64,000 nt of DNA from positions 1,050,501-1,114,500 of the forward strand of contig NZ_JASJPW010000001.1 of NCBI RefSeq assembly GCF_030052995.1. Direction: 5' to 3'. Shown piece by piece: positions 1-64,000 of the stretch (positions within the stretch are counted from its first letter, which is position 1; each line of letters opens with the position of its first letter). The position numbers and the translations under genes were made by a program. Origin of the DNA: Gemmobacter sp. 24YEA27 (GTDB taxonomy: Bacteria > Pseudomonadota > Alphaproteobacteria > Rhodobacterales > Rhodobacteraceae). The notes under the pieces are model-generated. The model did not search any database, was not told the origin of the DNA, and was given only the letters and a program-made list of their open reading frames with translations.

Positions 1-1476
1 GGCGGCCTCCAGCAGGCAGCCGGCGGTCTGGGCGGTGACCTGGTCAATGATCCGCCGCGCCATGTCTTCGGCGCCGGGTGCGAACCGTTCGCCCGCGCCA
101 GTGCGGCGCAATGCCAGCAGACGCAGCGCTTTTTCGGCAGCCTCCCGGTCCCAGTCGCTCAGGCGACCCGCAACATGGCTTGCATCCGAGGGGGTCACGC
201 CGGAAAGCATCACCAGCCCGCGCGCGACAAGGCGGTCCAGGGCCGCTGCTTCGAGCCGCGAGGTCAGCGCCTTCGCGACCGGCATCGGTGCGGTAATCCG
301 CTCCAGCAGGGCGCGGTCACGCGGGCCAAGGCCACCGGTCTGTTCGACTCCCCGCATCGGCACGACGAAGCGGCCGTCATATTCGCCTGGCGCCGGGCCG
401 GAAAGCCAGCGCTCCAGCGCCTCATGCACCATATCGCGCGCCGTCATCGCCAGCAGGGAAACCGGCAGCAACCGGCGCGGCCCGAGGCGCAGCCGCCCCG
501 AGAGGCCGTCACTGACCAGATGCACTTCCGAATCGCCGCCAAGGCCGGTGGTGCGCATCGCCACGGCCTCGACCATGGTGCGGAACCCGCCGACGCGGGC
601 GCCTTCGGGATCGATTTCGGGCAGGCCACCGCGCAGGATCGCCACATCGGTTGTGGTGCCCCCGATATCCGAGACCAGCGCGTCCTGCGCACCGGTCAGC
701 CAGCGCGCGCCGACAATCGAGGCGGCGGGCCCGGAGAGGATCGTCTCAATGGGACGCTCGCGCACCATCGCGGCAGAGATCAGCGCGCCATCGCCGCGCA
801 CCACCATCAGGGGCGCATCAACGCCGATCCGGGCCAGATGGCGTTCGCAGGCGGCGACGAGACGGTCGATCATCCCGATCAGCCGCGCGTTCAGCACGGC
901 AGTCAGCGCGCGTTTCGGGCCATTCAGCCGCGCCGACAGCTCATGCGAACAGGTGACCGGGCGGCCTGTCACCTGGCGGATCAGGTCGCGCGCCGCAAGC
1001 TCATGCGCGGGGTTGCGGGTGGCGAAACGGGCGGCGACGGCAAAGCCCATCACCTCGGGGCCAAGCGCGGTCACCTCGGCCCTGAGCCGTGCGAGATCAG
1101 GGGGGGACGCCTCTATTCCGGCATGGCTGTGGCCGCCGGCAATGCGGATCACCGGATCGCCCTTCAGCGCATCAGAAAGGCCCGCGCGCGCGAGGTCATC
1201 TTCATCAAAGCCCATGGTGATCAGCGCGACACGGCCGCCCTGGCCCTCGACCAGCGCATTGGTGGCCAGCGTCGTGGACAGCGAGACCAGCGCGATCTGC
1301 TGCGCCGATACGCCCGATTGCGCCAGCGCGCCATCGACGGCACCGCCGATGCCTTCGGCCAGATCATGCCGCGTGGTCAAGGACTTGGCTGTTCCCAGAA
1401 TGCGGTTCTCCGCCTCGTCCAGGATGACCGCATCGGTATAGGTGCCGCCGGTATCGACCCCGAGGAAAAAGGCCAT
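1..1476 (-). CDS. Hydantoinase/oxoprolinase family protein (HyuA-like), 3' end outside the window
   Basis: The frame is open from the ATG at 1476 to the window edge, giving 492 codons without a stop. The N-terminus reads MAFFLGVDTGGTYTDAVIL, the actin-like ATP-binding signature of this family. A second phosphate-binding motif, SDIGGTTTDVAIL, lies near residue 265. Members couple ATP hydrolysis to ring opening of hydantoins or 5-oxoproline, and single-subunit forms run 500–700 residues, so the C-terminus is probably missing. The gene starts 38 bp after the rpoN stop on the same strand, so read-through from rpoN is possible. Substrate cannot be told from the sequence. A partner HyuB subunit would lie beyond the window. 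Confidence 0.85.
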   Translation of the reverse strand, partial: MAFFLGVDTGGTYTDAVILDEAENRILGTAKSLTTRHDLAEGIGGAVDGALAQSGVSAQQIALVSLSTTLATNALVEGQGGRVALITMGFDEDDLARAGLSDALKGDPVIRIAGGHSHAGIEASPPDLARLRAEVTALGPEVMGFAVAARFATRNPAHELAARDLIRQVTGRPVTCSHELSARLNGPKRALTAVLNARLIGMIDRLVAACERHLARIGVDAPLMVVRGDGALISAAMVRERPIETILSGPAASIVGARWLTGAQDALVSDIGGTTTDVAILRGGLPEIDPEGARVGGFRTMVEAVAMRTTGLGGDSEVHLVSDGLSGRLRLGPRRLLPVSLLAMTARDMVHEALERWLSGPAPGEYDGRFVVPMRGVEQTGGLGPRDRALLERITAPMPVAKALTSRLEAAALDRLVARGLVMLSGVTPSDASHVAGRLSDWDREAAEKALRLLALRRTGAGERFAPGAEDMARRIIDQVTAQTAGCLLEAA

Positions 1477-1513
1477 GACCCGTCCTTCACTGCTGTTCGT
1501 TGCGCGCCCCTTG

Positions 1514-2851
1514 CTACTGCGGCAGGCAAGGCGGGTCATCCCCGGAAGCGACGTTTTCCGCCCGCTTTCGCGTCGCGGATGACAGTTTCACCGCTTGTTT
1601 GCGCCGGGATGCCACCGGGATGCCCAGCTGCTCGCGGTATTTGGCGATGGTGCGCCGGGCCAGTGGTGCGCCGGCACCGGCCAAAGCTTCGGCCAGGGTT
1701 GCATCGGTCAGGGGCGCGGTCGGGTCTTCGGCTGCGATCATCTGCGCCAGCGCATCGCGCATCGCCGCCCCTGCCGGCCCACCCTTGCGCACGGCGGGCG
1801 AGAACATCGCGCGCAGCCAATAGACCCCGCTTCCGGTATCGACCGAGGTGCCCTGGACAAGCCGGCTCACCGTGCTCTGATGCAGGCCAAGACTTGCCGC
1901 CACCTCGCTCATGGTCATGGGGGAAAGCGCGCGCAGCCCCTGTTTCGCAACCAGCGGCTGGCGGCGCAGGATCTCGGTCCCGATGCGCAACAGCGAATTG
2001 TTGCGGCTTTCCACAAGGCGGATCACCTCGCGCGCGGCAGCGCGGTCGCCCGCTCCTGTTGCGGGCTGCAGCCGGATCGAAGGCAGCGCCGAATGGTTCA
2101 GGCTGAGTTCCGGCCCCGAAGATCCCTCGCGCAGCACAAGGTCCGGTTCGGCCACCGGTGCGGAGCCGGGCTGAAACCGCGCGCCGGGCTTCGGGTCATA
2201 GCTGCGCAACATGCGGATGCGGCGCGCGATTTCCTCGGCCGTTGCGCCGGTCTTTACCGCCAGCGCCTCCAGATTGCCGGCCGCGACCAGCGTCAGATTG
2301 GCCAGCACCGCCTGCATGACCGGGTCGAGCTCCCCTGTGTCGTGGGCCTGGAGGCTCAGGCATTCCGCAAGGTTGCGCGCAAAAAGCCCGGCGGGTTCCA
2401 TCGCCTGGAGCTTAAGCAGCACCGCTTCAAGCGCCGCCGGTGTACTGCCGGTATCGCGGGCGATGCGGCTCAGCGGCGGCCCGAGCCAGCCGCTAGGTTC
2501 CAGCGCCGAACACAGCGCCAGCGCCAGCGGCATTTCGGCAGGCGCCAGCCGCATCAGTGCCACGCCCGCCGCGACATGGGCCTGCAACCCCGGCGCGGGG
2601 GCGGCCAGCGCCTCTGTCCCGCCACCCGCCCGCGATTGCCGCGACAGCGCATCATGCCAGCGCGGCGCCCAGATCACGGGCAGCGCCGGCGGAGGAACCA
2701 GCTGCAATTGCGGGTTTTGCGCGGCCATATCCTCGAGCCAGATGCCAAGCGAGCCCGCATCCGATTTCAGCATGGAAATCGCGCTGACCAGAGACAGGTT
2801 CAGCGACAGGCGCTGTTTCTGGGCGATGGTGATGCGGTTGCGCTGTTTCAT
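1514..2851 (-). CDS. rpoN: RNA polymerase sigma-54 factor RpoN
   Basis: 445 residues, slightly shorter than the roughly 480 of enterobacterial RpoN. Region I is recognisable at the N-terminus (KQRLSLNLSLVSAISMLKS) as the activator-responsive segment. A helix-turn-helix (MSEVAASLGLHQSTVSRLV) lies in the C-terminal half. The diagnostic RpoN box is present near the end as ARRTIAKYRE, and it contacts the -24 element. The start MKQRNRITIAQ is chosen because it aligns with region I; a longer in-frame extension to 2965 has no family resemblance. Rhodobacter species often carry several rpoN copies with separate regulons, so this may be a specialised paralog. It is transcribed away from the secreted-protein gene at 2989. 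Confidence 0.93.
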   Translation of the reverse strand: MKQRNRITIAQKQRLSLNLSLVSAISMLKSDAGSLGIWLEDMAAQNPQLQLVPPPALPVIWAPRWHDALSRQSRAGGGTEALAAPAPGLQAHVAAGVALMRLAPAEMPLALALCSALEPSGWLGPPLSRIARDTGSTPAALEAVLLKLQAMEPAGLFARNLAECLSLQAHDTGELDPVMQAVLANLTLVAAGNLEALAVKTGATAEEIARRIRMLRSYDPKPGARFQPGSAPVAEPDLVLREGSSGPELSLNHSALPSIRLQPATGAGDRAAAREVIRLVESRNNSLLRIGTEILRRQPLVAKQGLRALSPMTMSEVAASLGLHQSTVSRLVQGTSVDTGSGVYWLRAMFSPAVRKGGPAGAAMRDALAQMIAAEDPTAPLTDATLAEALAGAGAPLARRTIAKYREQLGIPVASRRKQAVKLSSATRKRAENVASGDDPPCLPQ

Positions 2852-2988
2852 GGCGCGACTTTGCCGGGGCGCGGGCGGCACTTCAATCGGCAAAGAAGGC
2901 CGCCTGGCCTGGGTCGCTTTGCGGCTTCTCTCTTGCCGCGCTTTGCGCCAGAATTGACCGGGCAATGCCCCTTTGCCTGCTGTGTCCC

Positions 2989-3726
2989 ATGTTCCGCGCG
3001 TCTCTGTCCCTGATCCTTTTCTGTTCCTCCCCCGCGCTTGCTGAAGGCGAGGCGAAGGCTCCGGGTCCGGTGGCCACGCTGGCGCTCGCGCTCAGGCTTT
3101 ATGACCAGGCCGAGGGGCAGGGCGATGCTTTGGGCATGGCGGTCGCAGCGCGCCTTGCGGCGACGATCCGCCAGCGCGAGGCGAGCCATTGGGAGCGGCA
3201 AAGTGGCAATTATGCCGGGCCGGTGCTGCATGGCCAAGGGGCGGCGGGCCTGCGGGCGACGCCTGATCTGCTGACCTCTGGCGCGGCCTGGTCGGGCGCG
3301 CTGTTGATGGCCGAAGAAGATGAGGCGCTCAGCGATCTGCTTTATGAACTGCCGCCGCCGGTGCTGCGTGGTGGGGTCAGCCAGATGGCGGCAGAGCTGA
3401 AGCCCGGGCGCGAGGATCGCTGGTCGCTGCCCTTTGCCGGACAAAGCCCCGCCGAGATCGCGGTCTTCGCCACCGGGACAGAAAGCGATGCACCCCAAAG
3501 CGATGCGGGCACAAACGATGCGGGCGTGAACGATACGGGCGCGGGGGGCACATTGCTCTGGGCGGTCGAAGATGGCGCGGGCGGCGTTCTTTGCCCGATA
3601 CGGCCCGTTGCCGCCAATGTCTGTAGTTTCACCCCGGCCGAGAATGGCTTTTACGAGGTGGTGATCGCCAATGCTGCGGGCGACTCCGCAGCGCGGGCCG
3701 GGGCCTATCTGCTTGTCGCCAACTGA
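2989..3726 (+). CDS. Small secreted protein A of the caspase/trypsin locus (PPC-like C-terminal domain)
   Basis: About 245 residues with a signal peptide (MFRASLSLILFCSSPALA). It is paralogous to the proteins at 3822 and 11646. All three have a helical N-terminal stretch (here TLALALRLYDQAEGQGDALG) and a beta-rich C-terminal part resembling bacterial pre-peptidase C-terminal domains. All three also have two cysteines about 10–12 residues apart and an identical style of ending (LLVAN, LVTN, LMTN). This copy has an extra Asp/Thr/Gly-rich insert around residues 165–180 (SDAGTNDAGVNDTG). The start is uncertain: ATG 2989 fits the signal peptide, ATG 2965 is possible, and neither has a strong ribosome binding site. 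Function is unknown. Position suggests it is a substrate, chaperone or inhibitor of the neighbouring proteases. Confidence 0.7.
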   Translation: MFRASLSLILFCSSPALAEGEAKAPGPVATLALALRLYDQAEGQGDALGMAVAARLAATIRQREASHWERQSGNYAGPVLHGQGAAGLRATPDLLTSGAAWSGALLMAEEDEALSDLLYELPPPVLRGGVSQMAAELKPGREDRWSLPFAGQSPAEIAVFATGTESDAPQSDAGTNDAGVNDTGAGGTLLWAVEDGAGGVLCPIRPVAANVCSFTPAENGFYEVVIANAAGDSAARAGAYLLVAN

Positions 3727-3821
3727 CGGGCGCGGATGAGCGCATTTGTTACCGCTGCGTGACTTCCCAAACCCTTGCCTGGCTGCGACACTGCCTGAAC
3801 GACCCCTGACGAGGAGCCGCC

Positions 3822-4538
3822 ATGTCTTTCCCTGCCTGTTCCGCACCCCGTCGCCTTGCTGCGGGGCTGTTTGTTGCGGCGCTTTTCGCCGGTCAGGCCG
3901 TCGGCCCGCTGGCCGCCGAAGAGGCGAAAGGGCCGAATATCACCACAGGGGCAAGTGGCGCGGCGGGCGCAGTGGCGACGCTGGCGCTGGCGCAGGAGCT
4001 TTTCGGGCTTGGCCGTTCCCATGGCGATGCGCTGACCGTGCTCGCCGCCGCCCGCCTCGCCGCTTCGGCAGAGGTCTCGCCCGGCAAGGAGTTCAAACGC
4101 AGCACCAGCGGTGAGGGCGAGGCCGGCCCGGATGCGGCATCCGCCCCCGCAGATGCGGGTGCGATGTTCGACCTCGCGCTGACCCTCGCCGCGCAGGATG
4201 AGTTTCTGACCGATGTGATCCTTGAGGCGCAAACCGCCACGGCCAGGGGCCGGATCGGGGGCGCCTTTTCGCAACGCGCCAGCCTGGCGGCGGGGCGGAC
4301 CGATAACTGGGAAATCCCCTTCACTGGCGGCGCCTATGCCGAACTCGCTGTACTTGGCAACGGGACATCCGATCTCGACATCATGGTCACCGATGAGACT
4401 GGCAATGTCATCTGCTATGAAGGCGGCCAGGAAGACAGGCTCTATTGCGATTTCGTGCCCTCCTGGGACGGGTTCTTCTTTGTCGCGGTCGAAAACAAGG
4501 GCGCCGCCGCTGCGGCCTATGACCTTGTGACCAACTGA
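3822..4538 (+). CDS. Small secreted protein B of the caspase/trypsin locus (PPC-like C-terminal domain)
   Basis: 238 residues. The start at 3822 has a good ribosome binding site (GAGGAG, spacer CCGCC). The signal peptide ends around GPLAAEE. The helical N-terminal half (ATLALAQELFGLGRSHGDAL) matches protein A closely. The C-terminal half (DNWEIPFTGGAYAELAVLGN, then SDLDIMVTDETGNVICYEGG) is a typical PPC-like beta sandwich: an aromatic/Asp turn, two cysteines (ICY and LYC), and a final YDLVTN. It lies 95 bp after protein A on the same strand and is followed by a hairpin terminator, so A and B probably form one unit that converges on the trypsin gene. No catalytic motif is visible. Confidence 0.78.
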   Translation: MSFPACSAPRRLAAGLFVAALFAGQAVGPLAAEEAKGPNITTGASGAAGAVATLALAQELFGLGRSHGDALTVLAAARLAASAEVSPGKEFKRSTSGEGEAGPDAASAPADAGAMFDLALTLAAQDEFLTDVILEAQTATARGRIGGAFSQRASLAAGRTDNWEIPFTGGAYAELAVLGNGTSDLDIMVTDETGNVICYEGGQEDRLYCDFVPSWDGFFFVAVENKGAAAAAYDLVTN

Positions 4539-4565
4539 GCCGCGCGGCTGCACCGAAACCAGAAT

Positions 4566-4596
4566 CCCCCGGACGCCATGCCGGCTCCGGGTTTTT
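4566..4596 (+). terminator. Rho-independent terminator after secreted protein B
   Basis: Inverted repeat CCCGGA (4568–4573) / TCCGGG (4586–4591) followed immediately by TTTTT. It sits 28 bp past the stop of the gene ending at 4538 and in the convergent gap before the trypsin gene stop at 4639. Confidence 0.7.
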
Positions 4597-4638
4597 CCTG
4601 GTGCTGCGAGGATGCCTTCGGGCGCCGGACGGATCCGG

Positions 4639-5730
4639 TCAGGGATTGGCGGTGATGACCTCATTCAGCCAGGGCACAAAATGCGACACATCGGTATAGG
4701 CCGAAAACTGCGCCATTTCCGGGCAGCCATGGCCAGAGGCATCGCTCAGACCCCAGCTGACGATTCCGGCCTGGATGTATTTTCCATTGTCCAGCGGCAC
4801 CACCAGCGGCCCGCCGCTGTCACCATTGCACGAGCTTTTGCCGCCCTCGAAAGTGCCCGAACAGATCATATTCTCGCTCATCGGCATCGGCGCCGCAGCC
4901 ATGATCTCATCCCAGAGCGCATAGGCTTTGTCCTCTGGCACATCCATCAGATTGACGGCAAAGGCAAAGCCCTCGACGGCCTCTTCGGCGCGACCTTCCA
5001 GCAGGACCTGGTTGCACAATTCGCGGTCCAGCATCTGGATCTGCGCCTGCATCAGCTGTGACGAAGGCACTGCGCCCGCCTGAAGCCCCCATCCGGTGAC
5101 AACCGTGGTGATCCCCGGCTCGCGCAGAAGATCGCCGTAAGTGGCATCCGGCACCTCGACCGTCTTATACGGGACCTGCGGTTTGCGCGCGAGTTTGACC
5201 AGCGCGATATCATAGTCGAAATCATTCACCGAATAGGACGGATAGGTGAAAACCGCCTCGACCGGCACCCGGTCGCCGCTGCCATCCAGCAGGTTGGTGC
5301 CGACAAGAATGTCGAAATCGCCGGGCTTCAGATCGGCCCCATTGCCGGCGTCATCCGCCATATGGACGCAATGGGCGGCGGTCAGCACCCAGCGATCCAT
5401 CACCATGGACCCACCGCAGAACTGGCTGTCGGTGCTGATCGGCTGACCGCTGATCAGGAAAGCAACCTGCCAGGGCCAGGCGCCATCGGCTGCGGGCTGG
5501 CCGCCGACCACTTTCGCCCCCGATGGTTCGGCTTTCGCAGCTTTCTCGCCGCGTTCGGCCTTGGCGCCCGAGGCGGCAAAGCTGTAGGGCGAGCTTTCGG
5601 CGGCGCTGGTTTTTGCGCTGAAACCGGGGTGGGTGGGGCTTTCTGCCAGGGCAATGCCGGTGACACTGCACAAGAGCACCAGGGCGGAAAGCGGCCTGAG
5701 AACAGTGGCTGGCATGAAGCGCGAGGTCAT
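4639..5730 (-). CDS. Secreted trypsin-like serine protease (S1 family) with pro-region
   Basis: 363 residues from ATG 5730, which follows AAGGATCAAAGAG. A start at 5775, directly after the caspase stop, is the alternative. The signal peptide ends near SVTGIALA (residue 29). Residues 30–73 are an Ala/Lys-rich pro-region ending SGAK, followed by VVGG, the classical new N-terminus of an activated chymotrypsin-fold protease. The catalytic triad is complete: His120 (TAAHC), Asp174 (DYDIAL) and Ser305 (GDSGGP). Cysteines at CGGS/AAHC and around CNGDSGG fit the usual disulphides. There is a Gly/Ala/Glu-rich insertion between Asp174 and Ser305 (EGRAEEAVEGFAFAVNLMD). The gene follows the caspase gene with no gap if 5775 is used, so the two are very probably co-transcribed and co-translated. 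Confidence 0.9.
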   Translation of the reverse strand: MTSRFMPATVLRPLSALVLLCSVTGIALAESPTHPGFSAKTSAAESSPYSFAASGAKAERGEKAAKAEPSGAKVVGGQPAADGAWPWQVAFLISGQPISTDSQFCGGSMVMDRWVLTAAHCVHMADDAGNGADLKPGDFDILVGTNLLDGSGDRVPVEAVFTYPSYSVNDFDYDIALVKLARKPQVPYKTVEVPDATYGDLLREPGITTVVTGWGLQAGAVPSSQLMQAQIQMLDRELCNQVLLEGRAEEAVEGFAFAVNLMDVPEDKAYALWDEIMAAAPMPMSENMICSGTFEGGKSSCNGDSGGPLVVPLDNGKYIQAGIVSWGLSDASGHGCPEMAQFSAYTDVSHFVPWLNEVITANP

Positions 5731-5775
5731 CTCTTTGATCCTTCTGCGGAATTGGGCTGGGGCCGTGATGGCCAT

Positions 5776-7803
5776 CTATTCGGAATTGGTCGGGTTCAGC
5801 CGCACTATCTGGCGGATCATCGTCAGATCGGCGGGTTTGGTGGAAAAGCCGCGCATCGAGGTCTCGTCTTGCGGTGAGATCTGGCTTTCCAGCCAAAGCG
5901 CGGTGTCGCTTCCACCCTCAGCCGTACCGCGCAGCGTCGCGCTGGCGAGCGAGGTCAGATCGGTGCGCAGCGCATGGCTCTCGTTCATCGGGACGGCCAG
6001 GATCCAGATCTCTTCGACCCCGGCATGGCTGACGGGGTCGATCTGTAACCCGACCCGCGCGGCCTCGCCCGGGGCGATGCGGTTCACGATATTCTGCGAA
6101 GGCCAGATCGGCAGCACCTCCATATCTGAGGAGAGATAGAGCACCGTGACATCCTGCGCCTTGCCCGAACGGTTGGTCAGCGTAAGCCAGAGCTGGTCGC
6201 AGCCATTCACCCCCTGCGCCGGGTCATGCGCCGCACCTGCCCCCGCCTTGCCGCTGCAGGAGGCGCCTTGCACCGGGTCGGTGATTTCGGTGCCGGGGCG
6301 GCGCTCGATTGCGACGGATATCACCTCGGTTTTCGTAAAACCGCGCCCTGCGGCCTGGGCCAGGACGTCGCGCAACCGCGTCGCATGGGCCATGGTAGAA
6401 AGCACGCGCTCCAGGGCATCCGCCTCGGTTTCGCCCTCCAGGACCAGGACGCGCGGTGATGTCCCGGGGCCGCCCGCGTCAAGCACCGCATCGGGGCCGG
6501 CAAGCGCGAGAAGCCCACCGGTCAGGACCGGCACCAGATCCGGCGCCGCACCCGGCTTCGGTTTTGGCGCGGCGGCGACCGCCGCTTCCCAGGTACCATA
6601 ATCCAGCCCGTCGTCGGGATCGGCGCGCACCAGGCCCGCCAGCGTCAGCGGCACAGGATCGGGAAGCCTGCCGGGCGCGGCCCAGATCGTCGCGCCTTTC
6701 GCGACCTGCGGCAGCGGGCCGCTGATCTTCGCCTCGCGCGCGCCGACCTTGCCGAGCGTCACGGATCCGATGCTCTCGCCCCCGGCGCCGGAGGCGAAAA
6801 GCACGATCTCCCCCCCCTCGGCAAAGCCCTGCAAAAGGCCCGCCTGCAGCACGGATCCATTGATCCGGTACCGCGCGGCGCCGGCACCTTCGCCAAAGAC
6901 CCGTTCCTGCAAAAGCGTGCCCTCGGCATCGGGGAGTTGCCGCGCCACGCCCTGGATCATCGCATCCGAGGTGGCAGCAAGCACCTGCTGCCAGGTCGCA
7001 TCCTCTGCGCTGGCCAGAACCTGAGCGAGGCGCAAAGTGAATTCGCCATGCCAGATCCCGGTATCGCCCAGCGGATATTCAAATGATCGCTCATCAGATT
7101 GCGAGGAATAGAGAAAGACGAAATCTCCGGACAGCTCTGCCGCGCCGGTGAACGGGACCGGCGGCAGGTCATCGGGAATCCCAAGCGCCCCGGGGTTCAG
7201 CGAACGGGCAACGCCTGCCGCCGGATCGGGATCAATGGCGCGAAAGCCGGTGGCCGAATGACAGGCGTCGATAATGCCGACCAGCTTTACATCGCGCGAC
7301 AGCAGGCCCTGGGCCCAGAGGTTCAGCTCATCATCAACGATAGCATTCTCCACCATGCCGATCTCGCCTCGCCAGTTCTTTGCATCCATCGGCAGGAAGA
7401 TCTCGTCATAGCCGCCCCCCTCATCGCCGTTCAGATCGGGCGCCTGGGAGCCGTGGCCAGAGAAATAGAAGACCAGCGTATCGCCTGGCGCGGCATCGGC
7501 CGCCGCCTGGTCAAGCGCGGCGAATATCCCCGCGCGGGTTGGTGCGGCGATGGTGGCGCCCTCGGGAAGACTGGCCGGATCGGTGGTCAGGATGGTCATG
7601 GCCTCAGGCGCGATCCCGCGGCCGGCCAGCACTTCGGCCATCAGCCGCACGTCATTGGGCGGCCCTTTCAGATCGGCATCCAGATACTCATAATCGCCAA
7701 CCCCGATCAGGACGGCCCGGGTGCCGGCATGAATCGTCGTGCCCCAGAACAGGAGGCTGGCGGTCAGGGCATATGTGAGCTGCGGTTTCATGCGCGAAAA
7801 CAT
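5776..7803 (-). CDS. Secreted caspase-family protein (C14 p20 fold), caspase 1 of the locus
   Basis: About 675 residues. A signal peptide (start MFSRMKPQLTYALTASLLFW, ending near TTIHAG) places the protein in the envelope. The caspase p20 domain spans roughly residues 28–270. The catalytic dyad is His117 in YFSGHGSQ and Cys181 in IDACHSATG, and the family glycine/Asp motif GVGDYEYLDADLKGPPND follows the first strand. The C-terminal 150 residues resemble a DUF4384-type beta domain (LTNRSGKAQDVTVLYLSSD), shared with the second caspase at 12312. Start is ambiguous between ATG 7803 and ATG 7791; a TTG at 7827 is less likely. Downstream neighbour: trypsin-like protease. Upstream: histidine kinase, response regulator and HtrA on the same strand. 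Bacterial members of this type usually cut after Arg or Lys; that is family knowledge, not visible here. Confidence 0.88.
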   Translation of the reverse strand: MFSRMKPQLTYALTASLLFWGTTIHAGTRAVLIGVGDYEYLDADLKGPPNDVRLMAEVLAGRGIAPEAMTILTTDPASLPEGATIAAPTRAGIFAALDQAAADAAPGDTLVFYFSGHGSQAPDLNGDEGGGYDEIFLPMDAKNWRGEIGMVENAIVDDELNLWAQGLLSRDVKLVGIIDACHSATGFRAIDPDPAAGVARSLNPGALGIPDDLPPVPFTGAAELSGDFVFLYSSQSDERSFEYPLGDTGIWHGEFTLRLAQVLASAEDATWQQVLAATSDAMIQGVARQLPDAEGTLLQERVFGEGAGAARYRINGSVLQAGLLQGFAEGGEIVLFASGAGGESIGSVTLGKVGAREAKISGPLPQVAKGATIWAAPGRLPDPVPLTLAGLVRADPDDGLDYGTWEAAVAAAPKPKPGAAPDLVPVLTGGLLALAGPDAVLDAGGPGTSPRVLVLEGETEADALERVLSTMAHATRLRDVLAQAAGRGFTKTEVISVAIERRPGTEITDPVQGASCSGKAGAGAAHDPAQGVNGCDQLWLTLTNRSGKAQDVTVLYLSSDMEVLPIWPSQNIVNRIAPGEAARVGLQIDPVSHAGVEEIWILAVPMNESHALRTDLTSLASATLRGTAEGGSDTALWLESQISPQDETSMRGFSTKPADLTMIRQIVRLNPTNSE

Positions 7804-7842
7804 GCCTGGACTTCGCGGACCGGGCAAGGGGCCTGCGCGTGA

Positions 7843-7857
7843 TGACAGTATTTGTCA
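7843..7857. promoter_or_regulatory. Inverted repeat upstream of caspase 1, candidate response-regulator site
   Basis: TGACA-GTATT-TGTCA, a perfect 5-bp inverted repeat with a 5-bp spacer, lying 40–54 bp upstream of the caspase 1 start. A same-length element, TGACA-AAGCC-CGTCA, is at 11548–11562 in the divergent promoter region of the locus. The pairing is an inference and a chance match is possible. Confidence 0.35.
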
Positions 7858-7880
7858 CCTCTGGTCTGTGGCGCGAGCCG

Positions 7881-7965
7881 GGGGGTTCACACCCCCGGAC
7901 CCCCGTGGAGTATTTCAGTCAAGAGGAAGAGGCATTTCCTCTTGATCCAAATACTCCCTCCGGAG
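7881..7965. repeat. Dispersed GC-hairpin/GGAGTATTT repeat, two inverted core copies
   Basis: A GGGGG…CCCCC hairpin (7881–7896) is followed by two inverted copies of a 22-bp core, at 7907–7928 and 7936–7957. Nineteen of 22 positions pair. The core begins GGAGTATTT and ends TCAAGAGGAA. The element lies between the histidine kinase and caspase 1, and the last 15 or so codons of the kinase are written in it. Confidence 0.75.
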
Positions 7966-9354
7966 GCATCCGGCCTCAGCCAGGGGGAGGGGCTGCCATT
8001 CCAGGCGAAGCGTCAGGCCCTGGTCGGTTGCCGGAAGCGAGAGTTTTGCGCCGTGGCGCATGGCAATCGCGCGCACAAGCGCGAGGCCGAGGCCATGGCC
8101 CCTGATGCCCCGGTCACGGTCGGCGCGGGTGAAACGCTCGAAAATCTCGTCGCCCATGCCCCTGGGCAGGCCAGGGCCGCTATCGGCAATCTCGAGCAGA
8201 TGCAGCGGGCCCGGGGAGAGGGTCAGGCCCAGCCGGTCGCCGGGGGCACAGTATTTGATCGCGTTATCAAGCAGATTGGCCAGCATCTGGGAGATCAGCG
8301 TGCGATCTCCCAGCACCATCAGGCCAGGGGCGATATCCGCCACCGGGATCAGGCCCTTTTCTTCGGCGGCCGCTTCGTAAAGCTCCCAGACCCCTTCCGC
8401 GAGGGAGGAGAGATCAACCGGCAGCAGTCCACCGCCGGAGCCCTGATCCGCCTCGGCGCGCGAGATATCGAGAAGCGCATCGAAGATCCGGATCGCGCCG
8501 CGCATTTCTTCGCGCAACTGGCTGACGGTATTTTCCTGGTCCTTGATGGCCGAGAGCCTCGTCGCCATCCGGTTCAAGGGTGTCCGCATCTCATGCGCGA
8601 TGGTGTCCGAGAGCCGGTGCGTGGCGCGGTTCAGGCTTTCGATCCGGTCCAGCATATGATGCATATGGGTTTCCAGAAGGCCGAACTCATCCGGTTTGCG
8701 CGGGCCGGGCAGGCGGGCTTCGAGATCCCCGGCTGCGACCTGATCCGCGAGCCGGTTCAGCCGCCCGATCCGCCCCATCACCTGGCGCGCCGCGATCCAG
8801 CCCACCAGCGCCGCCGCCGCCAGCAGCGCGAGGGCCAGCCCGATCATCCCTTGCCTCAGCGCCGCCAGCGTTGCATCGACCGGCGCCAGCGGGCGTCCGG
8901 CCAGAAGGCCGAAGCCGCCAGGCAATTCACGCGCCACCACCATCCAGCGGTCTGTGCCCCGGGTGATCTCCTGCGGGGTGGAAAGGTCAAAACCCGCACC
9001 TTGCGGTGCCACATCGGCGGGCCAGCGGTCTTCGGTTCCGGCGAGGATCCGGCCATGGCGGTCGGTCAGCAGCAGGAGTTCCTGCCCGCCAGAGGCCGCA
9101 CGATAGTCAATAGCCTGGCGCAGCGCGATGATGCGGCGCTGGTCGTAAAGCGCGCCAAGACCACTGAGATCGGCGGAGAGCAGATCTTTTTGCGCCTCGG
9201 TCAGCCTCGTCGCCACCAGCCGGTATTGCAGCGCCATCGCGCCCAGCGACAGCACCGCGACCGCCGCTGCCATCAGGCCTGCCAGTCGCAGCGTGGCGCG
9301 GGCCCGGAGCACGGGGCGCGCGGACACAAGGCGCGGCTCCGGATCAGCCGCCAC
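7915..9354 (-). CDS. Membrane sensor histidine kinase of the protease locus
   Basis: About 479 residues from GTG 9354, preceded by GGAGAG; this start overlaps the response-regulator stop by 11 bp, as expected for a coupled pair. A TTG at 9381 would be longer. Two membrane segments (LAGLMAAAVAVLSLGAMALQ and MIGLALALLAAAALVGWIAA) bracket a periplasmic domain of about 130 residues. HAMP and dimerisation regions follow, with the phospho-accepting His254 in DTIAHEMRTPLNRM. The ATPase motifs are N-box NLLDNAIKY, G1 DSGPGLP and G2 GHGLGLAL. The extreme C-terminus (about YLDQEEMPLPLD) is encoded by a dispersed repeat, so the ancestral stop was probably a little earlier. It presumably senses an envelope signal and controls the protease genes on either side. 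Confidence 0.9.
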   Translation of the reverse strand: MAADPEPRLVSARPVLRARATLRLAGLMAAAVAVLSLGAMALQYRLVATRLTEAQKDLLSADLSGLGALYDQRRIIALRQAIDYRAASGGQELLLLTDRHGRILAGTEDRWPADVAPQGAGFDLSTPQEITRGTDRWMVVARELPGGFGLLAGRPLAPVDATLAALRQGMIGLALALLAAAALVGWIAARQVMGRIGRLNRLADQVAAGDLEARLPGPRKPDEFGLLETHMHHMLDRIESLNRATHRLSDTIAHEMRTPLNRMATRLSAIKDQENTVSQLREEMRGAIRIFDALLDISRAEADQGSGGGLLPVDLSSLAEGVWELYEAAAEEKGLIPVADIAPGLMVLGDRTLISQMLANLLDNAIKYCAPGDRLGLTLSPGPLHLLEIADSGPGLPRGMGDEIFERFTRADRDRGIRGHGLGLALVRAIAMRHGAKLSLPATDQGLTLRLEWQPLPLAEAGCLRREYLDQEEMPLPLD

Positions 9355-10054
9355 CGGGCTCTCCGGCCATGGGTTGTGCAAACAGATAGCCTTCGCCCCG
9401 GACCGAGCGGATCACATGGGCGCCGGCCTCTTCCAGTTTGCGCCGCAGCCGCCCGACATGCACGTCGACGACATTGGTGCCTGGGTCGAAATGCAGGTTC
9501 CAGACGGTCTCCAGCAGCTGCATCCGGGTGACGACATGGCCGGCATTCTGCGCGAAAAAGGTGAGCAGCGCGAATTCGCGCGGCGAGACCGGCACATGGC
9601 TGCGCCGCACATGCACGGTGCGCGCCTTCAGCCGGATTTCCAGATCGCCAAAGGCCATAAGGTCATTATCCGCGACCTGGATCGTGCCGCGCCTGAGCAG
9701 GGCGCGCAGCCGGGCGCGGAGCTCCTCGGGCTCATAGGGTTTCGGCAGATAGTCATCGGCGCCCTTTTCGAGCCCCTCGACCCGCTCCGCCGCGCGGCCA
9801 AGCGCCGAAAGCACCAGGATCATCGCGCGCGACCCTCCGGCGCGGATCTGCGCTATGGCGTCAACCCCGTCGCCGCCGGGCAGCATCCGGTCGAGCACGA
9901 TCACCCGGTAATCGCCGCTGGCGGATTCGGTGAGGCCGCCGGCCAGGGTGTCGTGATGGCTGGGCTCGCAGCCAAGCGCGCGCACCTCATTGGCCACGGC
10001 GGCGGCGATGTCGGGGTCGTCCTCGATGATCAGGATGCGGTCGGTCATGGCCAT
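9344..10054 (-). CDS. OmpR/PhoB-family response regulator of the protease locus
   Basis: 236 residues from ATG 10054; ATG 10048 is the alternative (MTDRILIIEDD). The receiver domain carries the acidic pair EDD at residues 11–13, phospho-acceptor Asp55 (VIVLDRMLPGGDG) and the conserved Lys in YLPKPYEP. The C-terminal winged helix is of OmpR type (SPREFALLTFFAQNAGHVV, then VDVHVGRLRRKLE and RGEGYLF). It is the first regulator after the HtrA gene (7 bp gap) and overlaps the kinase gene, so htrA-like–RR–HK–caspase–trypsin can be one transcript. Likely targets are the divergent promoter at 11481–11645 and the region ahead of caspase 1. Confidence 0.92.
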   Translation of the reverse strand: MAMTDRILIIEDDPDIAAAVANEVRALGCEPSHHDTLAGGLTESASGDYRVIVLDRMLPGGDGVDAIAQIRAGGSRAMILVLSALGRAAERVEGLEKGADDYLPKPYEPEELRARLRALLRRGTIQVADNDLMAFGDLEIRLKARTVHVRRSHVPVSPREFALLTFFAQNAGHVVTRMQLLETVWNLHFDPGTNVVDVHVGRLRRKLEEAGAHVIRSVRGEGYLFAQPMAGEPGGG

Positions 10055-10061
10055 TGCAGAT

Positions 10062-11480
10062 TCAGAACACCACAACCGCCGGGTCAAGCACATTCGCGCC
10101 GCCGATGGCACGCGGGCCGGTCGCCGTGCCCCAGGGGTCAAGCCAGAGATGCCGCGTGACCCCGTCCGGCGCCTCGACCAGCAAGAGCGTGGCGGCGGTG
10201 ATTTCCAGCACTTCCAGCCCGGGCCCGTCCATCGCGGCGCCATTCACGGCGCGGATACGGTCGCCTTTGGCGAGGCCTGCGAGTGCGGCGGGGGAGTTGA
10301 TTGTCAGATCCGAGACCCGGCCGTCTTCGCCCTGCACCACGCCAAGCGCCGCGAGACGATAGCTGCGGATACGCTCGGGGACGGGGGGCGCGCCTTCGGG
10401 GCCGCGCAATGTGAGGCCGATCAGGCCGGGCTCGGGCGCGGCGGCGCTGAAATCCAGGACCAGGGTCAGATCCTCGCTCGCGCGGGACAGGGTTATGCCG
10501 GCAGAGCCCGCTCCCAGCACGGCATCAAGCAGGAAGGCGAAATCGCCGGGATTTTGCACCTTTGTGTCATTGACTGACAGGATGATGTCGCCGGCAAGGA
10601 TGCCCGCACCCGCAGCCAGCCCGCCAGGGTTTACCGCATCAACCAGCAGCCCTTCGGCAGCTACTCCCAGCGTATCGGCGAGCTTGCGATCCACGGGCCG
10701 CGCATTCAGGCCGAGCTTCGGGAAGGGCAGCAGGCTCTCATCGATCAGACCGTCGACGATGCGGCTCAGATCGCTGCCTGAAATCGCATAGGCGATACCG
10801 ACAAACATGCGGCTGCCATCGGCGATGCGGCTGTTCATGCCCATAAGGCGCCCTGCTGCGTCGACCAGAGGCCCGCCCGATGATCCTGGATTCACCGCCG
10901 CATCATGCTGGAGGAACATCAGCGGCACCGCGAGATCGATCTGGCGTGCCATGGCCGAGACCATGCCCCGCGTCAGGGTGAATTCCGCGCCAAGCGGCGC
11001 GCCAAGAGCATAGACCTCAAGCCCCGGCAGGGGGGGAGCGTCCGAGACCTCGATGCCGGTCAGCGCGGCACCATCCGGGCCGGCAAGCCCTGGCTCCAGC
11101 TGCAGGATGGCGACATCGCGGGTGCTGTCGCGGCCGATCACGGTGGCGATCACCACATTGCCCTGCCGGTCGGTGACGCGCACCTCTTCCGCCGCGCCTA
11201 CCACATGGGCATTGGTCACGGCGATATCCGCGACGCCTGCCCAGATAAAGGCCGAGCCGAGAAAGGCATCCTCGCGATCCGCGCTGCGCACCACCAGAAC
11301 CTGATCCATCGCCAGATCGGTTGCGGCCCGGAGAGGCGCAGAGACGGGCGCAATGGTCTCGGCCCGCGCGGCAGTGGAAACCCCAACCATTTGCAGCGTC
11401 TGAACAGCGAGGATGGCGGCAAGCAGCGGGGCCGCAAAGCGGGGCCAGGCCCTGTTCCGGACCCTTTTATCGAGGTGCAT
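10062..11480 (-). CDS. Secreted HtrA/DegP-like serine protease with PDZ domains
   Basis: 472 residues. A long N-region and hydrophobic core end near STAARAE, consistent with export. The catalytic triad is visible: His92 (TNAHVVG), Asp122 (RDVAILQL) and Ser201 (NPGSSGGPL). Two PDZ-like segments follow, one around residues 270–350 (GLLVDAVNPGGLAAGAGILAG) and a weaker one near 380–450 (SPAALAGLAKGDRIRAVNG). The start at 11480 has GGAG about 10 bases upstream. Canonical HtrA proteins act in periplasmic quality control. Here the gene heads a unit with a two-component system, a caspase and a trypsin-like protease, which argues for a dedicated role rather than the housekeeping degP, though that is inference. 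Confidence 0.88.
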   Translation of the reverse strand: MHLDKRVRNRAWPRFAAPLLAAILAVQTLQMVGVSTAARAETIAPVSAPLRAATDLAMDQVLVVRSADREDAFLGSAFIWAGVADIAVTNAHVVGAAEEVRVTDRQGNVVIATVIGRDSTRDVAILQLEPGLAGPDGAALTGIEVSDAPPLPGLEVYALGAPLGAEFTLTRGMVSAMARQIDLAVPLMFLQHDAAVNPGSSGGPLVDAAGRLMGMNSRIADGSRMFVGIAYAISGSDLSRIVDGLIDESLLPFPKLGLNARPVDRKLADTLGVAAEGLLVDAVNPGGLAAGAGILAGDIILSVNDTKVQNPGDFAFLLDAVLGAGSAGITLSRASEDLTLVLDFSAAAPEPGLIGLTLRGPEGAPPVPERIRSYRLAALGVVQGEDGRVSDLTINSPAALAGLAKGDRIRAVNGAAMDGPGLEVLEITAATLLLVEAPDGVTRHLWLDPWGTATGPRAIGGANVLDPAVVVF

Positions 11481-11541
11481 TCTTACAGTCTCCGGCTCTT
11501 TCTCAACGCTGTCGGCAGGTTAGACCGCCGGGCCGCCCGGG

Positions 11542-11565
11542 GTCACATGACAAAGCCCGTCACAT
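11542..11565. promoter_or_regulatory. Repeated GTCACAT motif in the divergent protease-locus promoter region
   Basis: GTCACAT occurs at 11542–11548 and again at 11559–11565, a 17-bp direct repeat. Overlapping it is TGACA-AAGCC-CGTCA (11548–11562), similar in layout to the inverted repeat ahead of caspase 1. The 165-bp region separates the htrA-like unit (minus) from the secreted protein C/caspase 2 unit (plus), so one regulator could control both. Confidence 0.35.
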
Positions 11566-11645
11566 TGAGATTGTGCGTTTACAGCCCGCATCCATCGCCC
11601 CATCCTGCCGCAATCCGAAACAGCCCCGTGACCCGAGCAGATCCC

Positions 11646-12284
11646 ATGACCCTTTCCGCCCGTATCGCCGCCCGGCTGGCCAGTTCTGTCATGATCGCCC
11701 TGCTGGCCCCTGCAGCAAAAGCCGAAGGGCCGGGCCCGCTGCGTCAGGCGGCGCTGTCGGCCGAGCTTTACGCCCGGGGGCTGGCGGAGCAGGATCCGCT
11801 CCTGATCCTCGCTGCCGCACAATTGCGCAAGTCGGTCGATATGCAACCGCTGGAACCGGACCCCCAGGGGGCTGCGCCCGCCTTCGCCCCGCTTGGATGG
11901 GAGGCGATGATCGCAAGCGCGGTCGCGCTGACCAGTGATGGCGATCCGCTCAGGGAACTGGCCGAGGATATCACCGCACAAAGCTGGAAGGGCGTCATTC
12001 ATGGCCCGGTCTACCGGATCGGCGCGCTGGAGGGAGGCGCGGAGACCCGGTTGCCGGATCTCTCGTTCCGGGGCGGTGAGTATGCCGAAGTCTATGCCGA
12101 GGCCGAGCCGGGCCTCGATCTCAACATCACCATTCTCGATTCCGAAGGCCGTGAAGTCTGTTCCGACACGGATCCCACCCATGTCGCCTATTGTGGCTGG
12201 ACTCCGGCGGCGGATGGCAGCTTTACCCTGGTCATTGTGAATTCAAGCGCGCGGGATGCCGGGTTCGCGCTTATGACCAACTGA
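11646..12284 (+). CDS. Small secreted protein C of the caspase/trypsin locus (PPC-like C-terminal domain)
   Basis: 212 residues with a signal peptide (MTLSARIAARLASSVMIALL, ending about PAAKAEG). It is paralogous to the proteins at 2989 and 3822. The N-terminal helix pattern (ALSAELYARGLAEQDPLLIL) aligns with theirs. The C-terminal beta domain contains LDLNITILDSEGREVCSD and VAYCGWTPAADGSF, with the same two cysteines, and it ends FALMTN like its relatives. It lies 27 bp ahead of caspase 2 on the same strand, giving a tight two-gene unit, so one such protein is physically coupled to a caspase gene. No catalytic residues are apparent. Confidence 0.8.
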   Translation: MTLSARIAARLASSVMIALLAPAAKAEGPGPLRQAALSAELYARGLAEQDPLLILAAAQLRKSVDMQPLEPDPQGAAPAFAPLGWEAMIASAVALTSDGDPLRELAEDITAQSWKGVIHGPVYRIGALEGGAETRLPDLSFRGGEYAEVYAEAEPGLDLNITILDSEGREVCSDTDPTHVAYCGWTPAADGSFTLVIVNSSARDAGFALMTN

Positions 12285-12311
12285 CTGAATATACGCCAGA
12301 AAGGGCAGGAC

Positions 12312-14441
12312 ATGATCCGCAGGTTTCTTCTGACCACGGCGCTTGGGCTACTGGCCTTCCCGGCGCTGGCGCGCGAGAATTACGCGTTGCTGATCGGAGC
12401 GAGCGATTATCAGAATATCGAAAAGCGCTGGTCCCTGAAGGGGCCGAAAAACGATATGGACCTGGTGGCGAATTACCTGCTGACCGAGGCGCCGGTGCCG
12501 TTTCAGGCGGAAAACGTCACGGTGCTGACCGATAAGGAGGGTGCCGAGCCGGCGACTTTGGGCAATATCCGCGCGGCTTTTGCCGATCTGACCGCAAAGG
12601 CGCGGCCGGGCGATTTCATCTATCTCCACCTTTCGGGTCATGGCACCCGCGCCCCGGCGCTGGATCCCGAATCTGAACCCGATGGCCTCGACGAGCTGTT
12701 CCTGCCGGTCGATATCGGCAGCTGGAACAACACGGTCGGCACGGTCGAAAATGCGCTGGTCGATGATGAGATCGGCCAGCTGCTCGACGGGTTGCGCGCG
12801 AAGGGCGCCGATGTGTGGATCGTGCTCGACAGCTGTCATTCCGGCACCGCCACCCGCGCCATCGAGACCGAAGACGATGTGGTGATGCGCCAGCTTGATC
12901 CCGCCGCGCTGGGGATCACGGATGAGATGATCGACGCGGCGGTCGACCGGGCGTCAGCTATGGCAGAGGTTGCGAACCGAGGTATCGGCAGCGGGGCTGC
13001 GGGCAATGGAACCGGGGGCGGGGTTTCCTTCCTGCTGAAGGAGGCAACCGTGGCGGCTGAAGGCGTGGAGCCCGGCGGTCTGGTGGCCTTTTACGCCGCG
13101 CAAAGCACCGAAATGACACCTGAGATGCGGCTGCCGCGCGGCGCCCCCGACCGCAAATCACAGGGCGTTTTCACCTTCACCCTGTTCGAGACGCTCGCGG
13201 AATATCCTGGTGCCACTTACGGCCAGGTCGCGCAGGAGGTCCTGCGCAAATATGCTTTGCGCGGAACCGCGAAATCGACGCCCTTGTTCGAGGGCGATCT
13301 GGACCGTGTGGTCTTTGGCGGCGAGGCGCGGGCGCGGGTCTCGCAATGGCCGGCGGTGGCGACGGATGCCGGTTTCACCCTGAATGCCGGCACGCTGCAC
13401 GGGCTCGCCGTCGGGACCGAGCTGGCCGTTATGGCATCCGCTGCCGATGGCAGCGACAAGGCGCTCGGGCTGGTCCGGGTGACCTCGGCCGATACGTTCA
13501 GCGCGACGACCGGGACCTTCGCGGGCGAGCTGCCCGAAGGGGTCTGGCTGCGGCGCAAAGAGGCGGGGCTGGATTTTTCGCTGACCGTGGCGCTGCCGCC
13601 CGGGGACTCGGCCCCGGCGCTGGCCCTCGCAGCCGCGATGGAGGATCTGCGCGAGATCGCGGGCCCGCGCCTGACCTTTGTGAAGGCGGGATCCGAGGCT
13701 GATCTGGCGCTGGCGGTGCTCCCGGACAGCGCGACGCCGGACACGCTCTGGATCCTGCCCGGCACCGGGCTTGCGGAAAGCGGCATCCAGGCGCCGAAGG
13801 TGGAAACCGCTGGCGTGGCGCCGGGGGACCTTGCCGGCAATCTGCAGGAAAAACTGACCGCGATTGCCAAAGCGGTGAACCTGATGAAGCTTGGCGCGGC
13901 GCTTGGGCCAGCGAACGGGCCGGGGGCACTTGATGTTCAGGTCGAGCTTCTGACCCGCAATGCCGATCACCCGACTCTGCGCGGGTTGCCCCTGGTGCCA
14001 GTGCCGGAACTGGTGACCAATGATGAGGTGCATGTTCTGGCCAGGAACAATATGGACCAGCCGGTCGATGTGAATGTGCTTTATATCGGCGCCGATTACT
14101 CGATCACGCACTTTTATGCCGGGCGGCTGCATCCGGGCGAAGAGATCAGAAAGGGGCTTTTTGCGATCGGAGGCGAGAGCATGGGGCAAGAGCGGATGAT
14201 CGTGGTGATGACCCCCGCGGCGCCCCATAGCAAGGTCGAGGATCTGAGCTGGCTTGCCCAGGACGCCGTGCGCAGCACGGGCCCCGGCGGTGGCTTTGCC
14301 GGCTCGCTCTATGAGGCGGGGTTTGGCCAGGGCACGCGGGGTGCGATTGCACTGAGCGATGACAGCGCGACGTCCGGCCCGGCGCCGGCGATCCTTCAGG
14401 TCGAGCTGCGCACCAGAGCGGATCAATCCGGGGCGGAGTGA
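12312..14441 (+). CDS. Secreted caspase-family protein (C14 p20 fold), caspase 2 of the locus
   Basis: 709 residues with a short signal peptide (MIRRFLLTTALGLLAFPALA). The p20 caspase domain carries catalytic His110 (HLSGHGTR) and Cys175 (LDSCHSGTATR). The first strand is followed by IGASDYQNIEKRWSLKGPKND, the same layout as caspase 1. A Gly-rich linker (around residues 225–240, GIGSGAAGNGTGGG) interrupts the domain. The C-terminal third has the DUF4384-like module shared with caspase 1 (LARNNMDQPVDVNVLYIGAD, then LHPGEEIRKGLFAIGG). It is second in a unit with secreted protein C and is divergently transcribed from the htrA-like/two-component unit. Substrates are unknown; candidates are the trypsin zymogen and the small secreted proteins. 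Confidence 0.88.
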   Translation: MIRRFLLTTALGLLAFPALARENYALLIGASDYQNIEKRWSLKGPKNDMDLVANYLLTEAPVPFQAENVTVLTDKEGAEPATLGNIRAAFADLTAKARPGDFIYLHLSGHGTRAPALDPESEPDGLDELFLPVDIGSWNNTVGTVENALVDDEIGQLLDGLRAKGADVWIVLDSCHSGTATRAIETEDDVVMRQLDPAALGITDEMIDAAVDRASAMAEVANRGIGSGAAGNGTGGGVSFLLKEATVAAEGVEPGGLVAFYAAQSTEMTPEMRLPRGAPDRKSQGVFTFTLFETLAEYPGATYGQVAQEVLRKYALRGTAKSTPLFEGDLDRVVFGGEARARVSQWPAVATDAGFTLNAGTLHGLAVGTELAVMASAADGSDKALGLVRVTSADTFSATTGTFAGELPEGVWLRRKEAGLDFSLTVALPPGDSAPALALAAAMEDLREIAGPRLTFVKAGSEADLALAVLPDSATPDTLWILPGTGLAESGIQAPKVETAGVAPGDLAGNLQEKLTAIAKAVNLMKLGAALGPANGPGALDVQVELLTRNADHPTLRGLPLVPVPELVTNDEVHVLARNNMDQPVDVNVLYIGADYSITHFYAGRLHPGEEIRKGLFAIGGESMGQERMIVVMTPAAPHSKVEDLSWLAQDAVRSTGPGGGFAGSLYEAGFGQGTRGAIALSDDSATSGPAPAILQVELRTRADQSGAE

Positions 14442-14456
14442 TCCGGGGCTTTGTGA

Positions 14457-15611
14457 TCAGGCCCGGGGCGGCGCGCCTTTCGGCATCGGATTCTTCGCCT
14501 TGTTATAGGGTTTCCAGTCACTGATATCGGGGTAGAACTGTTTGCGCCAGGCGCGCACCCGGGGGTTCATCGCGCGTTTCCACAAGGGCGGGATCATCGC
14601 GAGACTGGTCATCACCGGATAGCCGAAGGGCAGCTGCGGCGCCTCGTCTTTCTCGTAATTCTGCAAGAGCGGGAAGCGCCGGTCGGGTTTATAATGGTGA
14701 TCCGAATGGCGCTGGAGGTTGATCAGGAGCCAGTTCGTGGCCCTGTGTGCTGCATTCCAGGAATGGCGCGGCAGGGCATGTTCATAGCGCCCCTCGCCCA
14801 GATGACGGCGGGTGAGGCCGTAATGTTCAACATAATTCACCAGCTCCAGCTGCCATTGCGCGATCAGGGCCTGGGCCGCGAAGATCAGAAGGCCTTCCGG
14901 GCCGCCAAGCGCAACTGCGAGCGCGAGGAAGGCGGCCTGAAACGCCCAATAGCGCCAGAACGGGTTCGTCCGGTGCCACCAGGGCAGGTTCCTGCGCGCC
15001 AGCATTGCCGTTTCCGAGGCAAAGGCCGAGCGGCGCTGGCCGATCAGAACCCGGGGGAAAAAGCGGTGGAAGCCCTCGTTATAGCGGGCGGTGACCGTGT
15101 CGCGCGGCGTGCCGACATAGAGGTGATGTACGCGCATATGTTCAGAGCGGAAATGCGAATGCAGCACCGAGGCGAGGAGGAGATCTGCGGCCAGGCGCTC
15201 GATCTTCGGTTTCTGGTGGAGGAGCTCATGCGCATAATTCAGCCCGATGGTGCCGGCCATGACGCCCATGCCAAAGACCATGCCGGCTTTCTCCCAGCCG
15301 GTCATGGCGCTTTGCGGCAGATACCAGAGGGTGACGGCAAGGGTGGCAAGCTGGATCGGCACCCAGATCAGCGTCAGCAGCGTATAGACCCTGAGCTGGT
15401 CATCGGGGGTGTCGGGATCCGCATTGTCTTTGTTCAGGCCCAGAGCGGCATCGAGGGCGGGGAACAGGATCCAGCAATAGGCGGGGAGTGCCAGAACCCA
15501 GAGCCCGCCCCAGGTCAGGCCGGCGACCGCGATAGGCAGGGTGCCGAGGGAAAGCCAGAAGGGCAGGGCTTGCGCGGGGCTGGCCAGGGTGTCGGGTGAG
15601 AGCTGCGCCAT
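14457..15611 (-). CDS. alkB: AlkB-type alkane 1-monooxygenase / membrane fatty-acid hydroxylase
   Basis: 384 residues from ATG 15611, which follows GGAGGACGATC. It is an integral membrane di-iron enzyme. Histidine clusters are visible as HELLH, HSHFRSEHMRVHH, NYVEHYG and HSDHH, in the order seen in AlkB. The flanking hydrophobic segments fit six transmembrane helices. The family hydroxylates medium-chain n-alkanes at the terminal carbon using rubredoxin-delivered electrons; no rubredoxin gene is adjacent. Close relatives include uncharacterised fatty-acid desaturase-like proteins, so the substrate remains open. The gene converges on caspase 2 with a 15-bp gap. Confidence 0.85.
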   Translation of the reverse strand: MAQLSPDTLASPAQALPFWLSLGTLPIAVAGLTWGGLWVLALPAYCWILFPALDAALGLNKDNADPDTPDDQLRVYTLLTLIWVPIQLATLAVTLWYLPQSAMTGWEKAGMVFGMGVMAGTIGLNYAHELLHQKPKIERLAADLLLASVLHSHFRSEHMRVHHLYVGTPRDTVTARYNEGFHRFFPRVLIGQRRSAFASETAMLARRNLPWWHRTNPFWRYWAFQAAFLALAVALGGPEGLLIFAAQALIAQWQLELVNYVEHYGLTRRHLGEGRYEHALPRHSWNAAHRATNWLLINLQRHSDHHYKPDRRFPLLQNYEKDEAPQLPFGYPVMTSLAMIPPLWKRAMNPRVRAWRKQFYPDISDWKPYNKAKNPMPKGAPPRA

Positions 15612-15914
15612 GATCGTCCTCCGGTCGCGGCGGATGGTAACGCCGGAGCGGGCGCGGATCAACGCGACGAAATGTACGGCTGAGGCTGTGCGGAGCTCTC
15701 ACGCAGAGGGCGGGGATTTTATGGCAGCCGGAGGAGAGATGGCAGAGATCGGGCCGGTGCCCGGCGCGACGTGAAGGCCATATGCTGCGAGCATAGTTTT
15801 TCCATACCCGACCTTGCGGGAGAGGATGCATTTTGCGCCGGCTCGTGAACCCGGGGCGGTCGTGACCGCTGTCACGGCGCCAGCAGGCTGTTCATGTCTG
15901 GTCTGTCTTTGCCA
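15612..15914. other. 303-bp intergenic region, alkB promoter side
   Basis: This lies between the alkB start and the restored 3' end of mutY, both on the minus strand. It holds the alkB ribosome binding site. No open frame with family resemblance, tRNA or clear terminator was recognised. Confidence 0.5.
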
Positions 15915-17127
15915 TCAGTCCTTCCCGGCCAGGCTGGCGGCGCCGAGGTCGAAAGCCTTCCGAAAGACGGTCGGCAGGCTGTCGGGGTTGAAGTCATGGG
16001 CGGCAAAGAACTCGCCTCTGCGGGGATTGATATCGGAATGGGCGATCATGATGCGCAGGATGAGATGAAAATGGGTGAAGGTATGGCGGATTTCGCCAGC
16101 CTTCTGCCAGTCGGCATCGGCTGGCGCTGTGGTCGGGCAGGGTGTCCCGGGGGGGCAGGGGGGGCAGAGCCCCCCTGCCCCCCCCGGGACCGGGCGCGCC
16201 GGACTTTGTCCGGCGCGCCCGGCCTTCGGCCGGAAGAGCGTTGCGCGCGCCTTTAGCGAGGCGCTGGTCCCAGCCATCGCCGGGAAGGCCGATCATACCG
16301 CCCAGGAGGCCTGTTTCAGGGCGCCGTTCCAGCAACCATCCGTGCGGGCTGCGCAAGAGCCAGACCACACCTTCCCGCACGGGCTTTTCCGGCTTCGCGA
16401 GCTTGCGGGGCAGGTCGGCCTGATTTCCGGCGGCCCGGGCCGCGCAGGGCAGCATCAGAGGGCAGATCCCGCAGGCCGGGGATCTCGGGGTGCAGATGGT
16501 CGCGCCAAGGTCCATCACTGCCTGGGCATAATCTCCTGGCCGAATGGCCGGGGTCAGCCTCGCTGCCAGTTCCGTCAGCTCTGATTTCGCCGCGGGCAGC
16601 GGGGTTTCCACTTGGAACAGCCGCGACATTACCCGCTCGACATTGCCATCCACGACCACGGCGGGCTCGTCGAAAGCAATCGCCGCCACTGCCGCCGCCG
16701 TATAGGGTCCGATCCCGGGCAGCGTCAGCAGACCGTCACGGCTTTCGGGAAAGCCGCCCCGCGCCGCGACGGCACGGGCGCATTTCAGCAGGTTGCGCGC
16801 CCGCGCATAATAGCCGAGCCCCGCCCATTCCGCCATCACCGCCTCATCCGGCGCTGCCGCCAGCGCCGCGACATCCGGCCAGCGCGCGGTGAAGCGCAGG
16901 AAGTAGCCCCGCACCGCCGCCACCGTCGTCTGCTGCAACATCACCTCTGACAGCCAGACCCGGTAGGGATCAGGGCGCAGGCCCGCCGCCCGCGCGGCGG
17001 GGCCGACCCGCCAGGGCATCTCGCGCGCATGGCGGTCATACCAGGCCAGCAGCGCCACACTTATATCGGCCGTCTCCCCGCCAGGCATCCGGGCCGGCTG
17101 CTGATTTCTTACAGCGCTTTCACGCAA
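15915..17127 (-). CDS. mutY: A/G-specific adenine glycosylase MutY, frame broken inside an inserted palindromic repeat
   Basis: The catalytic half is normal: helix-hairpin-helix LPGIGPYTAAAVAAIAF, catalytic Asp in VVVDGNVERV, and the iron–sulphur cysteines CTPRSPACGICPLMLPC. The C-terminal MutT-like domain begins (LLERRPETGLLGGMIGLPGD) and then runs into a GC-rich palindromic element (about 16144–16263). After it the expected domain resumes in a different frame (DWQKAGEIRHTFTHFHLILR, ending SLPTVFRKAFDLG). As read, the initial frame continues to a stop at 15994 with a nonsense tail. One single-base change in the G/C runs would give a full-length enzyme with about 45 extra residues in a loop. 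The enzyme removes adenine opposite 8-oxoguanine. The gene shown spans both frames. Confidence 0.85.
16144..16263. repeat. GC-rich palindromic element inserted in mutY
   Basis: There are three adjacent hairpins. At 16144–16190, GTCCC and two G-tracts pair with two C-tracts and GGGAC; the tract lengths are 7+7 against 6+8, so the arms differ by single bases. At 16192–16220, a 13-bp stem beginning GGGCGCGCCGGAC has the loop TTT. At 16219–16233, CCGGCCTTCGGCCGG. A fourth, weaker pairing (GCGCC/GGCGC) lies at the end. It reads in protein as RTKSGAPGPGG-type sequence. Confidence 0.75.
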
Positions 17128-17284
17128 GATTTATGGCCTCCGTTGCCGCCGGTATTGCTTCCGGGCTTTCCGCCGCGCCTGCTTGCTCTAAGATAGGCTG
17201 CGAATTTGGCCGGGGAAACCGTCTGTGTGCGCTTTCATGGCGCGCTCATTTCCGGCCATACCGATCTGGCAAAGACAGGACCCC

Positions 17285-17842
17285 ATGGCGCGCAAGCCCG
17301 CCAGCCTTCCGTCAAAAGAACACCGCCGGCGCGGGTTCGAACCGGCATTTTCGCTGGTCTCGAACCAGGTGCGCGGCGCGGGAGAGGCGCGGGGCTTTGC
17401 GGTGGCGCGTCTGGTGACCCATTGGGCCGAGACCGTGGGCGAAGATATCGCAAAGATCACCCGGCCGGTGAAGATCGGCTATGCGACCGCAGGCCCGGGC
17501 GGCAAAGGCTCGGGCATGGGTGCCACGCTCACGCTGCTTGTCCAGGGCGCACATGCGCCGATGATTGGAATGCAGCTTGACCGGATCCGCGAGCGCGTCA
17601 ACGCCGTCTATGGCTATAACGCCATTTCGCGCGTTTATCTGACCCAGACCGCCAGCACCGGCTTTGCCGATGGCCAGGCGCAATTTACCCATGCCCCCGC
17701 AGTGCCACGCCCTGACCCGGAGGCCGAGGCAAAACTCACCGCCACCGCCGCGCGGCAGACCGAAGGCGTCGGCGATCCCGGCCTTCGCGCAGCGCTTGAG
17801 CGGCTCGCGCAGAACATATTATCCCGCCCAGACAGGAAATGA
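17285..17842 (+). CDS. DciA-like DUF721 protein
   Basis: 185 residues from ATG 17285, with AGGA eight bases upstream. The region HWAETVGEDIAKITRPVKIGY is the DUF721/DciA signature, and the following segment (LTLLVQGAHAPMIGMQLDRIRERVNAVYGYNAI) is its KH-like fold. DciA proteins load the replicative helicase DnaB in bacteria that lack DnaC; many DUF721 proteins of alphaproteobacteria are annotated only by domain. It is divergent from mutY and 10 bp upstream of a DsbA-like gene, an order I recognise from other Rhodobacteraceae. Confidence 0.8.
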   Translation: MARKPASLPSKEHRRRGFEPAFSLVSNQVRGAGEARGFAVARLVTHWAETVGEDIAKITRPVKIGYATAGPGGKGSGMGATLTLLVQGAHAPMIGMQLDRIRERVNAVYGYNAISRVYLTQTASTGFADGQAQFTHAPAVPRPDPEAEAKLTATAARQTEGVGDPGLRAALERLAQNILSRPDRK

Positions 17843-17852
17843 GGACGAGACA

Positions 17853-18518
17853 ATGACCATGATCAACCGCCGGCTGCTGCTTTCGATGGCCGCAACGCTC
17901 GCCGCAGCGCCGGCCTGGGCGCAGGAGACCACCGCATCCGAAGGCGAAGCCGCCCCGGAAGCGGCCACCGATGCGCCTGCCTCAGCCGCTCTCACCCCGC
18001 GCGACTTCACCCTGGGCGATCCGGATGCGAAGGTGAAAATCGTTGAATATGCCAGCTTCACCTGCCCGCATTGCGCCAATTTCCATGACACGATCTACCC
18101 GAAGCTGAAGTCTGACTATATCGATACCGGCAAGGTGCATTTCACCCTGCGGGAGGTCTATTTCGACCGCTACGGCTTCTGGGCCGGGATGATCGCGCGC
18201 TGCGACGACAACAAGCGGTATGAAGGCATCTCGGATATCGTCTTTTCGACCCAGGCAAAATGGCTCGATTCCTCGGACCCGACCGTGGTGATGGACAAAT
18301 TGCGCACCATCGGCCTGACCGCCGGCCTCACCAACGAGCAGCTGGATGCCTGCACCGCGAATGAGGCTTTCGGGGAAGAGATGCTGAAACAGTTCGAGGC
18401 GAATATGGCCGCTGACAAAGTGACCGGCACGCCAACCGTCATCCTGGACGGTGAAAAGGTCGACAACTGGGCCTGGGATAATCTCAAATCCCTGATTGAC
18501 GCGAAACTGGCGGGCTGA
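17853..18518 (+). CDS. Periplasmic DsbA-family thiol:disulphide oxidoreductase
   Basis: 221 residues from ATG 17853, which follows GAGGACGAGACA. The signal peptide is MTMINRRLLLSMAATLAAAP with cleavage after AWA. A short Ala/Glu/Thr-rich linker leads to a thioredoxin fold with the active site CPHC in EYASFTCPHCANFHD. The cis-proline motif TGTPTVILDG lies near the C-terminus. CPHC is typical of DsbA. The domain most resembles the thioredoxin_4/BdbD-like branch. It is co-directional with dciA (10 bp gap) and the CoA transferase (5 bp gap), so it sits in a three-gene unit. Confidence 0.88.
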   Translation: MTMINRRLLLSMAATLAAAPAWAQETTASEGEAAPEAATDAPASAALTPRDFTLGDPDAKVKIVEYASFTCPHCANFHDTIYPKLKSDYIDTGKVHFTLREVYFDRYGFWAGMIARCDDNKRYEGISDIVFSTQAKWLDSSDPTVVMDKLRTIGLTAGLTNEQLDACTANEAFGEEMLKQFEANMAADKVTGTPTVILDGEKVDNWAWDNLKSLIDAKLAG

Positions 18519-18523
18519 CCCCG

Positions 18524-19651
18524 ATGTCCGCGCCGCTGGAAGGCATCCGCGTCGTCGAGCTGGCGCGGATTCTCGCTGGCCCCTGGGCGGGTCAGATCCT
18601 CGCCGATCTCGGCGCGGAAGTGATCAAGGTCGAGGCTCCGGAGGGCGATGATACCCGCCGCTGGGGCCCCCCCTTCATCACCCATGAGGGCGAGACTTCG
18701 GCCGCCTATTTCCATTGCTGCAATCGCGGCAAGAAAAGCGTGACCGCCGATTTCCGCGAGCCAGCCGATCAGGCGCGGGTGCGCGAGCTGATCCGGACCG
18801 CCGATGTGGTGATCGAGAATTTCAAGCTCGGCGGTCTGGCGAAATACGGGCTGGATTATGTCAGCCTGAAAGAGATCAATCCGGGGCTGATCTATTGCTC
18901 GATCACCGGTTTCGGCCAGACCGGGCCCTATGCGCATCGCGCGGGCTATGACTTCATCATCCAGGGCATGGCCGGGCTGATGTCGGTGACAGGCCCAGCC
19001 GATGGCCAGCCGCAAAAGGTCGGTGTGGCGGTGACGGATGTGTTTACCGGCATCTATGCCTCGAACGCGATCATGGCGGCGCTGATCCAGCGCGGCCGCA
19101 CCGGGGCAGGTCAGCATATCGACATGGCGCTGATGGATGTGGCGACCGCGATCATGGCCAATCAGGCGATGAATTACCTCGCGACGGGCACCGCGCCGGT
19201 GAAGATGGGCAATGCCCATCCGAACCTCGCGCCCTATGCGGTGTTTGACTGTTCGGATGGCTGGCTGATCCTTGCGATCGGCAATGACGGCCAGTTCCGC
19301 AAGCTTTGCGGCCTGCTTGGCCTGAGCGACCTGGCTGATGATCCGGCCTTTGTGACCAATGCCGACCGCGTGACGCATCGCGCCGGGCTGACGGACAGAC
19401 TGTCTGCTGCGACCCGCGCCATGACCAAAGCAGAGCTGCTGGCCGCCTGCGAGGCCAATGGCGTCCCTGCCGGCCCGATCAATGATATGGCCGAGGTCTT
19501 CTCGGACCCGCAGGTCATTGCCCGCGCCCTGCAGATCGCACCCGGCGGCGTGCCGGGGGTGCGCAGCCCGATGAGTTTCTCGGGGGCGGAGCTGTCGCTG
19601 GGCGCGCCCTCGCCGCGTCTGGGTCAGCATCAGGCCGAGATTTTTGGTTGA
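18524..19651 (+). CDS. CaiB/BaiF (class III) CoA transferase
   Basis: 375 residues. The N-terminus LEGIRVVELARILAGPWAGQ and the segment LGAEVIKVEAPEGDDTRRWG are characteristic of the family. The catalytic Asp is expected in the GQHIDMALMD motif at about residue 200. Class III enzymes move CoA between carboxylic acids through acyl-aspartate intermediates. The sequence alone does not fix the substrate; succinyl-CoA-dependent dicarboxylate or formyl/oxalate-type reactions are all possible. It is last in the run with dciA and dsbA, and a dispersed repeat lies right after the stop. Confidence 0.88.
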   Translation: MSAPLEGIRVVELARILAGPWAGQILADLGAEVIKVEAPEGDDTRRWGPPFITHEGETSAAYFHCCNRGKKSVTADFREPADQARVRELIRTADVVIENFKLGGLAKYGLDYVSLKEINPGLIYCSITGFGQTGPYAHRAGYDFIIQGMAGLMSVTGPADGQPQKVGVAVTDVFTGIYASNAIMAALIQRGRTGAGQHIDMALMDVATAIMANQAMNYLATGTAPVKMGNAHPNLAPYAVFDCSDGWLILAIGNDGQFRKLCGLLGLSDLADDPAFVTNADRVTHRAGLTDRLSAATRAMTKAELLAACEANGVPAGPINDMAEVFSDPQVIARALQIAPGGVPGVRSPMSFSGAELSLGAPSPRLGQHQAEIFG

Positions 19652-19660
19652 AGCGGAGAA

Positions 19661-19728
19661 GGCGGGGGGCCAGCCCCCCGGCGCCCTTTCAGGGCGCTCC
19701 CCCCGGGATATTTTCAGACAGATGAAGA
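19661..19728 (+). repeat. Dispersed hairpin/GGGATATTT repeat after the CoA transferase
   Basis: A GGGGGGCC…GGCCCCCC-type hairpin and a second GGCGCCCTTTCAGGGCGC-like stem are followed by CCCCGGGATATTTTCAGACA and GATGAAGA (core 19701–19728). It belongs to the family seen at 7881, 29751, 38427, 51431, 61662 and 63720. Confidence 0.7.
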
Positions 19729-19736
19729 GAGGCAGC

Positions 19737-20141
19737 CTATTCGGGATAGGCCGCCTTGCATTGCGTGATCACGGATTGCGCCTGGCGCGACAGATCGCGC
19801 TGTTTTACCTGCAGTTGCGAGAGCTTTTTTGCCTCGAGCGCGAGGTCGATTGAGCGCGGCCTGGTGCGGACCTCGGTGTCCCAGCTGCGGCAGGTGGTCG
19901 AGACCGGGCGCGGCGTCGGGTCTTCTTTGGTGCCGGGGATATAGCGGATACAGGGCCGCCAGTCCGGCACCGTGACCTCATAGCGTTCAATCGCATAGCC
20001 GCGCTGCAGATTGCCTTGCGATTCGCCGATCAGCTTTTCCACTGTCCGCAGATCGCGCGTATTGCGGCTGATACATTGTTCTTGCGGCGTGCCGCAGGCG
20101 GCGAGGGTGGTGAGGATAAGAAAGGCGGCAGTTTTTTTCAT
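19737..20141 (-). CDS. Small lipoprotein, unknown function
   Basis: 134 residues from ATG 20141. The N-terminus MKKTAAFLILTTLAACGTPQ has a lipobox (LAAC), so it is probably lipid-anchored at Cys16. The mature part has four further cysteines, a central VPDWRPCIRYIPG segment and a charged C-terminal helix with a basic Gln/Arg-rich stretch (KKLSQLQVKQRDLSRQAQS). I do not recognise a family. It is divergent from hemF and ends next to the repeat behind the CoA transferase. Confidence 0.72.
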   Translation of the reverse strand: MKKTAAFLILTTLAACGTPQEQCISRNTRDLRTVEKLIGESQGNLQRGYAIERYEVTVPDWRPCIRYIPGTKEDPTPRPVSTTCRSWDTEVRTRPRSIDLALEAKKLSQLQVKQRDLSRQAQSVITQCKAAYPE

Positions 20142-20260
20142 GATGCGACTCGCGAGGGTCTGGCGGGGAGCGGCTGGCGACCAGCATGGCATAGCCGGGA
20201 CGGGGGCCAAACGGGTTGGAGGCTCTGGCTTGCGGTGATAGGCAAAGGCTGGCCGAGACG

Positions 20261-21139
20261 ATGGATATGACAATGGGCAACGATCTGACCGAATACAAGA
20301 TACGGGCTTCGGACTGGTTCCGTACACTGCGCGACCGGATTGTCGCGGCGTTCGAGGATCTGGAGGATCGCGCGCCCGGGGATCTTGCGCCCGGCCGGTT
20401 CGAGGTAACCCCCACCAGCCGCGAAAATGACGGCGGCGGTGGCATCATGAGCGTGATGCGCGGCGGCAGGGTATTTGAGAAGGTCGGCGTCAACTGGTCC
20501 GCGGTCCACGGGTCACTGGGCGCGCGGGCGCAAAAGGCGATGGCAGCGCGCGGTGTGCCCGGGATGGAGCAGGATCCGCGCTTCTGGGCCAGCGGCATCA
20601 GTCTCGTTGCCCATATGCAGAACCCGCATTGCCCGGCGGTGCATATGAACACCCGCATGTTCTGGACGCCGCATGCCTGGTGGTTTGGTGGCGGCGCCGA
20701 TCTGAACCCCTGTCTGGAATATACTGAGGACACGGCGCATTTTCATGGCGTGTTGCAGGCCGCCTGCGATGCCCATGACCCGGGCTATTACGCGAAGTTC
20801 AAACCCTGGGCGGATGAGTATTTCTTCATCCCGCATCGCGGTCGCGCGCGCGGTGTCGGCGGTATCTTCTACGACGACCTCAATACCGGCGACTGGGAGG
20901 CCGATTTCGCCTTTACCCGCGCTGTGGGTGAGGCCTTCCTGCCCGCCTTCCTGCCAGTGACCGAACGCCATATCGGCGAGGCTTTCGCCGGACCCGAGCG
21001 CGAGGCACAGCTTGTCCATCGCGGCCTTTATGCCGAATATAACCTTGTCTATGACCGGGGCACGAAATTCGGCCTCGAAACCGGTCATGACGCTAATGCG
21101 GTTCTTATGTCCCTGCCACCTCTGGCAAAATGGATCTGA
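20261..21139 (+). CDS. hemF: Oxygen-dependent coproporphyrinogen III oxidase HemF
   Basis: 292 residues from ATG 20261; ATGs at 20267 and 20273 are alternatives. Family motifs are clear: RFEVTPTSRENDGGGGIMSV, then VHMNTRMFW and WWFGGGADLNPCLEY, HRGRARGVGGIFYDDL, and near the end YAEYNLVYDRGTKFGLETG. The enzyme converts coproporphyrinogen III to protoporphyrinogen IX with O2. It is cytoplasmic and works as a homodimer. hemE, two steps away in the same pathway, lies at 23318 on the other strand. A small conserved gene follows 3 bp later. Confidence 0.95.
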   Translation: MDMTMGNDLTEYKIRASDWFRTLRDRIVAAFEDLEDRAPGDLAPGRFEVTPTSRENDGGGGIMSVMRGGRVFEKVGVNWSAVHGSLGARAQKAMAARGVPGMEQDPRFWASGISLVAHMQNPHCPAVHMNTRMFWTPHAWWFGGGADLNPCLEYTEDTAHFHGVLQAACDAHDPGYYAKFKPWADEYFFIPHRGRARGVGGIFYDDLNTGDWEADFAFTRAVGEAFLPAFLPVTERHIGEAFAGPEREAQLVHRGLYAEYNLVYDRGTKFGLETGHDANAVLMSLPPLAKWI

Positions 21140-21142
21140 AAC

Positions 21143-21496
21143 ATGTCTGACATCATCGTCAAAGCCCTCTATGCCTCGGTTGTCGAGGATGAGGGCCAGC
21201 TGTTCATCGGCTTTGTCGAGGGCGAGGATGAGGAGGAGCCCTATGTCATGTTCCGCCGAGACGCCTTTGGCGGCCCGGTCTGGTTCGAGGTGTCCGATGA
21301 GAGCCTCGGGGCCGAAGAGGCGGTCGAAAGCGTGACCCGCACCGAGCGCGGGCTGTCGATTCTGATCGACCCTGCTAAAGCGTCGAAATTTGTCATGGCG
21401 CGTGAGATTGTGGTGAAGATCACTGCCGCGACCGAGAATGGCGAAGAGGCGATTGAAGCTCTCAGGGATCTGATGGGGGATCGGTTTCGGGGGTGA
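21143..21496 (+). CDS. Conserved hypothetical acidic protein downstream of hemF
   Basis: 117 residues, beginning 3 bp after the hemF stop, so almost certainly co-transcribed. It is rich in Glu and Asp (FVEGEDEEEPYVMF) with alternating beta and alpha segments and no signal peptide or membrane segment. No family recognised. Its last 35 bp overlap the 3' end of the AT-rich gene on the other strand. Confidence 0.75.
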   Translation: MSDIIVKALYASVVEDEGQLFIGFVEGEDEEEPYVMFRRDAFGGPVWFEVSDESLGAEEAVESVTRTERGLSILIDPAKASKFVMAREIVVKITAATENGEEAIEALRDLMGDRFRG

Positions 21497-22298
21497 GGGG
21501 AGCCATTGGCGCATCATTTCTACGTGCCATGATACTCTTGATGCGGTCCAGGTGCGAATATCCCTCAATTGTGATGCTGGCTGAATAGCTTCCCGATTCT
21601 GGTGCTCCTTTTAATGCAACTTTCCGACTTCTGATCAGACTATCCAGGGCATCCTGCAATTCTATCCGTAACTGATGCGAATTTGGAGTGAGGGCCAGGT
21701 TCCCGCCGAGCATTGATGTAATCAGATCGTGTTCGGAAGTAATGGAAACCTGGCCACCTGCGGTTTCGAGTGCTTGTAGCAGTTTCGTGGCGCCCATGAT
21801 TCGCGCTGTGGCGTTGGTTTCGGCTTCCACTGTATCAATACTGCTGCGCAACTGGGCTTCTTTTTCAATCAATAAATGCTCTTTGTCCGCAATCTTGTCC
21901 CGTTTCTCCAACGAGATACGTTTCGACAACAGAATGCTTGCATCGACCTCATCATCGGCATTGTGGCGTATTGAACGGATTTTTGCACTCCGCTGAGCCA
22001 GCACCGATTTGCGCCAAAGTTCGGTTCTGGAAATCAGAAAGCTGAGTACAGCATGTGTTGCAGAAAATGTAAGGCATACGACTATTGCGGTGCAGGCGGG
22101 GTAAAGAAAGGAACGGATTGGTCCCGTTACAGCGTCAATCTTTTCGAGCTTTTCAGCTGTCGTCAGATCACCGGCAAACAGGATCAGAACTACCCGCCAG
22201 TTCCACAACACAAGGCTGCTGAGGAAAAACAGCGTGAAATAGCCGCTGCCGGTTTTGTGGCGCCAGTCGGCGTAAAAGTCTTTGAAAAACGTGGTCAA
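21462..22298 (-). CDS. AT-rich orphan membrane/coiled-coil protein
   Basis: 278 residues from a TTG at 22298; no ATG lies near the N-terminus, so the start is tentative. Two transmembrane segments (YFTLFFLSSLVLWNWRVVLI and SFLYPACTAIVVCLTFSA) are followed by a charged helical region, probably coiled coil (SKRISLEKRDKIADKEHLLI and continuing), then a mixed C-terminal domain. Codon use and base composition are clearly lower in GC than the flanking genes, suggesting acquisition by transfer. No catalytic motif or family was recognised. It overlaps the hemF-linked gene at the 3' end and follows the SdiA-regulated-type gene on the same strand with a 66-bp gap. Confidence 0.65.
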   Translation of the reverse strand: MTTFFKDFYADWRHKTGSGYFTLFFLSSLVLWNWRVVLILFAGDLTTAEKLEKIDAVTGPIRSFLYPACTAIVVCLTFSATHAVLSFLISRTELWRKSVLAQRSAKIRSIRHNADDEVDASILLSKRISLEKRDKIADKEHLLIEKEAQLRSSIDTVEAETNATARIMGATKLLQALETAGGQVSITSEHDLITSMLGGNLALTPNSHQLRIELQDALDSLIRSRKVALKGAPESGSYSASITIEGYSHLDRIKSIMARRNDAPMAPLTPETDPPSDP

Positions 22299-22364
22299 AT
22301 CAGGCTCAGCAATCAGGAAATGATCGCCAGGCTATGCCGGATCACAGGCGGAAGACAAGCGCCC

Positions 22365-23321
22365 TCAATCGGCCCAGGAAGGTGAGGGATCGCGGCTGAA
22401 GCGGTAGAAGAGGTTCGGCTCCGACACGATGTAAATGTCTCCCCGCGCATCAACCGCCAGCCCTTCTGCCTGCGGGACATCGTCTCGCAGCCCATGCCAG
22501 CCGGACCAGAGCGGCATCACGCTGACCGGGCTGCCATCCGGCGCATATTCGGCCAGCGCGCCGGTCATATCCGACAAAAGCAGCAGATTGCCGGTCGCAT
22601 CATGGGCCGAAAGCGACGAGAGGTCGGTGGTGAAATGGCCGAAGCGGTCGCCGGGCGCCCATTCGGTCACGCTGATCGAAAAGCCCTTTCCGGCAATCGC
22701 GTCGGTCAGGCCCCCGACCCGCAGCACACGGATCGGCAGCATTTCCTGGGCGATGAACAGCTCGTCACGCGCACTGTCCCAGGACACGCCCTCAAAGCCC
22801 ATGTTGTGGAAGGTTCCGTAGTTCAACACCAGTTCTGGTGAGCCTGCCAGATCGACCTCGCGGGTCTCCGGCCCGATCTCCACCCAGTTCAGGCTTTGCC
22901 GCGCCTCATCGGAAATGACAAAGACCGTGCCCTCCACATGGGAAATCCCCTCCGGATCCACCGCGCCGATCAGCGGGATCAGCCGCAATAGCGCTCCCTC
23001 TGTCGACAGTTCCGCAATTCCCGGCGGGCGGTTGATCACCGCAAAGAGCGTGTCGCTTTCGGGCGCCCAGGTCAGGCCGGAAAGGTTGCTCTCCACCCCC
23101 GCCACCGGCTGCGCCTCGATCTGCGCAGTGTAATAGGGCAGCCAGATGCCCTTTTCCTGCCAGTCGGCTGCGGTCTGGCGCATGTTCAGATATTGCAGCC
23201 CGAGCCCGAAAAGCCCCGAAGCCCAGAGCCAGAAGCCGCCGCCCGCCAGCACAAAGGCCGCCATGCCCCAAAAGAGGGGGCGCCGGCGCCGGGCAAGGGG
23301 CAGGGCTGTGCTGAGGCTCAT
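22365..23321 (-). CDS. SdiA-regulated (YjiK-like) domain protein, membrane anchored
   Basis: 318 residues. One N-terminal membrane segment ([20 protein letters not shown]) is followed by a domain with repeated beta-propeller-like blades: [37 protein letters not shown], and [20 protein letters not shown] near the end. This pattern matches the SdiA-regulated family (E. coli YjiK), whose role is poorly known. The start overlaps the hemE stop by 4 bp, so it is translationally coupled to hemE. Confidence 0.75.
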
Positions 23322-24352
23322 CCCCCTTCCCGAACGGCGTCGATCATCCGCTGCACATTATCGGGATCCGCATCAGGGGTGATGCCATGGCCGAGATTGA
23401 AGATATGCGGGCCTTTCGAGAAGGCGCGCACCACATGGCGGGTCTCGCGGATCAGATCTTCGCCGCCGGTGACCAGATGATGCGGTGCCAGATTGCCCTG
23501 GACGCAGATCTCTTTCTGCACATGTTCCGCCGCCCATTCCGGGCTGACCGAATTGTCCACCGCGACGCAATCGGCGCCGGTCGCGCCTGCGAAACCGATA
23601 TAGCCCGCGCCCGCTTCGCGCGGGAAGGCAATCACCGGCAGGCCGGGATGGCGGGCTTTCAGCGCGGCGATGATCTTCGCCGCCGGTTTCACGGCAAAAT
23701 CCTGAACATCCTGACCTTTCAGGCTGCCGGCCCAGCTGTCGAACAGCTTGATCACCTCGGCCCCGGCCTCGACCTGGGCCGAGAGATATTCGATCGTCGC
23801 GCCGGTCAGCCGGTCGATCAGCGCTTCAAAGGTCGCGCGATCCTCGCGTTTCAGGCGATGCGCGCCCGCCTGTTCCTCTTTGCCGCGCCCCGCGATCATA
23901 TAGGTCGCGACTGTCCAGGGGGCCCCGGCAAAGCCGATCAGCGTCGTTTCCGCCGGCAGCTCGCGCTTGAGGATCCTCAGCGTCTGATAGACCGGCGCCA
24001 GGGTCTCGTGAATCGCTTCATCCGGGCGCAGCCCCGCCACTTCGGCGGCCGAGGTCGTGGTCTCCATCCGCGGCCCTTCACCGGTCTCAAACCACAATTC
24101 CCGCCCGAGCGCCTGGGGCAAAAGCAGGATATCGGCAAACAGGATCGCCGCATCGAAGCCATAGCGCCGGATCGGCTGCAGCGTCACTTCCGCCGCAAGC
24201 TCGGAATTGTAGCACAGCCTGAGAAAGTCGCCCGCCTCGGCCCGGGTCGCGCGATATTCCGGCAGGTAACGGCCTGCCTGGCGCATCATCCAGACCGGCG
24301 GCACCGGCTGAACCTCTCCCCTCAGGGCGCGCAGGATCTTTTTCTCGCTCAT
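23318..24352 (-). CDS. hemE: Uroporphyrinogen decarboxylase HemE
   Basis: 344 residues from ATG 24352. Motifs typical of the family are [17 protein letters not shown] at the N-terminus, [14 protein letters not shown] near residue 145, and the strand/loop [12 protein letters not shown]. It decarboxylates the four acetate side chains of uroporphyrinogen III to give coproporphyrinogen III, the substrate of HemF encoded at 20261. Cytoplasmic. It is the first gene of a unit with the SdiA-regulated-type protein. Confidence 0.95.
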
Positions 24353-24570
24353 GGCAACCTCCGGCTTATCCCAAGCGCCGTGCCCCGCCCGCGACCACAA
24401 GTCAAGCGACCATCCGCCCGCAAGGCCCCTTGGCGCGTCCATCTGCCGCGCGTTCCTCCTCAATTCCGCCTGTTACAGATACGCCCGCCGCCACCCGCCA
24501 AAGGGCCGCAGAGATTGTCATTTCGCACCGGATCAGCGATGGTGCCGCAGATTTCAGTCAAAGGTGCCCT

Positions 24571-25071
24571 ATGTCTGCCGATCCCCTTGCCGCCCCGAAA
24601 AAGCGGGTCTCGACCAGTGTTTTGCTGCTGGTCTACCTCGCCTTCATGCTGTTCGGGATCGTGATCGTCGCGGTGATCTGGATGGTGGCAGACCAGTTCC
24701 TGACCAGCTCATCGCAAAACAGCGCGATGGGGGTGGTGGTCCCGATGATTGCTGCCATGTCGATGTCCTCCTTCTGGGCGAGGCGCGAGGGCCGACCCAC
24801 CTCTGGCCGGCAATGGTGGATTGCGCTGCTGGCCACTTTGCTGACGCTTGCGCTGAACGGCGCGCTGATCTGGGCCATCGCCTCCAGCGGTGCATGGCCG
24901 GAACTTTCCTTCCGCAACGGCTTCAGCCGCGATGACCTGGTGTTCGGCAGTATCGTTGGCGCAGTGCTGCTGGTGCTTTTGACTCTGGTCGTCCGCTTCG
25001 GCTTCTGGCTGGGGCTCAATGGATGGGAAAAACAACAGGCCAAACTCGCCGCGCTGAAGACCCGGCGATGA
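24571..25071 (+). CDS. Four-helix inner-membrane protein, possibly ABZJ_00895 family
   Basis: 166 residues from ATG 24571, with AAGGTG upstream. Hydrophobic segments are TSVLLLVYLAFMLFGIVIVA, MGVVVPMIAAMSMSS, WWIALLATLLTLALNGALIW and VFGSIVGAVLLVLLTLVVRF. Size and topology resemble the ABZJ_00895 membrane family, but I cannot confirm it. Its stop overlaps the next start in ATGA, so the two genes are coupled. Confidence 0.7.
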   Translation: MSADPLAAPKKRVSTSVLLLVYLAFMLFGIVIVAVIWMVADQFLTSSSQNSAMGVVVPMIAAMSMSSFWARREGRPTSGRQWWIALLATLLTLALNGALIWAIASSGAWPELSFRNGFSRDDLVFGSIVGAVLLVLLTLVVRFGFWLGLNGWEKQQAKLAALKTRR

Positions 25072-25802
25072 GCGGCGATGATCTGTCGCATAAGGTAGAT
25101 CAGGTTCTGGCGGAACCTCCGCGCCGGGTGACACGGCTGGTCTCGGAAGGGGGCCGGACCTGGTGGCTGAAACGGGTGGAGCACCTGTCGCTGAGGCTCA
25201 GGCTGCAAAAGGGTGACCCGTCCCGCGCTTTCGAGGCCGAACGCAATGGTCTGAAAACCCTGGCACAAAAGGGCATTCCGGTGCCTGAGATCGCCATGGA
25301 AGGGGCGGATTACTTCCTCCTCCCCGATGCGGGTCCGACGCTGCAGATCCTGGTGGAAGAGGCGACGGATGATCCTGGGACGCGCGCCGCTTTTGCCGCG
25401 GCCGGGCGGGCGCTCGGGTTGTTGCACTGGGCCGGGCTGTCGCATGGTCGCCCGGCGCCGCGCGATATCTGCTGGGACGGCACGACTGCGCGTTTCATTG
25501 ATCTCGAACGCTTTTCCGCCGCGCATCGCAGTGGTTTCTGGCAGGCGCTGGACATCGTGATCTTCATCCAGAGCTGCTATGGGCGCTGGCCCGATGACCC
25601 ACGTTTCCTTGAGGCCGCGCTGGAGGCCTACCGCGTCAACGCGCCCGCAGATGCGCTGGCGCGCGCGGGGCGGCTGGCCTTCTGGCTGGGCTGGCTGAGA
25701 CCACTGGCGCGCCTTGTGACCACGTTCAAACCGCGCAGCCGCGAATTCCGCGCGATCCCACTGACGCTTGCACGGCTGGCGGGATTCCGGCAGGGCGGTT
25801 AA
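25068..25802 (+). CDS. Protein-kinase-fold protein (BUD32/lipopolysaccharide-kinase-like)
   Basis: 244 residues, start ATG 25068 overlapping the preceding stop. An N-lobe pattern (TRLVSEGGRTWWLKRVEH) is followed by FLLPDAGPTLQILVEEA as hinge. A catalytic-loop-like stretch, HGRPAPRDICWDGTTARFID, then gives the metal-binding Asp in FIDLERF. This layout matches small kinases such as BUD32, RIO and WaaP/Kdo kinase. The usual HxD of eukaryotic kinases is degenerate here. The substrate could be a lipid or sugar given the membrane-protein neighbour, but this is a guess. It converges on the permease gene ending at 25799 with a 4-bp overlap. Confidence 0.65.
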   Translation: MSGDDLSHKVDQVLAEPPRRVTRLVSEGGRTWWLKRVEHLSLRLRLQKGDPSRAFEAERNGLKTLAQKGIPVPEIAMEGADYFLLPDAGPTLQILVEEATDDPGTRAAFAAAGRALGLLHWAGLSHGRPAPRDICWDGTTARFIDLERFSAAHRSGFWQALDIVIFIQSCYGRWPDDPRFLEAALEAYRVNAPADALARAGRLAFWLGWLRPLARLVTTFKPRSREFRAIPLTLARLAGFRQGG

Positions 25803-28306
25803 CCGTCTTCGCGCAAGACCTGCGCCGGTTTGACCGCCAGCGTCCGCCCGGCAAAGACCAGCCCCGCCAGCAGAACCGCCGCCACGCCGCCGAGGATGAT
25901 CAACGCGGCCGAGGCCGGCTCGAACCGCCAGCTGCTCTCCATCACGAAATACATCACGGCCCAGGACGAGATCGCGCCGGCGACGACCGCGACAAGTCCG
26001 GCCGCCAGCCCGAGAATCGCGGCGCGCAGCGTGAAGCTCGCGATGATCCGCGCCCGGGTGGCGCCGAGCACCTTGAGGATCGCAGCCTCGCGGGCGCGGC
26101 GCCGCTCGCCTGCCGCCGCCGTGCCGATCAGCACCGCAAAGCCGGTCAGGAGTGTTCCCGCCGCCGCCCAGGCCGTGGCGGTCGCGATGGCGGAAAGCGC
26201 CTCGGACACCCGGTCCACGGCCTCGCGGATGCGGATTGCGGTGATGTTCGGCCAGGCCTTGGTGACCTCGCGCAGGATGGTCGCTTCGGCCTCGGGCGGC
26301 GCGTAGAGCGTGGCAATATGGCTGTGCGGTGCGCCGCGCAAAGCGGCTTCGTTCATCACGATCACAAAGCCCATTCCCGCATTCGAGAAATCGACTTCGC
26401 GCAGCGAGGTGATGGTGCCGGTGATGTCGCGCCCCAGAATGTTGACCGTCATCTCATCGCCGATTTTCAGCCCGGTCTCTTCCGCGACCTGGGCCGAAAG
26501 GCTGATCTGCGGCGCGCCCTGATAGGCCTCGGGCCACCAGGAGCCGGCGGTGATCTTTGTACCCTCGGGCATCGCTGCGGCATAAGAGACGCCGCGGTCG
26601 CCGCGAATGATCCAATGCTCGCCGATCACTTCGCGCGCGGGGCGGCCATTGACCCCGTTGACCACGCCGCGCAGCATCGGCGCGGTTTCATACTGGCTGA
26701 CGGCGGTATTGGCTTGAGCCATCTCGATGAAGGGGCCGATCTGGTCGGGCTGGATATCGACAAAGAAGAAGGCCGGCGCCCTTGTCGGCAGGTCGCGGTC
26801 AATGGCGGCGCGCAGATTGGCGTCGATCTGCCCGACTGCGGCCAGCACCGAAAGCCCGAGGCCCAGTGACAGGATCACCGGCAGGGCCTCGGATCCGGGG
26901 CCACCAATTGCGGCCAGGGCGGCGCGCAGGCCCGGGCGGCCTTGCGCGATGCGGCTGTGCGACAGGCGCCGAGCGATCCGTCTGAGACCCCAGGCGGCCA
27001 GCGCCAGCACCGCAAGCGCCGCCAGCACGCCGCCGGCCGTGCCAAGCGCCAGTTCGTGAATGCCCGAGGTGAAGACCGCCACCACGATCAGAAGCAGGAT
27101 CAGCGCCGTCAGCACGATCAGCCAGCGTTTGCGCGGCCAGCCCGCAGCGCCGCCGCGATAAAGCGCTGCCGCCCGGATACGCTCGGCCCGGGCCAGCGGC
27201 AGAAGAGTGAAGATCAGCGCCGTCAGCGCGCCGTAAAACGCGGCCTCAGCAAGGGCTGCGGGTGCGATGCCGACCTTTGCCGGGAAGGGCAGCGAAGCCT
27301 CGATCCAGGGCGCTGCCATGAGTGGCACGCCCGCGCCGATGATCAGCCCCAGCACGATCCCGGCCAGCGTCAGCACCGCGACCTGGATCAGATAGGTCGA
27401 GAAGATCAGCCCCGAAGAGGCCCCGATCGTCTTCAGCGTCGCGATGGTCTTTTCCTTGCCCTGAAGCCAGGCCCGGACGGCGGCTGAAATACCGACGCCG
27501 CCCACCGCCAGACCCGCCAGCCCAACGAGGACAAGAAAAGACCCCATCCTGTCGATAAAACGCTCGATCCCCGGGGCGGGGCGGCGGCTGTCGGTCCAGC
27601 GCATGCCGGAATCGTTGAAAGCGTGTTTCGCGGTCTTTTCAAGCGTTTCGAGATCGGTCCCTGGCGCCAGCGCCAGGCGGTATTTCGTCTCGTAGAGCGT
27701 GCCGGGGGCGAGAAGCCCCGATGTCGCCAGCGCCGGTGTGGCGACGATGCTGCGTGGGCCAAGTGAGAAACTGTCGGCGCCGCTGTCGGGCTCATCCAGC
27801 AGCGCAGCCATGACCACAAAATTCTGGGTTCCAAGAGAGAACCTGCCGCCGATTTCCAGCCCGAGACGTTCGATCAGCAAAGGGTCGAGCACTGCGCCGG
27901 GGAGGCCATTTTGCCCTTCCAGCGCCTGGTCCAGCGGGATTGCAGGGTCAAGCGTGACCGTGCCGTAAAGCGGCCAGGCGGTGTCGATGGCCTTGACCTG
28001 GGTCAGCGCCTGGTCCTCCGGCGTGATCGCCATGGAACGAAAATCGACGATCTCCGACACGCGTTCGGCATGGCTGGCCATGAAGGCGCGCTCGGTGTCA
28101 CTCGCGAAACGGTAGGTGAAGCGCATTTCGGCATCGCCGCCGAGGAGGACCGAGCCCTGGTCGGCCAGCCCGGCCTGGATCGAGGCCCGCAGCGTCGCCA
28201 CCCCGGCAATCGCCGCCACGCCAAGCGCGAGGCAGATCAGGAAGACGCGCAGCCCCCGGAGCCCGCCCCGGAGCTCGCGGGCCGCGATACGGAAGGCGAG
28301 GCTCAT
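25799..28306 (-). CDS. FtsX-family ABC transporter permease (YbbP-like)
   Basis: 835 residues with about ten membrane segments. One lies at the N-terminus (FLICLALGVAAIAGVATLRA). A cluster in the middle (FLVLVGLAGLAVGGVGISAA and following) and one at the end (LLTGFAVLIGTAAAGERRRA, LGLAAGLVAVVAGAISSWAV) belong to FtsX-type modules; the soluble regions between are extracytoplasmic. The motif ERRRAREAAILKVLGATRAR is typical of FtsX coupling helices. With the ATPase at 28303 and the esterase at 29033 it reproduces the E. coli tesA–ybbA–ybbP neighbourhood. Proposed roles include export or envelope lipid handling. Confidence 0.87.
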   Translation of the reverse strand: MSLAFRIAARELRGGLRGLRVFLICLALGVAAIAGVATLRASIQAGLADQGSVLLGGDAEMRFTYRFASDTERAFMASHAERVSEIVDFRSMAITPEDQALTQVKAIDTAWPLYGTVTLDPAIPLDQALEGQNGLPGAVLDPLLIERLGLEIGGRFSLGTQNFVVMAALLDEPDSGADSFSLGPRSIVATPALATSGLLAPGTLYETKYRLALAPGTDLETLEKTAKHAFNDSGMRWTDSRRPAPGIERFIDRMGSFLVLVGLAGLAVGGVGISAAVRAWLQGKEKTIATLKTIGASSGLIFSTYLIQVAVLTLAGIVLGLIIGAGVPLMAAPWIEASLPFPAKVGIAPAALAEAAFYGALTALIFTLLPLARAERIRAAALYRGGAAGWPRKRWLIVLTALILLLIVVAVFTSGIHELALGTAGGVLAALAVLALAAWGLRRIARRLSHSRIAQGRPGLRAALAAIGGPGSEALPVILSLGLGLSVLAAVGQIDANLRAAIDRDLPTRAPAFFFVDIQPDQIGPFIEMAQANTAVSQYETAPMLRGVVNGVNGRPAREVIGEHWIIRGDRGVSYAAAMPEGTKITAGSWWPEAYQGAPQISLSAQVAEETGLKIGDEMTVNILGRDITGTITSLREVDFSNAGMGFVIVMNEAALRGAPHSHIATLYAPPEAEATILREVTKAWPNITAIRIREAVDRVSEALSAIATATAWAAAGTLLTGFAVLIGTAAAGERRRAREAAILKVLGATRARIIASFTLRAAILGLAAGLVAVVAGAISSWAVMYFVMESSWRFEPASAALIILGGVAAVLLAGLVFAGRTLAVKPAQVLREDG

Positions 28307-29034
28307 GCGACCACCTGGCCGGTCGGGATCGGGCCATTCGGGATCGGGCCTGACGCGGTCTGGTCTGGCACGATCCGGCCATCGATCAGCCGCAGCACCC
28401 GGTCGCAGCGTTCAGCCAGCTCCGGCGCATGGGTGACCATGATCAGGGTCGATCCGTCCCGGTCCCTCAGCGCAAAGAGCAGATCCATGATCGCCTGGCC
28501 ATTCACCCCGTCAAGATTGCCGGTCGGCTCATCGGCCAGCAGGATCGGCGGACGGGCGACGATGGCGCGGGCCAGCGCCACGCGCTGCTGTTCGCCCCCG
28601 GAAAGCTGCGCCGGGTAATGGTCGATACGGTGACCCAGACCCACAGCTTCCAGTTCAGATTTCGCACGGGCGAAGGCGTCTTTCTCGCCACCCAGCTCCA
28701 GCGGCAGGGCGGTGTTTTCCAGCGCGGTCATGTTCGGGATCAGGTGGAAGGACTGGAACACCACGCCCATATTGCCCCGCCGGAATTTCGCGAGCTGGTC
28801 TTCATCCATGCGACCGAGATCCTGGCCGAGCGCCTCGACCTGGCCGGATGTCGCGCGCTCCAGACCGCCCATCAGCATCAGAAGCGAGCTTTTGCCGGAG
28901 CCGGAGGGACCGGTCAGAGCCAGGGTTTCCCCCTGGTTGACCTTGAGCGAGATGCCCCGCAGGATCGGCACCGGCCCGGCATTGCCCTGAAGGGTGAGGC
29001 CAATATCGGTCAGTGAAAGGACGGTCCCGGTCAT
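28303..29034 (-). CDS. ABC transporter ATPase (YbbA/LolD-like)
   Basis: 243 residues from ATG 29034. Walker A GPSGSGKSS, signature LSGGEQQRVALARAI, Walker B LLADEPTGNLD and the switch His in VTHAPELAE are all present. It belongs to the MacB/LolD/FtsE class of small ATPases that pair with FtsX-type permeases, and its stop overlaps the start of the permease gene by 4 bp. The start codon shares the sequence CATG with the esterase on the opposite strand. Confidence 0.92.
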   Translation of the reverse strand: MTGTVLSLTDIGLTLQGNAGPVPILRGISLKVNQGETLALTGPSGSGKSSLLMLMGGLERATSGQVEALGQDLGRMDEDQLAKFRRGNMGVVFQSFHLIPNMTALENTALPLELGGEKDAFARAKSELEAVGLGHRIDHYPAQLSGGEQQRVALARAIVARPPILLADEPTGNLDGVNGQAIMDLLFALRDRDGSTLIMVTHAPELAERCDRVLRLIDGRIVPDQTASGPIPNGPIPTGQVVA

Positions 29035-29746
29035 GCGCAACTTCCTGAAACGAATGGGTCAGATCGGATATGCCGCATCGCGGCGTGTTCGCAACCTCAC
29101 GTTTGCGTTGGGTCTTGTGGTTTCTCCGGCAAGCGCTGCGGAGCCGGTGACGATCGTGGCGCTTGGTGACAGTCTGACGGCGGGCTACGGGCTGCCGGCT
29201 GGCGAGGGGTTTGTGCCGCAGCTGCAGACCTGGCTCGACCGTCAGGGGGCGGGGGCGATTGTGCTGAATGCCGGGGTGTCGGGCGATACCACGGCGGGGG
29301 GGCTGTCGCGGATTGACTGGGCGCTTGGGCCCGAGGCGGATGCGCTGATCGTGACGCTGGGCGGCAATGACATGCTGCGGGGCATTCCGGTGGCGGAAGT
29401 GCGGGCCAATATGACCGGCATCATGGAGGCCGCGAAAGCGCGGGACCTGCCGGTGCTGATCGTGGGGATGAAGGCGCCGCTGAACTGGGGGCCGGATTAC
29501 AAGCGTGATTTCGATGCGATCTATCCGGAGCTGGCGGCGGAATATGGCGCGATGCTCGCGGATAATTTCTTTGCCGGGCTGATCGCGACCGGGGCGGATC
29601 CGTCGGACCCGGCTTCGCTGAATGCCTGGATGCAGCCTGACGGGATCCACCCGAATGCGGCCGGGGTAATCCTGATTGTCGAAGGGCTGGGGGCGGATGT
29701 GACGCGGCTGATTGCGGCGGCGCGGGGGGAAGAGCAGGCAGATTAA
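29033..29746 (+). CDS. tesA: TesA-like periplasmic SGNH/GDSL esterase (arylesterase)
   Basis: 237 residues from ATG 29033. ATG 29054 is also plausible and would avoid sharing the start with the divergent ATPase gene. A hydrophobic export signal (NLTFALGLVVSPASA) precedes the catalytic domain. Block I is GDSLTAGYG with nucleophile Ser, block III is GGNDML, and the catalytic Asp and His are in DGIHPN. Homologues are multifunctional lysophospholipase/acyl-CoA thioesterase I enzymes of the periplasm. The divergent arrangement with ybbA/ybbP-like genes is conserved widely. Confidence 0.87.
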   Translation: MRNFLKRMGQIGYAASRRVRNLTFALGLVVSPASAAEPVTIVALGDSLTAGYGLPAGEGFVPQLQTWLDRQGAGAIVLNAGVSGDTTAGGLSRIDWALGPEADALIVTLGGNDMLRGIPVAEVRANMTGIMEAAKARDLPVLIVGMKAPLNWGPDYKRDFDAIYPELAAEYGAMLADNFFAGLIATGADPSDPASLNAWMQPDGIHPNAAGVILIVEGLGADVTRLIAAARGEEQAD

Positions 29747-29750
29747 GAGC

Positions 29751-29782
29751 CTCCGGCGGGAGTATTTTCGTCAGGGGAAATG
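29751..29782 (+). repeat. Dispersed GGGAGTATTT repeat after tesA
   Basis: CCTCCGGCGGGAGTATTTTC followed by GTCAGGGGAAATGG, four bases after the tesA stop. It is a single-core member of the repeat family at 7881 and 61662. Confidence 0.65.
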
Positions 29783-29816
29783 GCCTCGCCGGAAGCTTTT
29801 TCGGGGGGCTCTGAGG

Positions 29817-30956
29817 TCAGCCGACGCGCTGACCTGCGACCCAGGTGCCGCGGATGGCCCCGGCGGCACCGACGCGGTGGACGCGGATCAGGTCGGCGCG
29901 TTTGCCGATGGCGATTTCGCCGCGATCGGTGAGACGCGCGGCCTCTGCCGGGGCTTTGGTCACGCTGCGGATGGCGCGCGGCAGGTCGCCCCAGAGATCC
30001 CCCAGCATCAGCGCAGCCGACAAAAGCGACGAGGGCACGTAATCCGAGGACAGGATGTCAAGGAGGTCGGCCTGTGCCAGATCCGCCGCCGCGACATTGC
30101 CGGAATGTGAGCCGCCCCGGATCAGGTTCGGCGCCCCCATCATCACCAGGATGCCCTGGTCGCGGCAGGCGCGCGCAGCCTCGGCCGTGGTGGGGAATTC
30201 GGCAAAGCTCACGCCCTTTTCGCGGCTGGTCACCACCTGGTCTTCGGTCGTGTCGTCATGGCTTGCAATCACGGCGCCGTAGCGGCGGGCGGCCTGGACG
30301 GCGGCCGCCTCATGCGCGGCACTGACCCGGGCCGAGAGCGCCTGCTGGCTCGCGATATGGTCTGCGAACTGGGTCTCAGACATGCCGCGCTTGCCCATGA
30401 CATAGTCGCGCAGTTTCGTGATGTCGCGGAACTGGCGCTGGCCCGGGGTGTGGTCCATCAGGCTGACAATGCCGATGCGGTCATCGGCGCCGAATTTGTC
30501 GAGTTCCTCGATAAGGGTTTCCGAACAGACTTCGGCGCGCAGATGCAGGCGGTGGCTGATCTTCAGCGCGCCCATCTCGCGCAGGGCCATGATTTCATGC
30601 GCCAGCGCCCTTGCATATTCGCCGTAACCGGCATTGTTCGACGAAAAAATCGACCCGACCCGCAGCGCGTCGAACACGGTTGTGATGCCCACCGAGGCCA
30701 GTTCGGCATCATGGGCAATGATCGCGCTGGCATGGGGCCAGTCGACGCGGGGGCGCGGCTGGAGATGGCGTTCCAGGTTGTCGGTATGCAGTTCCACAAG
30801 GCCCGGCATCACCAGATCGCCCTGCATCTCTTCGGCGCCTTGCGGGGCTGTGCCTGTGTCAATGTCGTCAATCAGCCCGTCCCGCATCACGATATTGCCG
30901 GTGACGATTTCATCGGCCAGAAGGATGCGGGCATTGGCGAGGATGGTCTGGGTCAT
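29817..30956 (-). CDS. phnM: PhnM, ribose 1-methylphosphonate 5-triphosphate diphosphatase
   Basis: 379 residues from ATG 30956 (MTQTILANARILLADEIVTG). Metal-dependent amidohydrolase fold: GLVELHTDNLERHLQPRP carries the first metal ligands, with further ligands in ASHDD and the Asp of LSSDYVPSS. PhnM removes pyrophosphate from alpha-D-ribose 1-methylphosphonate 5-triphosphate, giving the substrate of C–P lyase PhnJ. It lies apart from phnG–L, separated by a DUF1045 gene on the other strand, but on the same strand as phnN. A perfect inverted repeat sits in its upstream region. Confidence 0.93.
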   Translation of the reverse strand: MTQTILANARILLADEIVTGNIVMRDGLIDDIDTGTAPQGAEEMQGDLVMPGLVELHTDNLERHLQPRPRVDWPHASAIIAHDAELASVGITTVFDALRVGSIFSSNNAGYGEYARALAHEIMALREMGALKISHRLHLRAEVCSETLIEELDKFGADDRIGIVSLMDHTPGQRQFRDITKLRDYVMGKRGMSETQFADHIASQQALSARVSAAHEAAAVQAARRYGAVIASHDDTTEDQVVTSREKGVSFAEFPTTAEAARACRDQGILVMMGAPNLIRGGSHSGNVAAADLAQADLLDILSSDYVPSSLLSAALMLGDLWGDLPRAIRSVTKAPAEAARLTDRGEIAIGKRADLIRVHRVGAAGAIRGTWVAGQRVG

Positions 30957-31021
30957 GACTGGGCTTTCTCGGCAGGAGGCAGGGTCGGGCAGGCGGGAGA
31001 GCGCTGCAAATGGCACTGTGA

Positions 31022-31039
31022 TGTCACATCCGTGTGACA
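31022..31039. promoter_or_regulatory. Inverted repeat TGTCACA-N4-TGTGACA between phnM and the DUF1045 gene
   Basis: A perfect 7-bp inverted repeat with a TCCG spacer, 66 bp upstream of phnM and 66 bp upstream of the divergent DUF1045 gene. It could be a regulator operator. Read on the minus strand, CTGTCACACGGATGTGAC also resembles a degenerate Pho box (two TGTCA-like units 11 bp apart), which would fit phosphate control. Confidence 0.5.
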
Positions 31040-31104
31040 GATGGCGGTTAGGGCGAAACTGGTTCCGAAGGATGATACGGGATCGGGCTGAGAGGACGGT
31101 GGCG

Positions 31105-31794
31105 ATGAGCGATTTCACGAGATATGCGGTCTATTATGCGCCGCGCCCGGGGGCCTTTGCGACACGGGTGGCGGGCTGGCTCGGCTGGGATCCGGAAGCA
31201 GGCCTGCCGATCGCTTTCGCAGGGCCCGAAGGGTTGCCACGCCCCCAGGCCGAGCTGACGATGAGCCCGCGCAAATATGGCTTTCACGGCACGATCAAGG
31301 CGCCGTTTCGCCTGGCCGAGGGCCTCGGGCGCGCGGATCTTTCGGGGGCGCTCGCGGTCCTCGCGGGTCGGCTGGCGCCGGTCGGGATGCGGGGGCTGGA
31401 GCTGCGGCGGATCGGGGGATTCCTTGCGCTGGTGCCGCAGGGGGATGAGAGTGCGCTGCTGGCGCTGGGCGCCGGGGTGGTGATGGATCTCGACCCTTTG
31501 CGCGCCCCCCTCACCGAGGCCGAGATCGCGAAGCGCCGCCCCGACCGGCTGACCCAGCGCCAGCGCGAGTTGCTGTCGGCATGGGGCTATCCCTTTGTTA
31601 TGGAAGAGTTCCGGTTCCACCTGACGCTCTCTGACAGCCTGCCCGAAACCGAGGCGGCGGATCTGGCGGCGCGGCTGGATCCCTGGCTCGCCCCCGACCT
31701 GCCGCGCCCCTTTGTCATCGAGGATCTGTGCCTCTTTGGTGAGGATGCGGCGGGGCGGTTTCATCTTCTGGAGCGTCATGCGCTGACCGGCTGA
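31105..31794 (+). CDS. DUF1045 phosphonate-operon protein (2H phosphoesterase-like)
   Basis: 229 residues. Two histidine motifs of the 2H phosphoesterase fold are visible: YGFHGTIKAPF near residue 60 and FRFHLTLSD near residue 172. The family (DUF1045, phn operon protein) recurs in alphaproteobacterial phn loci. Known relatives act on cyclic ribose phosphates, which fits the 1,2-cyclic or 1,5-phosphate intermediates of C–P lyase. It is alone on the plus strand, divergent from phnM, and its 3' end overlaps phnN by 19 bp. Confidence 0.85.
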   Translation: MSDFTRYAVYYAPRPGAFATRVAGWLGWDPEAGLPIAFAGPEGLPRPQAELTMSPRKYGFHGTIKAPFRLAEGLGRADLSGALAVLAGRLAPVGMRGLELRRIGGFLALVPQGDESALLALGAGVVMDLDPLRAPLTEAEIAKRRPDRLTQRQRELLSAWGYPFVMEEFRFHLTLSDSLPETEAADLAARLDPWLAPDLPRPFVIEDLCLFGEDAAGRFHLLERHALTG

Positions 31795-32330
31795 AGCGCT
31801 GTGAGAAAGCGGGCGATGCCGGTCTCGGGGCTGGCATCGTTCATCACCGTGATCACGCTGAGGCCAGCGGGGAGCCCCTCGGGCCAGGGCTGCGCGGCGC
31901 GGGCGACCCGCGCGGCAATGTCCTGAGCACTCTCGCGTCCACGCGCCATCAGCCGCGCTGTCAGCACCTGGGGCGGGGCGGTGACATGGATCACGCTCAG
32001 CCCCGGCCACAGCAGCGCGGCGCGTTCAAGTCCCTGGCGCGAGCCATTGAACAAAAGATCCGCGCCATTGGCCAACGGCGCCAGCGCGGCGGCCGGGATG
32101 CCGTAGCGCAGCCCATGTGCCTGCCAGTCCAGTGCGAATTCCCCCGCCGCCTGGCGCTCTGCGAATTCCGCCGCCGTTACGCCCTCGAAATCCTCGCCCC
32201 CGGCATCCGTGGGCCTTGTAATGACGCGCCGTACGACATGCAGATCCGGTCTCGCCGCCAGTGCGCCCTGAATCAGCGTGTCCTTCCCCGCCCCCGAGGG
32301 CCCGACAATGGCGAAAAGTCGTCCCGTCAT
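31776..32330 (-). CDS. phnN: PhnN, ribose 1,5-bisphosphate phosphokinase
   Basis: 184 residues, start with GAGG upstream. The P-loop is GPSGAGKDT at residues 10–18, and the fold is guanylate-kinase-like. PhnN phosphorylates ribose 1,5-bisphosphate to PRPP, returning the product of C–P lyase to central metabolism. It is the last gene of the minus-strand run phnG–phnN and is convergent with the DUF1045 gene. Confidence 0.92.
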   Translation of the reverse strand: MTGRLFAIVGPSGAGKDTLIQGALAARPDLHVVRRVITRPTDAGGEDFEGVTAAEFAERQAAGEFALDWQAHGLRYGIPAAALAPLANGADLLFNGSRQGLERAALLWPGLSVIHVTAPPQVLTARLMARGRESAQDIAARVARAAQPWPEGLPAGLSVITVMNDASPETGIARFLTALQPVSA

Positions 32331-32343
32331 GGCGCGAGCCTCC

Positions 32344-33027
32344 TCATGCTGCCAGACCCGGGGTGAAGCCGGTCACATCCAGCAGCCGGTCGCAGACCCG
32401 GGCGCGCGCCTCTTCGTCATGGAAGATCCCGAGGATCGCGGCGCCGCGCGCCTTGGCCTCGGCGATCAGACCCAGCACCACCTCGCGATTGGTGGCGTCA
32501 AGGCTGGCGGTCGGCTCGTCGAGCAGCATCGCCGGATAGGGATGGATGAAGCCGCGCGCAATATTCACCCGCTGCTGTTCGCCGCCCGAGAAGGTGGTGG
32601 GCGAGAGCGACCAGAGGCGTTCGGGCAGGTTCAGCCGCGCCAGCAGCGCTGCCGCCCGGTCGCGGGCCTCCTCTGCGGCGGTGCCAAGTGTCAGGAGCGG
32701 TTCCGCCACCACATCGATTGTCGGAACACGCGGCACGACGCGCAGGAACTGGCTGACATAGCCCAGCTCTTCGCGCCGCAGCGCCAGGATCTCGCGCGGG
32801 CTGGCTTTGGCCACATCAAGCCCGCCCACGAGGATCTCGCCCGAGGCGGCAAGGTAATTGCCGTGGATCATCCGCATCAGCGTCGATTTCCCGGACCCCG
32901 ACCGCCCGGTCAGCGCCACGCATTCCCCGGGCGCGACCGTCAGGCTGACGCCTGCCATCACCGGAATGACCGCGCCGCCCTGGTTGTGCAGCGTAAAGGT
33001 CTTTGAAACGTCTTTGAGCATAATCAT
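32344..33027 (-). CDS. phnL: PhnL, ABC-type ATPase of the C–P lyase system
   Basis: 227 residues from ATG 33027 (ATG 33021 possible). Walker A GRSGSGKST, signature FSGGEQQRVNIARGF and Walker B LLDEPTASLD are present. PhnL has no permease partner; with PhnG, H, I and M it is needed to form the ribose methylphosphonate triphosphate intermediate. It starts 4 bp after the phnK stop. Confidence 0.92.
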   Translation of the reverse strand: MIMLKDVSKTFTLHNQGGAVIPVMAGVSLTVAPGECVALTGRSGSGKSTLMRMIHGNYLAASGEILVGGLDVAKASPREILALRREELGYVSQFLRVVPRVPTIDVVAEPLLTLGTAAEEARDRAAALLARLNLPERLWSLSPTTFSGGEQQRVNIARGFIHPYPAMLLDEPTASLDATNREVVLGLIAEAKARGAAILGIFHDEEARARVCDRLLDVTGFTPGLAA

Positions 33028-33031
33028 GGGA

Positions 33032-33829
33032 TCAGACCTGCAAAACCGAGGAAACAAGAAGCTGGGTATAGCCATGTTGCGGATCATCAAGCACCTGATC
33101 GGTCAGGCCCTGTTCCACCACATGGCCTGATTTCATCACCATAAGCCGATGCGCCAGCAGCCGCACGACAGCAAGGTCATGGGTGACCAGCACCACCGAC
33201 AGGCCGAGATCGCGCACGAGGCCCCGCAAGAGATCCAGAAGCCGCGCCTGGACCGAGACATCCAGACCCCCGGTCGGCTCGTCCATGAAAACGAGGCGCG
33301 GTGCTGTGACGAGGTTGCGCGCAATCTGCAACCGCTGCTGCATGCCGCCGGAAAAGGCCGAGGGCCGGTCGTCGATCCGCGCCCCGTCAATCTCGACCCG
33401 GCCAAGCCAGTCGAGCGCCGTCTCGCGGATCGCCCCGTAATTGCGCCCGCCCACGGCCATCAGTCGCTCGCCGATATTGCCGCCGGCGGAAACGCCCATC
33501 CTGAGCCCGTCGCGCGGGCTTTGATGCACAAAGGCCTGTTCACTCCGCGCGAGCCGACGCCGCTCCGGTTCCGCCATGGCGATCATGTCACGCCCGTCAA
33601 ACAGGATCCGCCCCTCATCCGGCGCCTGATGTCCGGCGAGGCAGGAGAGCAGGGTCGATTTGCCCGATCCGCTCTCTCCGACGATCCCCAGAACCTCGCC
33701 GGGAAAGAGATCAAAGGACACATCGGCGCAGCCGATCCGGCTGCCGTAGAATTTCGACAGCCCCCTGACCGAGAGCAAAGGCCCGGCCTCTTTCACCTTT
33801 GCATAAATAGTCATCTCAGCCCCATCCAT
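33032..33829 (-). CDS. phnK: PhnK, ABC-type ATPase of the C–P lyase core complex
   Basis: 265 residues. The start codon overlaps the phnJ stop by one base (TGATG). Walker A GESGSGKST, signature FSGGMQQRLQIARNL and Walker B FMDEPTGGLD are present. In E. coli PhnK binds the PhnG2H2I2J2 core. It is placed between phnJ and phnL as in most phn operons. Confidence 0.93.
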   Translation of the reverse strand: MDGAEMTIYAKVKEAGPLLSVRGLSKFYGSRIGCADVSFDLFPGEVLGIVGESGSGKSTLLSCLAGHQAPDEGRILFDGRDMIAMAEPERRRLARSEQAFVHQSPRDGLRMGVSAGGNIGERLMAVGGRNYGAIRETALDWLGRVEIDGARIDDRPSAFSGGMQQRLQIARNLVTAPRLVFMDEPTGGLDVSVQARLLDLLRGLVRDLGLSVVLVTHDLAVVRLLAHRLMVMKSGHVVEQGLTDQVLDDPQHGYTQLLVSSVLQV

Positions 33830-34701
33830 CAGCTGCGCTCCGTTTCCAGGGCCGCGCTGCGGCTGCCACAGAAGTCGGTGTCCGAACAGACGAACATCCG
33901 CCCGCCCTGATCATCGGTGATCACCTCGTCCAGATAGCTCTCGCGCGATCCACAGATCTCGCATTCATGATCCGCCTTTGACGCAACGAAAGGGTGATCC
34001 TCGAAATCGAGGCTGACCACTTTCGTATAAGGCGGCAGCGCATGGATCCGCGCCTCGCGCCCGGCCCCGAAAAGCTGCACGGCGGGGCTGTCCGAGAGCT
34101 TCGGATTGTCGAATTTCGGGATCGGCGAAGGCGTCATCACGTAGCGGTCATGCGCCATCACCGGCCAGGCATAGGAATTGGTGATCTCGCCATGCCGGGC
34201 AATATCCTCGTAAAGCTTCACATGCATCAGCCCATATTCCTCCAGCGCATGCATCCGCCGCGTCTCGGTCTCGCGCGGTTCCAGAAAGCGCAGGGGTTCG
34301 GGGATCGGCACCTGATAGACCAGGATCTGATCCTCGGTCAGCGGCGTTTCCGGGATGCGGTGGCGGGTCTGGATCAGGCTCGCCTCGGTGGTAGCTTCGG
34401 TCACCGCGACCCCGGCGGTGCGCTGAAAGAACTTGCGAATCGAGACCGCATTGGTCGTGTCATCCGCACCCTGGTCGATCACCTTCAGCCGGTCCTCCGG
34501 CACGAGGCAAGCGGCCGAGACCTGGACCCCGCCGGTGCCCCAGCCATAGGGCATCGGCATCTCGCGGCTGGCAAAGGGCACCTGATAGCCCGGTACCGCC
34601 AGCGCTTTCAGAATGGCCCGGCGCAACATGCGTTTGGTCTGTTCATCGAGATAAGCGAAATTGTAGCTTTCTGCCTCGACAGGCATGCTGGCGGTTGTCA
34701 T
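33829..34701 (-). CDS. phnJ: PhnJ, radical SAM carbon–phosphorus lyase
   Basis: 290 residues. The four conserved cysteines lie near the C-terminus as CEIC, then CSDTDFC, in the family spacing C-x2-C-x21-C-x5-C; three bind the 4Fe–4S cluster. The enzyme cleaves the C–P bond of ribose methylphosphonate phosphate, releasing the alkane (methane from methylphosphonate). The start ATG overlaps the stop of a 30-codon ORF that itself overlaps the phnI stop, so translation is coupled through that small frame. Confidence 0.96.
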   Translation of the reverse strand: MTTASMPVEAESYNFAYLDEQTKRMLRRAILKALAVPGYQVPFASREMPMPYGWGTGGVQVSAACLVPEDRLKVIDQGADDTTNAVSIRKFFQRTAGVAVTEATTEASLIQTRHRIPETPLTEDQILVYQVPIPEPLRFLEPRETETRRMHALEEYGLMHVKLYEDIARHGEITNSYAWPVMAHDRYVMTPSPIPKFDNPKLSDSPAVQLFGAGREARIHALPPYTKVVSLDFEDHPFVASKADHECEICGSRESYLDEVITDDQGGRMFVCSDTDFCGSRSAALETERS

Positions 34702-34790
34702 TTTCGCGCCCCCAAAGGCCGGGCGCTGCCTGGGTTGCGGGCGCCGGCAAGGGTGATCAGCAGAGCGGCGGCGATCTGGACGGGCATCAT
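34698..34790 (-). CDS. Putative 30-residue coupled ORF between phnI and phnJ
   Basis: MMPVQIAAALLITLAGARNP continuing GSARPLGARK. It starts ATGATG overlapping the phnI stop, preceded by an excellent AGGAGAAAGA site, and stops in AAAATGA overlapping the phnJ start. The first 16 residues are hydrophobic, followed by a basic tail. It may be a real small membrane peptide or simply a ribosome relay from phnI to phnJ. Without it the phnJ start has little ribosome binding sequence of its own. Confidence 0.45.
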   Translation of the reverse strand: MMPVQIAAALLITLAGARNPGSARPLGARK

Positions 34791-35872
34791 TCTTTCTCCT
34801 GTGCGGAAAGGGCGGCGCTGCGCAACCGGCGGATCAGCTCCAGCTCGGACTGGAAGTCGACGTAATGCGGCAGCTTGATATGTTCGAGAAACCCGGTGGC
34901 CTGGATATTGTCGCAATGCGACAGCACGAATTCCTCATCGCGGGCCGGGGCCGGATTGTGGCTTTCGCCAAGCTCTTTCCAGCGCAGCGCCCGGTCGACA
35001 AGACTCATCGACAGCGATTTGCGCTCGCTCTGGCCAAAGACCAGACCATAGCCGCGGGTGAATTGCGGCGGCTCGGTTTTCGACCCGCCAAACTGGTTCA
35101 CCGTCTCGCATTCCGACAGCTCAATCTCGCCAATTTCGACGGAAAACCCCAGCTCGGGGATTTCGGCCTCAATCACCACCTGGCCGATGCGCAGCTCGCC
35201 GACAAAGGCATGGGTATTGCCGTAGCCACGCTGCGTCGAATAGGCGAGCGACAAGAGGAACCCCTCATCGCCCCGCGCCAGCGCCTGCAGACGCAGCGCC
35301 CGGGTCGCGGGCAGTTCCAGCGCCTCGCGGGTCAGATCGGGGGGCGTGTCGGCGCCGGTGCCGGCCTCTTCGATCAGTCCCTCGCGGTTCAGAAAGCCCA
35401 TCACATGCGGCACAGTATCCAGCCCTTCGGGGCTGGCGGTGGTCGCCTCGGGCAGATCAAGCCCTTCCGCGGCCAGCGCGAAATCCAGCAGGCGATGCGT
35501 GTAATCGAAGGTCGGCCCGAGGATCTGACCGCCCGGCACATCGCGGAACGTGGCCGAGACGCGCCGGATCACCGCCATTTTCGCGGTCTCGACCGGCAGC
35601 GTTGCACCAAAGCGCGGCAGCGTGGTGCGATAGGCGCGGATCAGGAAAATCGCCTCGATCAGATCGCCCCTCGCCTGTTTGATCGCCAGCGCCGCGAGGT
35701 CGGGATCATAGAGAGATCCCTCGGCCATCACGCGGTCGACCGAGAGTTTCAGCTGCGCGCGGATCTGTGCGACGGACAGTTCGGCGATTTCCGTGTCGCC
35801 CCGGCGCTCTTCGGCGAGCCAGGCATGGGCGTTGTCGATGGCGCGTTCCCCGCCTTTGACGGCAACATACAT
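34787..35872 (-). CDS. phnI: PhnI, C–P lyase core subunit (nucleosidase)
   Basis: 361 residues, start MYVAVKGGERAIDNAHAWL typical of the family. PhnI acts as a nucleosidase that, with PhnG, H and L, swaps the purine of ATP for methylphosphonate. The central RGYGNTHAFVGELRIG and the ETVNQFGGSKTEPPQFTRGYG segment are recognisable family blocks. The start overlaps the phnH stop (TGATG). Confidence 0.95.
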   Translation of the reverse strand: MYVAVKGGERAIDNAHAWLAEERRGDTEIAELSVAQIRAQLKLSVDRVMAEGSLYDPDLAALAIKQARGDLIEAIFLIRAYRTTLPRFGATLPVETAKMAVIRRVSATFRDVPGGQILGPTFDYTHRLLDFALAAEGLDLPEATTASPEGLDTVPHVMGFLNREGLIEEAGTGADTPPDLTREALELPATRALRLQALARGDEGFLLSLAYSTQRGYGNTHAFVGELRIGQVVIEAEIPELGFSVEIGEIELSECETVNQFGGSKTEPPQFTRGYGLVFGQSERKSLSMSLVDRALRWKELGESHNPAPARDEEFVLSHCDNIQATGFLEHIKLPHYVDFQSELELIRRLRSAALSAQEKE

Positions 35873-36465
35873 CAGATATCCTCCAGCCTTGTTGAGCGCG
35901 GCAGACCGGCGATCTGGTCCCCGGCGGTCAGGAAAGTGTCAAACCCCAGCGGGTACAGCGCGTGATTGGCCTGAAAGGCCGCCTTTTCCGGCAGGGAAAG
36001 CCGGGCGCTGTCCTGAATGCCCGGCCCGGTCAGGCGGGCGCCGCGCGCCTCAAGTGCCGGCATTTCGACGATCAGCGTGGCGGCGCGGTCGGGGTAATCT
36101 GGTGTGCCGGTGGCAAAGCGCGAGACCGGCGCCAGCGCCTCCCAGCTGCCGATCACGAAATGCGCGGCCTCAGCCGTGGTGAAGGGCGCGGCGGTGTGAA
36201 AGGTGAGCCAGGCGCGCAACGTGGCACTGTCATGCGAAGGGGCGAGCCAGACCGGCGTCGTCTGATCCATCAGCACCAGCGCCAGCGTCCCCGCCGCAAC
36301 CGAGAGCGGCGCGGGTGGCAGCGCACCGGTGATCTGCTGAATGCGACCGGGGCGGGCCAGGGTCTGCATCGCGGCGCGGAAGGCGCGGGCGGCATCATGC
36401 GCCGGATGGGCGAAACCGCCGGCGAGCGAAGGCGTGACCGGGGCAGGCAGGACGGGCGCGTTCAT
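35872..36465 (-). CDS. phnH: PhnH, C–P lyase core subunit
   Basis: 197 residues. LAGGFAHPAHDAARAFRAAM and TLARPGRIQQI at the N-terminus are typical for PhnH, a PLP-transferase-fold scaffold protein without PLP. It is part of the PhnGHIJ core. The start overlaps the phnG stop by 4 bp (ATGA) and the stop overlaps the phnI start. Confidence 0.94.
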   Translation of the reverse strand: MNAPVLPAPVTPSLAGGFAHPAHDAARAFRAAMQTLARPGRIQQITGALPPAPLSVAAGTLALVLMDQTTPVWLAPSHDSATLRAWLTFHTAAPFTTAEAAHFVIGSWEALAPVSRFATGTPDYPDRAATLIVEMPALEARGARLTGPGIQDSARLSLPEKAAFQANHALYPLGFDTFLTAGDQIAGLPRSTRLEDI

Positions 36466-36938
36466 TTGTCATCTCCGCGGACAAGGGTGAAGAATTCGAC
36501 GCGGGTGGCGGCGGCTTTGGCGGCGCGACCCTGGCGGCGGGCGGCCTCGGCCTCGGTCAGGGGCGTGAGCACGGTCTCGCGGATGCGCTCTGCCGCATCG
36601 GTCTGCATCAGCGCATCGACCAGGGCGGCATGGCGGGCATGGGTACGGTCGCGCCCCTGAACCAGCGCATGGCCGGTGGTGCCATCCGCAAGATGCAGCG
36701 TGGCGCGGGTCACGGTGACCTCGCCCAACGAAAACGGAGCGCCGCTGCCGCCGATGCGGCCCTGGACCATCATCGTGCCGGTCTCTGGCGCGCGCAGGTC
36801 GTGATGGTCGGGCAGCGGCAGCGGCAAAAGCGCGGCAAGCGCCTCGGGCCGCGCGCGGGCGAGGGTGCCCATCCAGGCGCGGCGCGCCCCGGTGAGATCT
36901 TTGGCAGGGGAAGGTCCGGTGTGATTCATGGCAGACAT
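36462..36938 (-). CDS. phnG: PhnG, C–P lyase core subunit
   Basis: 158 residues from ATG 36938 (ATG 36929 possible; a TTG at 36968 lies inside the operator and is unlikely). The family block ETGTMMVQGRIGGSGAPFSL continuing GEVTVTRATLHL is present. It is the first gene of the phnGHIJKLN run and is divergent from phnF across a 105-bp region with a large palindrome. Confidence 0.93.
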   Translation of the reverse strand: MSAMNHTGPSPAKDLTGARRAWMGTLARARPEALAALLPLPLPDHHDLRAPETGTMMVQGRIGGSGAPFSLGEVTVTRATLHLADGTTGHALVQGRDRTHARHAALVDALMQTDAAERIRETVLTPLTEAEAARRQGRAAKAAATRVEFFTLVRGDDK

Positions 36939-36946
36939 CTTTTCTG

Positions 36947-36978
36947 ACTTGTCTGTTGTACTAGACAACTATACAAGT
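36947..36978. promoter_or_regulatory. 32-bp palindrome between phnG and phnF, probable PhnF operator
   Basis: The ends are ACTTGT (36947–36952) and ACAAGT (36973–36978). The centre is GTTGTACTAGACAAC, with CTAG near the dyad. Most other positions also pair. Its location between the GntR-type regulator and the first C–P lyase gene makes it the obvious repressor site, overlapping the phnG promoter and leader. Confidence 0.7.
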
Positions 36979-37043
36979 AAGCGGCGGGCGACAGGTGACG
37001 TCAATGCGAATATTTTGCGAAACTTCGGTAACGGGGGCAGGGA

Positions 37044-37760
37044 ATGGCGCGCACGGCTTTGTGGAAGGGGATTGCCGGGACGCTGGCGGCCGAGGTCGCT
37101 CGGGGCCATTTCCCCATCGGCGCGCGGTTGCCGAGCGAAGCGGAACTGTCGGTCCGGTTTGGCGTCAACCGCCATACCGTGCGCCATGCACTGGCGGATC
37201 TGGCGGAACGCGGCCTTGTTCATGCGCGGCGCGGCGCCGGGGTATTCGTGCTGGGGCGGCCCACGGATTACCCGCTCGGGCGGCGGGTGCGGTTCCATCA
37301 GGCGATGGAATCGGGCGGGCGCCTGCCATCGAAACAGCTGACACGGCGCGAGACGCGGCCCTCGGATGCGAAAGAGGCGCAGGCGCTTGGGCTGGTGACG
37401 GCAGAGCCGGTGCTGGTGGTCGAGGGGCTTTCCTCGGCCGACGGGCAACCGCTGGCGGTGTTTCGTTCGGTCTTTCCGGCGGCGCGCCTGCCCGGTCTTG
37501 CGGCGGCTTTTGAAGGCGAAAGTTCGATCACGCGCGCGTTAGCGGCGGTGGGGGTGGCAGATTATACCCGCGCCTCGACGCGGCTCTCGGCCAGGGCCGC
37601 CAGCACCATGGTGGCGCTGGCGCTGCAGATCCCCGAAGGCGCGCCGGTTCTGCGCACGACTTCTGTCAATGTGGACGGCGAAGGGGTGCCGGTCGAGTTC
37701 GGCACCACCTGGTTTGCCGGCGAGAGGGTGACGCTGACCGTGACACCGGAGGCGGGTTAG
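37044..37760 (+). CDS. phnF: PhnF, GntR/HutC-family phosphonate regulator
   Basis: 238 residues, start preceded by a purine-rich GGGGGCAGGGA. The winged helix is in the first 70 residues ([20 protein letters not shown], then [20 protein letters not shown]), followed by a UTRA effector-binding domain (about residues 95–230). PhnF proteins repress phn genes and are released when phosphonate metabolism is needed. The palindrome just upstream is its likely operator. It is convergent with the acetyltransferase gene (4-bp overlap of the 3' ends). Confidence 0.92.
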
Positions 37761-38374
37761 GCCTCGTATTTCTCAAGAAATGCCTCGGCCCGGAGGCTGC
37801 GGAAATCCGCGAGCACCGCGCGCAGGCGGCTGTGATCCCAATCCCACCAGGCCAGGGTGAGCAGCCGTTCGATCACGCTGTCGGAAAAGCGCATCCGGAT
37901 CAGCCTGGCCGGGCTGCCGCCGACGATGGCGAAGGCGGGGACGTCTTTGGTGACCACTGCGCCAGAGGCGACGATGGCGCCGGTGCCGATCGTCACATCG
38001 GGTTTGATGATTGCGCCATGGCCGATCCAGCAATCGGGGCCAAGCACGGTGCGCCGCGCGGCGCGGGCCTGGAAAAAGGCGGGATCGTCTTCGGCATCGT
38101 CGAAATACCAGGAAGAGCGATAGAGGAAGTGATGTTGCGCGGCATGGGCGAAGGGGTGGTCGGTCGGCCCGATCCGCGTGAGGGCGGCAATATTGGCGAA
38201 TTTGCCAACCGTGGTATTGGCGATGTCGGAGAGGCGTTCGGCATAGGCGTAATCGCCGAAGTTTGAGTTCAGCACGCGGGTGCCTTCGCCGACCTCGCAG
38301 TAAGCGCCGAAGGTAGAATTGGCGATATGGGTGTTGGGGTGGAGGAAGGGCGCAGTCGGCGAGAGGCGGGGCAT
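37757..38374 (-). CDS. Left-handed beta-helix acetyltransferase of the phosphonate locus
   Basis: 205 residues. Hexapeptide-repeat features are [20 protein letters not shown] followed by [18 protein letters not shown] and [12 protein letters not shown], as in the xenobiotic/chloramphenicol acetyltransferase type. An equivalent protein (phn-associated DapH/GlmU-like acetyltransferase) is found in many phn loci and may acetylate aminophosphonates or an intermediate. It lies between phnF and the transporter genes, on the transporter strand. Confidence 0.88.
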
Positions 38375-38426
38375 TTTCCGGGGCTTTCAGGTCAAGGGTC
38401 CGCCGGGTGGCTGACATGGGAGCCTC

Positions 38427-38450
38427 GGGGATATTTAAGGACAGATGAAA
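38427..38450 (+). repeat. Dispersed 24-bp GGGGATATTT repeat, single copy
   Basis: A 24-bp core beginning GGGGATATTTAAGG and ending ACAGATGAAA, identical to both arms of the inverted pair at 61662–61729. It lies between the longer phnE and the acetyltransferase gene. Confidence 0.8.
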
Positions 38451-38467
38451 GGGGCAGGGCGCGCGCT

Positions 38468-39811
38468 TTACGCCCCCTTGATCAGTTTGCGGCGGATCCA
38501 GCCCGAGAGGCTGTCGAGTGCCATGACCATGAGGACGATCAGGATCATGTAATAGGCGACATCCTCCCAGTCTTTCTGGGTGATGATGGCTTGCGTGAGC
38601 AGGAGGCCGATGCCGCCGCCGGTGATGGCACCGATGACGGTGGCGGAGCGGGTGTTCGACTCAAAAAGGTAGAGCACTTGCGACATCAGGACTGGCGTGA
38701 CCTGCGGCAGCACACCGAAGCGGGCGCGTTGCAGGGTGGTGGCGCCGGTGGAGCGAACGCCCTCGACCTGCTTTTCGTCGATGTTTTCGAGGGCTTCGGA
38801 GTAAAGTTTGCCGAAAGTGCCGGTATCGGTGATCAGGATCGCCAATGCGCCGGTCATCGGGCCGGGGCCGAAGGCGCGGGCCAGCACGATGGTCCAGATC
38901 AGCGCATCGACGCCGCGGATGAAATCGAAAACCCGGCGCATCACAAAGCGCAGCGGCCCCAGCGGGTTGAAGTTCCGCGCCGCCATGAAGGCCAGCGGCA
39001 GGGCCACGAGTGCTGCGAGGAAGGTGCCGATGAAGGCCATAAGCAGGGTCTCGAACAGCGCCCAGGCGACCTCGCCATGGTGCCACATTTTGTTGGTCCA
39101 GAACTCGGACGCCATATAGCTGAGATTGGAGCGGGCAGGGTCGACACGCTCACCTGAAAAGGCGAGCGACGCGAGCTCCCAGGGGGATTTCTGGAAGAAG
39201 GGGCTGTCGGCGGTGAAGAAAAACAGGGCCCAGCCGGCCTGGTAGCGGAAGGTCTCGACCTTGGAGCGGGAATAGTTGAAGCGGCCTGCCGGGGTGGTGA
39301 CGCTGATCAGCCGGTCTGAGGCGTTGATCCAGGAAGGCAGTGGCTCGGGCGCGTCGAGGATCAGGCTCTGGCCGTCATCCGAGGGCCTGATGTCGATGGT
39401 GCCGTAATCCGGGACGACGTAGCGCGCGCCGAGGCTGTCATAGGTGACGATATTACCGGAGCCGAGGTCGATTGTGGTGACGCCATCAGTGACGGTAACC
39501 CAGTCCGGCAGCAGGCCGGGCGGGTAGGCACCGCGGTTCTCGCCATCCTTCGAGATTGTCAGGGCGCCACTGCGATTGTCACGGGTCACATGGGTCTTAT
39601 GCGCCCAGAAATCGGTCAGCAGCACGGCGGCATTGTCGGTCTTGGCCCGCGCGGCGATGCCCGGGATGTCGAAGGCAAAGAAGATCCAGGTCAGATAGGC
39701 GAGGATCACGCCTGGCACCAGGAAAGACATCCGGGCGCGTTTTCGGAAGCCCGCGATCAGGGCGTCGGCGGAGGGGGCGGTTCCGGGCGGGGCGTTCAGG
39801 CTCATGGTCAT
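38468..39811 (-). CDS. phnE: PhnE, phosphonate ABC transporter permease (long form)
   Basis: 447 residues. An N-terminal membrane segment (MSFLVPGVILAYLTWIFFAF) is followed by a long periplasmic loop (about residues 55–220) and a five-helix permease domain. The EAA-type loop is around EALENIDEKQVEGVRSTGAT. The loop makes it longer than the second PhnE at 39815. It starts 3 bp after the other permease stop. The two probably form a heterodimeric channel with the PhnC ATPase. Confidence 0.92.
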   Translation of the reverse strand: MTMSLNAPPGTAPSADALIAGFRKRARMSFLVPGVILAYLTWIFFAFDIPGIAARAKTDNAAVLLTDFWAHKTHVTRDNRSGALTISKDGENRGAYPPGLLPDWVTVTDGVTTIDLGSGNIVTYDSLGARYVVPDYGTIDIRPSDDGQSLILDAPEPLPSWINASDRLISVTTPAGRFNYSRSKVETFRYQAGWALFFFTADSPFFQKSPWELASLAFSGERVDPARSNLSYMASEFWTNKMWHHGEVAWALFETLLMAFIGTFLAALVALPLAFMAARNFNPLGPLRFVMRRVFDFIRGVDALIWTIVLARAFGPGPMTGALAILITDTGTFGKLYSEALENIDEKQVEGVRSTGATTLQRARFGVLPQVTPVLMSQVLYLFESNTRSATVIGAITGGGIGLLLTQAIITQKDWEDVAYYMILIVLMVMALDSLSGWIRRKLIKGA

Positions 39812-39814
39812 GGC

Positions 39815-40729
39815 TCAGGCCCTTGTCTTCTGGACCGCGCCCCGGACGAGGCGGGTGCGGTAAAAATCGGTGACCTGGTCGATCAGCACGATGGTGAGGA
39901 ACAACAGAAGGAAAATCGCGACCACCTGGTCGTATTTGCCCGCGCCCCATTGCATGGCGAGTTTCAGGTCATAGCCGATGCCGCCCGAACCGACGAAGCC
40001 GAGGATCGCCGAGGCGCGGACATTGATCTCGAACCTGAGCATCAGGTAGGACAGCCAGTTCGGCGCAACCTGGGGGATAACGCCCAGCCACATCCGCTGC
40101 AGCCAGCCGGCGCCGACCGAGGTCAGGCCCTCGACCGGTTTTACGTCGGCGTTTTCAGCGACTTCGGAGAAGAGTTTTCCAAGCGCGCCCGCCGTATGCA
40201 GGCTGATCGCGATCATCGCCGGCACCGGGCCGCCGCCGAGGATGAAGATCAGCATCAGGGCGATCACGATCTCGGGGATGGAGCGCGTCAGGTCCATCAT
40301 GCGGCGAAAGACCGGCGTCAGGCGCGGCCAGCGGGCAAGGCCGCGGGTTGCCAGAAGGGCCAGCAAAGCAGCCGTAACGCCGCCGATCAGCGTCGAGACG
40401 GCGGCGATATTCACCGTCTCCATCAAAGACGGCAGGAATTGCAGGAAGAGGCCGGGGATGTTTGCGCGTCTGTCCCAGGCCTCGGAAATCACTTCGGAGG
40501 GGAAAGCGAAGATCTGTGGCAGCCCGTTGATGAAACCGCCCGCATTGCGGCTTTCGGCAAGCCGGAAGCCCGCGATCATCAGCGCGACAAACAGCGCCAG
40601 GATGATGCCGCTATAGAGGCGGCGGCGGCGCACCATGTCGAGATAGGCCTCGCTGGTGCCAGGTGGCGTCGCAGGTGGCATGGCACCTGGTTTTCGGTCT
40701 GGTCCTGGTCCGTAAGCGATATCGACCAT
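39815..40729 (-). CDS. phnE: PhnE, phosphonate ABC transporter permease (short form)
   Basis: 304 residues with about six membrane helices. The coupling loop SEVAENADVKPVEGLTSVGA matches that of the long PhnE. It lies 68 bp downstream of phnD, with a hairpin terminator-like structure between them, and upstream of the long phnE. Confidence 0.93.
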   Translation of the reverse strand: MVDIAYGPGPDRKPGAMPPATPPGTSEAYLDMVRRRRLYSGIILALFVALMIAGFRLAESRNAGGFINGLPQIFAFPSEVISEAWDRRANIPGLFLQFLPSLMETVNIAAVSTLIGGVTAALLALLATRGLARWPRLTPVFRRMMDLTRSIPEIVIALMLIFILGGGPVPAMIAISLHTAGALGKLFSEVAENADVKPVEGLTSVGAGWLQRMWLGVIPQVAPNWLSYLMLRFEINVRASAILGFVGSGGIGYDLKLAMQWGAGKYDQVVAIFLLLFLTIVLIDQVTDFYRTRLVRGAVQKTRA

Positions 40730-40741
40730 GATGCCCCCACA

Positions 40742-40781
40742 TAAAAAGAGGCCGGGCCTTCGGATTGCGCGAAGGCCCGGC
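40742..40781 (-). terminator. Hairpin with T-tract after phnD
   Basis: A 12-bp perfect stem, GCCGGGCCTTCG (40751–40762) with its complement (40770–40781) and a 7-base loop. On the minus strand it is followed by CTCTTTTTAT. It can partially end or protect the phnD message before phnE, as is common for binding-protein genes. Confidence 0.7.
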
Positions 40782-40797
40782 TTTGGGTCAGGTTAGA

Positions 40798-41694
40798 TTA
40801 CTGGCTGTCTTGCAGTTTGCGGGCCTCGACGATGCCGATATAGGCCTCATGGGTGACCGGCACGAAGTCTTTGGCCTCGCCGGCGGCGACGCCATAAGCG
40901 CATTCCTTATTGGTCTCATGCAGGTCGGCGGTCAGCTTGATGACCTTGTCCTTCACATCCTGCGGCAGCGCCTTGCGGAGGACCATCGGGCCTTCCGGGA
41001 TCAGGGCCGAGCGCCAGATTTCCTGGATGTCGTTCATATTGACGAGGCCGGCATCAGCCGATTTGCGGAAGGCGCCCGAATTGTAGCCGTCTTCCCATTC
41101 GCCAAGGCCGTCCGCCCAGGCGACTGCTGCGTCGAAATCACCATTGGCGACGCCGACGATGGATTGCTCATGACCGCCCGAGAAACGGACTTCCGAGAAA
41201 TACTGCTCCAGCGGGCCAAATTTCGCGACCATTTCAGCGCCGGGGACCAGGTAGCCCGAGGTCGAGTTCGGCTCGGCAAAGGCGAATTTCTTGCCCTTGG
41301 CGTCTTCGAGCGTCTTGATGCCGGAATCGGTGCGGGCAAAGGCGATCGAATAATAGCCGGTCGATCCGTCCATGTTTTGCTTGGTCAGAACGGCCTCAAC
41401 CGATTCCGGGTCGGTGATATAGGCTTTGGCATAACCGCTCGCGCCCATCCAGGCGAGGTCGATGGTGCCGCCCAGCAGGCCCTGGATCACGCCGTCATAA
41501 TCGGCGGGGGTGAAGACCTTGACCGGAACGCCAAGCGCTTCTTCGATGGCGGCGCGGTAGCACTCGTTCGAGGTCATGCGGTCCTGGGCGTTCTCGCCGC
41601 CGAGGATGCCGAGGTTGAACTGTTTGATTTCCTGTGCCTGCGCCATGCCGGTCAGGGCGGTGGTCACGGCCAGAGCCAGTGCGATCTTTTTCAT
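40798..41694 (-). CDS. phnD: PhnD, periplasmic phosphonate-binding protein
   Basis: 298 residues from ATG 41694 with GGAGA upstream. The signal peptide is MKKIALALAVTTALTGMAQA. The mature protein has the type II periplasmic binding fold; LLGGTIDLAWMGASGYAKAY and KGKKFAFAEPNSTSGYLVPG are strongly conserved PhnD blocks near the ligand cleft. It captures phosphonates for PhnC/PhnE. It lies between two T-tract hairpins, which may give it a distinct expression level. Confidence 0.95.
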   Translation of the reverse strand: MKKIALALAVTTALTGMAQAQEIKQFNLGILGGENAQDRMTSNECYRAAIEEALGVPVKVFTPADYDGVIQGLLGGTIDLAWMGASGYAKAYITDPESVEAVLTKQNMDGSTGYYSIAFARTDSGIKTLEDAKGKKFAFAEPNSTSGYLVPGAEMVAKFGPLEQYFSEVRFSGGHEQSIVGVANGDFDAAVAWADGLGEWEDGYNSGAFRKSADAGLVNMNDIQEIWRSALIPEGPMVLRKALPQDVKDKVIKLTADLHETNKECAYGVAAGEAKDFVPVTHEAYIGIVEARKLQDSQ

Positions 41695-41716
41695 GGTCTT
41701 CTCCATGGAGGGGGAA

Positions 41717-41748
41717 AGAAAAACCCCGGCACGCGGGCGCGTCCGGGG
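41717..41748 (-). terminator. Hairpin with T-tract between phnC and phnD
   Basis: Arms CCCCGG (41724–41729) and CCGGGG (41743–41748) extend inward by ACGCG/CGCGT. On the minus strand they are followed by TTTTTC. It sits 7 bp past the phnC stop. Confidence 0.65.
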
Positions 41749-41754
41749 AATGGG

Positions 41755-42573
41755 TTACGACATCAGCGTATCGGCGTAAGAGCGGTCTGCGCCGGTGTCG
41801 GTCGGGATCGCGGTCGAGGTCGCAGCCTCGTTGAACGACTCATCGGCGCCGTAGATGTCACGCGCCACGCCGGTCGAAAGCTGGTCGGGCGTGCCGTCGA
41901 ACACCACGCGGCCATCGCGCATCCCGATCACGCGGTCACAGTAACGGCGCGCGGTGTCGAGCGTGTGGAGATTGGCGATCACCATGCGGCCGTCTTCGAC
42001 ATTGATCGCCTTCAGCGTGTCCATCACGACCTGGGCGTTCATCGGGTCGAGCGAGGCGATGGGCTCGTCGGCGAGGATGATCTTCGGGTCCTGCATCAGC
42101 GCACGGGCGATCGCGACGCGCTGCTGCTGGCCGCCGGACAGCGCTTCGGCGCGTTTCGGGGCCTGTTCCTGGATCCCGAGCCGGTCGAGGATTTCCAGCG
42201 CTTTGAGGATGTCGCTGCGCGACCAGATGTTGAACAAGGTCTGCAAAGACGAGCGGCGGTTCAGAATGCCATGCAGCACATTCGAGGCCACATCCATGCG
42301 CGGCACCAGATTGAACTGCTGGAAAATCATCGCGCATTGGCTTTGCCAGGCGCGGGCGTCGCGACCCTTCAGCGCCAGCACATTGCGGCCATCGACCAGG
42401 ATCTCGCCTGAAGACGCGTCCAGCAGGCGGTTCATCATCCTGAGGAAGGTGGATTTACCCGCCCCTGACCGCCCGATGATGCCCACAAAACCCGGGCCGT
42501 CGATGCGGAAACTGACATTGTCCACGGCCGCTTTCTGGCCAAACATCCGGGTAACGGATTTTACTTCCAGCAT
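41755..42573 (-). CDS. phnC: PhnC, phosphonate ABC transporter ATPase
   Basis: 272 residues. Walker [10 protein letters not shown], signature [15 protein letters not shown], Walker [13 protein letters not shown] and the switch His in [10 protein letters not shown]. It is first in the transporter run phnC–phnD–phnE–phnE. The 20 or so C-terminal residues extend beyond the usual PhnC end. Two short hairpins lie immediately upstream of the start. Confidence 0.94.
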
Positions 42574-42576
42574 GAG

Positions 42577-42641
42577 GGTCCGCCTGTGATTTCCTCAGGC
42601 GGACCTATTGGGCTTTTGTGACATCGGGGTCTCTCCGATGT
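42577..42641. other. Two hairpins in the leader between the FAD dehydrogenase gene and phnC
   Basis: GGTCCGCCTG/CAGGCGGACC (42577–42586 and 42596–42605) lies 3 bp from the phnC start. ACATCGG/CCGATGT is at 42621–42627 and 42635–42641. Neither has a good T-tract. They may terminate the upstream gene weakly or fold in the phnC leader. Confidence 0.5.
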
Positions 42642-42677
42642 GAAACTTGCGTAACGGCGGCGGGCCCGGGCCCCCGT

Positions 42678-44087
42678 TTACCTCGCGGGAATGACCTTGC
42701 CGGGGTTCATCAGCCCTGAAGGGTCGAGTGCCGATTTCACCGCCCGCATCACATCCAGCGCCACCGGATCCTTTCTGCGCCGCATCGAGGCCAGTTTCGA
42801 CAGACCGATACCATGTTCGGCCGAGAAAGAACCGCCAAGTTCTGCGACCATATCCTCGATGCAGTTCATCACCTGATCCTCATGGCCCTCTGTCGCCGGA
42901 TAGACCGAGAAATGCAGATTGCCGTCGCCCAGGTGGCCGACAGTGATCGTTCCCGCGCCGGGCGAGATCGCTTCAAGCCGGGCAGAGATGCCGGTCAGGA
43001 ACGTGTCCACCCGGTCGACCGGCAGGCAGATATCGGTATCCACAAACGGGTGGATGCCGTGACAGATTTCGGCGGCGGCCTCGCGCCGGGCCCAGATTGC
43101 CATGCGCTGTGCCTCGGACTGAGCAATGATGGCGTCTTCGATCAGCCCCTCTTCGAGCATTGCACCCAGGACAGATTCCAGCTTTGCGACCAGGGGCACC
43201 TGGCCATCCGGCCCAGGATCGGCCTCTTCGGCGGATGTCGTCGCGGCCTCGATCAGCAGCGTCACCGGCGGGATGGTTGCGAAGGGCTGGCCGAGATCTG
43301 GGCGTATTTTCTGCAACTGGCGCGAGTAATCTTCGGGCATCAGTTCAAAGGCCTCGACGCGACCGCCGGTCGCTTCCTGCATCCGGTTGAGCAGGCCAAG
43401 TGCCTTTGGCAGGCTGTCTGCCGCCACAACGGCGGTGGCATGGGCGCGGGGCGCAGGGACCAGCTTCATGACAGCGGCCGTGATGATGCCCAGAGTGCCC
43501 TCGGCGCCGATGAACAGCTGTTTCAGATCATAGCCGGAATTGTCTTTATGCAGCTCGCTCATCAGGTTCAGCACCCGGCCATCAGCCAGCACTACCTCAA
43601 GCCCGAGACAAAGCCCGCGCGTCGAGCCATAGCGCAGCACGTTCGAGCCGCCTGCATTGGTCGACAGCGCGCCGCCAAGCATCGCCGAGCCGCGCGCGCC
43701 GAACCAGAGCGGGAAGTAAAGCCCTTCGGCCTCGGCGGCTTCATGGATCTTTTGCAGGATAACGCCCGCCTCGGCGATCACGAGGCGCGCGCCCGCGCGC
43801 AGCTCTCGGATCCGGTTCATCCGGTCTAGGCTGATCATCACGCCGCCCACAGCCATCGTGCCGCCGACAAGGCCGGTATTGCCGCCGACCGGGACCACGC
43901 TGACCCCGGCCTCTGCCGCCGCGCGCAGGCAGGCCGCCACTTCGGCGGTCGAGCCAGGTCGCAGCACCGCGACCGGCGTGCCGTGGTAATGGCCCATCCA
44001 GTCATCGGCATATTTGCGCATGTCGTCGCCGGTCAGCACATAGGCCGCGCCGATCGCGGCCTGCAATTCCGTCAGCACCCTGTCCAT
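42678..44087 (-). CDS. FAD-linked 2-hydroxyacid dehydrogenase (GlcD/D-lactate dehydrogenase type)
   Basis: 469 residues. The PCMH-type FAD domain has SVVPVGGNTGLVGGTMAVGG and the loop FGARGSAMLGGALSTNAGGS. The C-terminal FAD-oxidase domain carries the catalytic-type segments TVGHLGDGNLHFSVYP and FSAEHGIGLSK, ending LDPSGLMNPGKV. Such flavoproteins oxidise D-2-hydroxyacids (glycolate, D-lactate, D-2-hydroxyglutarate). No GlcE or GlcF subunits are adjacent, so a stand-alone D-lactate or D-2-hydroxyglutarate dehydrogenase is likelier than glycolate oxidase. Its position between icd and phnC gives no further clue. Confidence 0.88.
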   Translation of the reverse strand: MDRVLTELQAAIGAAYVLTGDDMRKYADDWMGHYHGTPVAVLRPGSTAEVAACLRAAAEAGVSVVPVGGNTGLVGGTMAVGGVMISLDRMNRIRELRAGARLVIAEAGVILQKIHEAAEAEGLYFPLWFGARGSAMLGGALSTNAGGSNVLRYGSTRGLCLGLEVVLADGRVLNLMSELHKDNSGYDLKQLFIGAEGTLGIITAAVMKLVPAPRAHATAVVAADSLPKALGLLNRMQEATGGRVEAFELMPEDYSRQLQKIRPDLGQPFATIPPVTLLIEAATTSAEEADPGPDGQVPLVAKLESVLGAMLEEGLIEDAIIAQSEAQRMAIWARREAAAEICHGIHPFVDTDICLPVDRVDTFLTGISARLEAISPGAGTITVGHLGDGNLHFSVYPATEGHEDQVMNCIEDMVAELGGSFSAEHGIGLSKLASMRRRKDPVALDVMRAVKSALDPSGLMNPGKVIPAR

Positions 44088-44642
44088 CCGGCTTTCTCCT
44101 GATTTCCGTCAGGGGAGTATCTGCGCGCCGCCGCCACCGGGATCAAGCAAGATCAGAGGATCAGGAAGCCGATATGAGGCAGCGCCATCGGTAGTGCCGG
44201 CCAGGAAGGCCGCAGCGGCAGGGGGTTCGGTGGTCAAACTGTCGCGCGGCAGGTCGCCTGTTTCACGACGTTTAGCGCCACGTCGGTCTCACCGCCGGTG
44301 ACGGGGCCTTCGTTCGGAAAATTTCTTTGCCTCCCGAAGGACGAAAGCCCCATTCAGCTACCGACCAAGCCGCCACCAGGCAACGCGTGAAGTCGGGGGC
44401 CGCTCTGATACCGCGTGTGGCCGGTTCCGGATCAGCAAGGAATCTCCGGTCGGGAGCCTGTAGCGGGCAGCCGATGTGATGCCGGTGGTTTTCAGGATAA
44501 GGGCCTGGCCGCGCGCCCTTTGCTGAGGCGGGTGTATGACGAAATGCGCTGAAAATGCAGAGTAATCGCCCGGATGATCCTCCTGGGCGTAAAGTCAGTC
44601 TATCTCATTTTCACCCCCCGCCCCTGGCGGTCGGCGGCGCGC
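44088..44642. other. Long intergenic stretch without a recognisable gene
   Basis: More than 550 bp between the FAD dehydrogenase start and the icd terminator. No open frame with family resemblance is seen on either strand. It contains several short inverted repeats, for example GCCGGCCAGGAAGGCC-like (around 44197) and CTTCG-paired sequence around 44310–44350 (GGGGCCTTCGTTCGG, CCCGAAGGACG). It could hold a small RNA or a decayed element. The dehydrogenase promoter must also lie here. Confidence 0.4.
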
Positions 44643-44688
44643 AAAAGAAAACCGCTGACACCCGGATGGGGTGCCAGCGGTGTTTTCT
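44643..44688 (-). terminator. Rho-independent terminator of icd
   Basis: ACCGCTGACACCC (44651–44663) pairs with GGGTGCCAGCGGT (44669–44681), 13 bp with one G–T pair and a 5-base loop. It is followed on the minus strand by TTTTCTTTT. It lies 17 bp after the icd stop. Confidence 0.88.
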
Positions 44689-44704
44689 GATGACGTCAGC
44701 GATC

Positions 44705-46918
44705 TCAGTCGATGATTGCGTTCAACGTCCTGGATGGGCGCATCACAGCGGCGGTTTTTGCGGCGTCACCATGATAATAGCCGCCAAGATCGACCGGCTT
44801 GCCACGATCAGCGCGCAGCTCGGCGGTGATGGTGGCCTCACCTTCCGACAGGGCTTTCGCGATGGGGGCGAATTCCGCAGCCAGTTCGGCGTCGGAATTC
44901 TGTTTCGCCAGCGCATCGGCCCAATAAAGCGCGAACCAGAAATGGCTGTCGCGATTGTCGGGCTGACCGGCCTTGCGGCCCGGGCTGCGGTCATGATCCA
45001 GGATGCCCTGGGTTGCCTGATCCACGGCTGCGCCAAGGACGCGCGCCTTCTCATTGCCGGTCGCTTCCGCAAGGAAGCTCAGGCTTTCGCCAAGCGCGCA
45101 GAATTCACCGAGGCTGTCCCAGCGGAGGTGGTTTTCCTCCATCAGCTGCTGGACATGTTTCGGGGCCGAGCCGCCGGCGCCGGTCTCGAACATGCCGCCG
45201 CCCTGCATCAGTTTCACGATGGACAGCATCTTGGCCGAGGTGCCCAGTTCCAGGATCGGGAAGAGGTCGGTCAGGTAGTCACGCAGCACATTGCCGGTGA
45301 TCGCGATCGAATCCTTGCCCGCGCGGATGGTCTCGAACGAAAGCCGGGTCGCCTCGCGCGGGGCGAGGACCTGGAATTTCGCCTCGACGCCTTTATCCTT
45401 CAGGATCGGGCGAACGTAATTCAGCAGTTCCCGGTCATGGGCGCGGGCCTCATCCAGCCAGAAGATCGCCTGGCAGCCTTCGAGCCGCTGGCGGTCGATG
45501 GCCAGCTGCACCCAGTCGAGGATCGCAGCCTTGCGGGTCGAACACAGGCGCCAGATGTCGCCTTTTTCCACCTTATGCTCGTGCAGCACATCTCCATTCG
45601 CCGCGATGACGCGGACGGTGCCATCCTCGGGGATTTCGAAGGTGGTCGGGTGCGAGCCATATTCCTCGGCCTTTTGCGCCATCAGACCGATATTCTGCAC
45701 CGTGCCTGCGGTCGCGGGATCCAGCGCGCCGGTTTCTATGAAATATTTCACGCTTTCATCATAGACGGGGGCGTAAGACGTATCCGGGATCACACAGACC
45801 GTATCTGCCTCTTTGCCATCCGGACCCCAGCCCTTGCCGCCCGCACGCAAAAGCGCCGGCATCGAAGCGTCGATGATCACATCCGAGGGCACATGCAGGT
45901 TGGTGATGCCCTTATCCGAATTCACCATGTAAAGCGGCGGGCGCGCCGCCATGGTCGCGTCGATATCGGCGAGGATTGCCTCGCCATCCGGCAGCGCCCT
46001 GATCTGGGCCAGCAGGCTGCCAAGCCCGCCATTCGCATCGAGATCGGCAAGGCCCGGGTGTTTCTCGTAAACCGGCTTCAGCCAGGCCTTCACCACATGG
46101 CCGAAGATAATCGGGTCCGAGACCTTCATCATCGTGGCCTTCAGATGGACCGAGAACAGGATGCCTTCGGCTTTGGTCTTTTCGATCTCATCCGCCAGAA
46201 ACGCATCCAGCGCTTTCGCCGACATGAAAGTCGCGTCCACCACGGTGCCTTCGGGCAGGCTGACACCTTCTTTCAGCACCGTGACCTTGCCGGATGCGCC
46301 CGACAGTTCGATCTTCACGGGGCCGGCCTGTGCCGCGCTCAGGGTCACCGAAGTCTCGTTGGAGAAGAAATCGCCGCCCGTCATCGCCGCCACACGGGTT
46401 TTGCTGTCTGCCGCCCATTTGCCCATCGAATGCGGATGCGCTTTGGCGTAATTCTTCACCGCTTTCGCAGCACGGCGGTCGGAATTTCCTTCGCGCAATA
46501 CCGGGTTCACGGCCGAGCCCTTGATCGAATCGTAGCGCGCGCGGATCTCTTTTTCCTCAGCCGTGGCAGGTTCCGCCGGGTAATCCGGCAGCGCGTAACC
46601 CTGGCCCTGCAGTTCCCTGATCGCCGCCACCAGCTGCGGGACTGACGCCGACACATTCGGGAGCTTGATCACATTGGCCTCGGGGGTCTTCACCCATTCG
46701 CCAAGACCCGCAAGATCATCCGCCTGTTTCTGCGCCGCGGTCAGACGTTCCGGGAAGGCCGAGATGATGCGGCCCGCCAGTGAAATGTCACGGGTCGCAA
46801 CCGAGATCCCGGCCGCTTTCGCAAAACGCCGGACGATCGGCAGCAGCGAGTATGAGGCGAGTTCCGGTGCCTCATCCACTTTGGTGTAAACGATTGCGGG
46901 CATTCCCTTGTCGGCCAT
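44705..46918 (-). CDS. icd: NADP-dependent isocitrate dehydrogenase, monomeric type
   Basis: 737 residues, the size of the single-chain IDH family, with no homology to the 45-kDa dimeric enzyme. Family segments are the N-terminal [20 protein letters not shown], the substrate-site region [20 protein letters not shown], and PVEKH-like blocks around [20 protein letters not shown]. It converts isocitrate to 2-oxoglutarate with NADPH formation, feeding the 2-oxoglutarate dehydrogenase encoded at 52.3–56.6 kb. Upstream are one TGTGATCACA site and repeated GTGCAACT motifs also found before sucC. Confidence 0.95.
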
Positions 46919-47288
46919 GGTCGGCTGATCCTCCGTTAGCGATTCACGTCATCCGCCCGGGGCTGAATGGGGCGGTCAATGCCGGGGCCCCGTGCCTTTG
47001 GTGCAGCCCTGACGACCCCGCGCCGGAGCTGCCCTGAGAGGGGCAATTCAACTCTGTGCCTCTTCTGGGCGACAGTTGCCGCCGGTGCAACTGTGCAACT
47101 GCAGCAAAGGCTGATTTTTCCGTATTTTCGTCGGTTTTGCGGGGCCAGTAAGGTCCCTCAGGGCCTGATTATCATAACAAGCCCGGGCCTTCCGGCAGAA
47201 TGTGATCACAACTGGCGGCACAGCGGGGCTTGTGCAAATCCCGACGGGGCCGGAAAACGGGTGAAACACCTGTGAGGAGCCCGCCCGG
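46919..47288. promoter_or_regulatory. icd / FAH-family divergent promoter region
   Basis: 370 bp without a gene. It contains GTGCAACTGTGCAACTG (47085–47101), followed by GCAGCAAAG, and the palindrome TGTGATCACA (47201–47210). GTGATCAC and GTTGCAAC-type elements also occur together upstream of sucC at 60211–60272. The icd promoter is on the left side; the fumarylacetoacetase-family gene starts at the right edge. Confidence 0.55.
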
Positions 47289-47993
47289 ATGCCCGATTCA
47301 CATGATACCGCCCATTGGGTGATCACACCCCCGCCGCAGCCGGGCCTGCCGGTCCGGGGAACGGATGCGCGTTTTCCCGTGGGGCGCATTTTCTGCATCG
47401 GGCGCAATTATGCCGCCCATGCCGTCGAGATGGGCCATGATCCGGATCGTGAGCCGCCGTTCTTCTTCCTCAAAAGTGCGGACAGCATCCTGACCGGGGC
47501 TACGATGCCTTACCCGGCTGCAACCTGCGATCTGCATCACGAGGTCGAGCTGGTGGTGGCACTGTCCAAAGGGGGGCGGGATATACCTGAAAGCGCGGCG
47601 CCGGATCATGTCTGGGGCTATGGCATCGGCCTCGACATGACGCGCCGCGACCTCCAGTCCGAGGCGAAAAAGCTCGGCCGGCCCTGGGAGGTCGCGAAAA
47701 GCTTCGAAAACTCCGCGCCTTGCGGACCGCTGATGCCAGTGGCCCAGATCGGTCACCCGGTATCCGGCGCCATCACGCTTGATGTGAATGGCAAGCGCCG
47801 CCAGGAGGGCGATCTGAACCAGATGATCTGGAAAGTGCCGGAAATCATCGCGGTACTGTCGCGGTTCTTCACCCTTCGCTCCGGCGATATCATCATGACC
47901 GGCACCCCTGCGGGCGTCGGAGCGGTGGGGCGCGGTGACCTGCTGGTGGCCCATATCGATGGCATCGGGGATCTCACGCTGCATCTCGCCTGA
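47289..47993 (+). CDS. Fumarylacetoacetate hydrolase family protein
   Basis: 234 residues, a compact single-domain member. The metal ligands of the family appear in HHEVELVVAL (two Glu) and GLDMTRRDLQ (Asp). The C-terminal GDIIMTGTPAGVGAVGRGD is highly conserved. Members include acylpyruvases, oxaloacetate decarboxylases and 2-oxo-hepta-diene-dioate hydratases; the sequence best fits the FAHD1-like acylpyruvase/oxaloacetate decarboxylase branch, but the activity is not certain. It is divergent from icd. Confidence 0.88.
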   Translation: MPDSHDTAHWVITPPPQPGLPVRGTDARFPVGRIFCIGRNYAAHAVEMGHDPDREPPFFFLKSADSILTGATMPYPAATCDLHHEVELVVALSKGGRDIPESAAPDHVWGYGIGLDMTRRDLQSEAKKLGRPWEVAKSFENSAPCGPLMPVAQIGHPVSGAITLDVNGKRRQEGDLNQMIWKVPEIIAVLSRFFTLRSGDIIMTGTPAGVGAVGRGDLLVAHIDGIGDLTLHLA

Positions 47994-48072
47994 TCCGGCG
48001 CGAAGACCTGCACGGGCTTTTCTCTGTGGGCACACTGACCTATGCAGGGCGCATATTCATCAGGAGGCGCCC

Positions 48073-48900
48073 GTGATCCCCGATCTTGCAACCCTGTTGC
48101 CGCTGGTGGCGCTTTTGTTCGTGGTCGGCGCGCTTGCCGGGATCATTGCCGGGCTTCTGGGCGTTGGCGGCGGCATCGTGCTGGTGCCGGCCTTTTTCTA
48201 TGTCTTCACCGCGCTTGGCTATGGCGGGCCGCAGGTGATGCAGGTCTGCCTCGCGACCTCGCTGGCAACGATCATCTTCACCTCGATCCGTTCCGTCATG
48301 GCGCATAACCGCAAGGGCGCCGTCGACTGGGAGGTGCTGAAGACCTGGGCGCCGGGGATTGTGATCGGCGCTATCCTTGGAATGCTGGCAGCAAGCCAGA
48401 TGCGATCAGACGCGCTTCAGGCGATTTTCGGCGTGCTGGGAATGCTCGTGGGGCTTTACATGGCCTTTGGCAGGCAAAGCTGGCGCATCGCCGACACGAT
48501 GCCGACCGGGCCGGTGCGGGCCGTGCAATCCTCGGTGCTGGGCTTTCTGTCCGTGCTGATGGGGATTGGCGGCGGATCTTTTGGCGTGCCGCTGATGACG
48601 CTTTACGGCGTGCCGATCCACCGCGCTGTGGCGACGGCGTCGGGCTTTGGCATCACCATCGCGGTGCCGTCGGTGATCGGGTTTCTGTTCATGCCGCTGG
48701 ACCCGGCCACGCGCCCGCCGCTGACGCTCGGCGCGGTGAACCTGCCGGCCTTCGCCGTGGTGATCGGCATCACCATGGTCACCACCAGCTATGGGGTGAA
48801 ACTGGCCCATGCGATGGACCCGAAGCCGCTGAAACGCATTTTCGCGGTCTTCCTGATCCTCGTCGCGGCCAATATGCTGCGCAAGGCGCTTGGCTGGTAA
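48073..48900 (+). CDS. TauE/SafE-family sulphite/anion exporter
   Basis: 275 residues from GTG 48073, chosen for the AGGAGG site and because the protein then begins at the first helix. About eight membrane helices; the two family repeats each carry a glycine-rich motif (GLLGVGGGIVLVPAF near residue 30 and GIGGGSFGVPLMTLYGV near 165). Characterised relatives move sulphite, sulphoacetate or other organosulphonates across the inner membrane. The neighbouring gene does not point to a substrate. Confidence 0.87.
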   Translation: MIPDLATLLPLVALLFVVGALAGIIAGLLGVGGGIVLVPAFFYVFTALGYGGPQVMQVCLATSLATIIFTSIRSVMAHNRKGAVDWEVLKTWAPGIVIGAILGMLAASQMRSDALQAIFGVLGMLVGLYMAFGRQSWRIADTMPTGPVRAVQSSVLGFLSVLMGIGGGSFGVPLMTLYGVPIHRAVATASGFGITIAVPSVIGFLFMPLDPATRPPLTLGAVNLPAFAVVIGITMVTTSYGVKLAHAMDPKPLKRIFAVFLILVAANMLRKALGW

Positions 48901-48908
48901 GGGCAGAA

Positions 48909-48929
48909 ACCTTCCCCTTGGGGTAAGCT
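48909..48929 (+). promoter_or_regulatory. CueR-like copper operator
   Basis: The 21-bp stretch starts ACCTTCCCCTTG and continues GGGTAAGCT. From memory it resembles the E. coli CueR site of copA, matching in the first 12 bases and most of the distal arm. It lies 44 bp ahead of a two-gene copper-type unit, a sensible place for a MerR-family promoter element. No cueR gene is in the window. Confidence 0.5.
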
Positions 48930-48972
48930 GCCGCATTGCCAGGCCCCTGCGGATCGGGCATCTTGCCGCCCG

Positions 48973-49326
48973 ATGACTCGGAACCTTATCCAGAAGCTGA
49001 CCGGGGCGATGATCGCCTGCCTCATGGTTCTTGCCATGACGGTAACGGCCTATGCGCATAAGGTGCCGGCGGGCAACGATCTTGCCATGCGCAATTTCAT
49101 CATGGCGGGCGGCAATCTCAACGAGCTGTGCGGCGATGGGATCTTCGCGCCGGGTGATTGTCCGCTGTGCCGGCTGAGCGATACGGCCACCGTGCCCGAG
49201 CCGCCTGCGGGTCTGTCAGAAATCACCTATCGCTTTGTTCTGGCGCTGGAGCCGGTGCCTCCGGCCCCCATTCTCGCAGCATTTGCCTGGTCGATCCCCG
49301 AGGCGCGCGGCCCTCCTTCCATCTGA
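48973..49326 (+). CDS. Secreted CPLC-motif protein linked to copper chaperone
   Basis: 117 residues. The signal peptide or anchor is LTGAMIACLMVLAMTVTAYA. A CPLC motif (PGDCPLCRLSD) and another Cys (LNELCGDG) lie in the mature part, which could bind metal or form a disulphide. It resembles DUF2946-type proteins that travel with copper genes. It lies 62 bp before the PCu(A)C gene on the same strand and after a CueR-like site. Confidence 0.7.
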   Translation: MTRNLIQKLTGAMIACLMVLAMTVTAYAHKVPAGNDLAMRNFIMAGGNLNELCGDGIFAPGDCPLCRLSDTATVPEPPAGLSEITYRFVLALEPVPPAPILAAFAWSIPEARGPPSI

Positions 49327-49388
49327 GAGCGGATGTCTTGCCACCGGCAGATGCCGGTTACACCTCTGATGGAAAACGGAACAGAACG

Positions 49389-49865
49389 ATGAAAATTCTC
49401 AGCGCGGCTCTGGCTGCATTCATGATCTCGGGCGTGGTCTCGGGTGCGGCTTTCGCACATGGTTTTAAGGGCGGCGATCTTGAGATCGGCCATCCCTATA
49501 TCCCGACCCCGCCCGCTGTGGCGAAAACTGCGGGGGGCTTTCTCAAGATCACCAATACCGGGACCGAACCCGACCGGCTGATCGGGATCGAAAGCGATCT
49601 GGCCGAAAAGTCCGAACTGCATGTGACAGAGCTGGATGCGAATGGCGTCACCACGATGAACCATGTGCCGGTGCTGGAAATCCCCGCCGGCGAGACCGTC
49701 GCGCTGGAGCGTGGCGGCTATCACATCATGTTCATGGGTCTGAAACAGAGCCTGAAAAAAGGCGAAATGGTTCCCGGCACCCTTGTCTTTGAACGGGCGG
49801 GCCGGATCGAGGTGGAATTCTCGATCGATGAACCGAAAGAGGCCGAGGATCATAGCGGTCACTGA
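49389..49865 (+). CDS. Periplasmic copper chaperone PCu(A)C
   Basis: 158 residues from ATG 49389. The signal peptide ends around GAAFAHG. The copper-site pattern of the family is present: His in SELHVTELDANGVTTM, then Met, and the later HIMFM motif (GGYHIMFMGLK). A His-rich tail (EDHSGH) is common in this group. PCu(A)C delivers Cu(I) to the CuA or CuB site of cytochrome oxidase. It is paired with the CPLC protein upstream. Confidence 0.9.
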   Translation: MKILSAALAAFMISGVVSGAAFAHGFKGGDLEIGHPYIPTPPAVAKTAGGFLKITNTGTEPDRLIGIESDLAEKSELHVTELDANGVTTMNHVPVLEIPAGETVALERGGYHIMFMGLKQSLKKGEMVPGTLVFERAGRIEVEFSIDEPKEAEDHSGH

Positions 49866-49898
49866 CCGGGATCCAGGCATCGGCCCGGGTAAAAGAGA

Positions 49899-49925
49899 AA
49901 GGGCGGGTGCCATGCACCCGCCCTT
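49899..49925. terminator. Bidirectional terminator between the copper chaperone and lpd
   Basis: AAGGGCGGGTGC (49899–49910) pairs perfectly with GCACCCGCCCTT (49914–49925) around a 3-base loop. It is followed by TGCTATTTCC on the plus strand and by CTCTTTT on the minus strand. It separates convergent genes. Confidence 0.8.
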
Positions 49926-49949
49926 TGCTATTTCCGCGGCAGTGAGGGA

Positions 49950-51338
49950 TCAGGCGTGGATCGCGCCAAGACCGCAGGCCAGCGCCGCTTCGCGCACTGC
50001 TTCGGAATAGGTCGGATGGGCGTGGCAGGTCAGCGCCAGATCCTGCGCCGAGGCGCCAAATTCCATCGCGACACAGACCTCATGGATCAGATCGCCCGCA
50101 CCAGGCCCGATGATATGACAGCCGAGAATGCGGTCGGTATCTTTATCGGCCAGCAGCTTGACGAAACCATCCGCCTGGAACACCGCCTTGGCACGGGCAT
50201 TGCCCATGAAGGGGAATTTGCCGACTTTATAAGCGCGGCCTTCCTCTTTCAGCTGCTCTTCGGTCTTGCCAACGCTGGCGACTTCGGGCGTCGAATAGAC
50301 CACGCCGGGGATCACGCCGTAATTCACATGGCCCGCCTTGCCGGCGATAACCTCGGCGACCGCCATACCCTCATCCTCGGCCTTATGGGCGAGCATCGGG
50401 CCGGGAACCGCGTCCCCAATGGCATAGATGCCCGGGACCGAGGTCTGCCAGTGGTCATCGACCTTGATCTGGCCGCGCGGCAGGATCTCGACGCCGATGG
50501 CCTCGAGGCCCAGCCCGTCGGTAAAGGGTTTGCGCCCGGTGGCGACGAGGACGACATCGGCCTCGATTTCGCCCGCCGAATCGTCTTTTTTCAGCTTCCA
50601 GGCAACTTTCGCGCCTTTTTTCGTGCGCTCCACCACCTGGACAGCGGCGCCGAGCACGAATTTGAACCCTTGTTTCGTAAGGATCTTCTGGAAGCTCTTC
50701 GCCACCTCGGCATCCATGCCGGGGGTGATCGCGTCGAGATATTCCACAACGGTCACTTCGGCGCCGAGACGGGCATAGACCGAGCCCATTTCCAGCCCGA
50801 TGACGCCGGCGCCGATCACGACCATGCTTTTCGGGATCTTCGGCAGCGCGAGCGCACCGGTCGAGGTGACAATGACCTGTTCGTCGATGGTGATGCCCGG
50901 CAGGACCGAAGGCACCGAGCCGGTGGCGATGATGATGTTTTTCGCGCTATGCACCTCGTCGCCGACCTTGACCTGACCGGCTGCAGGGATCGAGCCCCAG
51001 CCCTTCAGCCAGGTCACCTTGTTCTTTTTGAAGAGGAATTCGATCCCCTTCGTGTTCCCGGTCACCACGTCATCCTTGTAGCGCAGCATCCGTTCCCAGT
51101 CGACTTTGGGATTGGCGCCCATCAGGCCCATTTTCTCGAAGTTCTCATGAACCTCGTGCAGCTGGTGGGTGGCATTCAGCAGCGCTTTCGACGGAATGCA
51201 GCCGATATTCAGGCAGGTGCCGCCAAGGGTTTCACGCCCTTCGACACAGGCGGTTTTCAGGCCAAGTTGCGCGGCATGGATCGCGGCCACATAGCCGCCG
51301 GGGCCGCCGCCGATCACGATAACGTCGAAATCTGCCAT
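49950..51338 (-). CDS. lpd: Dihydrolipoyl dehydrogenase (E3)
   Basis: 462 residues from ATG 51338 ([20 protein letters not shown]). Redox-active disulphide in [16 protein letters not shown]-binding [20 protein letters not shown], and C-terminal catalytic His-Glu pair in CHAHPTYSE. It reoxidises the lipoyl arm of SucB, encoded 0.96 kb upstream on the same strand. Three small frames and one repeat copy separate them. Confidence 0.95.
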
Positions 51339-51430
51339 GGGTGGTTTCCTTGTACTGGCGGAGAGCCGGGGGCTGCCTGCCCCAGGCGAACATCGGTTTT
51401 CCTGAACCGGTGGCGCGATTGATGCGCGCA

Positions 51431-51459
51431 CCCCGGGGATATTTGTGGGCCGGAGAAAG
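51431..51459 (+). repeat. Dispersed CCCCGGGGATATTT repeat upstream of lpd
   Basis: CCCCGGGGATATTTGTGGGC followed by CGGAGAAAG. It shares the CCGGGGATATTT core of the family, with a diverged right half. Confidence 0.6.
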
Positions 51460-51552
51460 TCAGGCCAGGATCTGGATCAGCAGGGCGATCAGCGAGACCG
51501 GGTCAGAGCTGCCGAAGAAAAAGAGGAACGGCGGGGAGGCGACTTCCTGCAT
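51460..51552 (-). CDS. Possible 30-residue hydrophobic ORF
   Basis: [20 protein letters not shown] continuing [10 protein letters not shown]. It begins 11 bp after the MAPEG gene stop and ends at the edge of a repeat copy. It has no convincing ribosome binding site. It could be a small membrane protein of the same transcript or a chance frame. Confidence 0.25.
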
Positions 51553-51562
51553 GGATGCGCTT

Positions 51563-51970
51563 TCACAAAGGGCCTGGGCCGAACAGGGCGACCCCGGCGA
51601 GCGTAAGTGTGGCGATCAGGCCGGCCAGCCAGATGAGCGAGCGCCAGGGGGCAAGGCCAAGCCCGTAGGCCGGGATATAGAGCACGCGGGCCGCGACATA
51701 GATCCAGGCGGCGGTGGCGGTAAGGGACGAGGTCTTGCCCGCCAGCACCAGGATCAGCACCAGCGGCGCGAACATCGCCAGCCCTTCGAAGCCGTTTGTG
51801 ACGGCGCGGCGCAACCGTCCCAGGCGCGGCGACATGTCTACCGTCTGATCGCGCGGGCCGGCATTGTAGCGCGGCCCGAGTTCACGGTTCATCTGCGCCC
51901 CGGCAATGCCGATGGCCACAACCTGCAGCAGCACGGCACATGTCAGGGCGCTGAGCTCGGGTGCCATCAT
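51563..51970 (-). CDS. MAPEG-family membrane protein
   Basis: 135 residues from ATG 51970, overlapping the preceding stop. Four hydrophobic segments (LTCAVLLQVVAIGIAGA, MFAPLVLILVLAGKTSS, TAAWIYVAARVLYIPAYGLG, SLIWLAGLIATLTLAGVALF) and the motif RRAVTNGFEGLAMFAP with YIPAYGLG-type ending fit the MAPEG fold (membrane-associated proteins in eicosanoid and glutathione metabolism). Activity is unknown; bacterial members are mostly uncharacterised. Confidence 0.78.
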   Translation of the reverse strand: MMAPELSALTCAVLLQVVAIGIAGAQMNRELGPRYNAGPRDQTVDMSPRLGRLRRAVTNGFEGLAMFAPLVLILVLAGKTSSLTATAAWIYVAARVLYIPAYGLGLAPWRSLIWLAGLIATLTLAGVALFGPGPL

Positions 51971-52185
51971 GCTGTCCTGATGAATTCTGCCGAGGTGATA
52001 TGCCCAAGCGCCTGTTGCGCCTTGAGCCATTCACGGGCGGCGGTGGGATCATTGACCGAAAACAGGAAAAGGCGGCCGCCATCGCTGCCGGCCCAGATCT
52101 GCAGCTGGGTCAGCCCGGTATCGCCGAAGGCAGGGTCATGCCCGGAAAAGCTTGCAAGGCCGGTGCGGACGAGGACTTGTTCCAT
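51967..52185 (-). CDS. Small conserved hypothetical protein
   Basis: 72 residues (MEQVLVRTGLASFSGHDPAF…AEFIRTA). No signal peptide and no motif recognised. Its stop overlaps the MAPEG start in ATGATG, so both are translated together. It lies 115 bp downstream of sucB on the same strand; that gap contains no clear terminator. Confidence 0.6.
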   Translation of the reverse strand: MEQVLVRTGLASFSGHDPAFGDTGLTQLQIWAGSDGGRLFLFSVNDPTAAREWLKAQQALGHITSAEFIRTA

Positions 52186-52300
52186 TCTTGATCTCCATTC
52201 CCGAAAATGACGGCATTGTGCCGAACGTGCTCAGGTATAGCGGGCAGAGCCAGGATCGGTTCCGCCCGCCGCGAGAGGATTATGCGGTGCCTGGCCCGGA

Positions 52301-53518
52301 TCAGAGATCCATAAGCAGACGGCGCGGGTCTTCCAGCGCCTCTTTGACGCGGACGAGGAAGGTCACGGCGCCTTTGCCGTCGACGATGCGGTGATCATAG
52401 GAAAGCGCCAGATACATCATCGGGCGGATCACGATCTGGCCGCCCACGACGACCGGGCGATCCTGGATCTTGTGCATGCCGAGGATCCCGGATTGCGGCG
52501 GGTTCAGGATCGGCGAGGACATCAGCGAGCCGTAGACACCGCCATTCGAGATGGTGAAAGAGCCGCCCTGCATTTCCGCCATGGTCAGCTTGCCGTCCCG
52601 GGCGCGCAGACCAAGCTCGGCGATCTTCTTCTCGATCGCGGCAAAGCCCATCTGATCGGCGTCACGCACCACCGGCACGACAAGGCCCGTCGGCGTCCCG
52701 ACCGCCACGCCCATATGAACGTAGTTTTTATAGACGACATCGGTGCCGTCGATCTCGGCATTGACCTCGGGCACTTCTTTCAGGGCATGGGTGCAGGCCT
52801 TGACGAAGAAGGACATGAATCCGAGCTTGACGCCGTGCTTCTTCTCGAACTGGTCCTTATATTCGTTCCGCAGCTGCATGATCCCCGACATATCCACCTC
52901 ATTATAGGTGGTCAGCATGGCGGCGGTGTTCTGTGCGTCTTTCAACCGGCGCGCGATGGTCTGGCGCAGGCGGGTCATCTTGACGCGCTCTTCGCGCGCG
53001 GCGTCATCGGCAGGCACAGGCGCGCGTGGGATCGCGGCGGGCGCAGGCGCAGGCGCGACAGCAGCGGCCGCAGCGCCCGGGGCACCGGCCACGGCACGCG
53101 CCACGTCTTCCTTCATCACCCGGCCATCCTTGCCGGAAGCCTGGACCTGGTCACGGGTGAGCCCGGCTTCGGCCATGGCTTTCTTGGCCGAGGGCGCGTC
53201 TTCGACATCCTTGCCTGCCGGGGCGGGCGCGGCTTTCGGGGCCTCGGCTTTGGCAGCGGGGGCTGCAGCTGCGGCGCCGGCGGCACCTTCGCTCACGATC
53301 GCGAGACGCGCATTGGCGGCGACGGTCTCGCCTTCCTGGGCGATGATCTCGACCAGAACGCCGGCGACGGGCGAGGGGACCTCGACCGAAACCTTGTCGG
53401 TTTCGAGTTCGCAAAGCATCTCGTCCTGGGCCACCGTGTCACCGACCTTTTTGAACCAGGTGGAAACGGTTGCCTCGGACACGGATTCGCCGAGTGCGGG
53501 GACCATTACGTCAGTCAT
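52301..53518 (-). CDS. sucB: Dihydrolipoyllysine succinyltransferase (E2 of 2-oxoglutarate dehydrogenase)
   Basis: 405 residues. The lipoyl domain has the modified Lys42 in ETDKVSVEV. An Ala/Pro linker ([20 protein letters not shown]) and a peripheral subunit-binding domain ([20 protein letters not shown]) follow. The catalytic domain ends with the active-site motif [16 protein letters not shown]. It moves the succinyl group from SucA to CoA. It lies 83 bp downstream of sucA. Confidence 0.96.
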
Positions 53519-53601
53519 CTTCTCAACTCCTTAGCCCCCTTGGTCTGGCGGGCATCAGTCAGATTTCGATTTCCCCGCGCGCGACCCGCGCGGGAGGAAA
53601 T

Positions 53602-56564
53602 TCAGTCAGCAAGCGCCGCAGAAACCAGGGCGGTCTGTTCGGCTTTGTGGCGGGAAGCCAGGCCAGTCGCGGGCGAGGCCGAGGCCACGCGGCCCGCATA
53701 GGCCGGGCGGGTGGTGGTGCCGCGCACGCGGGTCAGCAGCTGCTCCAGCTCCGGCTCGATAAAGGACCAGGCGCCCTGGTTCTTCGGCTCTTCCTGGCAC
53801 CAGACAAAATCGGCATGGGCGAAACGCGCCAGTTCGATCTGCAGGGCCACGGTCGGGACCGGGTAGATCTGTTCCAGGCGCAGCAGGTAGACGTCATCGA
53901 GACCGCGCGCATCGCGTTCCGCGAGCAGGTCGTAATAGACCTTGCCCGAAGAGATCACCACGCGGCGGATCTTGTCATCGGCCTGCAGTTTCGTTTCCGA
54001 ATTGCCCTTCTGCGCATCATCCCAGAGGACGCGATGGAAGGTCGAGCCATCGGTGAAATCTTCAGCCTTCGAGATCGCCATCGGGTGGCGCAGCAAGGAT
54101 TTCGGCGTCATCAGGATCAGCGGCTTGCGGAAATCGCGGTGCAGCTGGCGGCGCAGGATGTGGAAATAGTTCGCGGGCGTGGTGCAGTTCGCCACGATCC
54201 AGTTTTCCTCGGCCGAGAGCTGGAGGAAGCGTTCCAGGCGCGCGGAAGAGTGTTCCGGCCCCTGGCCCTCGAACCCATGTGGCAAGAGAACCACAAGACC
54301 CGACATCCGCAGCCATTTGCTCTCGCCCGAGTTCACGAACTGGTCGAACATGATCTGCGCGCCATTGGCGAAATCGCCGAATTGCGCTTCCCAGAGCGTC
54401 AGGGCGTTTGGCTCTGACAGCGAGTAGCCATATTCAAAGCCCAGGACCGCATATTCCGAGAGCATCGAATCGATGACCTCATAGCGGGCCTGGCCGGCGC
54501 GGATATGGTTCAGCGGATAGTACCGTTCCTCGGTCGACTGGTCGACGATGCCGGAATGGCGCTGCGAGAAGGTGCCGCGGGTGCAGTCCTGGCCCGAGAG
54601 ACGGACCGGGAAGCCCTCGACCTGAAGCGAGCCGAAGGCCAGCGCCTCGGCGGTGGCCCAGTCAAAGCCCTCGCCGGTCTCGAACATCTTCTTCTTGGCC
54701 TCGAACAGCCGCGTGATCGTCTTATGGGCGTCAAAGCCCTCGGGCAGGCGCGTCAGCGCGGTGCCGATTTCCTGGAAGGTTTCGGGTTTGATCCATGTCT
54801 CGCCGCGCTGGTAATTGTCGGCGCCAGGCCGGCTCATGGATTTCCAGCGCCCGTCCAGCCAGTCGGCCTTGTTGGGTTTGTAATCCTTGCCGGCCTCGAA
54901 TTCCTCATTCAGATGAGCCTGGAAGGCGGCTTTCATATCCTCGATCTCACCCTCAGGGATGAGGCCGTCTTTCACCAGACGCTCGGTATAAAGCTGCAGC
55001 GTGGTCTTTTGCTTGCGGATGTTTTTATACATCGCCGGGTTGGTGAACATCGGCTCGTCGCCTTCGTTGTGACCAAAGCGGCGGTAGCAGAAGATGTCCA
55101 GAACCACGTCTTTGTGGAACTTCTGGCGGAATTCGGTCGCGATGCGCGCGGCATGGACCACGGCCTCGGGGTCATCCCCGTTCACGTGGAAGATCGGCGC
55201 CTCGACCATCAGCGCGATATCGGTGGGATAGGGCGAGGTGCGCGAGAAATGCGGCGCGGTCGTAAACCCGATCTGGTTGTTCACGATGATATGGATACAG
55301 CCGCCGGTGCGGTGGCCCCGGATGCCCGAGAGTTGCAGACATTCCGCCACCACGCCCTGGCCGCGAAAGCCGCGTCGCCATGCAGGAGGATCGGCAGCAC
55401 GGCCACACGTTCGGCCACGTCATTCAGCTGGTCCTGTTTCGCGCGGACCTTGCCGAGGACGACGGGGTTCACGGCCTCCAGGTGCGAGGGGTTCGCGGTC
55501 AGCGAGAGGTGGACGGTGTTGCCGTCAAACGTCCGGTCCGAGGAGGCACCGAGGTGATATTTCACATCGCCCGAGCCGTCGACATCTTCGGGCTTGAAGC
55601 TGCCGCCCTGGAATTCGTTGAAGATGGCGCGGTAGGGTTTCGCCAGCACATTGGCGAGAATGTTCAGACGTCCCCGATGCGGCATGCCGATGACGATGTC
55701 TTTCACACCCAGCTGACCACCGCGCTTGATGATCTGCTCCATCGCGGGGATCAGCGCCTCGCCGCCATCAAGGCCGAACCGCTTGGTCCCCATATATTTC
55801 ACATGGAGGAATTTCTCATAGCCCTCGGCCTCGACCAGCTTATTGAGGATGGCGCGGCGGCCCTCGCGGGTGAAGGCGATTTCTTTGCCGTAACCCTCGA
55901 TCCGCTCTTTCAGCCAGGCCGATTCCTCTGGGTTCGAGATATGCATGTATTGCAGCGCGAAAGTGCCACAATAGGTGCGTTTCAGGATGTCGGTGATCTG
56001 GCGCATCGAGGCATGGGTCAGCCCGAGCACATTGTCGAGGAAGATCGGGCGGTCGAGATCGGCCTCGGAGAACCCGTAAGAGGCAGGGTCAAGCTCGGGA
56101 TGGTTGCTCTCATCGCGCATGTTCAGCGGGTCGAGATCGGCGGCGAGGTGGCCGCGGATCCGGTAGGCGCGGATGATCATCAGCGCGCGGATCGAGTCGA
56201 TCACGGCGCGTTGCAGCTGGGCCTCGGTCAGATTGACGCCCTGATCCTGCGCCTTGGCCGCGATTTTTGATCCCGCAGCTTTCGCGTCTTTCGCCTGAGA
56301 CGCCGGCCATTCGCCGGTCAGCGCGGCGGTCAGATCGTCCACCGGCTGTGGCGGCCAGTCGGCGCGCGCCCAGGACGGGCCGGCGGCGGCCTTTCTCGCA
56401 TCGGCCTCGCTGTCACCAAGCGCGCGGAAGAATTCTGCCCAGGCGGCATCGACCGAATTCGGGTCAGCCGCATAACGCGCCTGAAGCTGGTCGATGTAAT
56501 CGGCATTGGCCCCGTCCATGAAAGACGAGGCATTGAAAGCGGCGGTGGGGGACTGGTCGGTCAT
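53602..56564 (-). CDS. sucA: 2-Oxoglutarate dehydrogenase E1 (SucA), reading frame interrupted by a single-base gap
   Basis: The N-terminal half (MTDQSPTAAFNASSFMDGAN, through the MPHRGRLNILANVLAKPYRA block) reads correctly to LPILLHGDAAFA near 55363. The expected continuation, GQGVVAECLQLSGIRGHRTG, is found in another frame, and from there to 53602 the protein is normal (EGDEPMFTNPAMYKNIRKQK, LVVLLPHGFEGQGPEHSSAR). Adding one G at about 55360–55364 (TTCGCG-GCCAGG on the minus strand) restores one reading frame of about 987 codons. The thiamine-dependent enzyme decarboxylates 2-oxoglutarate. Both halves are well conserved, so a base-calling error is likelier than a true pseudogene. The start overlaps the DUF805 stop (ATGA). 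Confidence 0.9.
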
Positions 56565-56926
56565 GACTGGACCTCGGAGGAGTTGGGACCGTAACGGTTG
56601 GGACCGGGCGAGGATGGCAGCGCCATATGCCCGAAGAGAGAGGCGCCGGCGAGAAGCCCGGTTGGCGGATGGATATCGGCGGGATTGGTATCGCTGTCGG
56701 CCAGTCTGCGGGCCGAGACGGCTGCAATCGGCAAAAGCGTCAATGCCGCAAGGCCCAGGCTTTGCGGCAGAGTGATATCGGGGACAGTGCCGTGCAGAAG
56801 CGCGAATGCAGTTACGGGCATTGCGAGGCCGGGCAACAGGAACACCCGCCATTCGGAGCGGGAAGCCCGCCCCGAAAACCGGAAAGACCGCAGGAAGCTG
56901 GTCTTTATGGCCTGCGCCAGTCGCAT
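56561..56926 (-). CDS. DUF805-like membrane protein between sucD and sucA
   Basis: 121 residues. The N-terminal FSGRASRSEWRVFLLPGLAM is the DUF805 signature. Two or three hydrophobic segments follow (LPGLAMPVTAFALLHG, SLGLAALTLLPIAAVSARRL). It begins 2 bp after the sucD stop and overlaps the sucA start by 4 bp, so it is firmly embedded in the TCA operon. Function unknown. Confidence 0.72.
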   Translation of the reverse strand: MRLAQAIKTSFLRSFRFSGRASRSEWRVFLLPGLAMPVTAFALLHGTVPDITLPQSLGLAALTLLPIAAVSARRLADSDTNPADIHPPTGLLAGASLFGHMALPSSPGPNRYGPNSSEVQS

Positions 56927-56928
56927 GA

Positions 56929-57813
56929 TCAGCCCTTGATTGCTTTCAGCACAGCCTCGCCCAGCGTCGCGGGGCTGTCTGCCACCACGATGCCTGCGCT
57001 CAGCATGGCCTCGATTTTCGATTCCGCGTCACCTTTGCCGCCTGCGACGATCGCACCGGCATGACCCATGCGGCGCCCGGGAGGGGCGGTGCGGCCGGCG
57101 ATGAAGCCAGCGGTCGGCTTCCAGCGGCCCTTTTTCTTCTCATCCGCCAGGAATTGCGCAGCTTCCTCTTCGGCGGAACCACCGATTTCGCCGATCATGA
57201 TGATCGAATGGGTCTCAGGATCCGCGAGGAACATTTCCAAAACGTCAAGATGCTCGGTGCCCTTGATCGGGTCGCCGCCGATGCCGACAGCCGAAGACTG
57301 GCCGAGGCCGACATCGGTGGTCTGCTTCACCGCTTCATAGGTAAGCGTGCCCGAACGCGAAACAACACCCACTGAGCCGACCGAGAAGATATTGCCGGGC
57401 ATGATGCCGATTTTGCATTGCGAGGGCGTCATGACGCCAGGGCAGTTCGGCCCGATCAGGCGCGATTTCGAGTTAATCAGCGCGCGCTTGACCTTCATCA
57501 TGTCGAGAACCGGGATGCCCTCGGTGATCGCCACGATCAGCGGGATCTCGGCATCGATCGCTTCGAGGATCGAATCCGCTGCGAAGGGCGGCGGCACATA
57601 GATCACGGTCGCATCGGCGCCGGTCTTTTCGACCGCATCATGGACCGAGTCGAAAACCGGCAGACCGAGGTGGCTTGAACCACCTTTGCCCGGGGTCACA
57701 CCGCCGACCATTTTCGTGCCATAGGCAATCGCCTGCTCGGTGTGGAAGGTGCCCTGCGAGCCGGTGATGCCCTGGCAGATGACCTTGGTGGTATTGTTGA
57801 TCAGAACGGCCAT
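56929..57813 (-). CDS. sucD: Succinyl-CoA synthetase alpha subunit
   Basis: 294 residues. The CoA-binding N-terminal domain has [20 protein letters not shown]. The phospho-accepting His is in the block [15 protein letters not shown], and [10 protein letters not shown] is conserved. With SucC it interconverts succinyl-CoA and succinate with GTP or ATP formation. Unusually, sucC is not directly adjacent: two small envelope-protein genes lie between. Confidence 0.96.
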
Positions 57814-57910
57814 CCGGGCCTCCTTGAAGGTAACTTTTTGCAGATGTCGGCCTGGACGGACCAGGATGACGCATGTTCTTCGCTTTTGCCCGGCCTGCCT
57901 CAGGCCGGGA

Positions 57911-58180
57911 TTACTTTGCGGTGCCGACCGCGATCATGGCGGCATTACCCGCCTGATACATGTCGTATTTCGCATCATAGCTGTTGCGTGTGGCCGTGCG
58001 GCTGTCGCGGGTCGGGCAGGTGATGATGATCTCGCGCCCGTCGACACGGCCCGCCTTTGCCATCTCTGCCTGCTCCTGGCAGACAGTAATGGGGTCGTTC
58101 TCCGGCGTCGCGTAACCGCCGCTGCACGCCGCAAGGGCGGACAGAAGAACGAGAGCAGGCACGGTCAGTCTGATGCGCAT
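57911..58180 (-). CDS. Small lipoprotein between sucC and sucD
   Basis: 89 residues. [21 protein letters not shown] gives a lipobox (LAAC) with Cys19 as the lipidation site. The mature part is charged and contains two further cysteines (TVCQEQ, ITCPTR). No family recognised. It follows the secreted gene at 58234 by 53 bp on the same strand. Confidence 0.7.
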
Positions 58181-58233
58181 CTGATTGCTTCCTTACTGTA
58201 AACTCATTCTGCGGGTCCTGACCCGGAGGGCCA

Positions 58234-58758
58234 CTAATCGGTCTGGGCCCACATGAAACTCACGCCACTGGTGTCTGCGGACGTACAGGTGGGGTCATTG
58301 CCCGAAGAGGTGACTTCTGCCCGCAGGCCGTCATTCTGCAGGTCGAACGAGAGACAGCCGTCTTCGCCGGTCTCTTCCACCGACGTCTGTCCCCCCGCCG
58401 CGATGACCGCCGACAAAAGCGCCGCCGCCCGGTCAGAGCCGATGGTTTCCGATTGCACGAGGCAATAGCCGCCATCGCTCCAGGTCAGGGCGTAGATTTC
58501 CTCGGGGCCGGCGATTTCAGAGAAACCGGCCTCGTCATCGGTTTCGACATCCCAGCCTGCGGCCCGGAACGCTTCGGTCGCCTGATTGCCGGCGCCGCCA
58601 AGCGACAGACAGGTGGCATAGGCGGCCTGCAAAAGATCCTCGCCCTGCGCGGTCGCGAGCGCCGCAGCGGGTGCTGCGTTCCCGGCCAGTGCAGGCCGGG
58701 CCACCGGGGCGAAAAGCAGTGTGAAAGCCAGAAGACAGCGGATCATGGCGCGGCTCAT
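58234..58758 (-). CDS. Secreted hypothetical protein between sucC and sucD
   Basis: 174 residues. The signal peptide [20 protein letters not shown] ends near RPALAG; GGAGG lies upstream of the start. The mature part has four cysteines ([30 protein letters not shown]) and a Trp/Gly-rich beta pattern. No family recognised. It lies within the suc gene block, so it shares TCA-gene transcription unless a promoter is hidden in the 147-bp gap after sucC. Confidence 0.7.
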
Positions 58759-58830
58759 TCCTCCAGGTCGATTATGGCTCTTGGTCCTGCCGTTCCCGGC
58801 CCGCCTTGTCGAAACCGGCGATCAGCATGG

Positions 58831-58848
58831 CCCCGGCGAAAGCCGGGG
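58831..58848. terminator. Short GC hairpin after sucC
   Basis: CCCCGGC-GAAA-GCCGGGG, a 7-bp perfect stem closed by a GAAA (TTTC on the other strand) loop, 58 bp past the sucC stop. No T-tract follows, so it is more likely an mRNA-stabilising or attenuating stem than a full terminator. Confidence 0.5.
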
Positions 58849-58905
58849 TTCTGGCGCAGGCTTCGGCGCAAAGGGCAAGGTTTCGGGCCATCGCGCGCAT
58901 CGGGA

Positions 58906-60099
58906 TCAGCCCTTGACCGCCTTGACGATCTTTTCTGCGGCATCCGACAGATCATCGGCAGCGATCACATTGAGACCGCTGTCATTGATGATCTTCTTGC
59001 CAAGATCGACATTGGTGCCTTCAAGACGAACCACCAGCGGCACCTTCAGCCCGACCTCTTTCACCGCCGCAATCACGCCCTCGGCGATGATGTCGCAGCG
59101 CATGATGCCGCCGAAGATGTTCACAAGGATGCCTTTGACGTTCGGGTCAGAGGTGATGATCTTGAAAGCCTCGGTCACTTTCTCTTTGGTGGCGCCGCCG
59201 CCGACATCAAGGAAGTTCGCCGGTTCCGCGCCGTAAAGCTTGATGATGTCCATCGTCGCCATGGCAAGGCCTGCGCCATTCACCATGCAGCCGATTTCCC
59301 CATCGAGCGCGATATAGTTCAGATCGAATTTCGACGCTTCGAGTTCCTTCGGATCTTCCTCGGATTCGTCGCGCAACGCGGCGATATCGGCATGGCGGTA
59401 GATCGCATTGCCGTCAAAGCCCATCTTGGCATCAAGCAACTTGAGATTGCCGTCGGTCATCACAACCAGCGGGTTGATCTCGAGCATGTCCATGTCTTTG
59501 TCGATGAAGAGCTTATAGAGGTTCTTCACGATGCCGACGGCCTGCTTGACCTGCGCGCCCTTCAGGCCAAGCGCGAAAGCGACGCGGCGGCCGTGAAAAT
59601 CCTGCAGTCCGGTGGCCGGATCGACGGTGATGGTGTGGATTTTCTCGGGCGTCGAATGCGCGACCTCTTCGATATCCATGCCGCCTTCGGTCGAGGCCAC
59701 GATCGAAATGCGCGAGGTCTGGCGGTCGATCAGCAGCGCAAGATACAGCTCGCGCTCGATGTCGGAACCGTCTTCGATATAGATGCGGTTGACCTGTTTG
59801 CCGGCCGGGCCGGTCTGAATCGTGACCAGCGTGCGTCCGAGCATCTGACGCGCGAATTCAGCGGCTTCTTCCACCGATTTCGCGAGGCGCACACCGCCCT
59901 TGTCACCGGCTTCCGGCTCCACGAATTTGCCCTTGCCGCGACCGCCGGCATGGATCTGCGACTTTACGACCCAGAGCGGCCCGTCCAGCTCGCCTGCGGC
60001 GGTCTTGGCGTCTTCCGCTTTCAGGACGACACGCCCATCGGAAACCGGGATGCCATAGGACCGGAGAAGCGCCTTGGCCTGATATTCGTGGATGTTCAT
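58906..60099 (-). CDS. sucC: Succinyl-CoA synthetase beta subunit
   Basis: 397 residues from ATG 60099 ([20 protein letters not shown]). The ATP-grasp domain shows [19 protein letters not shown] and the Gly-rich [18 protein letters not shown] near residue 320. It is the first gene of the minus-strand succinate block. Upstream, at 60211–60272, are three evenly spaced GTGATCAC palindromes and a GTTGCAAC element, indicating specific transcriptional control. Confidence 0.96.
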
Positions 60100-60210
60100 G
60101 GGGCCGTATTCCCGTATTCGGTGATGATCTGGCGCAGTTCTGGCACGGATCATCCGGCCTGGCCAATCCTATCCGCCCGCATCCGGGATATAAGGCGAAA
60201 ATCCGCGCTT

Positions 60211-60272
60211 TGTGATCACGAATTTTCTGGCTGTGATCACAGAATTTCAGCCGTGATCACATTTGTTGCAAC
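60211..60272. promoter_or_regulatory. Triple GTGATCAC sites and GTTGCAAC palindrome upstream of sucC
   Basis: TGTGATCACG (60211–60220), TGTGATCACA (60232–60241) and CGTGATCACA (60252–60261) are spaced 21 and 20 bp apart, about two helical turns, so a regulator would bind on one DNA face. GTTGCAAC follows at 60265–60272. Related elements lie upstream of icd (TGTGATCACA at 47201 and GTGCAACT repeats at 47085). Confidence 0.8.
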
Positions 60273-60328
60273 TGTCGGGAATCAAGGGCGTGACAGAGTC
60301 GCAGGCCGCGTGATTCGTGTTAGCGGCA

Positions 60329-61521
60329 TCAGTTGAACAGCACCGCGAAAAGTACGGCATCGCCCTGCATCAGCCGCTCAAAGTCCGACCAGGCCTGGCC
60401 CGACATCACCACGCCTTTCTCAGCATAGGGCAGCAGCGCTTCGCCCTGGATCATCCCGATCAGATCCACCTTCGGCGGCGCCTCGAACAGCTTTTTCAGG
60501 CTGATCCCGGCCTCGGCCCCATAGCGCCAATGCGGCATCAGGATCTCACCTTTCAGGAGCTTTTCGGCATCGGCCAGCACCGCCTGCCATTGTGCGGCGG
60601 TGCCCGGCGGCAGCTGCAGCCCAAGCGCCGAGAGCTGCTTCTCATTCGGGATCCATTCGCGGTCATTATCGGTCTCAGCCTCGACGAGAGTCCAGAAGCG
60701 GCGGTTCTCTTCAATCATCGCGAGGAAATGGCCATGGGCTTTGGCGGCAAGGGCGGCATCGGGCTCCTGGGCCAGGGCCTGAAGGATGATCGTGACCCGG
60801 TCGACCTGATTGCCGAACATCATATCCCAGGCATTGGGGGGCGGGGTGTCCCCCAAAGTGCATGCATGTCGCGGGTCGATTGCAGGATGCGATCGGTCGC
60901 CGGACCGGGGTCATAGGCCTGGAAGACCGTGGCCGTCCCGGAAATCAGATGCGTATAGGCCGTAAGCCAGGCGGAGTCGGATCCATCGAAACGGATGACG
61001 ATCTGGCCGGCTTCGGGGGCCATGCCCCAGAGGCCGAGCGCTTCCACCGCGACATCCGCAATGGCTTCGCCCGGATCGCGCTGGCCATTCGCGTTGATGT
61101 CGAACCACAGATCGGCGAGGTCGATCTCGAGCCCGAAATCGCGGTTCCCGACCTGGTCAAGGGCTGCGCGGGCCTCGTCCATTCCCGTGGTGATACCAGC
61201 GATCAGTGTGGTGATGTCCTGGCCCCGGATCTCACGCGCCTCCGGGTTGGGCGGGATCGGGAGGCGCAGGATCGGAAGCTCGGACCAGTCCGCCTCCAGC
61301 CCCACCTGCCACCGAAGTTGCAGCGCCTGCTCGACGGCGCCGAGGAAGCGCAGCCCGGCCAGCGCAAAGGCCTCTTCCCCGGTCGGCGCGTTCAGCGCCG
61401 CAAGCCGGGATTGCGTGGCCTGGATCCCCTTGTCGCGGATCTCATGCGACAGATCGAGTGGCCCGGCAAAGGCGAGGCCAGGCATCAGCGAAAGCAGAGT
61501 GGCACAAAGAAAGCGGTGCAT
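60329..61521 (-). CDS. Secreted hypothetical protein, frame interrupted by a single-base gap
   Basis: ATG 61521 follows GGAGG, and the signal peptide is MHRFLCATLLSLMPGLAFAG. The first frame runs to RILQSTRDMHALWG near 60857 and then drifts. The continuation DTPPPNAWDMMFGNQVDRVT, in another frame, runs to 60329. One extra G in the five-G tract on the minus strand at about 60853–60857 joins them into roughly 397 residues. A Ca-site-like DINANGQRDPGE loop is present near residue 165. No family recognised; similar secreted proteins may be common in Rhodobacteraceae. The single-base gap in a homopolymer suggests a sequencing error. Confidence 0.7.
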
Positions 61522-61661
61522 GGGGACCTCCGGTATTGCGGTGAAAAGGATGCGGAGGGGGGAGAGGGCGGTCAAGAGGCGCTGCAGGCCACCCGGGGTG
61601 CGGAATTCCCAACGTTCGAAAGAGAGGGGGCCTGCCCCCTCGCGGCTATGCCGCTCACCCC

Positions 61662-61729
61662 GGGGATATTTAAGGACAGATGAAAAGGCGAAGAGAGAGT
61701 GCCGATTTCATCTGTCCTTAAATATCCCC
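61662..61729. repeat. Perfect 24-bp inverted repeat of the GGGGATATTT family
   Basis: The left arm 61662–61685 begins GGGGATATTTAAGG and ends ATGAAA. The right arm 61706–61729 is its exact reverse complement. The loop is 20 bp. It is preceded by a GGGGGCCTGCCCCC stem (61627–61640). The same 24-mer occurs once at 38427–38450. It lies between two minus-strand genes. Confidence 0.85.
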
Positions 61730-61749
61730 GCCGGAGGCTTCCTCAGATG

Positions 61750-62424
61750 TCAGGAGCCGCGGGGGTCGAGCACTGCGAGGGCCTGGCCGCGGGGCAACAG
61801 GTCTTCCCGCCAGCGGATCGAGAAACCAGCTGCCTCAGCATCTGCTGCGATATCGGCGCTGCTGCGATGCCAGGGCGGGCGGTTTGGATGGGTTACCACG
61901 CCGTCGCGCTGGCGGAACGGGCCGGTGTGATCTGCGGGGGCGAGGAAGACGGTCAGCATGAGCTTGCGCAGCGCGGGGAAGCGATGGCGCAGGTTTTTCA
62001 GCGCAGGCAGCAGGGGGGCGGCGGGCAGATGGGTAAAGACGCCCCAGCACAGCGCGAAGGTGATGGTTTCCGGCAGGCCCGGGAAGCGGAAGGAATTGTC
62101 CTCAATCAGCTGTTCTTCGGGCAGGCGCGATCGGGCTTCGGGCGTCAGCTCCTCCGCATAGCCGCGCAACATCAGCGCACGGGAGGCATCGGTGCCCCAG
62201 TAATGGCCGGGGTCGAGCCAGGGCACCAGCATATGGCCAAGCCTGAGGCAGCCGCAGCCGATATCGAGGAAATGATCCTGCCGCGTGAGCCCCTCATCAA
62301 GGATCACCTGCATCTGATGCAGCGCGGTTTCTTCCCAGCGGCCGCCGACGATGTCGCGGTGTTTGCCACGCGCCAGCGCATCCTCGTAGAAGCCAGGCTT
62401 CAGATAGGGCGAGGCGAGGGTCAT
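61750..62424 (-). CDS. SAM-dependent class I methyltransferase
   Basis: 224 residues from ATG 62424 (MTLASPYLKPGFYEDALARG). SAM-binding motif I is FLDIGCGCLRLGHML, followed by GTDASRALM (acidic strand 2) and a post-motif FALCWGVFTHLPAAPLLPAL. The substrate is unknown. It overlaps the peptidase T stop by 4 bp, so the two are coupled. A repeat copy follows its stop. Confidence 0.78.
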   Translation of the reverse strand: MTLASPYLKPGFYEDALARGKHRDIVGGRWEETALHQMQVILDEGLTRQDHFLDIGCGCLRLGHMLVPWLDPGHYWGTDASRALMLRGYAEELTPEARSRLPEEQLIEDNSFRFPGLPETITFALCWGVFTHLPAAPLLPALKNLRHRFPALRKLMLTVFLAPADHTGPFRQRDGVVTHPNRPPWHRSSADIAADAEAAGFSIRWREDLLPRGQALAVLDPRGS

Positions 62425-63656
62425 GTGCCTGTGGCGGCGCGGGTGGCGATGCCCTGCATCAGGGCGACAGCCTGCGCCATGTCCTGGAGGCTGACCCATT
62501 CGCGCGGCCCGTGGATTTCCTGCATGCCGGTGAAAAGATTGGGGCAGGGCAGGCCAAGCTCGGTCAGCCTTGAGCCATCGGTGCCGCCCCGGATCGGGAC
62601 CGAGACCGGATCAAGACCAATATCGCGGGCGGCGGCGCGGGCGAGATCGACAGGCGTCATGTCGGTCTCGAGCCAGTAGCGCATATTGCGGTATTGCGGG
62701 CTGATCCTGCAGGTGATTTCCGCGCGGGGCTCGGTCAGCGCGAGGGCCTCGCAGGCGCGGGTCAGCATCTCGCCTTTGGCCTTCAGCCCGTCCAGTTCGA
62801 AATCGCGCAGGATGAAATGGATCACCATTTCCGAGGAGCCACCGGTCATCCCGACCGCATGGATGAAGCCCTCGCGGCCTTCGGTCACCTCGGGCTGCAT
62901 CGTGGCTTGCGGCAGGAAAGCGATCAGTTTCGCGGCAAGGTGGATCGCATTGACCATCTTGCCTTTGGCCCAGCCGGGATGGATCGAGACGCCCTTGATC
63001 GTGACTTCGGCGCCATCGGCCGAGAAGCTTTCATATTCGATCTCGCCGGGATTGGCGCCATCGAAGGTGAAGGCGAAATCGGCGCCGATGTCTTTCGGCA
63101 GGCGCGGATCGACGCCGCGGCCGATCTCTTCATCCGGGGTGAAGGCGAGGCGGATCTCGGGATGGGCGGGTTTATCTGCAATCAGGCGGCGGGCCGCGGC
63201 CATGATGATGGCGATGCCGGCCTTGTCATCGGCGCCAAGCAGCGTGGTGCCCGAGGCGGTGACGATGTCATGACCCTGGCGGAGGCCAAGGCCGGATGAG
63301 GTCTCGGGCGAGAGGATCAGCGCCGGATTGTCGGGAAAGGTGATCTCGCCGCCATTATAGTCCCGGATGACGCGCGGTTTTACCCCGGTCGCATTGAATT
63401 GGGGGGCGGTGTCCATATGGGCGAGGAAGGCAATCACCGGGCCGGGGGCTGTGGCTGGTATGGTCGCCAGCACGGCGCCGTAATCGGTGACGCGGATGTC
63501 GGTTGCGCCGATTTCGGCGAGCTCGGATTTCAGCAGCCGCGCCATATTCAGCTGGATCGCGGTCGAGGGCTGCGAGGGGCTTGCCGGGTCGCTCTGGCTG
63601 TCGATGGCGCAGTAGCGGGTCAGGCGGTGTTCGAGCTCGGTGATAAGGCTGGACAT
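62421..63656 (-). CDS. pepT: Peptidase T (M20 tripeptide aminopeptidase)
   Basis: 411 residues from ATG 63656; ATG 63662 is also possible. M20 metal-site motifs are FLAHMDTAPQFNATG, LLGADDKAGIAIIMAA (bridging Asp) and FTPDEEIGRGVD (catalytic Glu pair). The dimerisation domain and the final GGTDGSRLTELGLPCPNLFT with His in EIHGPREWVS match PepT. It is a cytoplasmic zinc aminopeptidase removing N-terminal residues from tripeptides. Confidence 0.94.
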   Translation of the reverse strand: MSSLITELEHRLTRYCAIDSQSDPASPSQPSTAIQLNMARLLKSELAEIGATDIRVTDYGAVLATIPATAPGPVIAFLAHMDTAPQFNATGVKPRVIRDYNGGEITFPDNPALILSPETSSGLGLRQGHDIVTASGTTLLGADDKAGIAIIMAAARRLIADKPAHPEIRLAFTPDEEIGRGVDPRLPKDIGADFAFTFDGANPGEIEYESFSADGAEVTIKGVSIHPGWAKGKMVNAIHLAAKLIAFLPQATMQPEVTEGREGFIHAVGMTGGSSEMVIHFILRDFELDGLKAKGEMLTRACEALALTEPRAEITCRISPQYRNMRYWLETDMTPVDLARAAARDIGLDPVSVPIRGGTDGSRLTELGLPCPNLFTGMQEIHGPREWVSLQDMAQAVALMQGIATRAATGT

Positions 63657-63678
63657 GGGCATGCCTGGGATCTGGCCG

Positions 63679-63742
63679 GGTGGGGGCGCTGCCCCCGTCT
63701 GCCTCTGGCAGCCTCCCCCGGGATATTTAGGGACAGATGAAA
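63679..63742 (+). repeat. Dispersed hairpin/GGGATATTT repeat upstream of pepT
   Basis: A GGGGGCGCTGCCCCC stem (about 63682–63696) and a GCCTCTGGCAGCC stem are followed by CGGGATATTTAGGGACAGAT and GAAA. The core (63720–63742) differs from the 24-mer at 61662 by one or two bases. The last bases almost touch the stop of the small basic gene. Confidence 0.7.
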
Positions 63743-63744
63743 TT

Positions 63745-63906
63745 TCAGGTTTTTTTGCGGGCGGCGGCGGCGGATTTCATCCGCTCAAGCAGGGCAGCCT
63801 TCTTTTCGGCGGCGGCCTTGTCTTTCGGGGCGCCGCGACGGGGCAGGTCGAGGGCGTGCTGGGTGTCTTTGGCGTTTTTGGGATTGCCGGATTTGGAATA
63901 GTCCAT
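63745..63906 (-). CDS. Small basic hypothetical protein
   Basis: 53 residues: MDYSKSGNPKNAKDTQHALD, a central DLPRRGAPKDK, then an Ala/Lys-rich helix ending AAAARKKT. Too short for family assignment. The composition (many Lys and Ala, no hydrophobic core) suggests a nucleic-acid-associated or largely disordered peptide. GGAG lies upstream of ATG 63906, which supports translation. Confidence 0.6.
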   Translation of the reverse strand: MDYSKSGNPKNAKDTQHALDLPRRGAPKDKAAAEKKAALLERMKSAAAARKKT

Positions 63907-64000
63907 GGCGGGCTCCTTGTCGTTTTATGTGGCATGACGCAAAGGGGGCGGCGGGGCAAGAGGCGAGGTCTCAGCAGGTCAGGGCGCGCGCGGGATCCTG

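Follow-up and report, generated by a model that had tools for sequence, protein, structure and literature searches.

We identified nine consecutive genes at positions 2989-14441 of the window, the 64,000-nucleotide stretch of Gemmobacter sp. 24YEA27 DNA analysed here. The original prediction, made from the letters alone, had placed them there, and its start for gene A at 2989 is probably right. The genes and candidate control sites are as follows.

2989..3726, + strand: protein A, predicted exported, A/B/C family member (B profile, E 1e-31)
3737..3751, - strand: degenerate candidate control site ahead of B with 2 mismatches (site scan)
3822..4538, + strand: protein B, predicted exported, helical part plus PPC-like part (profile, relatives)
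4639..5775, - strand: S1 protease zymogen with a basic activation site and Ser at position 189 (Pfam, alignments)
5776..7803, - strand: caspase 1, predicted exported, starting with the ATG at 7803 or possibly with a TTG farther upstream (Pfam, alignments)
7843..7857, - strand: exact candidate control site TGACAAATACTGTCA ahead of caspase 1 (site scan)
7915..9381, - strand: histidine kinase with HAMP, HisKA and HATPase_c domains; its start is uncertain (Pfam)
9344..10048, - strand: OmpR-type response regulator (Pfam)
10062..11480, - strand: HtrA-type protease with PDZ domains, predicted exported (Pfam, NCBIfam)
11548..11562, + strand: exact candidate control site TGACAAAGCCCGTCA in the gap separating HtrA from C (site scan)
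11646..12284, + strand: protein C, predicted exported, helical part plus PPC/GOLD-like sandwich (profile, structure matches)
12312..14441, + strand: caspase 2, predicted exported (Pfam, alignments)

An Rfam search of window positions 1-20000 at the gathering threshold gave no match, and a promoter and terminator scan returned nothing informative.

The original prediction had counted seven exported proteins, among them four proteases of three classes with intact catalytic residues, beside a co-linear histidine kinase and response regulator, and our analyses agree. By eye, each of the seven N-termini has a hydrophobic stretch that ends in AxA. A crude export-signal script was positive for most orthologues (C 78/79, caspase 1 53/55, caspase 2 77/79, S1 45/52, HtrA 63/68, B 21/25, A 7/7) but also for 21 of 69 cytoplasmic regulators, so it lends little support to export. 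Pfam assigned both caspases to PF00656 (E 8.6e-22 and 3e-14), the S1 protease to PF00089 (E 9.9e-45) and the HtrA protein to Trypsin_2 plus PDZ, and recovered a HisKA/HATPase/HAMP kinase and an OmpR-type regulator. Caspase 2, which the Pfam scan recovers, was missing from a family search that did list caspase 1 together with a third caspase. The caspases are about 680-710 amino acids long, with a long extra C-terminal part. With short or incomplete rows dropped from the alignments of the caspases, HtrA, kinase and regulator, the His-Cys dyad of the caspase fold was present in every row (caspase 1, 53/53; caspase 2, 76/76), as were the phospho-Asp of the regulator (69/69) and the phospho-His of the kinase (66/66), and the HtrA catalytic triad was found in 62 of 65 rows, the other three deviating. 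The S1 alignment (50 rows including the window, pieces shorter than 280 amino acids dropped) has His57 and Asp102 in 50/50 and Ser195 in 49/49 with one gap, and thus a complete triad in every covering row.

The HtrA protein combines an S1C protease domain, PDZ domains and predicted export, the features of the HtrA/DegP proteases, and scores 198.9 bits against TIGR02037, below the cut-off of 416.2. The kinase clears none of 25 NCBIfam cut-offs among the matches listed, CpxA and BaeS included. PADLOC matched HtrA to RT-Protease_XI (2.4e-11) and both caspases to a generic caspase model only, its other matches being weak. Proteins A, B and C have no Pfam or NCBIfam family match at the E-values used. 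One relative of B is named 'Peptidase C-terminal archaeal/bacterial domain' by a source, and matches of protein C to solved structures are confined to residues 115-212, barely covering the helical part.

Relatives of the locus were retrieved with the caspase 2 alignment, and the best 80 of 151 were taken as named loci; 16 were set aside for want of flanking sequence, so that counts refer to 64 Rhodobacteraceae loci and are anchored on caspase 2. Carriers of the locus include Fuscovulum blasticum DSM 2131 (L047) and Tabrizicola aquatica (L055). Among these, C occurs in 63 and always adjoins caspase 2, the response regulator and kinase in 61, HtrA in 60, caspase 1 in 55 and the S1 protease in 53; B is under-counted, as the 10-kb flank often stops short of it. 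A gene for a patatin phospholipase is present in 44 of the 64, and no patatin match was found in the window genome by an own-genome search run without a positive control. C-family matches also occur in G118 and G021. The original prediction held that rare co-occurrence would speak against it; the outcome of this check favours the locus. Eleven of 149 sampled genera have an orthologue of either caspase at E < 1e-100 and ten have both (Fisher 1e-14 for the genera sampled, phylogeny not corrected), and the gene order repeats across many genera, beyond chance. Within Rhodobacteraceae the genes form a genuine unit. Its parts are nevertheless separable, since caspase 1 is absent within the flank of six two-component loci and the S1 gene from two loci bearing caspase 1; in G034 and G121 the modules lie apart from one another. 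Such separation is what accidental neighbours with no joint function might show, yet the scattered modules retain a common site (below). That reading is extremely improbable, and we reject it on the recurring order, the shared site and the co-occurrence; that the genes of the locus belong together is supported.

We detected a candidate control site, TGACAAANNCNGTCA, with the architecture TGAC-N7-GTCA and the shape of an inverted repeat. At one mismatch or fewer it lies upstream of C/HtrA in 65/77 cases, of caspase 1 in 42/55 and of B in 18/21, and never (0/317) upstream of the kinase, regulator, S1, caspase 2 or patatin genes. The 28 of 153 promoter regions without it at this threshold are commoner in distant genera. 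A single shuffle in 1540 reached the site at one mismatch or fewer; the value of 3e-21 refers to six 350-base regions chosen after the fact. The B copy has two mismatches in the window, one in L043 and none in L044, and B of G005 is without an exact site. The genome containing the window has five exact sites, two of them in the locus, two within open reading frames and one about 20 bp ahead of an open reading frame; at one mismatch or fewer it has 54, two in the locus, against 8 for a reversed-pattern control. An exact site also precedes a gene that we take to be TolQ-like, in one of nine genomes, and tolQ was rejected as a conserved member.

These sites bear on the transcription units originally proposed. 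The divergent pair (HtrA-regulator-kinase and C-caspase 2) is kept in our reading. The minus-strand group is doubtful as a single unit: caspase 1 has its own candidate site in the gap behind the kinase gene, and the group therefore probably comprises more than one transcription unit. The degenerate site between A and B means that these may not form a simple third unit. Judged from promoter sequences, co-regulation of the locus genes is strongly supported, and the genes very probably constitute one shared regulon.

The adjacent response regulator is the likely regulator of the shared site. Alternatively, the site could belong to another envelope regulator, with the adjacent two-component pair merely one target, as the roughly 0.7 exact sites per genome where the system is absent might suggest (G020, which has C-caspase 2, no two-component pair and four sites, was kept out of both groups in this count). 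The site tracks the system, however: unlinked family members carry it in 6/6 cases in genomes having the system and 0/3 in genomes without it, and in L095 and L120, the two informative C-caspase 2 loci lacking the pair, it is absent (4 and 3 mismatches). We therefore consider another regulator quite unlikely. The inverted-repeat shape counts against the adjacent regulator, since inverted repeats are less usual than direct repeats for OmpR-type regulators. Passages of PMC9275681 describe direct repeats as frequent among the sites of such regulators and present CenKR of Rhodobacter sphaeroides, likewise an OmpR-type envelope regulator from the same bacterial family, whose site is the direct repeat TGA-N8-TGA. 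The site here has GTC where that repeat needs TGA, which rules out the CenR regulon, judged on the one CenR site compared.

Given these analyses, we propose TGACAAANNCNGTCA as the binding site of the OmpR-type regulator, in the gap of the two divergent units as well as ahead of the caspase 1-S1 protease pair and of B, where it would probably act as an activator. Both caspases have the two Asp residues of an acidic pocket for a basic P1 residue (equivalents of TbMC2 D95 and D211; 53/53 and 76/76 rows), as defined for metacaspases in section 17 of PMC6426788, and the exported enzymes would probably cut after K or R. Their first cut may fall within themselves, in the flexible loop that follows the catalytic Cys, and the next in the S1 zymogen, whose activation site has K or R at P1 in all 50 rows, followed by an [IV][IV]GG-type N-terminus. 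Residue 189 of the S1 protease, placed by alignments with MASP-1 and TMPRSS6, is Asp in 0/49 rows; the enzyme is thus an S1 protease but not a trypsin by specificity, and it is not expected to cut its own activation site. We put activation of the zymogen by a caspase at about even chances. The released S1 protease would, together with HtrA, clear damaged envelope proteins, and most relatives would contribute a lipoprotein-like patatin phospholipase. The weakest step is the role of A, B and C, which might restrain the proteases or deliver substrates; we offer this tentatively.

A less likely explanation, though one to be taken seriously, is co-regulation without a cascade, in which an envelope or secretion-stress regulon induces the proteases in parallel and the S1 protease either matures unaided or is processed by a different protease. 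In 60 of 61 two-component loci HtrA shares a unit with the regulator, the usual sign of envelope proteostasis in the systems consulted, CssRS-HtrA and Cpx-DegP (Cpx: PMC9275681, in part), which similarly join an OmpR-type regulator and a membrane kinase to HtrA/DegP. The regulated set here adds two caspases, an S1 zymogen, A/B/C and often patatin to what is described there. Self-activation is opposed by the invariant basic activation site next to a pocket that in no row suits K/R, and another S1 activator, less firmly, by the window genome, where all further S1 matches are no better than E 1e-17.

Whether the system serves envelope quality control or cell death is, in our estimate, an evenly balanced call. 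A suicide or anti-invader device, in which triggered caspases, the S1 protease and patatin wreck the cell's own envelope, is unlikely. Conflict systems repeatedly use caspases, trypsins and hydrolases as effectors, and the VMAP/EACC1 systems, in the parts of PMC7159879 and PMC8195603 considered, likewise combine a caspase with a hydrolase, and a trypsin with small co-occurring proteins; patatin in 44/64 loci would fit. However, those systems centre on NTPases and effector-associated domains, which Pfam does not find in the nine genes, and the present one on predicted exported proteins under two-component control. The caspases score only 45.9 and 40.8 bits against NF047832 (caspase_w_EACC1; cut-off 140), which rules out an EACC1-type system, and neither the generic PADLOC model nor the patatin search of the window genome favours such a device.

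Other described caspases offer partial parallels. Orthocaspases and metacaspases share the dyad and the two pocket Asp residues according to the sections used of PMC6426788; those studied here differ in their long extra C-terminal part, predicted export and pairing with an A/B/C protein. Prokaryotic metacaspase genes occur in operons, up to three together and also in Alphaproteobacteria, with proteolysis and sensor domains among their neighbours (PMC3501461, in part), but the present arrangement and regulon are absent from the passages there, and its main text has no mention of trypsin, patatin or names beginning Rhodobact. Within the open-licence PMC literature, which was the scope of our search, we found no description of such a system.

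Zymogen-activating protease cascades operate in coagulation, complement and apoptosis. Of the regulated cascade first predicted, togetherness stood (co-occurrence and three promoter regions with a common site), and the cascade is what we infer, with one concrete step; the kinase may, as also first proposed, sense envelope state. We give about even odds to the explanation as a whole: periplasmic proteolysis under a two-component regulon of its own, with the S1 zymogen activated by a caspase. Its most elaborate form is more doubtful: an extracytoplasmic cascade armed by the two-component system, initiated by basic-specific caspases, executed by a chymotrypsinogen-like S1 zymogen that cannot activate itself and regulated by A/B/C as a new family dedicated to that role, with the phospholipase as an extra output in most species. 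The locus would give a context to the A/B/C family, nameless in Pfam and NCBIfam. A bacterial set that joins caspases and an S1 zymogen to a dedicated sensor and a small predicted regulon would make the role of exported bacterial caspases testable.

The nine-gene composition at 2989-14441 put forward in the original prediction was confirmed, and a search of the open-licence PMC literature returned no description of such a locus. Its genes, and the copies of a shared candidate control site, are arranged as follows.

Within 2989-14441, + strand: A and B, small exported proteins
Within 2989-14441, - strand: S1 protease, caspase 1, histidine kinase, response regulator and HtrA
Within 2989-14441, + strand: C (small exported protein) and caspase 2
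3737-3751: control site before B, two mismatches
7843-7857: control site before caspase 1, exact
11548-11562: control site between HtrA and C, exact

That these genes form one unit, as had been proposed, is supported by the co-occurrence of the caspases, by a recurring block order and by the retention of neighbors in named loci. At an orthologue cut-off of E < 1e-100, caspase 1 was detected in 10 of 149 sampled genera and caspase 2 in 11 (one a fragment), with both together in 10 genera (Fisher 1e-14, phylogeny ignored). The block order of the window recurs in genomes G026, G040, G099 and G100, and in G005, where caspase 1 lacks an adjoining S1 gene and the order is otherwise kept. The block is fragmented in G022 and G028, and lies in two pieces (C-caspase 2//HtrA-RR-HK and caspase 1-S1) in G034 and G121. 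With caspase 2 as bait we obtained 80 named loci (the best 80 of 151 relatives), and the 64 whose flank reaches 9 kb or more contain C in 63, the response regulator and the kinase in 61 each, HtrA in 60, caspase 1 in 55, S1 in 53, patatin in 44, B in 24 (a count limited by the flank) and A in 6.

Several loci showed individual features. A second, more distant caspase adjoins an S1 protease in G005 (G005:C4:336445-339671, L034), whose main locus has no S1 gene. L023, L029 and L035 each have a broken caspase 1 reading frame, reflecting either gene decay or assembly error. In L077, HtrA and C are separated by a multicopper oxidase gene (Pfam; 7807-9267); L082 has a like insertion by eye, and the gap is similar in size in L071, L075, L078 and L083. 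The record containing L093, a Rhodobacteraceae-type locus, is titled Exiguobacterium profundum, probably wrongly.

Six loci inspected directly carry an extra gene between the kinase and caspase 1, encoding a protein of about 480 aa. All three of these proteins tested are patatin-like phospholipases (PF01734), and the extra-gene proteins have lipobox-like starts by eye. At E 1e-5, nothing in the window genome matches this patatin, and a role for it in the system is putative.

No Pfam or NCBIfam family matched A, B or C. The B profile finds both A (E 1e-31) and the C gene (E 4e-34), and thus the three constitute one family. C is predicted, at a mean pLDDT of 85.9, to be helical in its N-terminal part and to form a PPC/GOLD-type sandwich in its C-terminal part. 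C172 and C183 are invariant among 42 C sequences, as are C198 and C209 among 21 B sequences, a pairing that would fit a periplasmic disulfide; the roles of these proteins can be suggested only tentatively. B-type members in L190, L191 and L192 (G111, G104 and G077, without the system) share a neighborhood unlike the main locus, with no control site. A short gene in L195 (G026:C11, 6846-7202) matches the C family over the N-terminal helical part only, has an exact control site 103 bases upstream, and is a possible extra regulon member.

The control site, TGACAAANNCNGTCA, was derived by comparing HtrA-C intergenic regions. In the named loci it occurs with at most one mismatch at C/HtrA (65/77), caspase 1 (42/55) and B (18/21), and was not found at that threshold upstream of the kinase (0/69), S1 (0/53), caspase 2 (0/81), response regulator (0/68) or patatin (0/46). 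Both exact sites of the Paracoccus sp. IB05 genome lie inside the locus, as do part of those in the other genomes of the same search. G034 carries caspase 1, HtrA/C and B as modules far apart on a 4.15-Mb contig, with one exact site each, together three of the six in that genome; in G121, a separate caspase 1 has a one-mismatch site, and exact sites at HtrA/C and a separate B are two of nine. Profile searches of genomes with the system (G022, G026, G034, G040, G100 and G121) yielded six A/B/C-family genes that are off the main locus or on contigs too short to tell. All six have an exact upstream site (chance estimate for six such regions, 3e-21), and three relatives from genomes without the system have no site with at most one mismatch in 18 kb. 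Exact sites average 4.0 per genome with the system (n=7) versus 0.72 without (n=53). The one-mismatch pattern is not sufficient by itself to define the regulon, as the window genome has 54 such sites (control, 8). On the C side, the control site is followed by a conserved TTTACAG, a placement that would fit a regulator acting in place of a -35 element, as in PhoB-type promoters. We infer that the neighboring response regulator binds the candidate site, putatively as an activator, and the kinase may sense the state of the envelope. Of nine genomes examined, one also has an exact site ahead of a TolQ-like gene (L172 of G153, position 1501).

The S1 residue preceding the new N-terminus is always basic (K 31, R 19; 50 rows). 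Residue 189, the determinant of trypsin cutting after K/R, is T in 42 of the 50 rows, S in 3, G in 2, V and L in one each and a gap in one, but never Asp (position checked on MASP-1 and TMPRSS6). S1 therefore resembles chymotrypsinogen, with activation at a basic site by another agent. Both caspases retain, in every row, the catalytic dyad as well as both Asp residues that form the metacaspase basic pocket, as defined in PMC6426788. The best match of the caspase 1 predicted structure is metacaspase 4. A disordered loop follows the catalytic Cys in this model (residues 185-203 at pLDDT < 50) and has strictly basic positions at R196 and R/K208, as might be expected for self-processing. The window genome offers no obvious alternative activator among trypsins, since none of its other S1 matches surpasses E 1e-17; G005 and G040, which also have the system, encode a further strong S1 gene. 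The window genome encodes a third caspase (G000:C1:1995112, L038) of about 1140 aa, with repeats and, by eye, an export signal, and this could be an additional actor in activation. Every cleavage step of the proposed cascade is putative.

A search of 385 genomes of the class for caspase 2 (E <= 1e-60) gave matches in three, one of them the window genome; the other two both have C-family genes within a few kb of the match. L232 (G321, from another family of the class) encodes at 452-7091 a caspase, three C-family proteins, a response regulator and a kinase, all on one strand, and tblastn found neither an HtrA nor an S1 gene there. This locus is a smaller relative of the system, and we suggest that a caspase, a C-type protein and a two-component pair may represent its oldest core.
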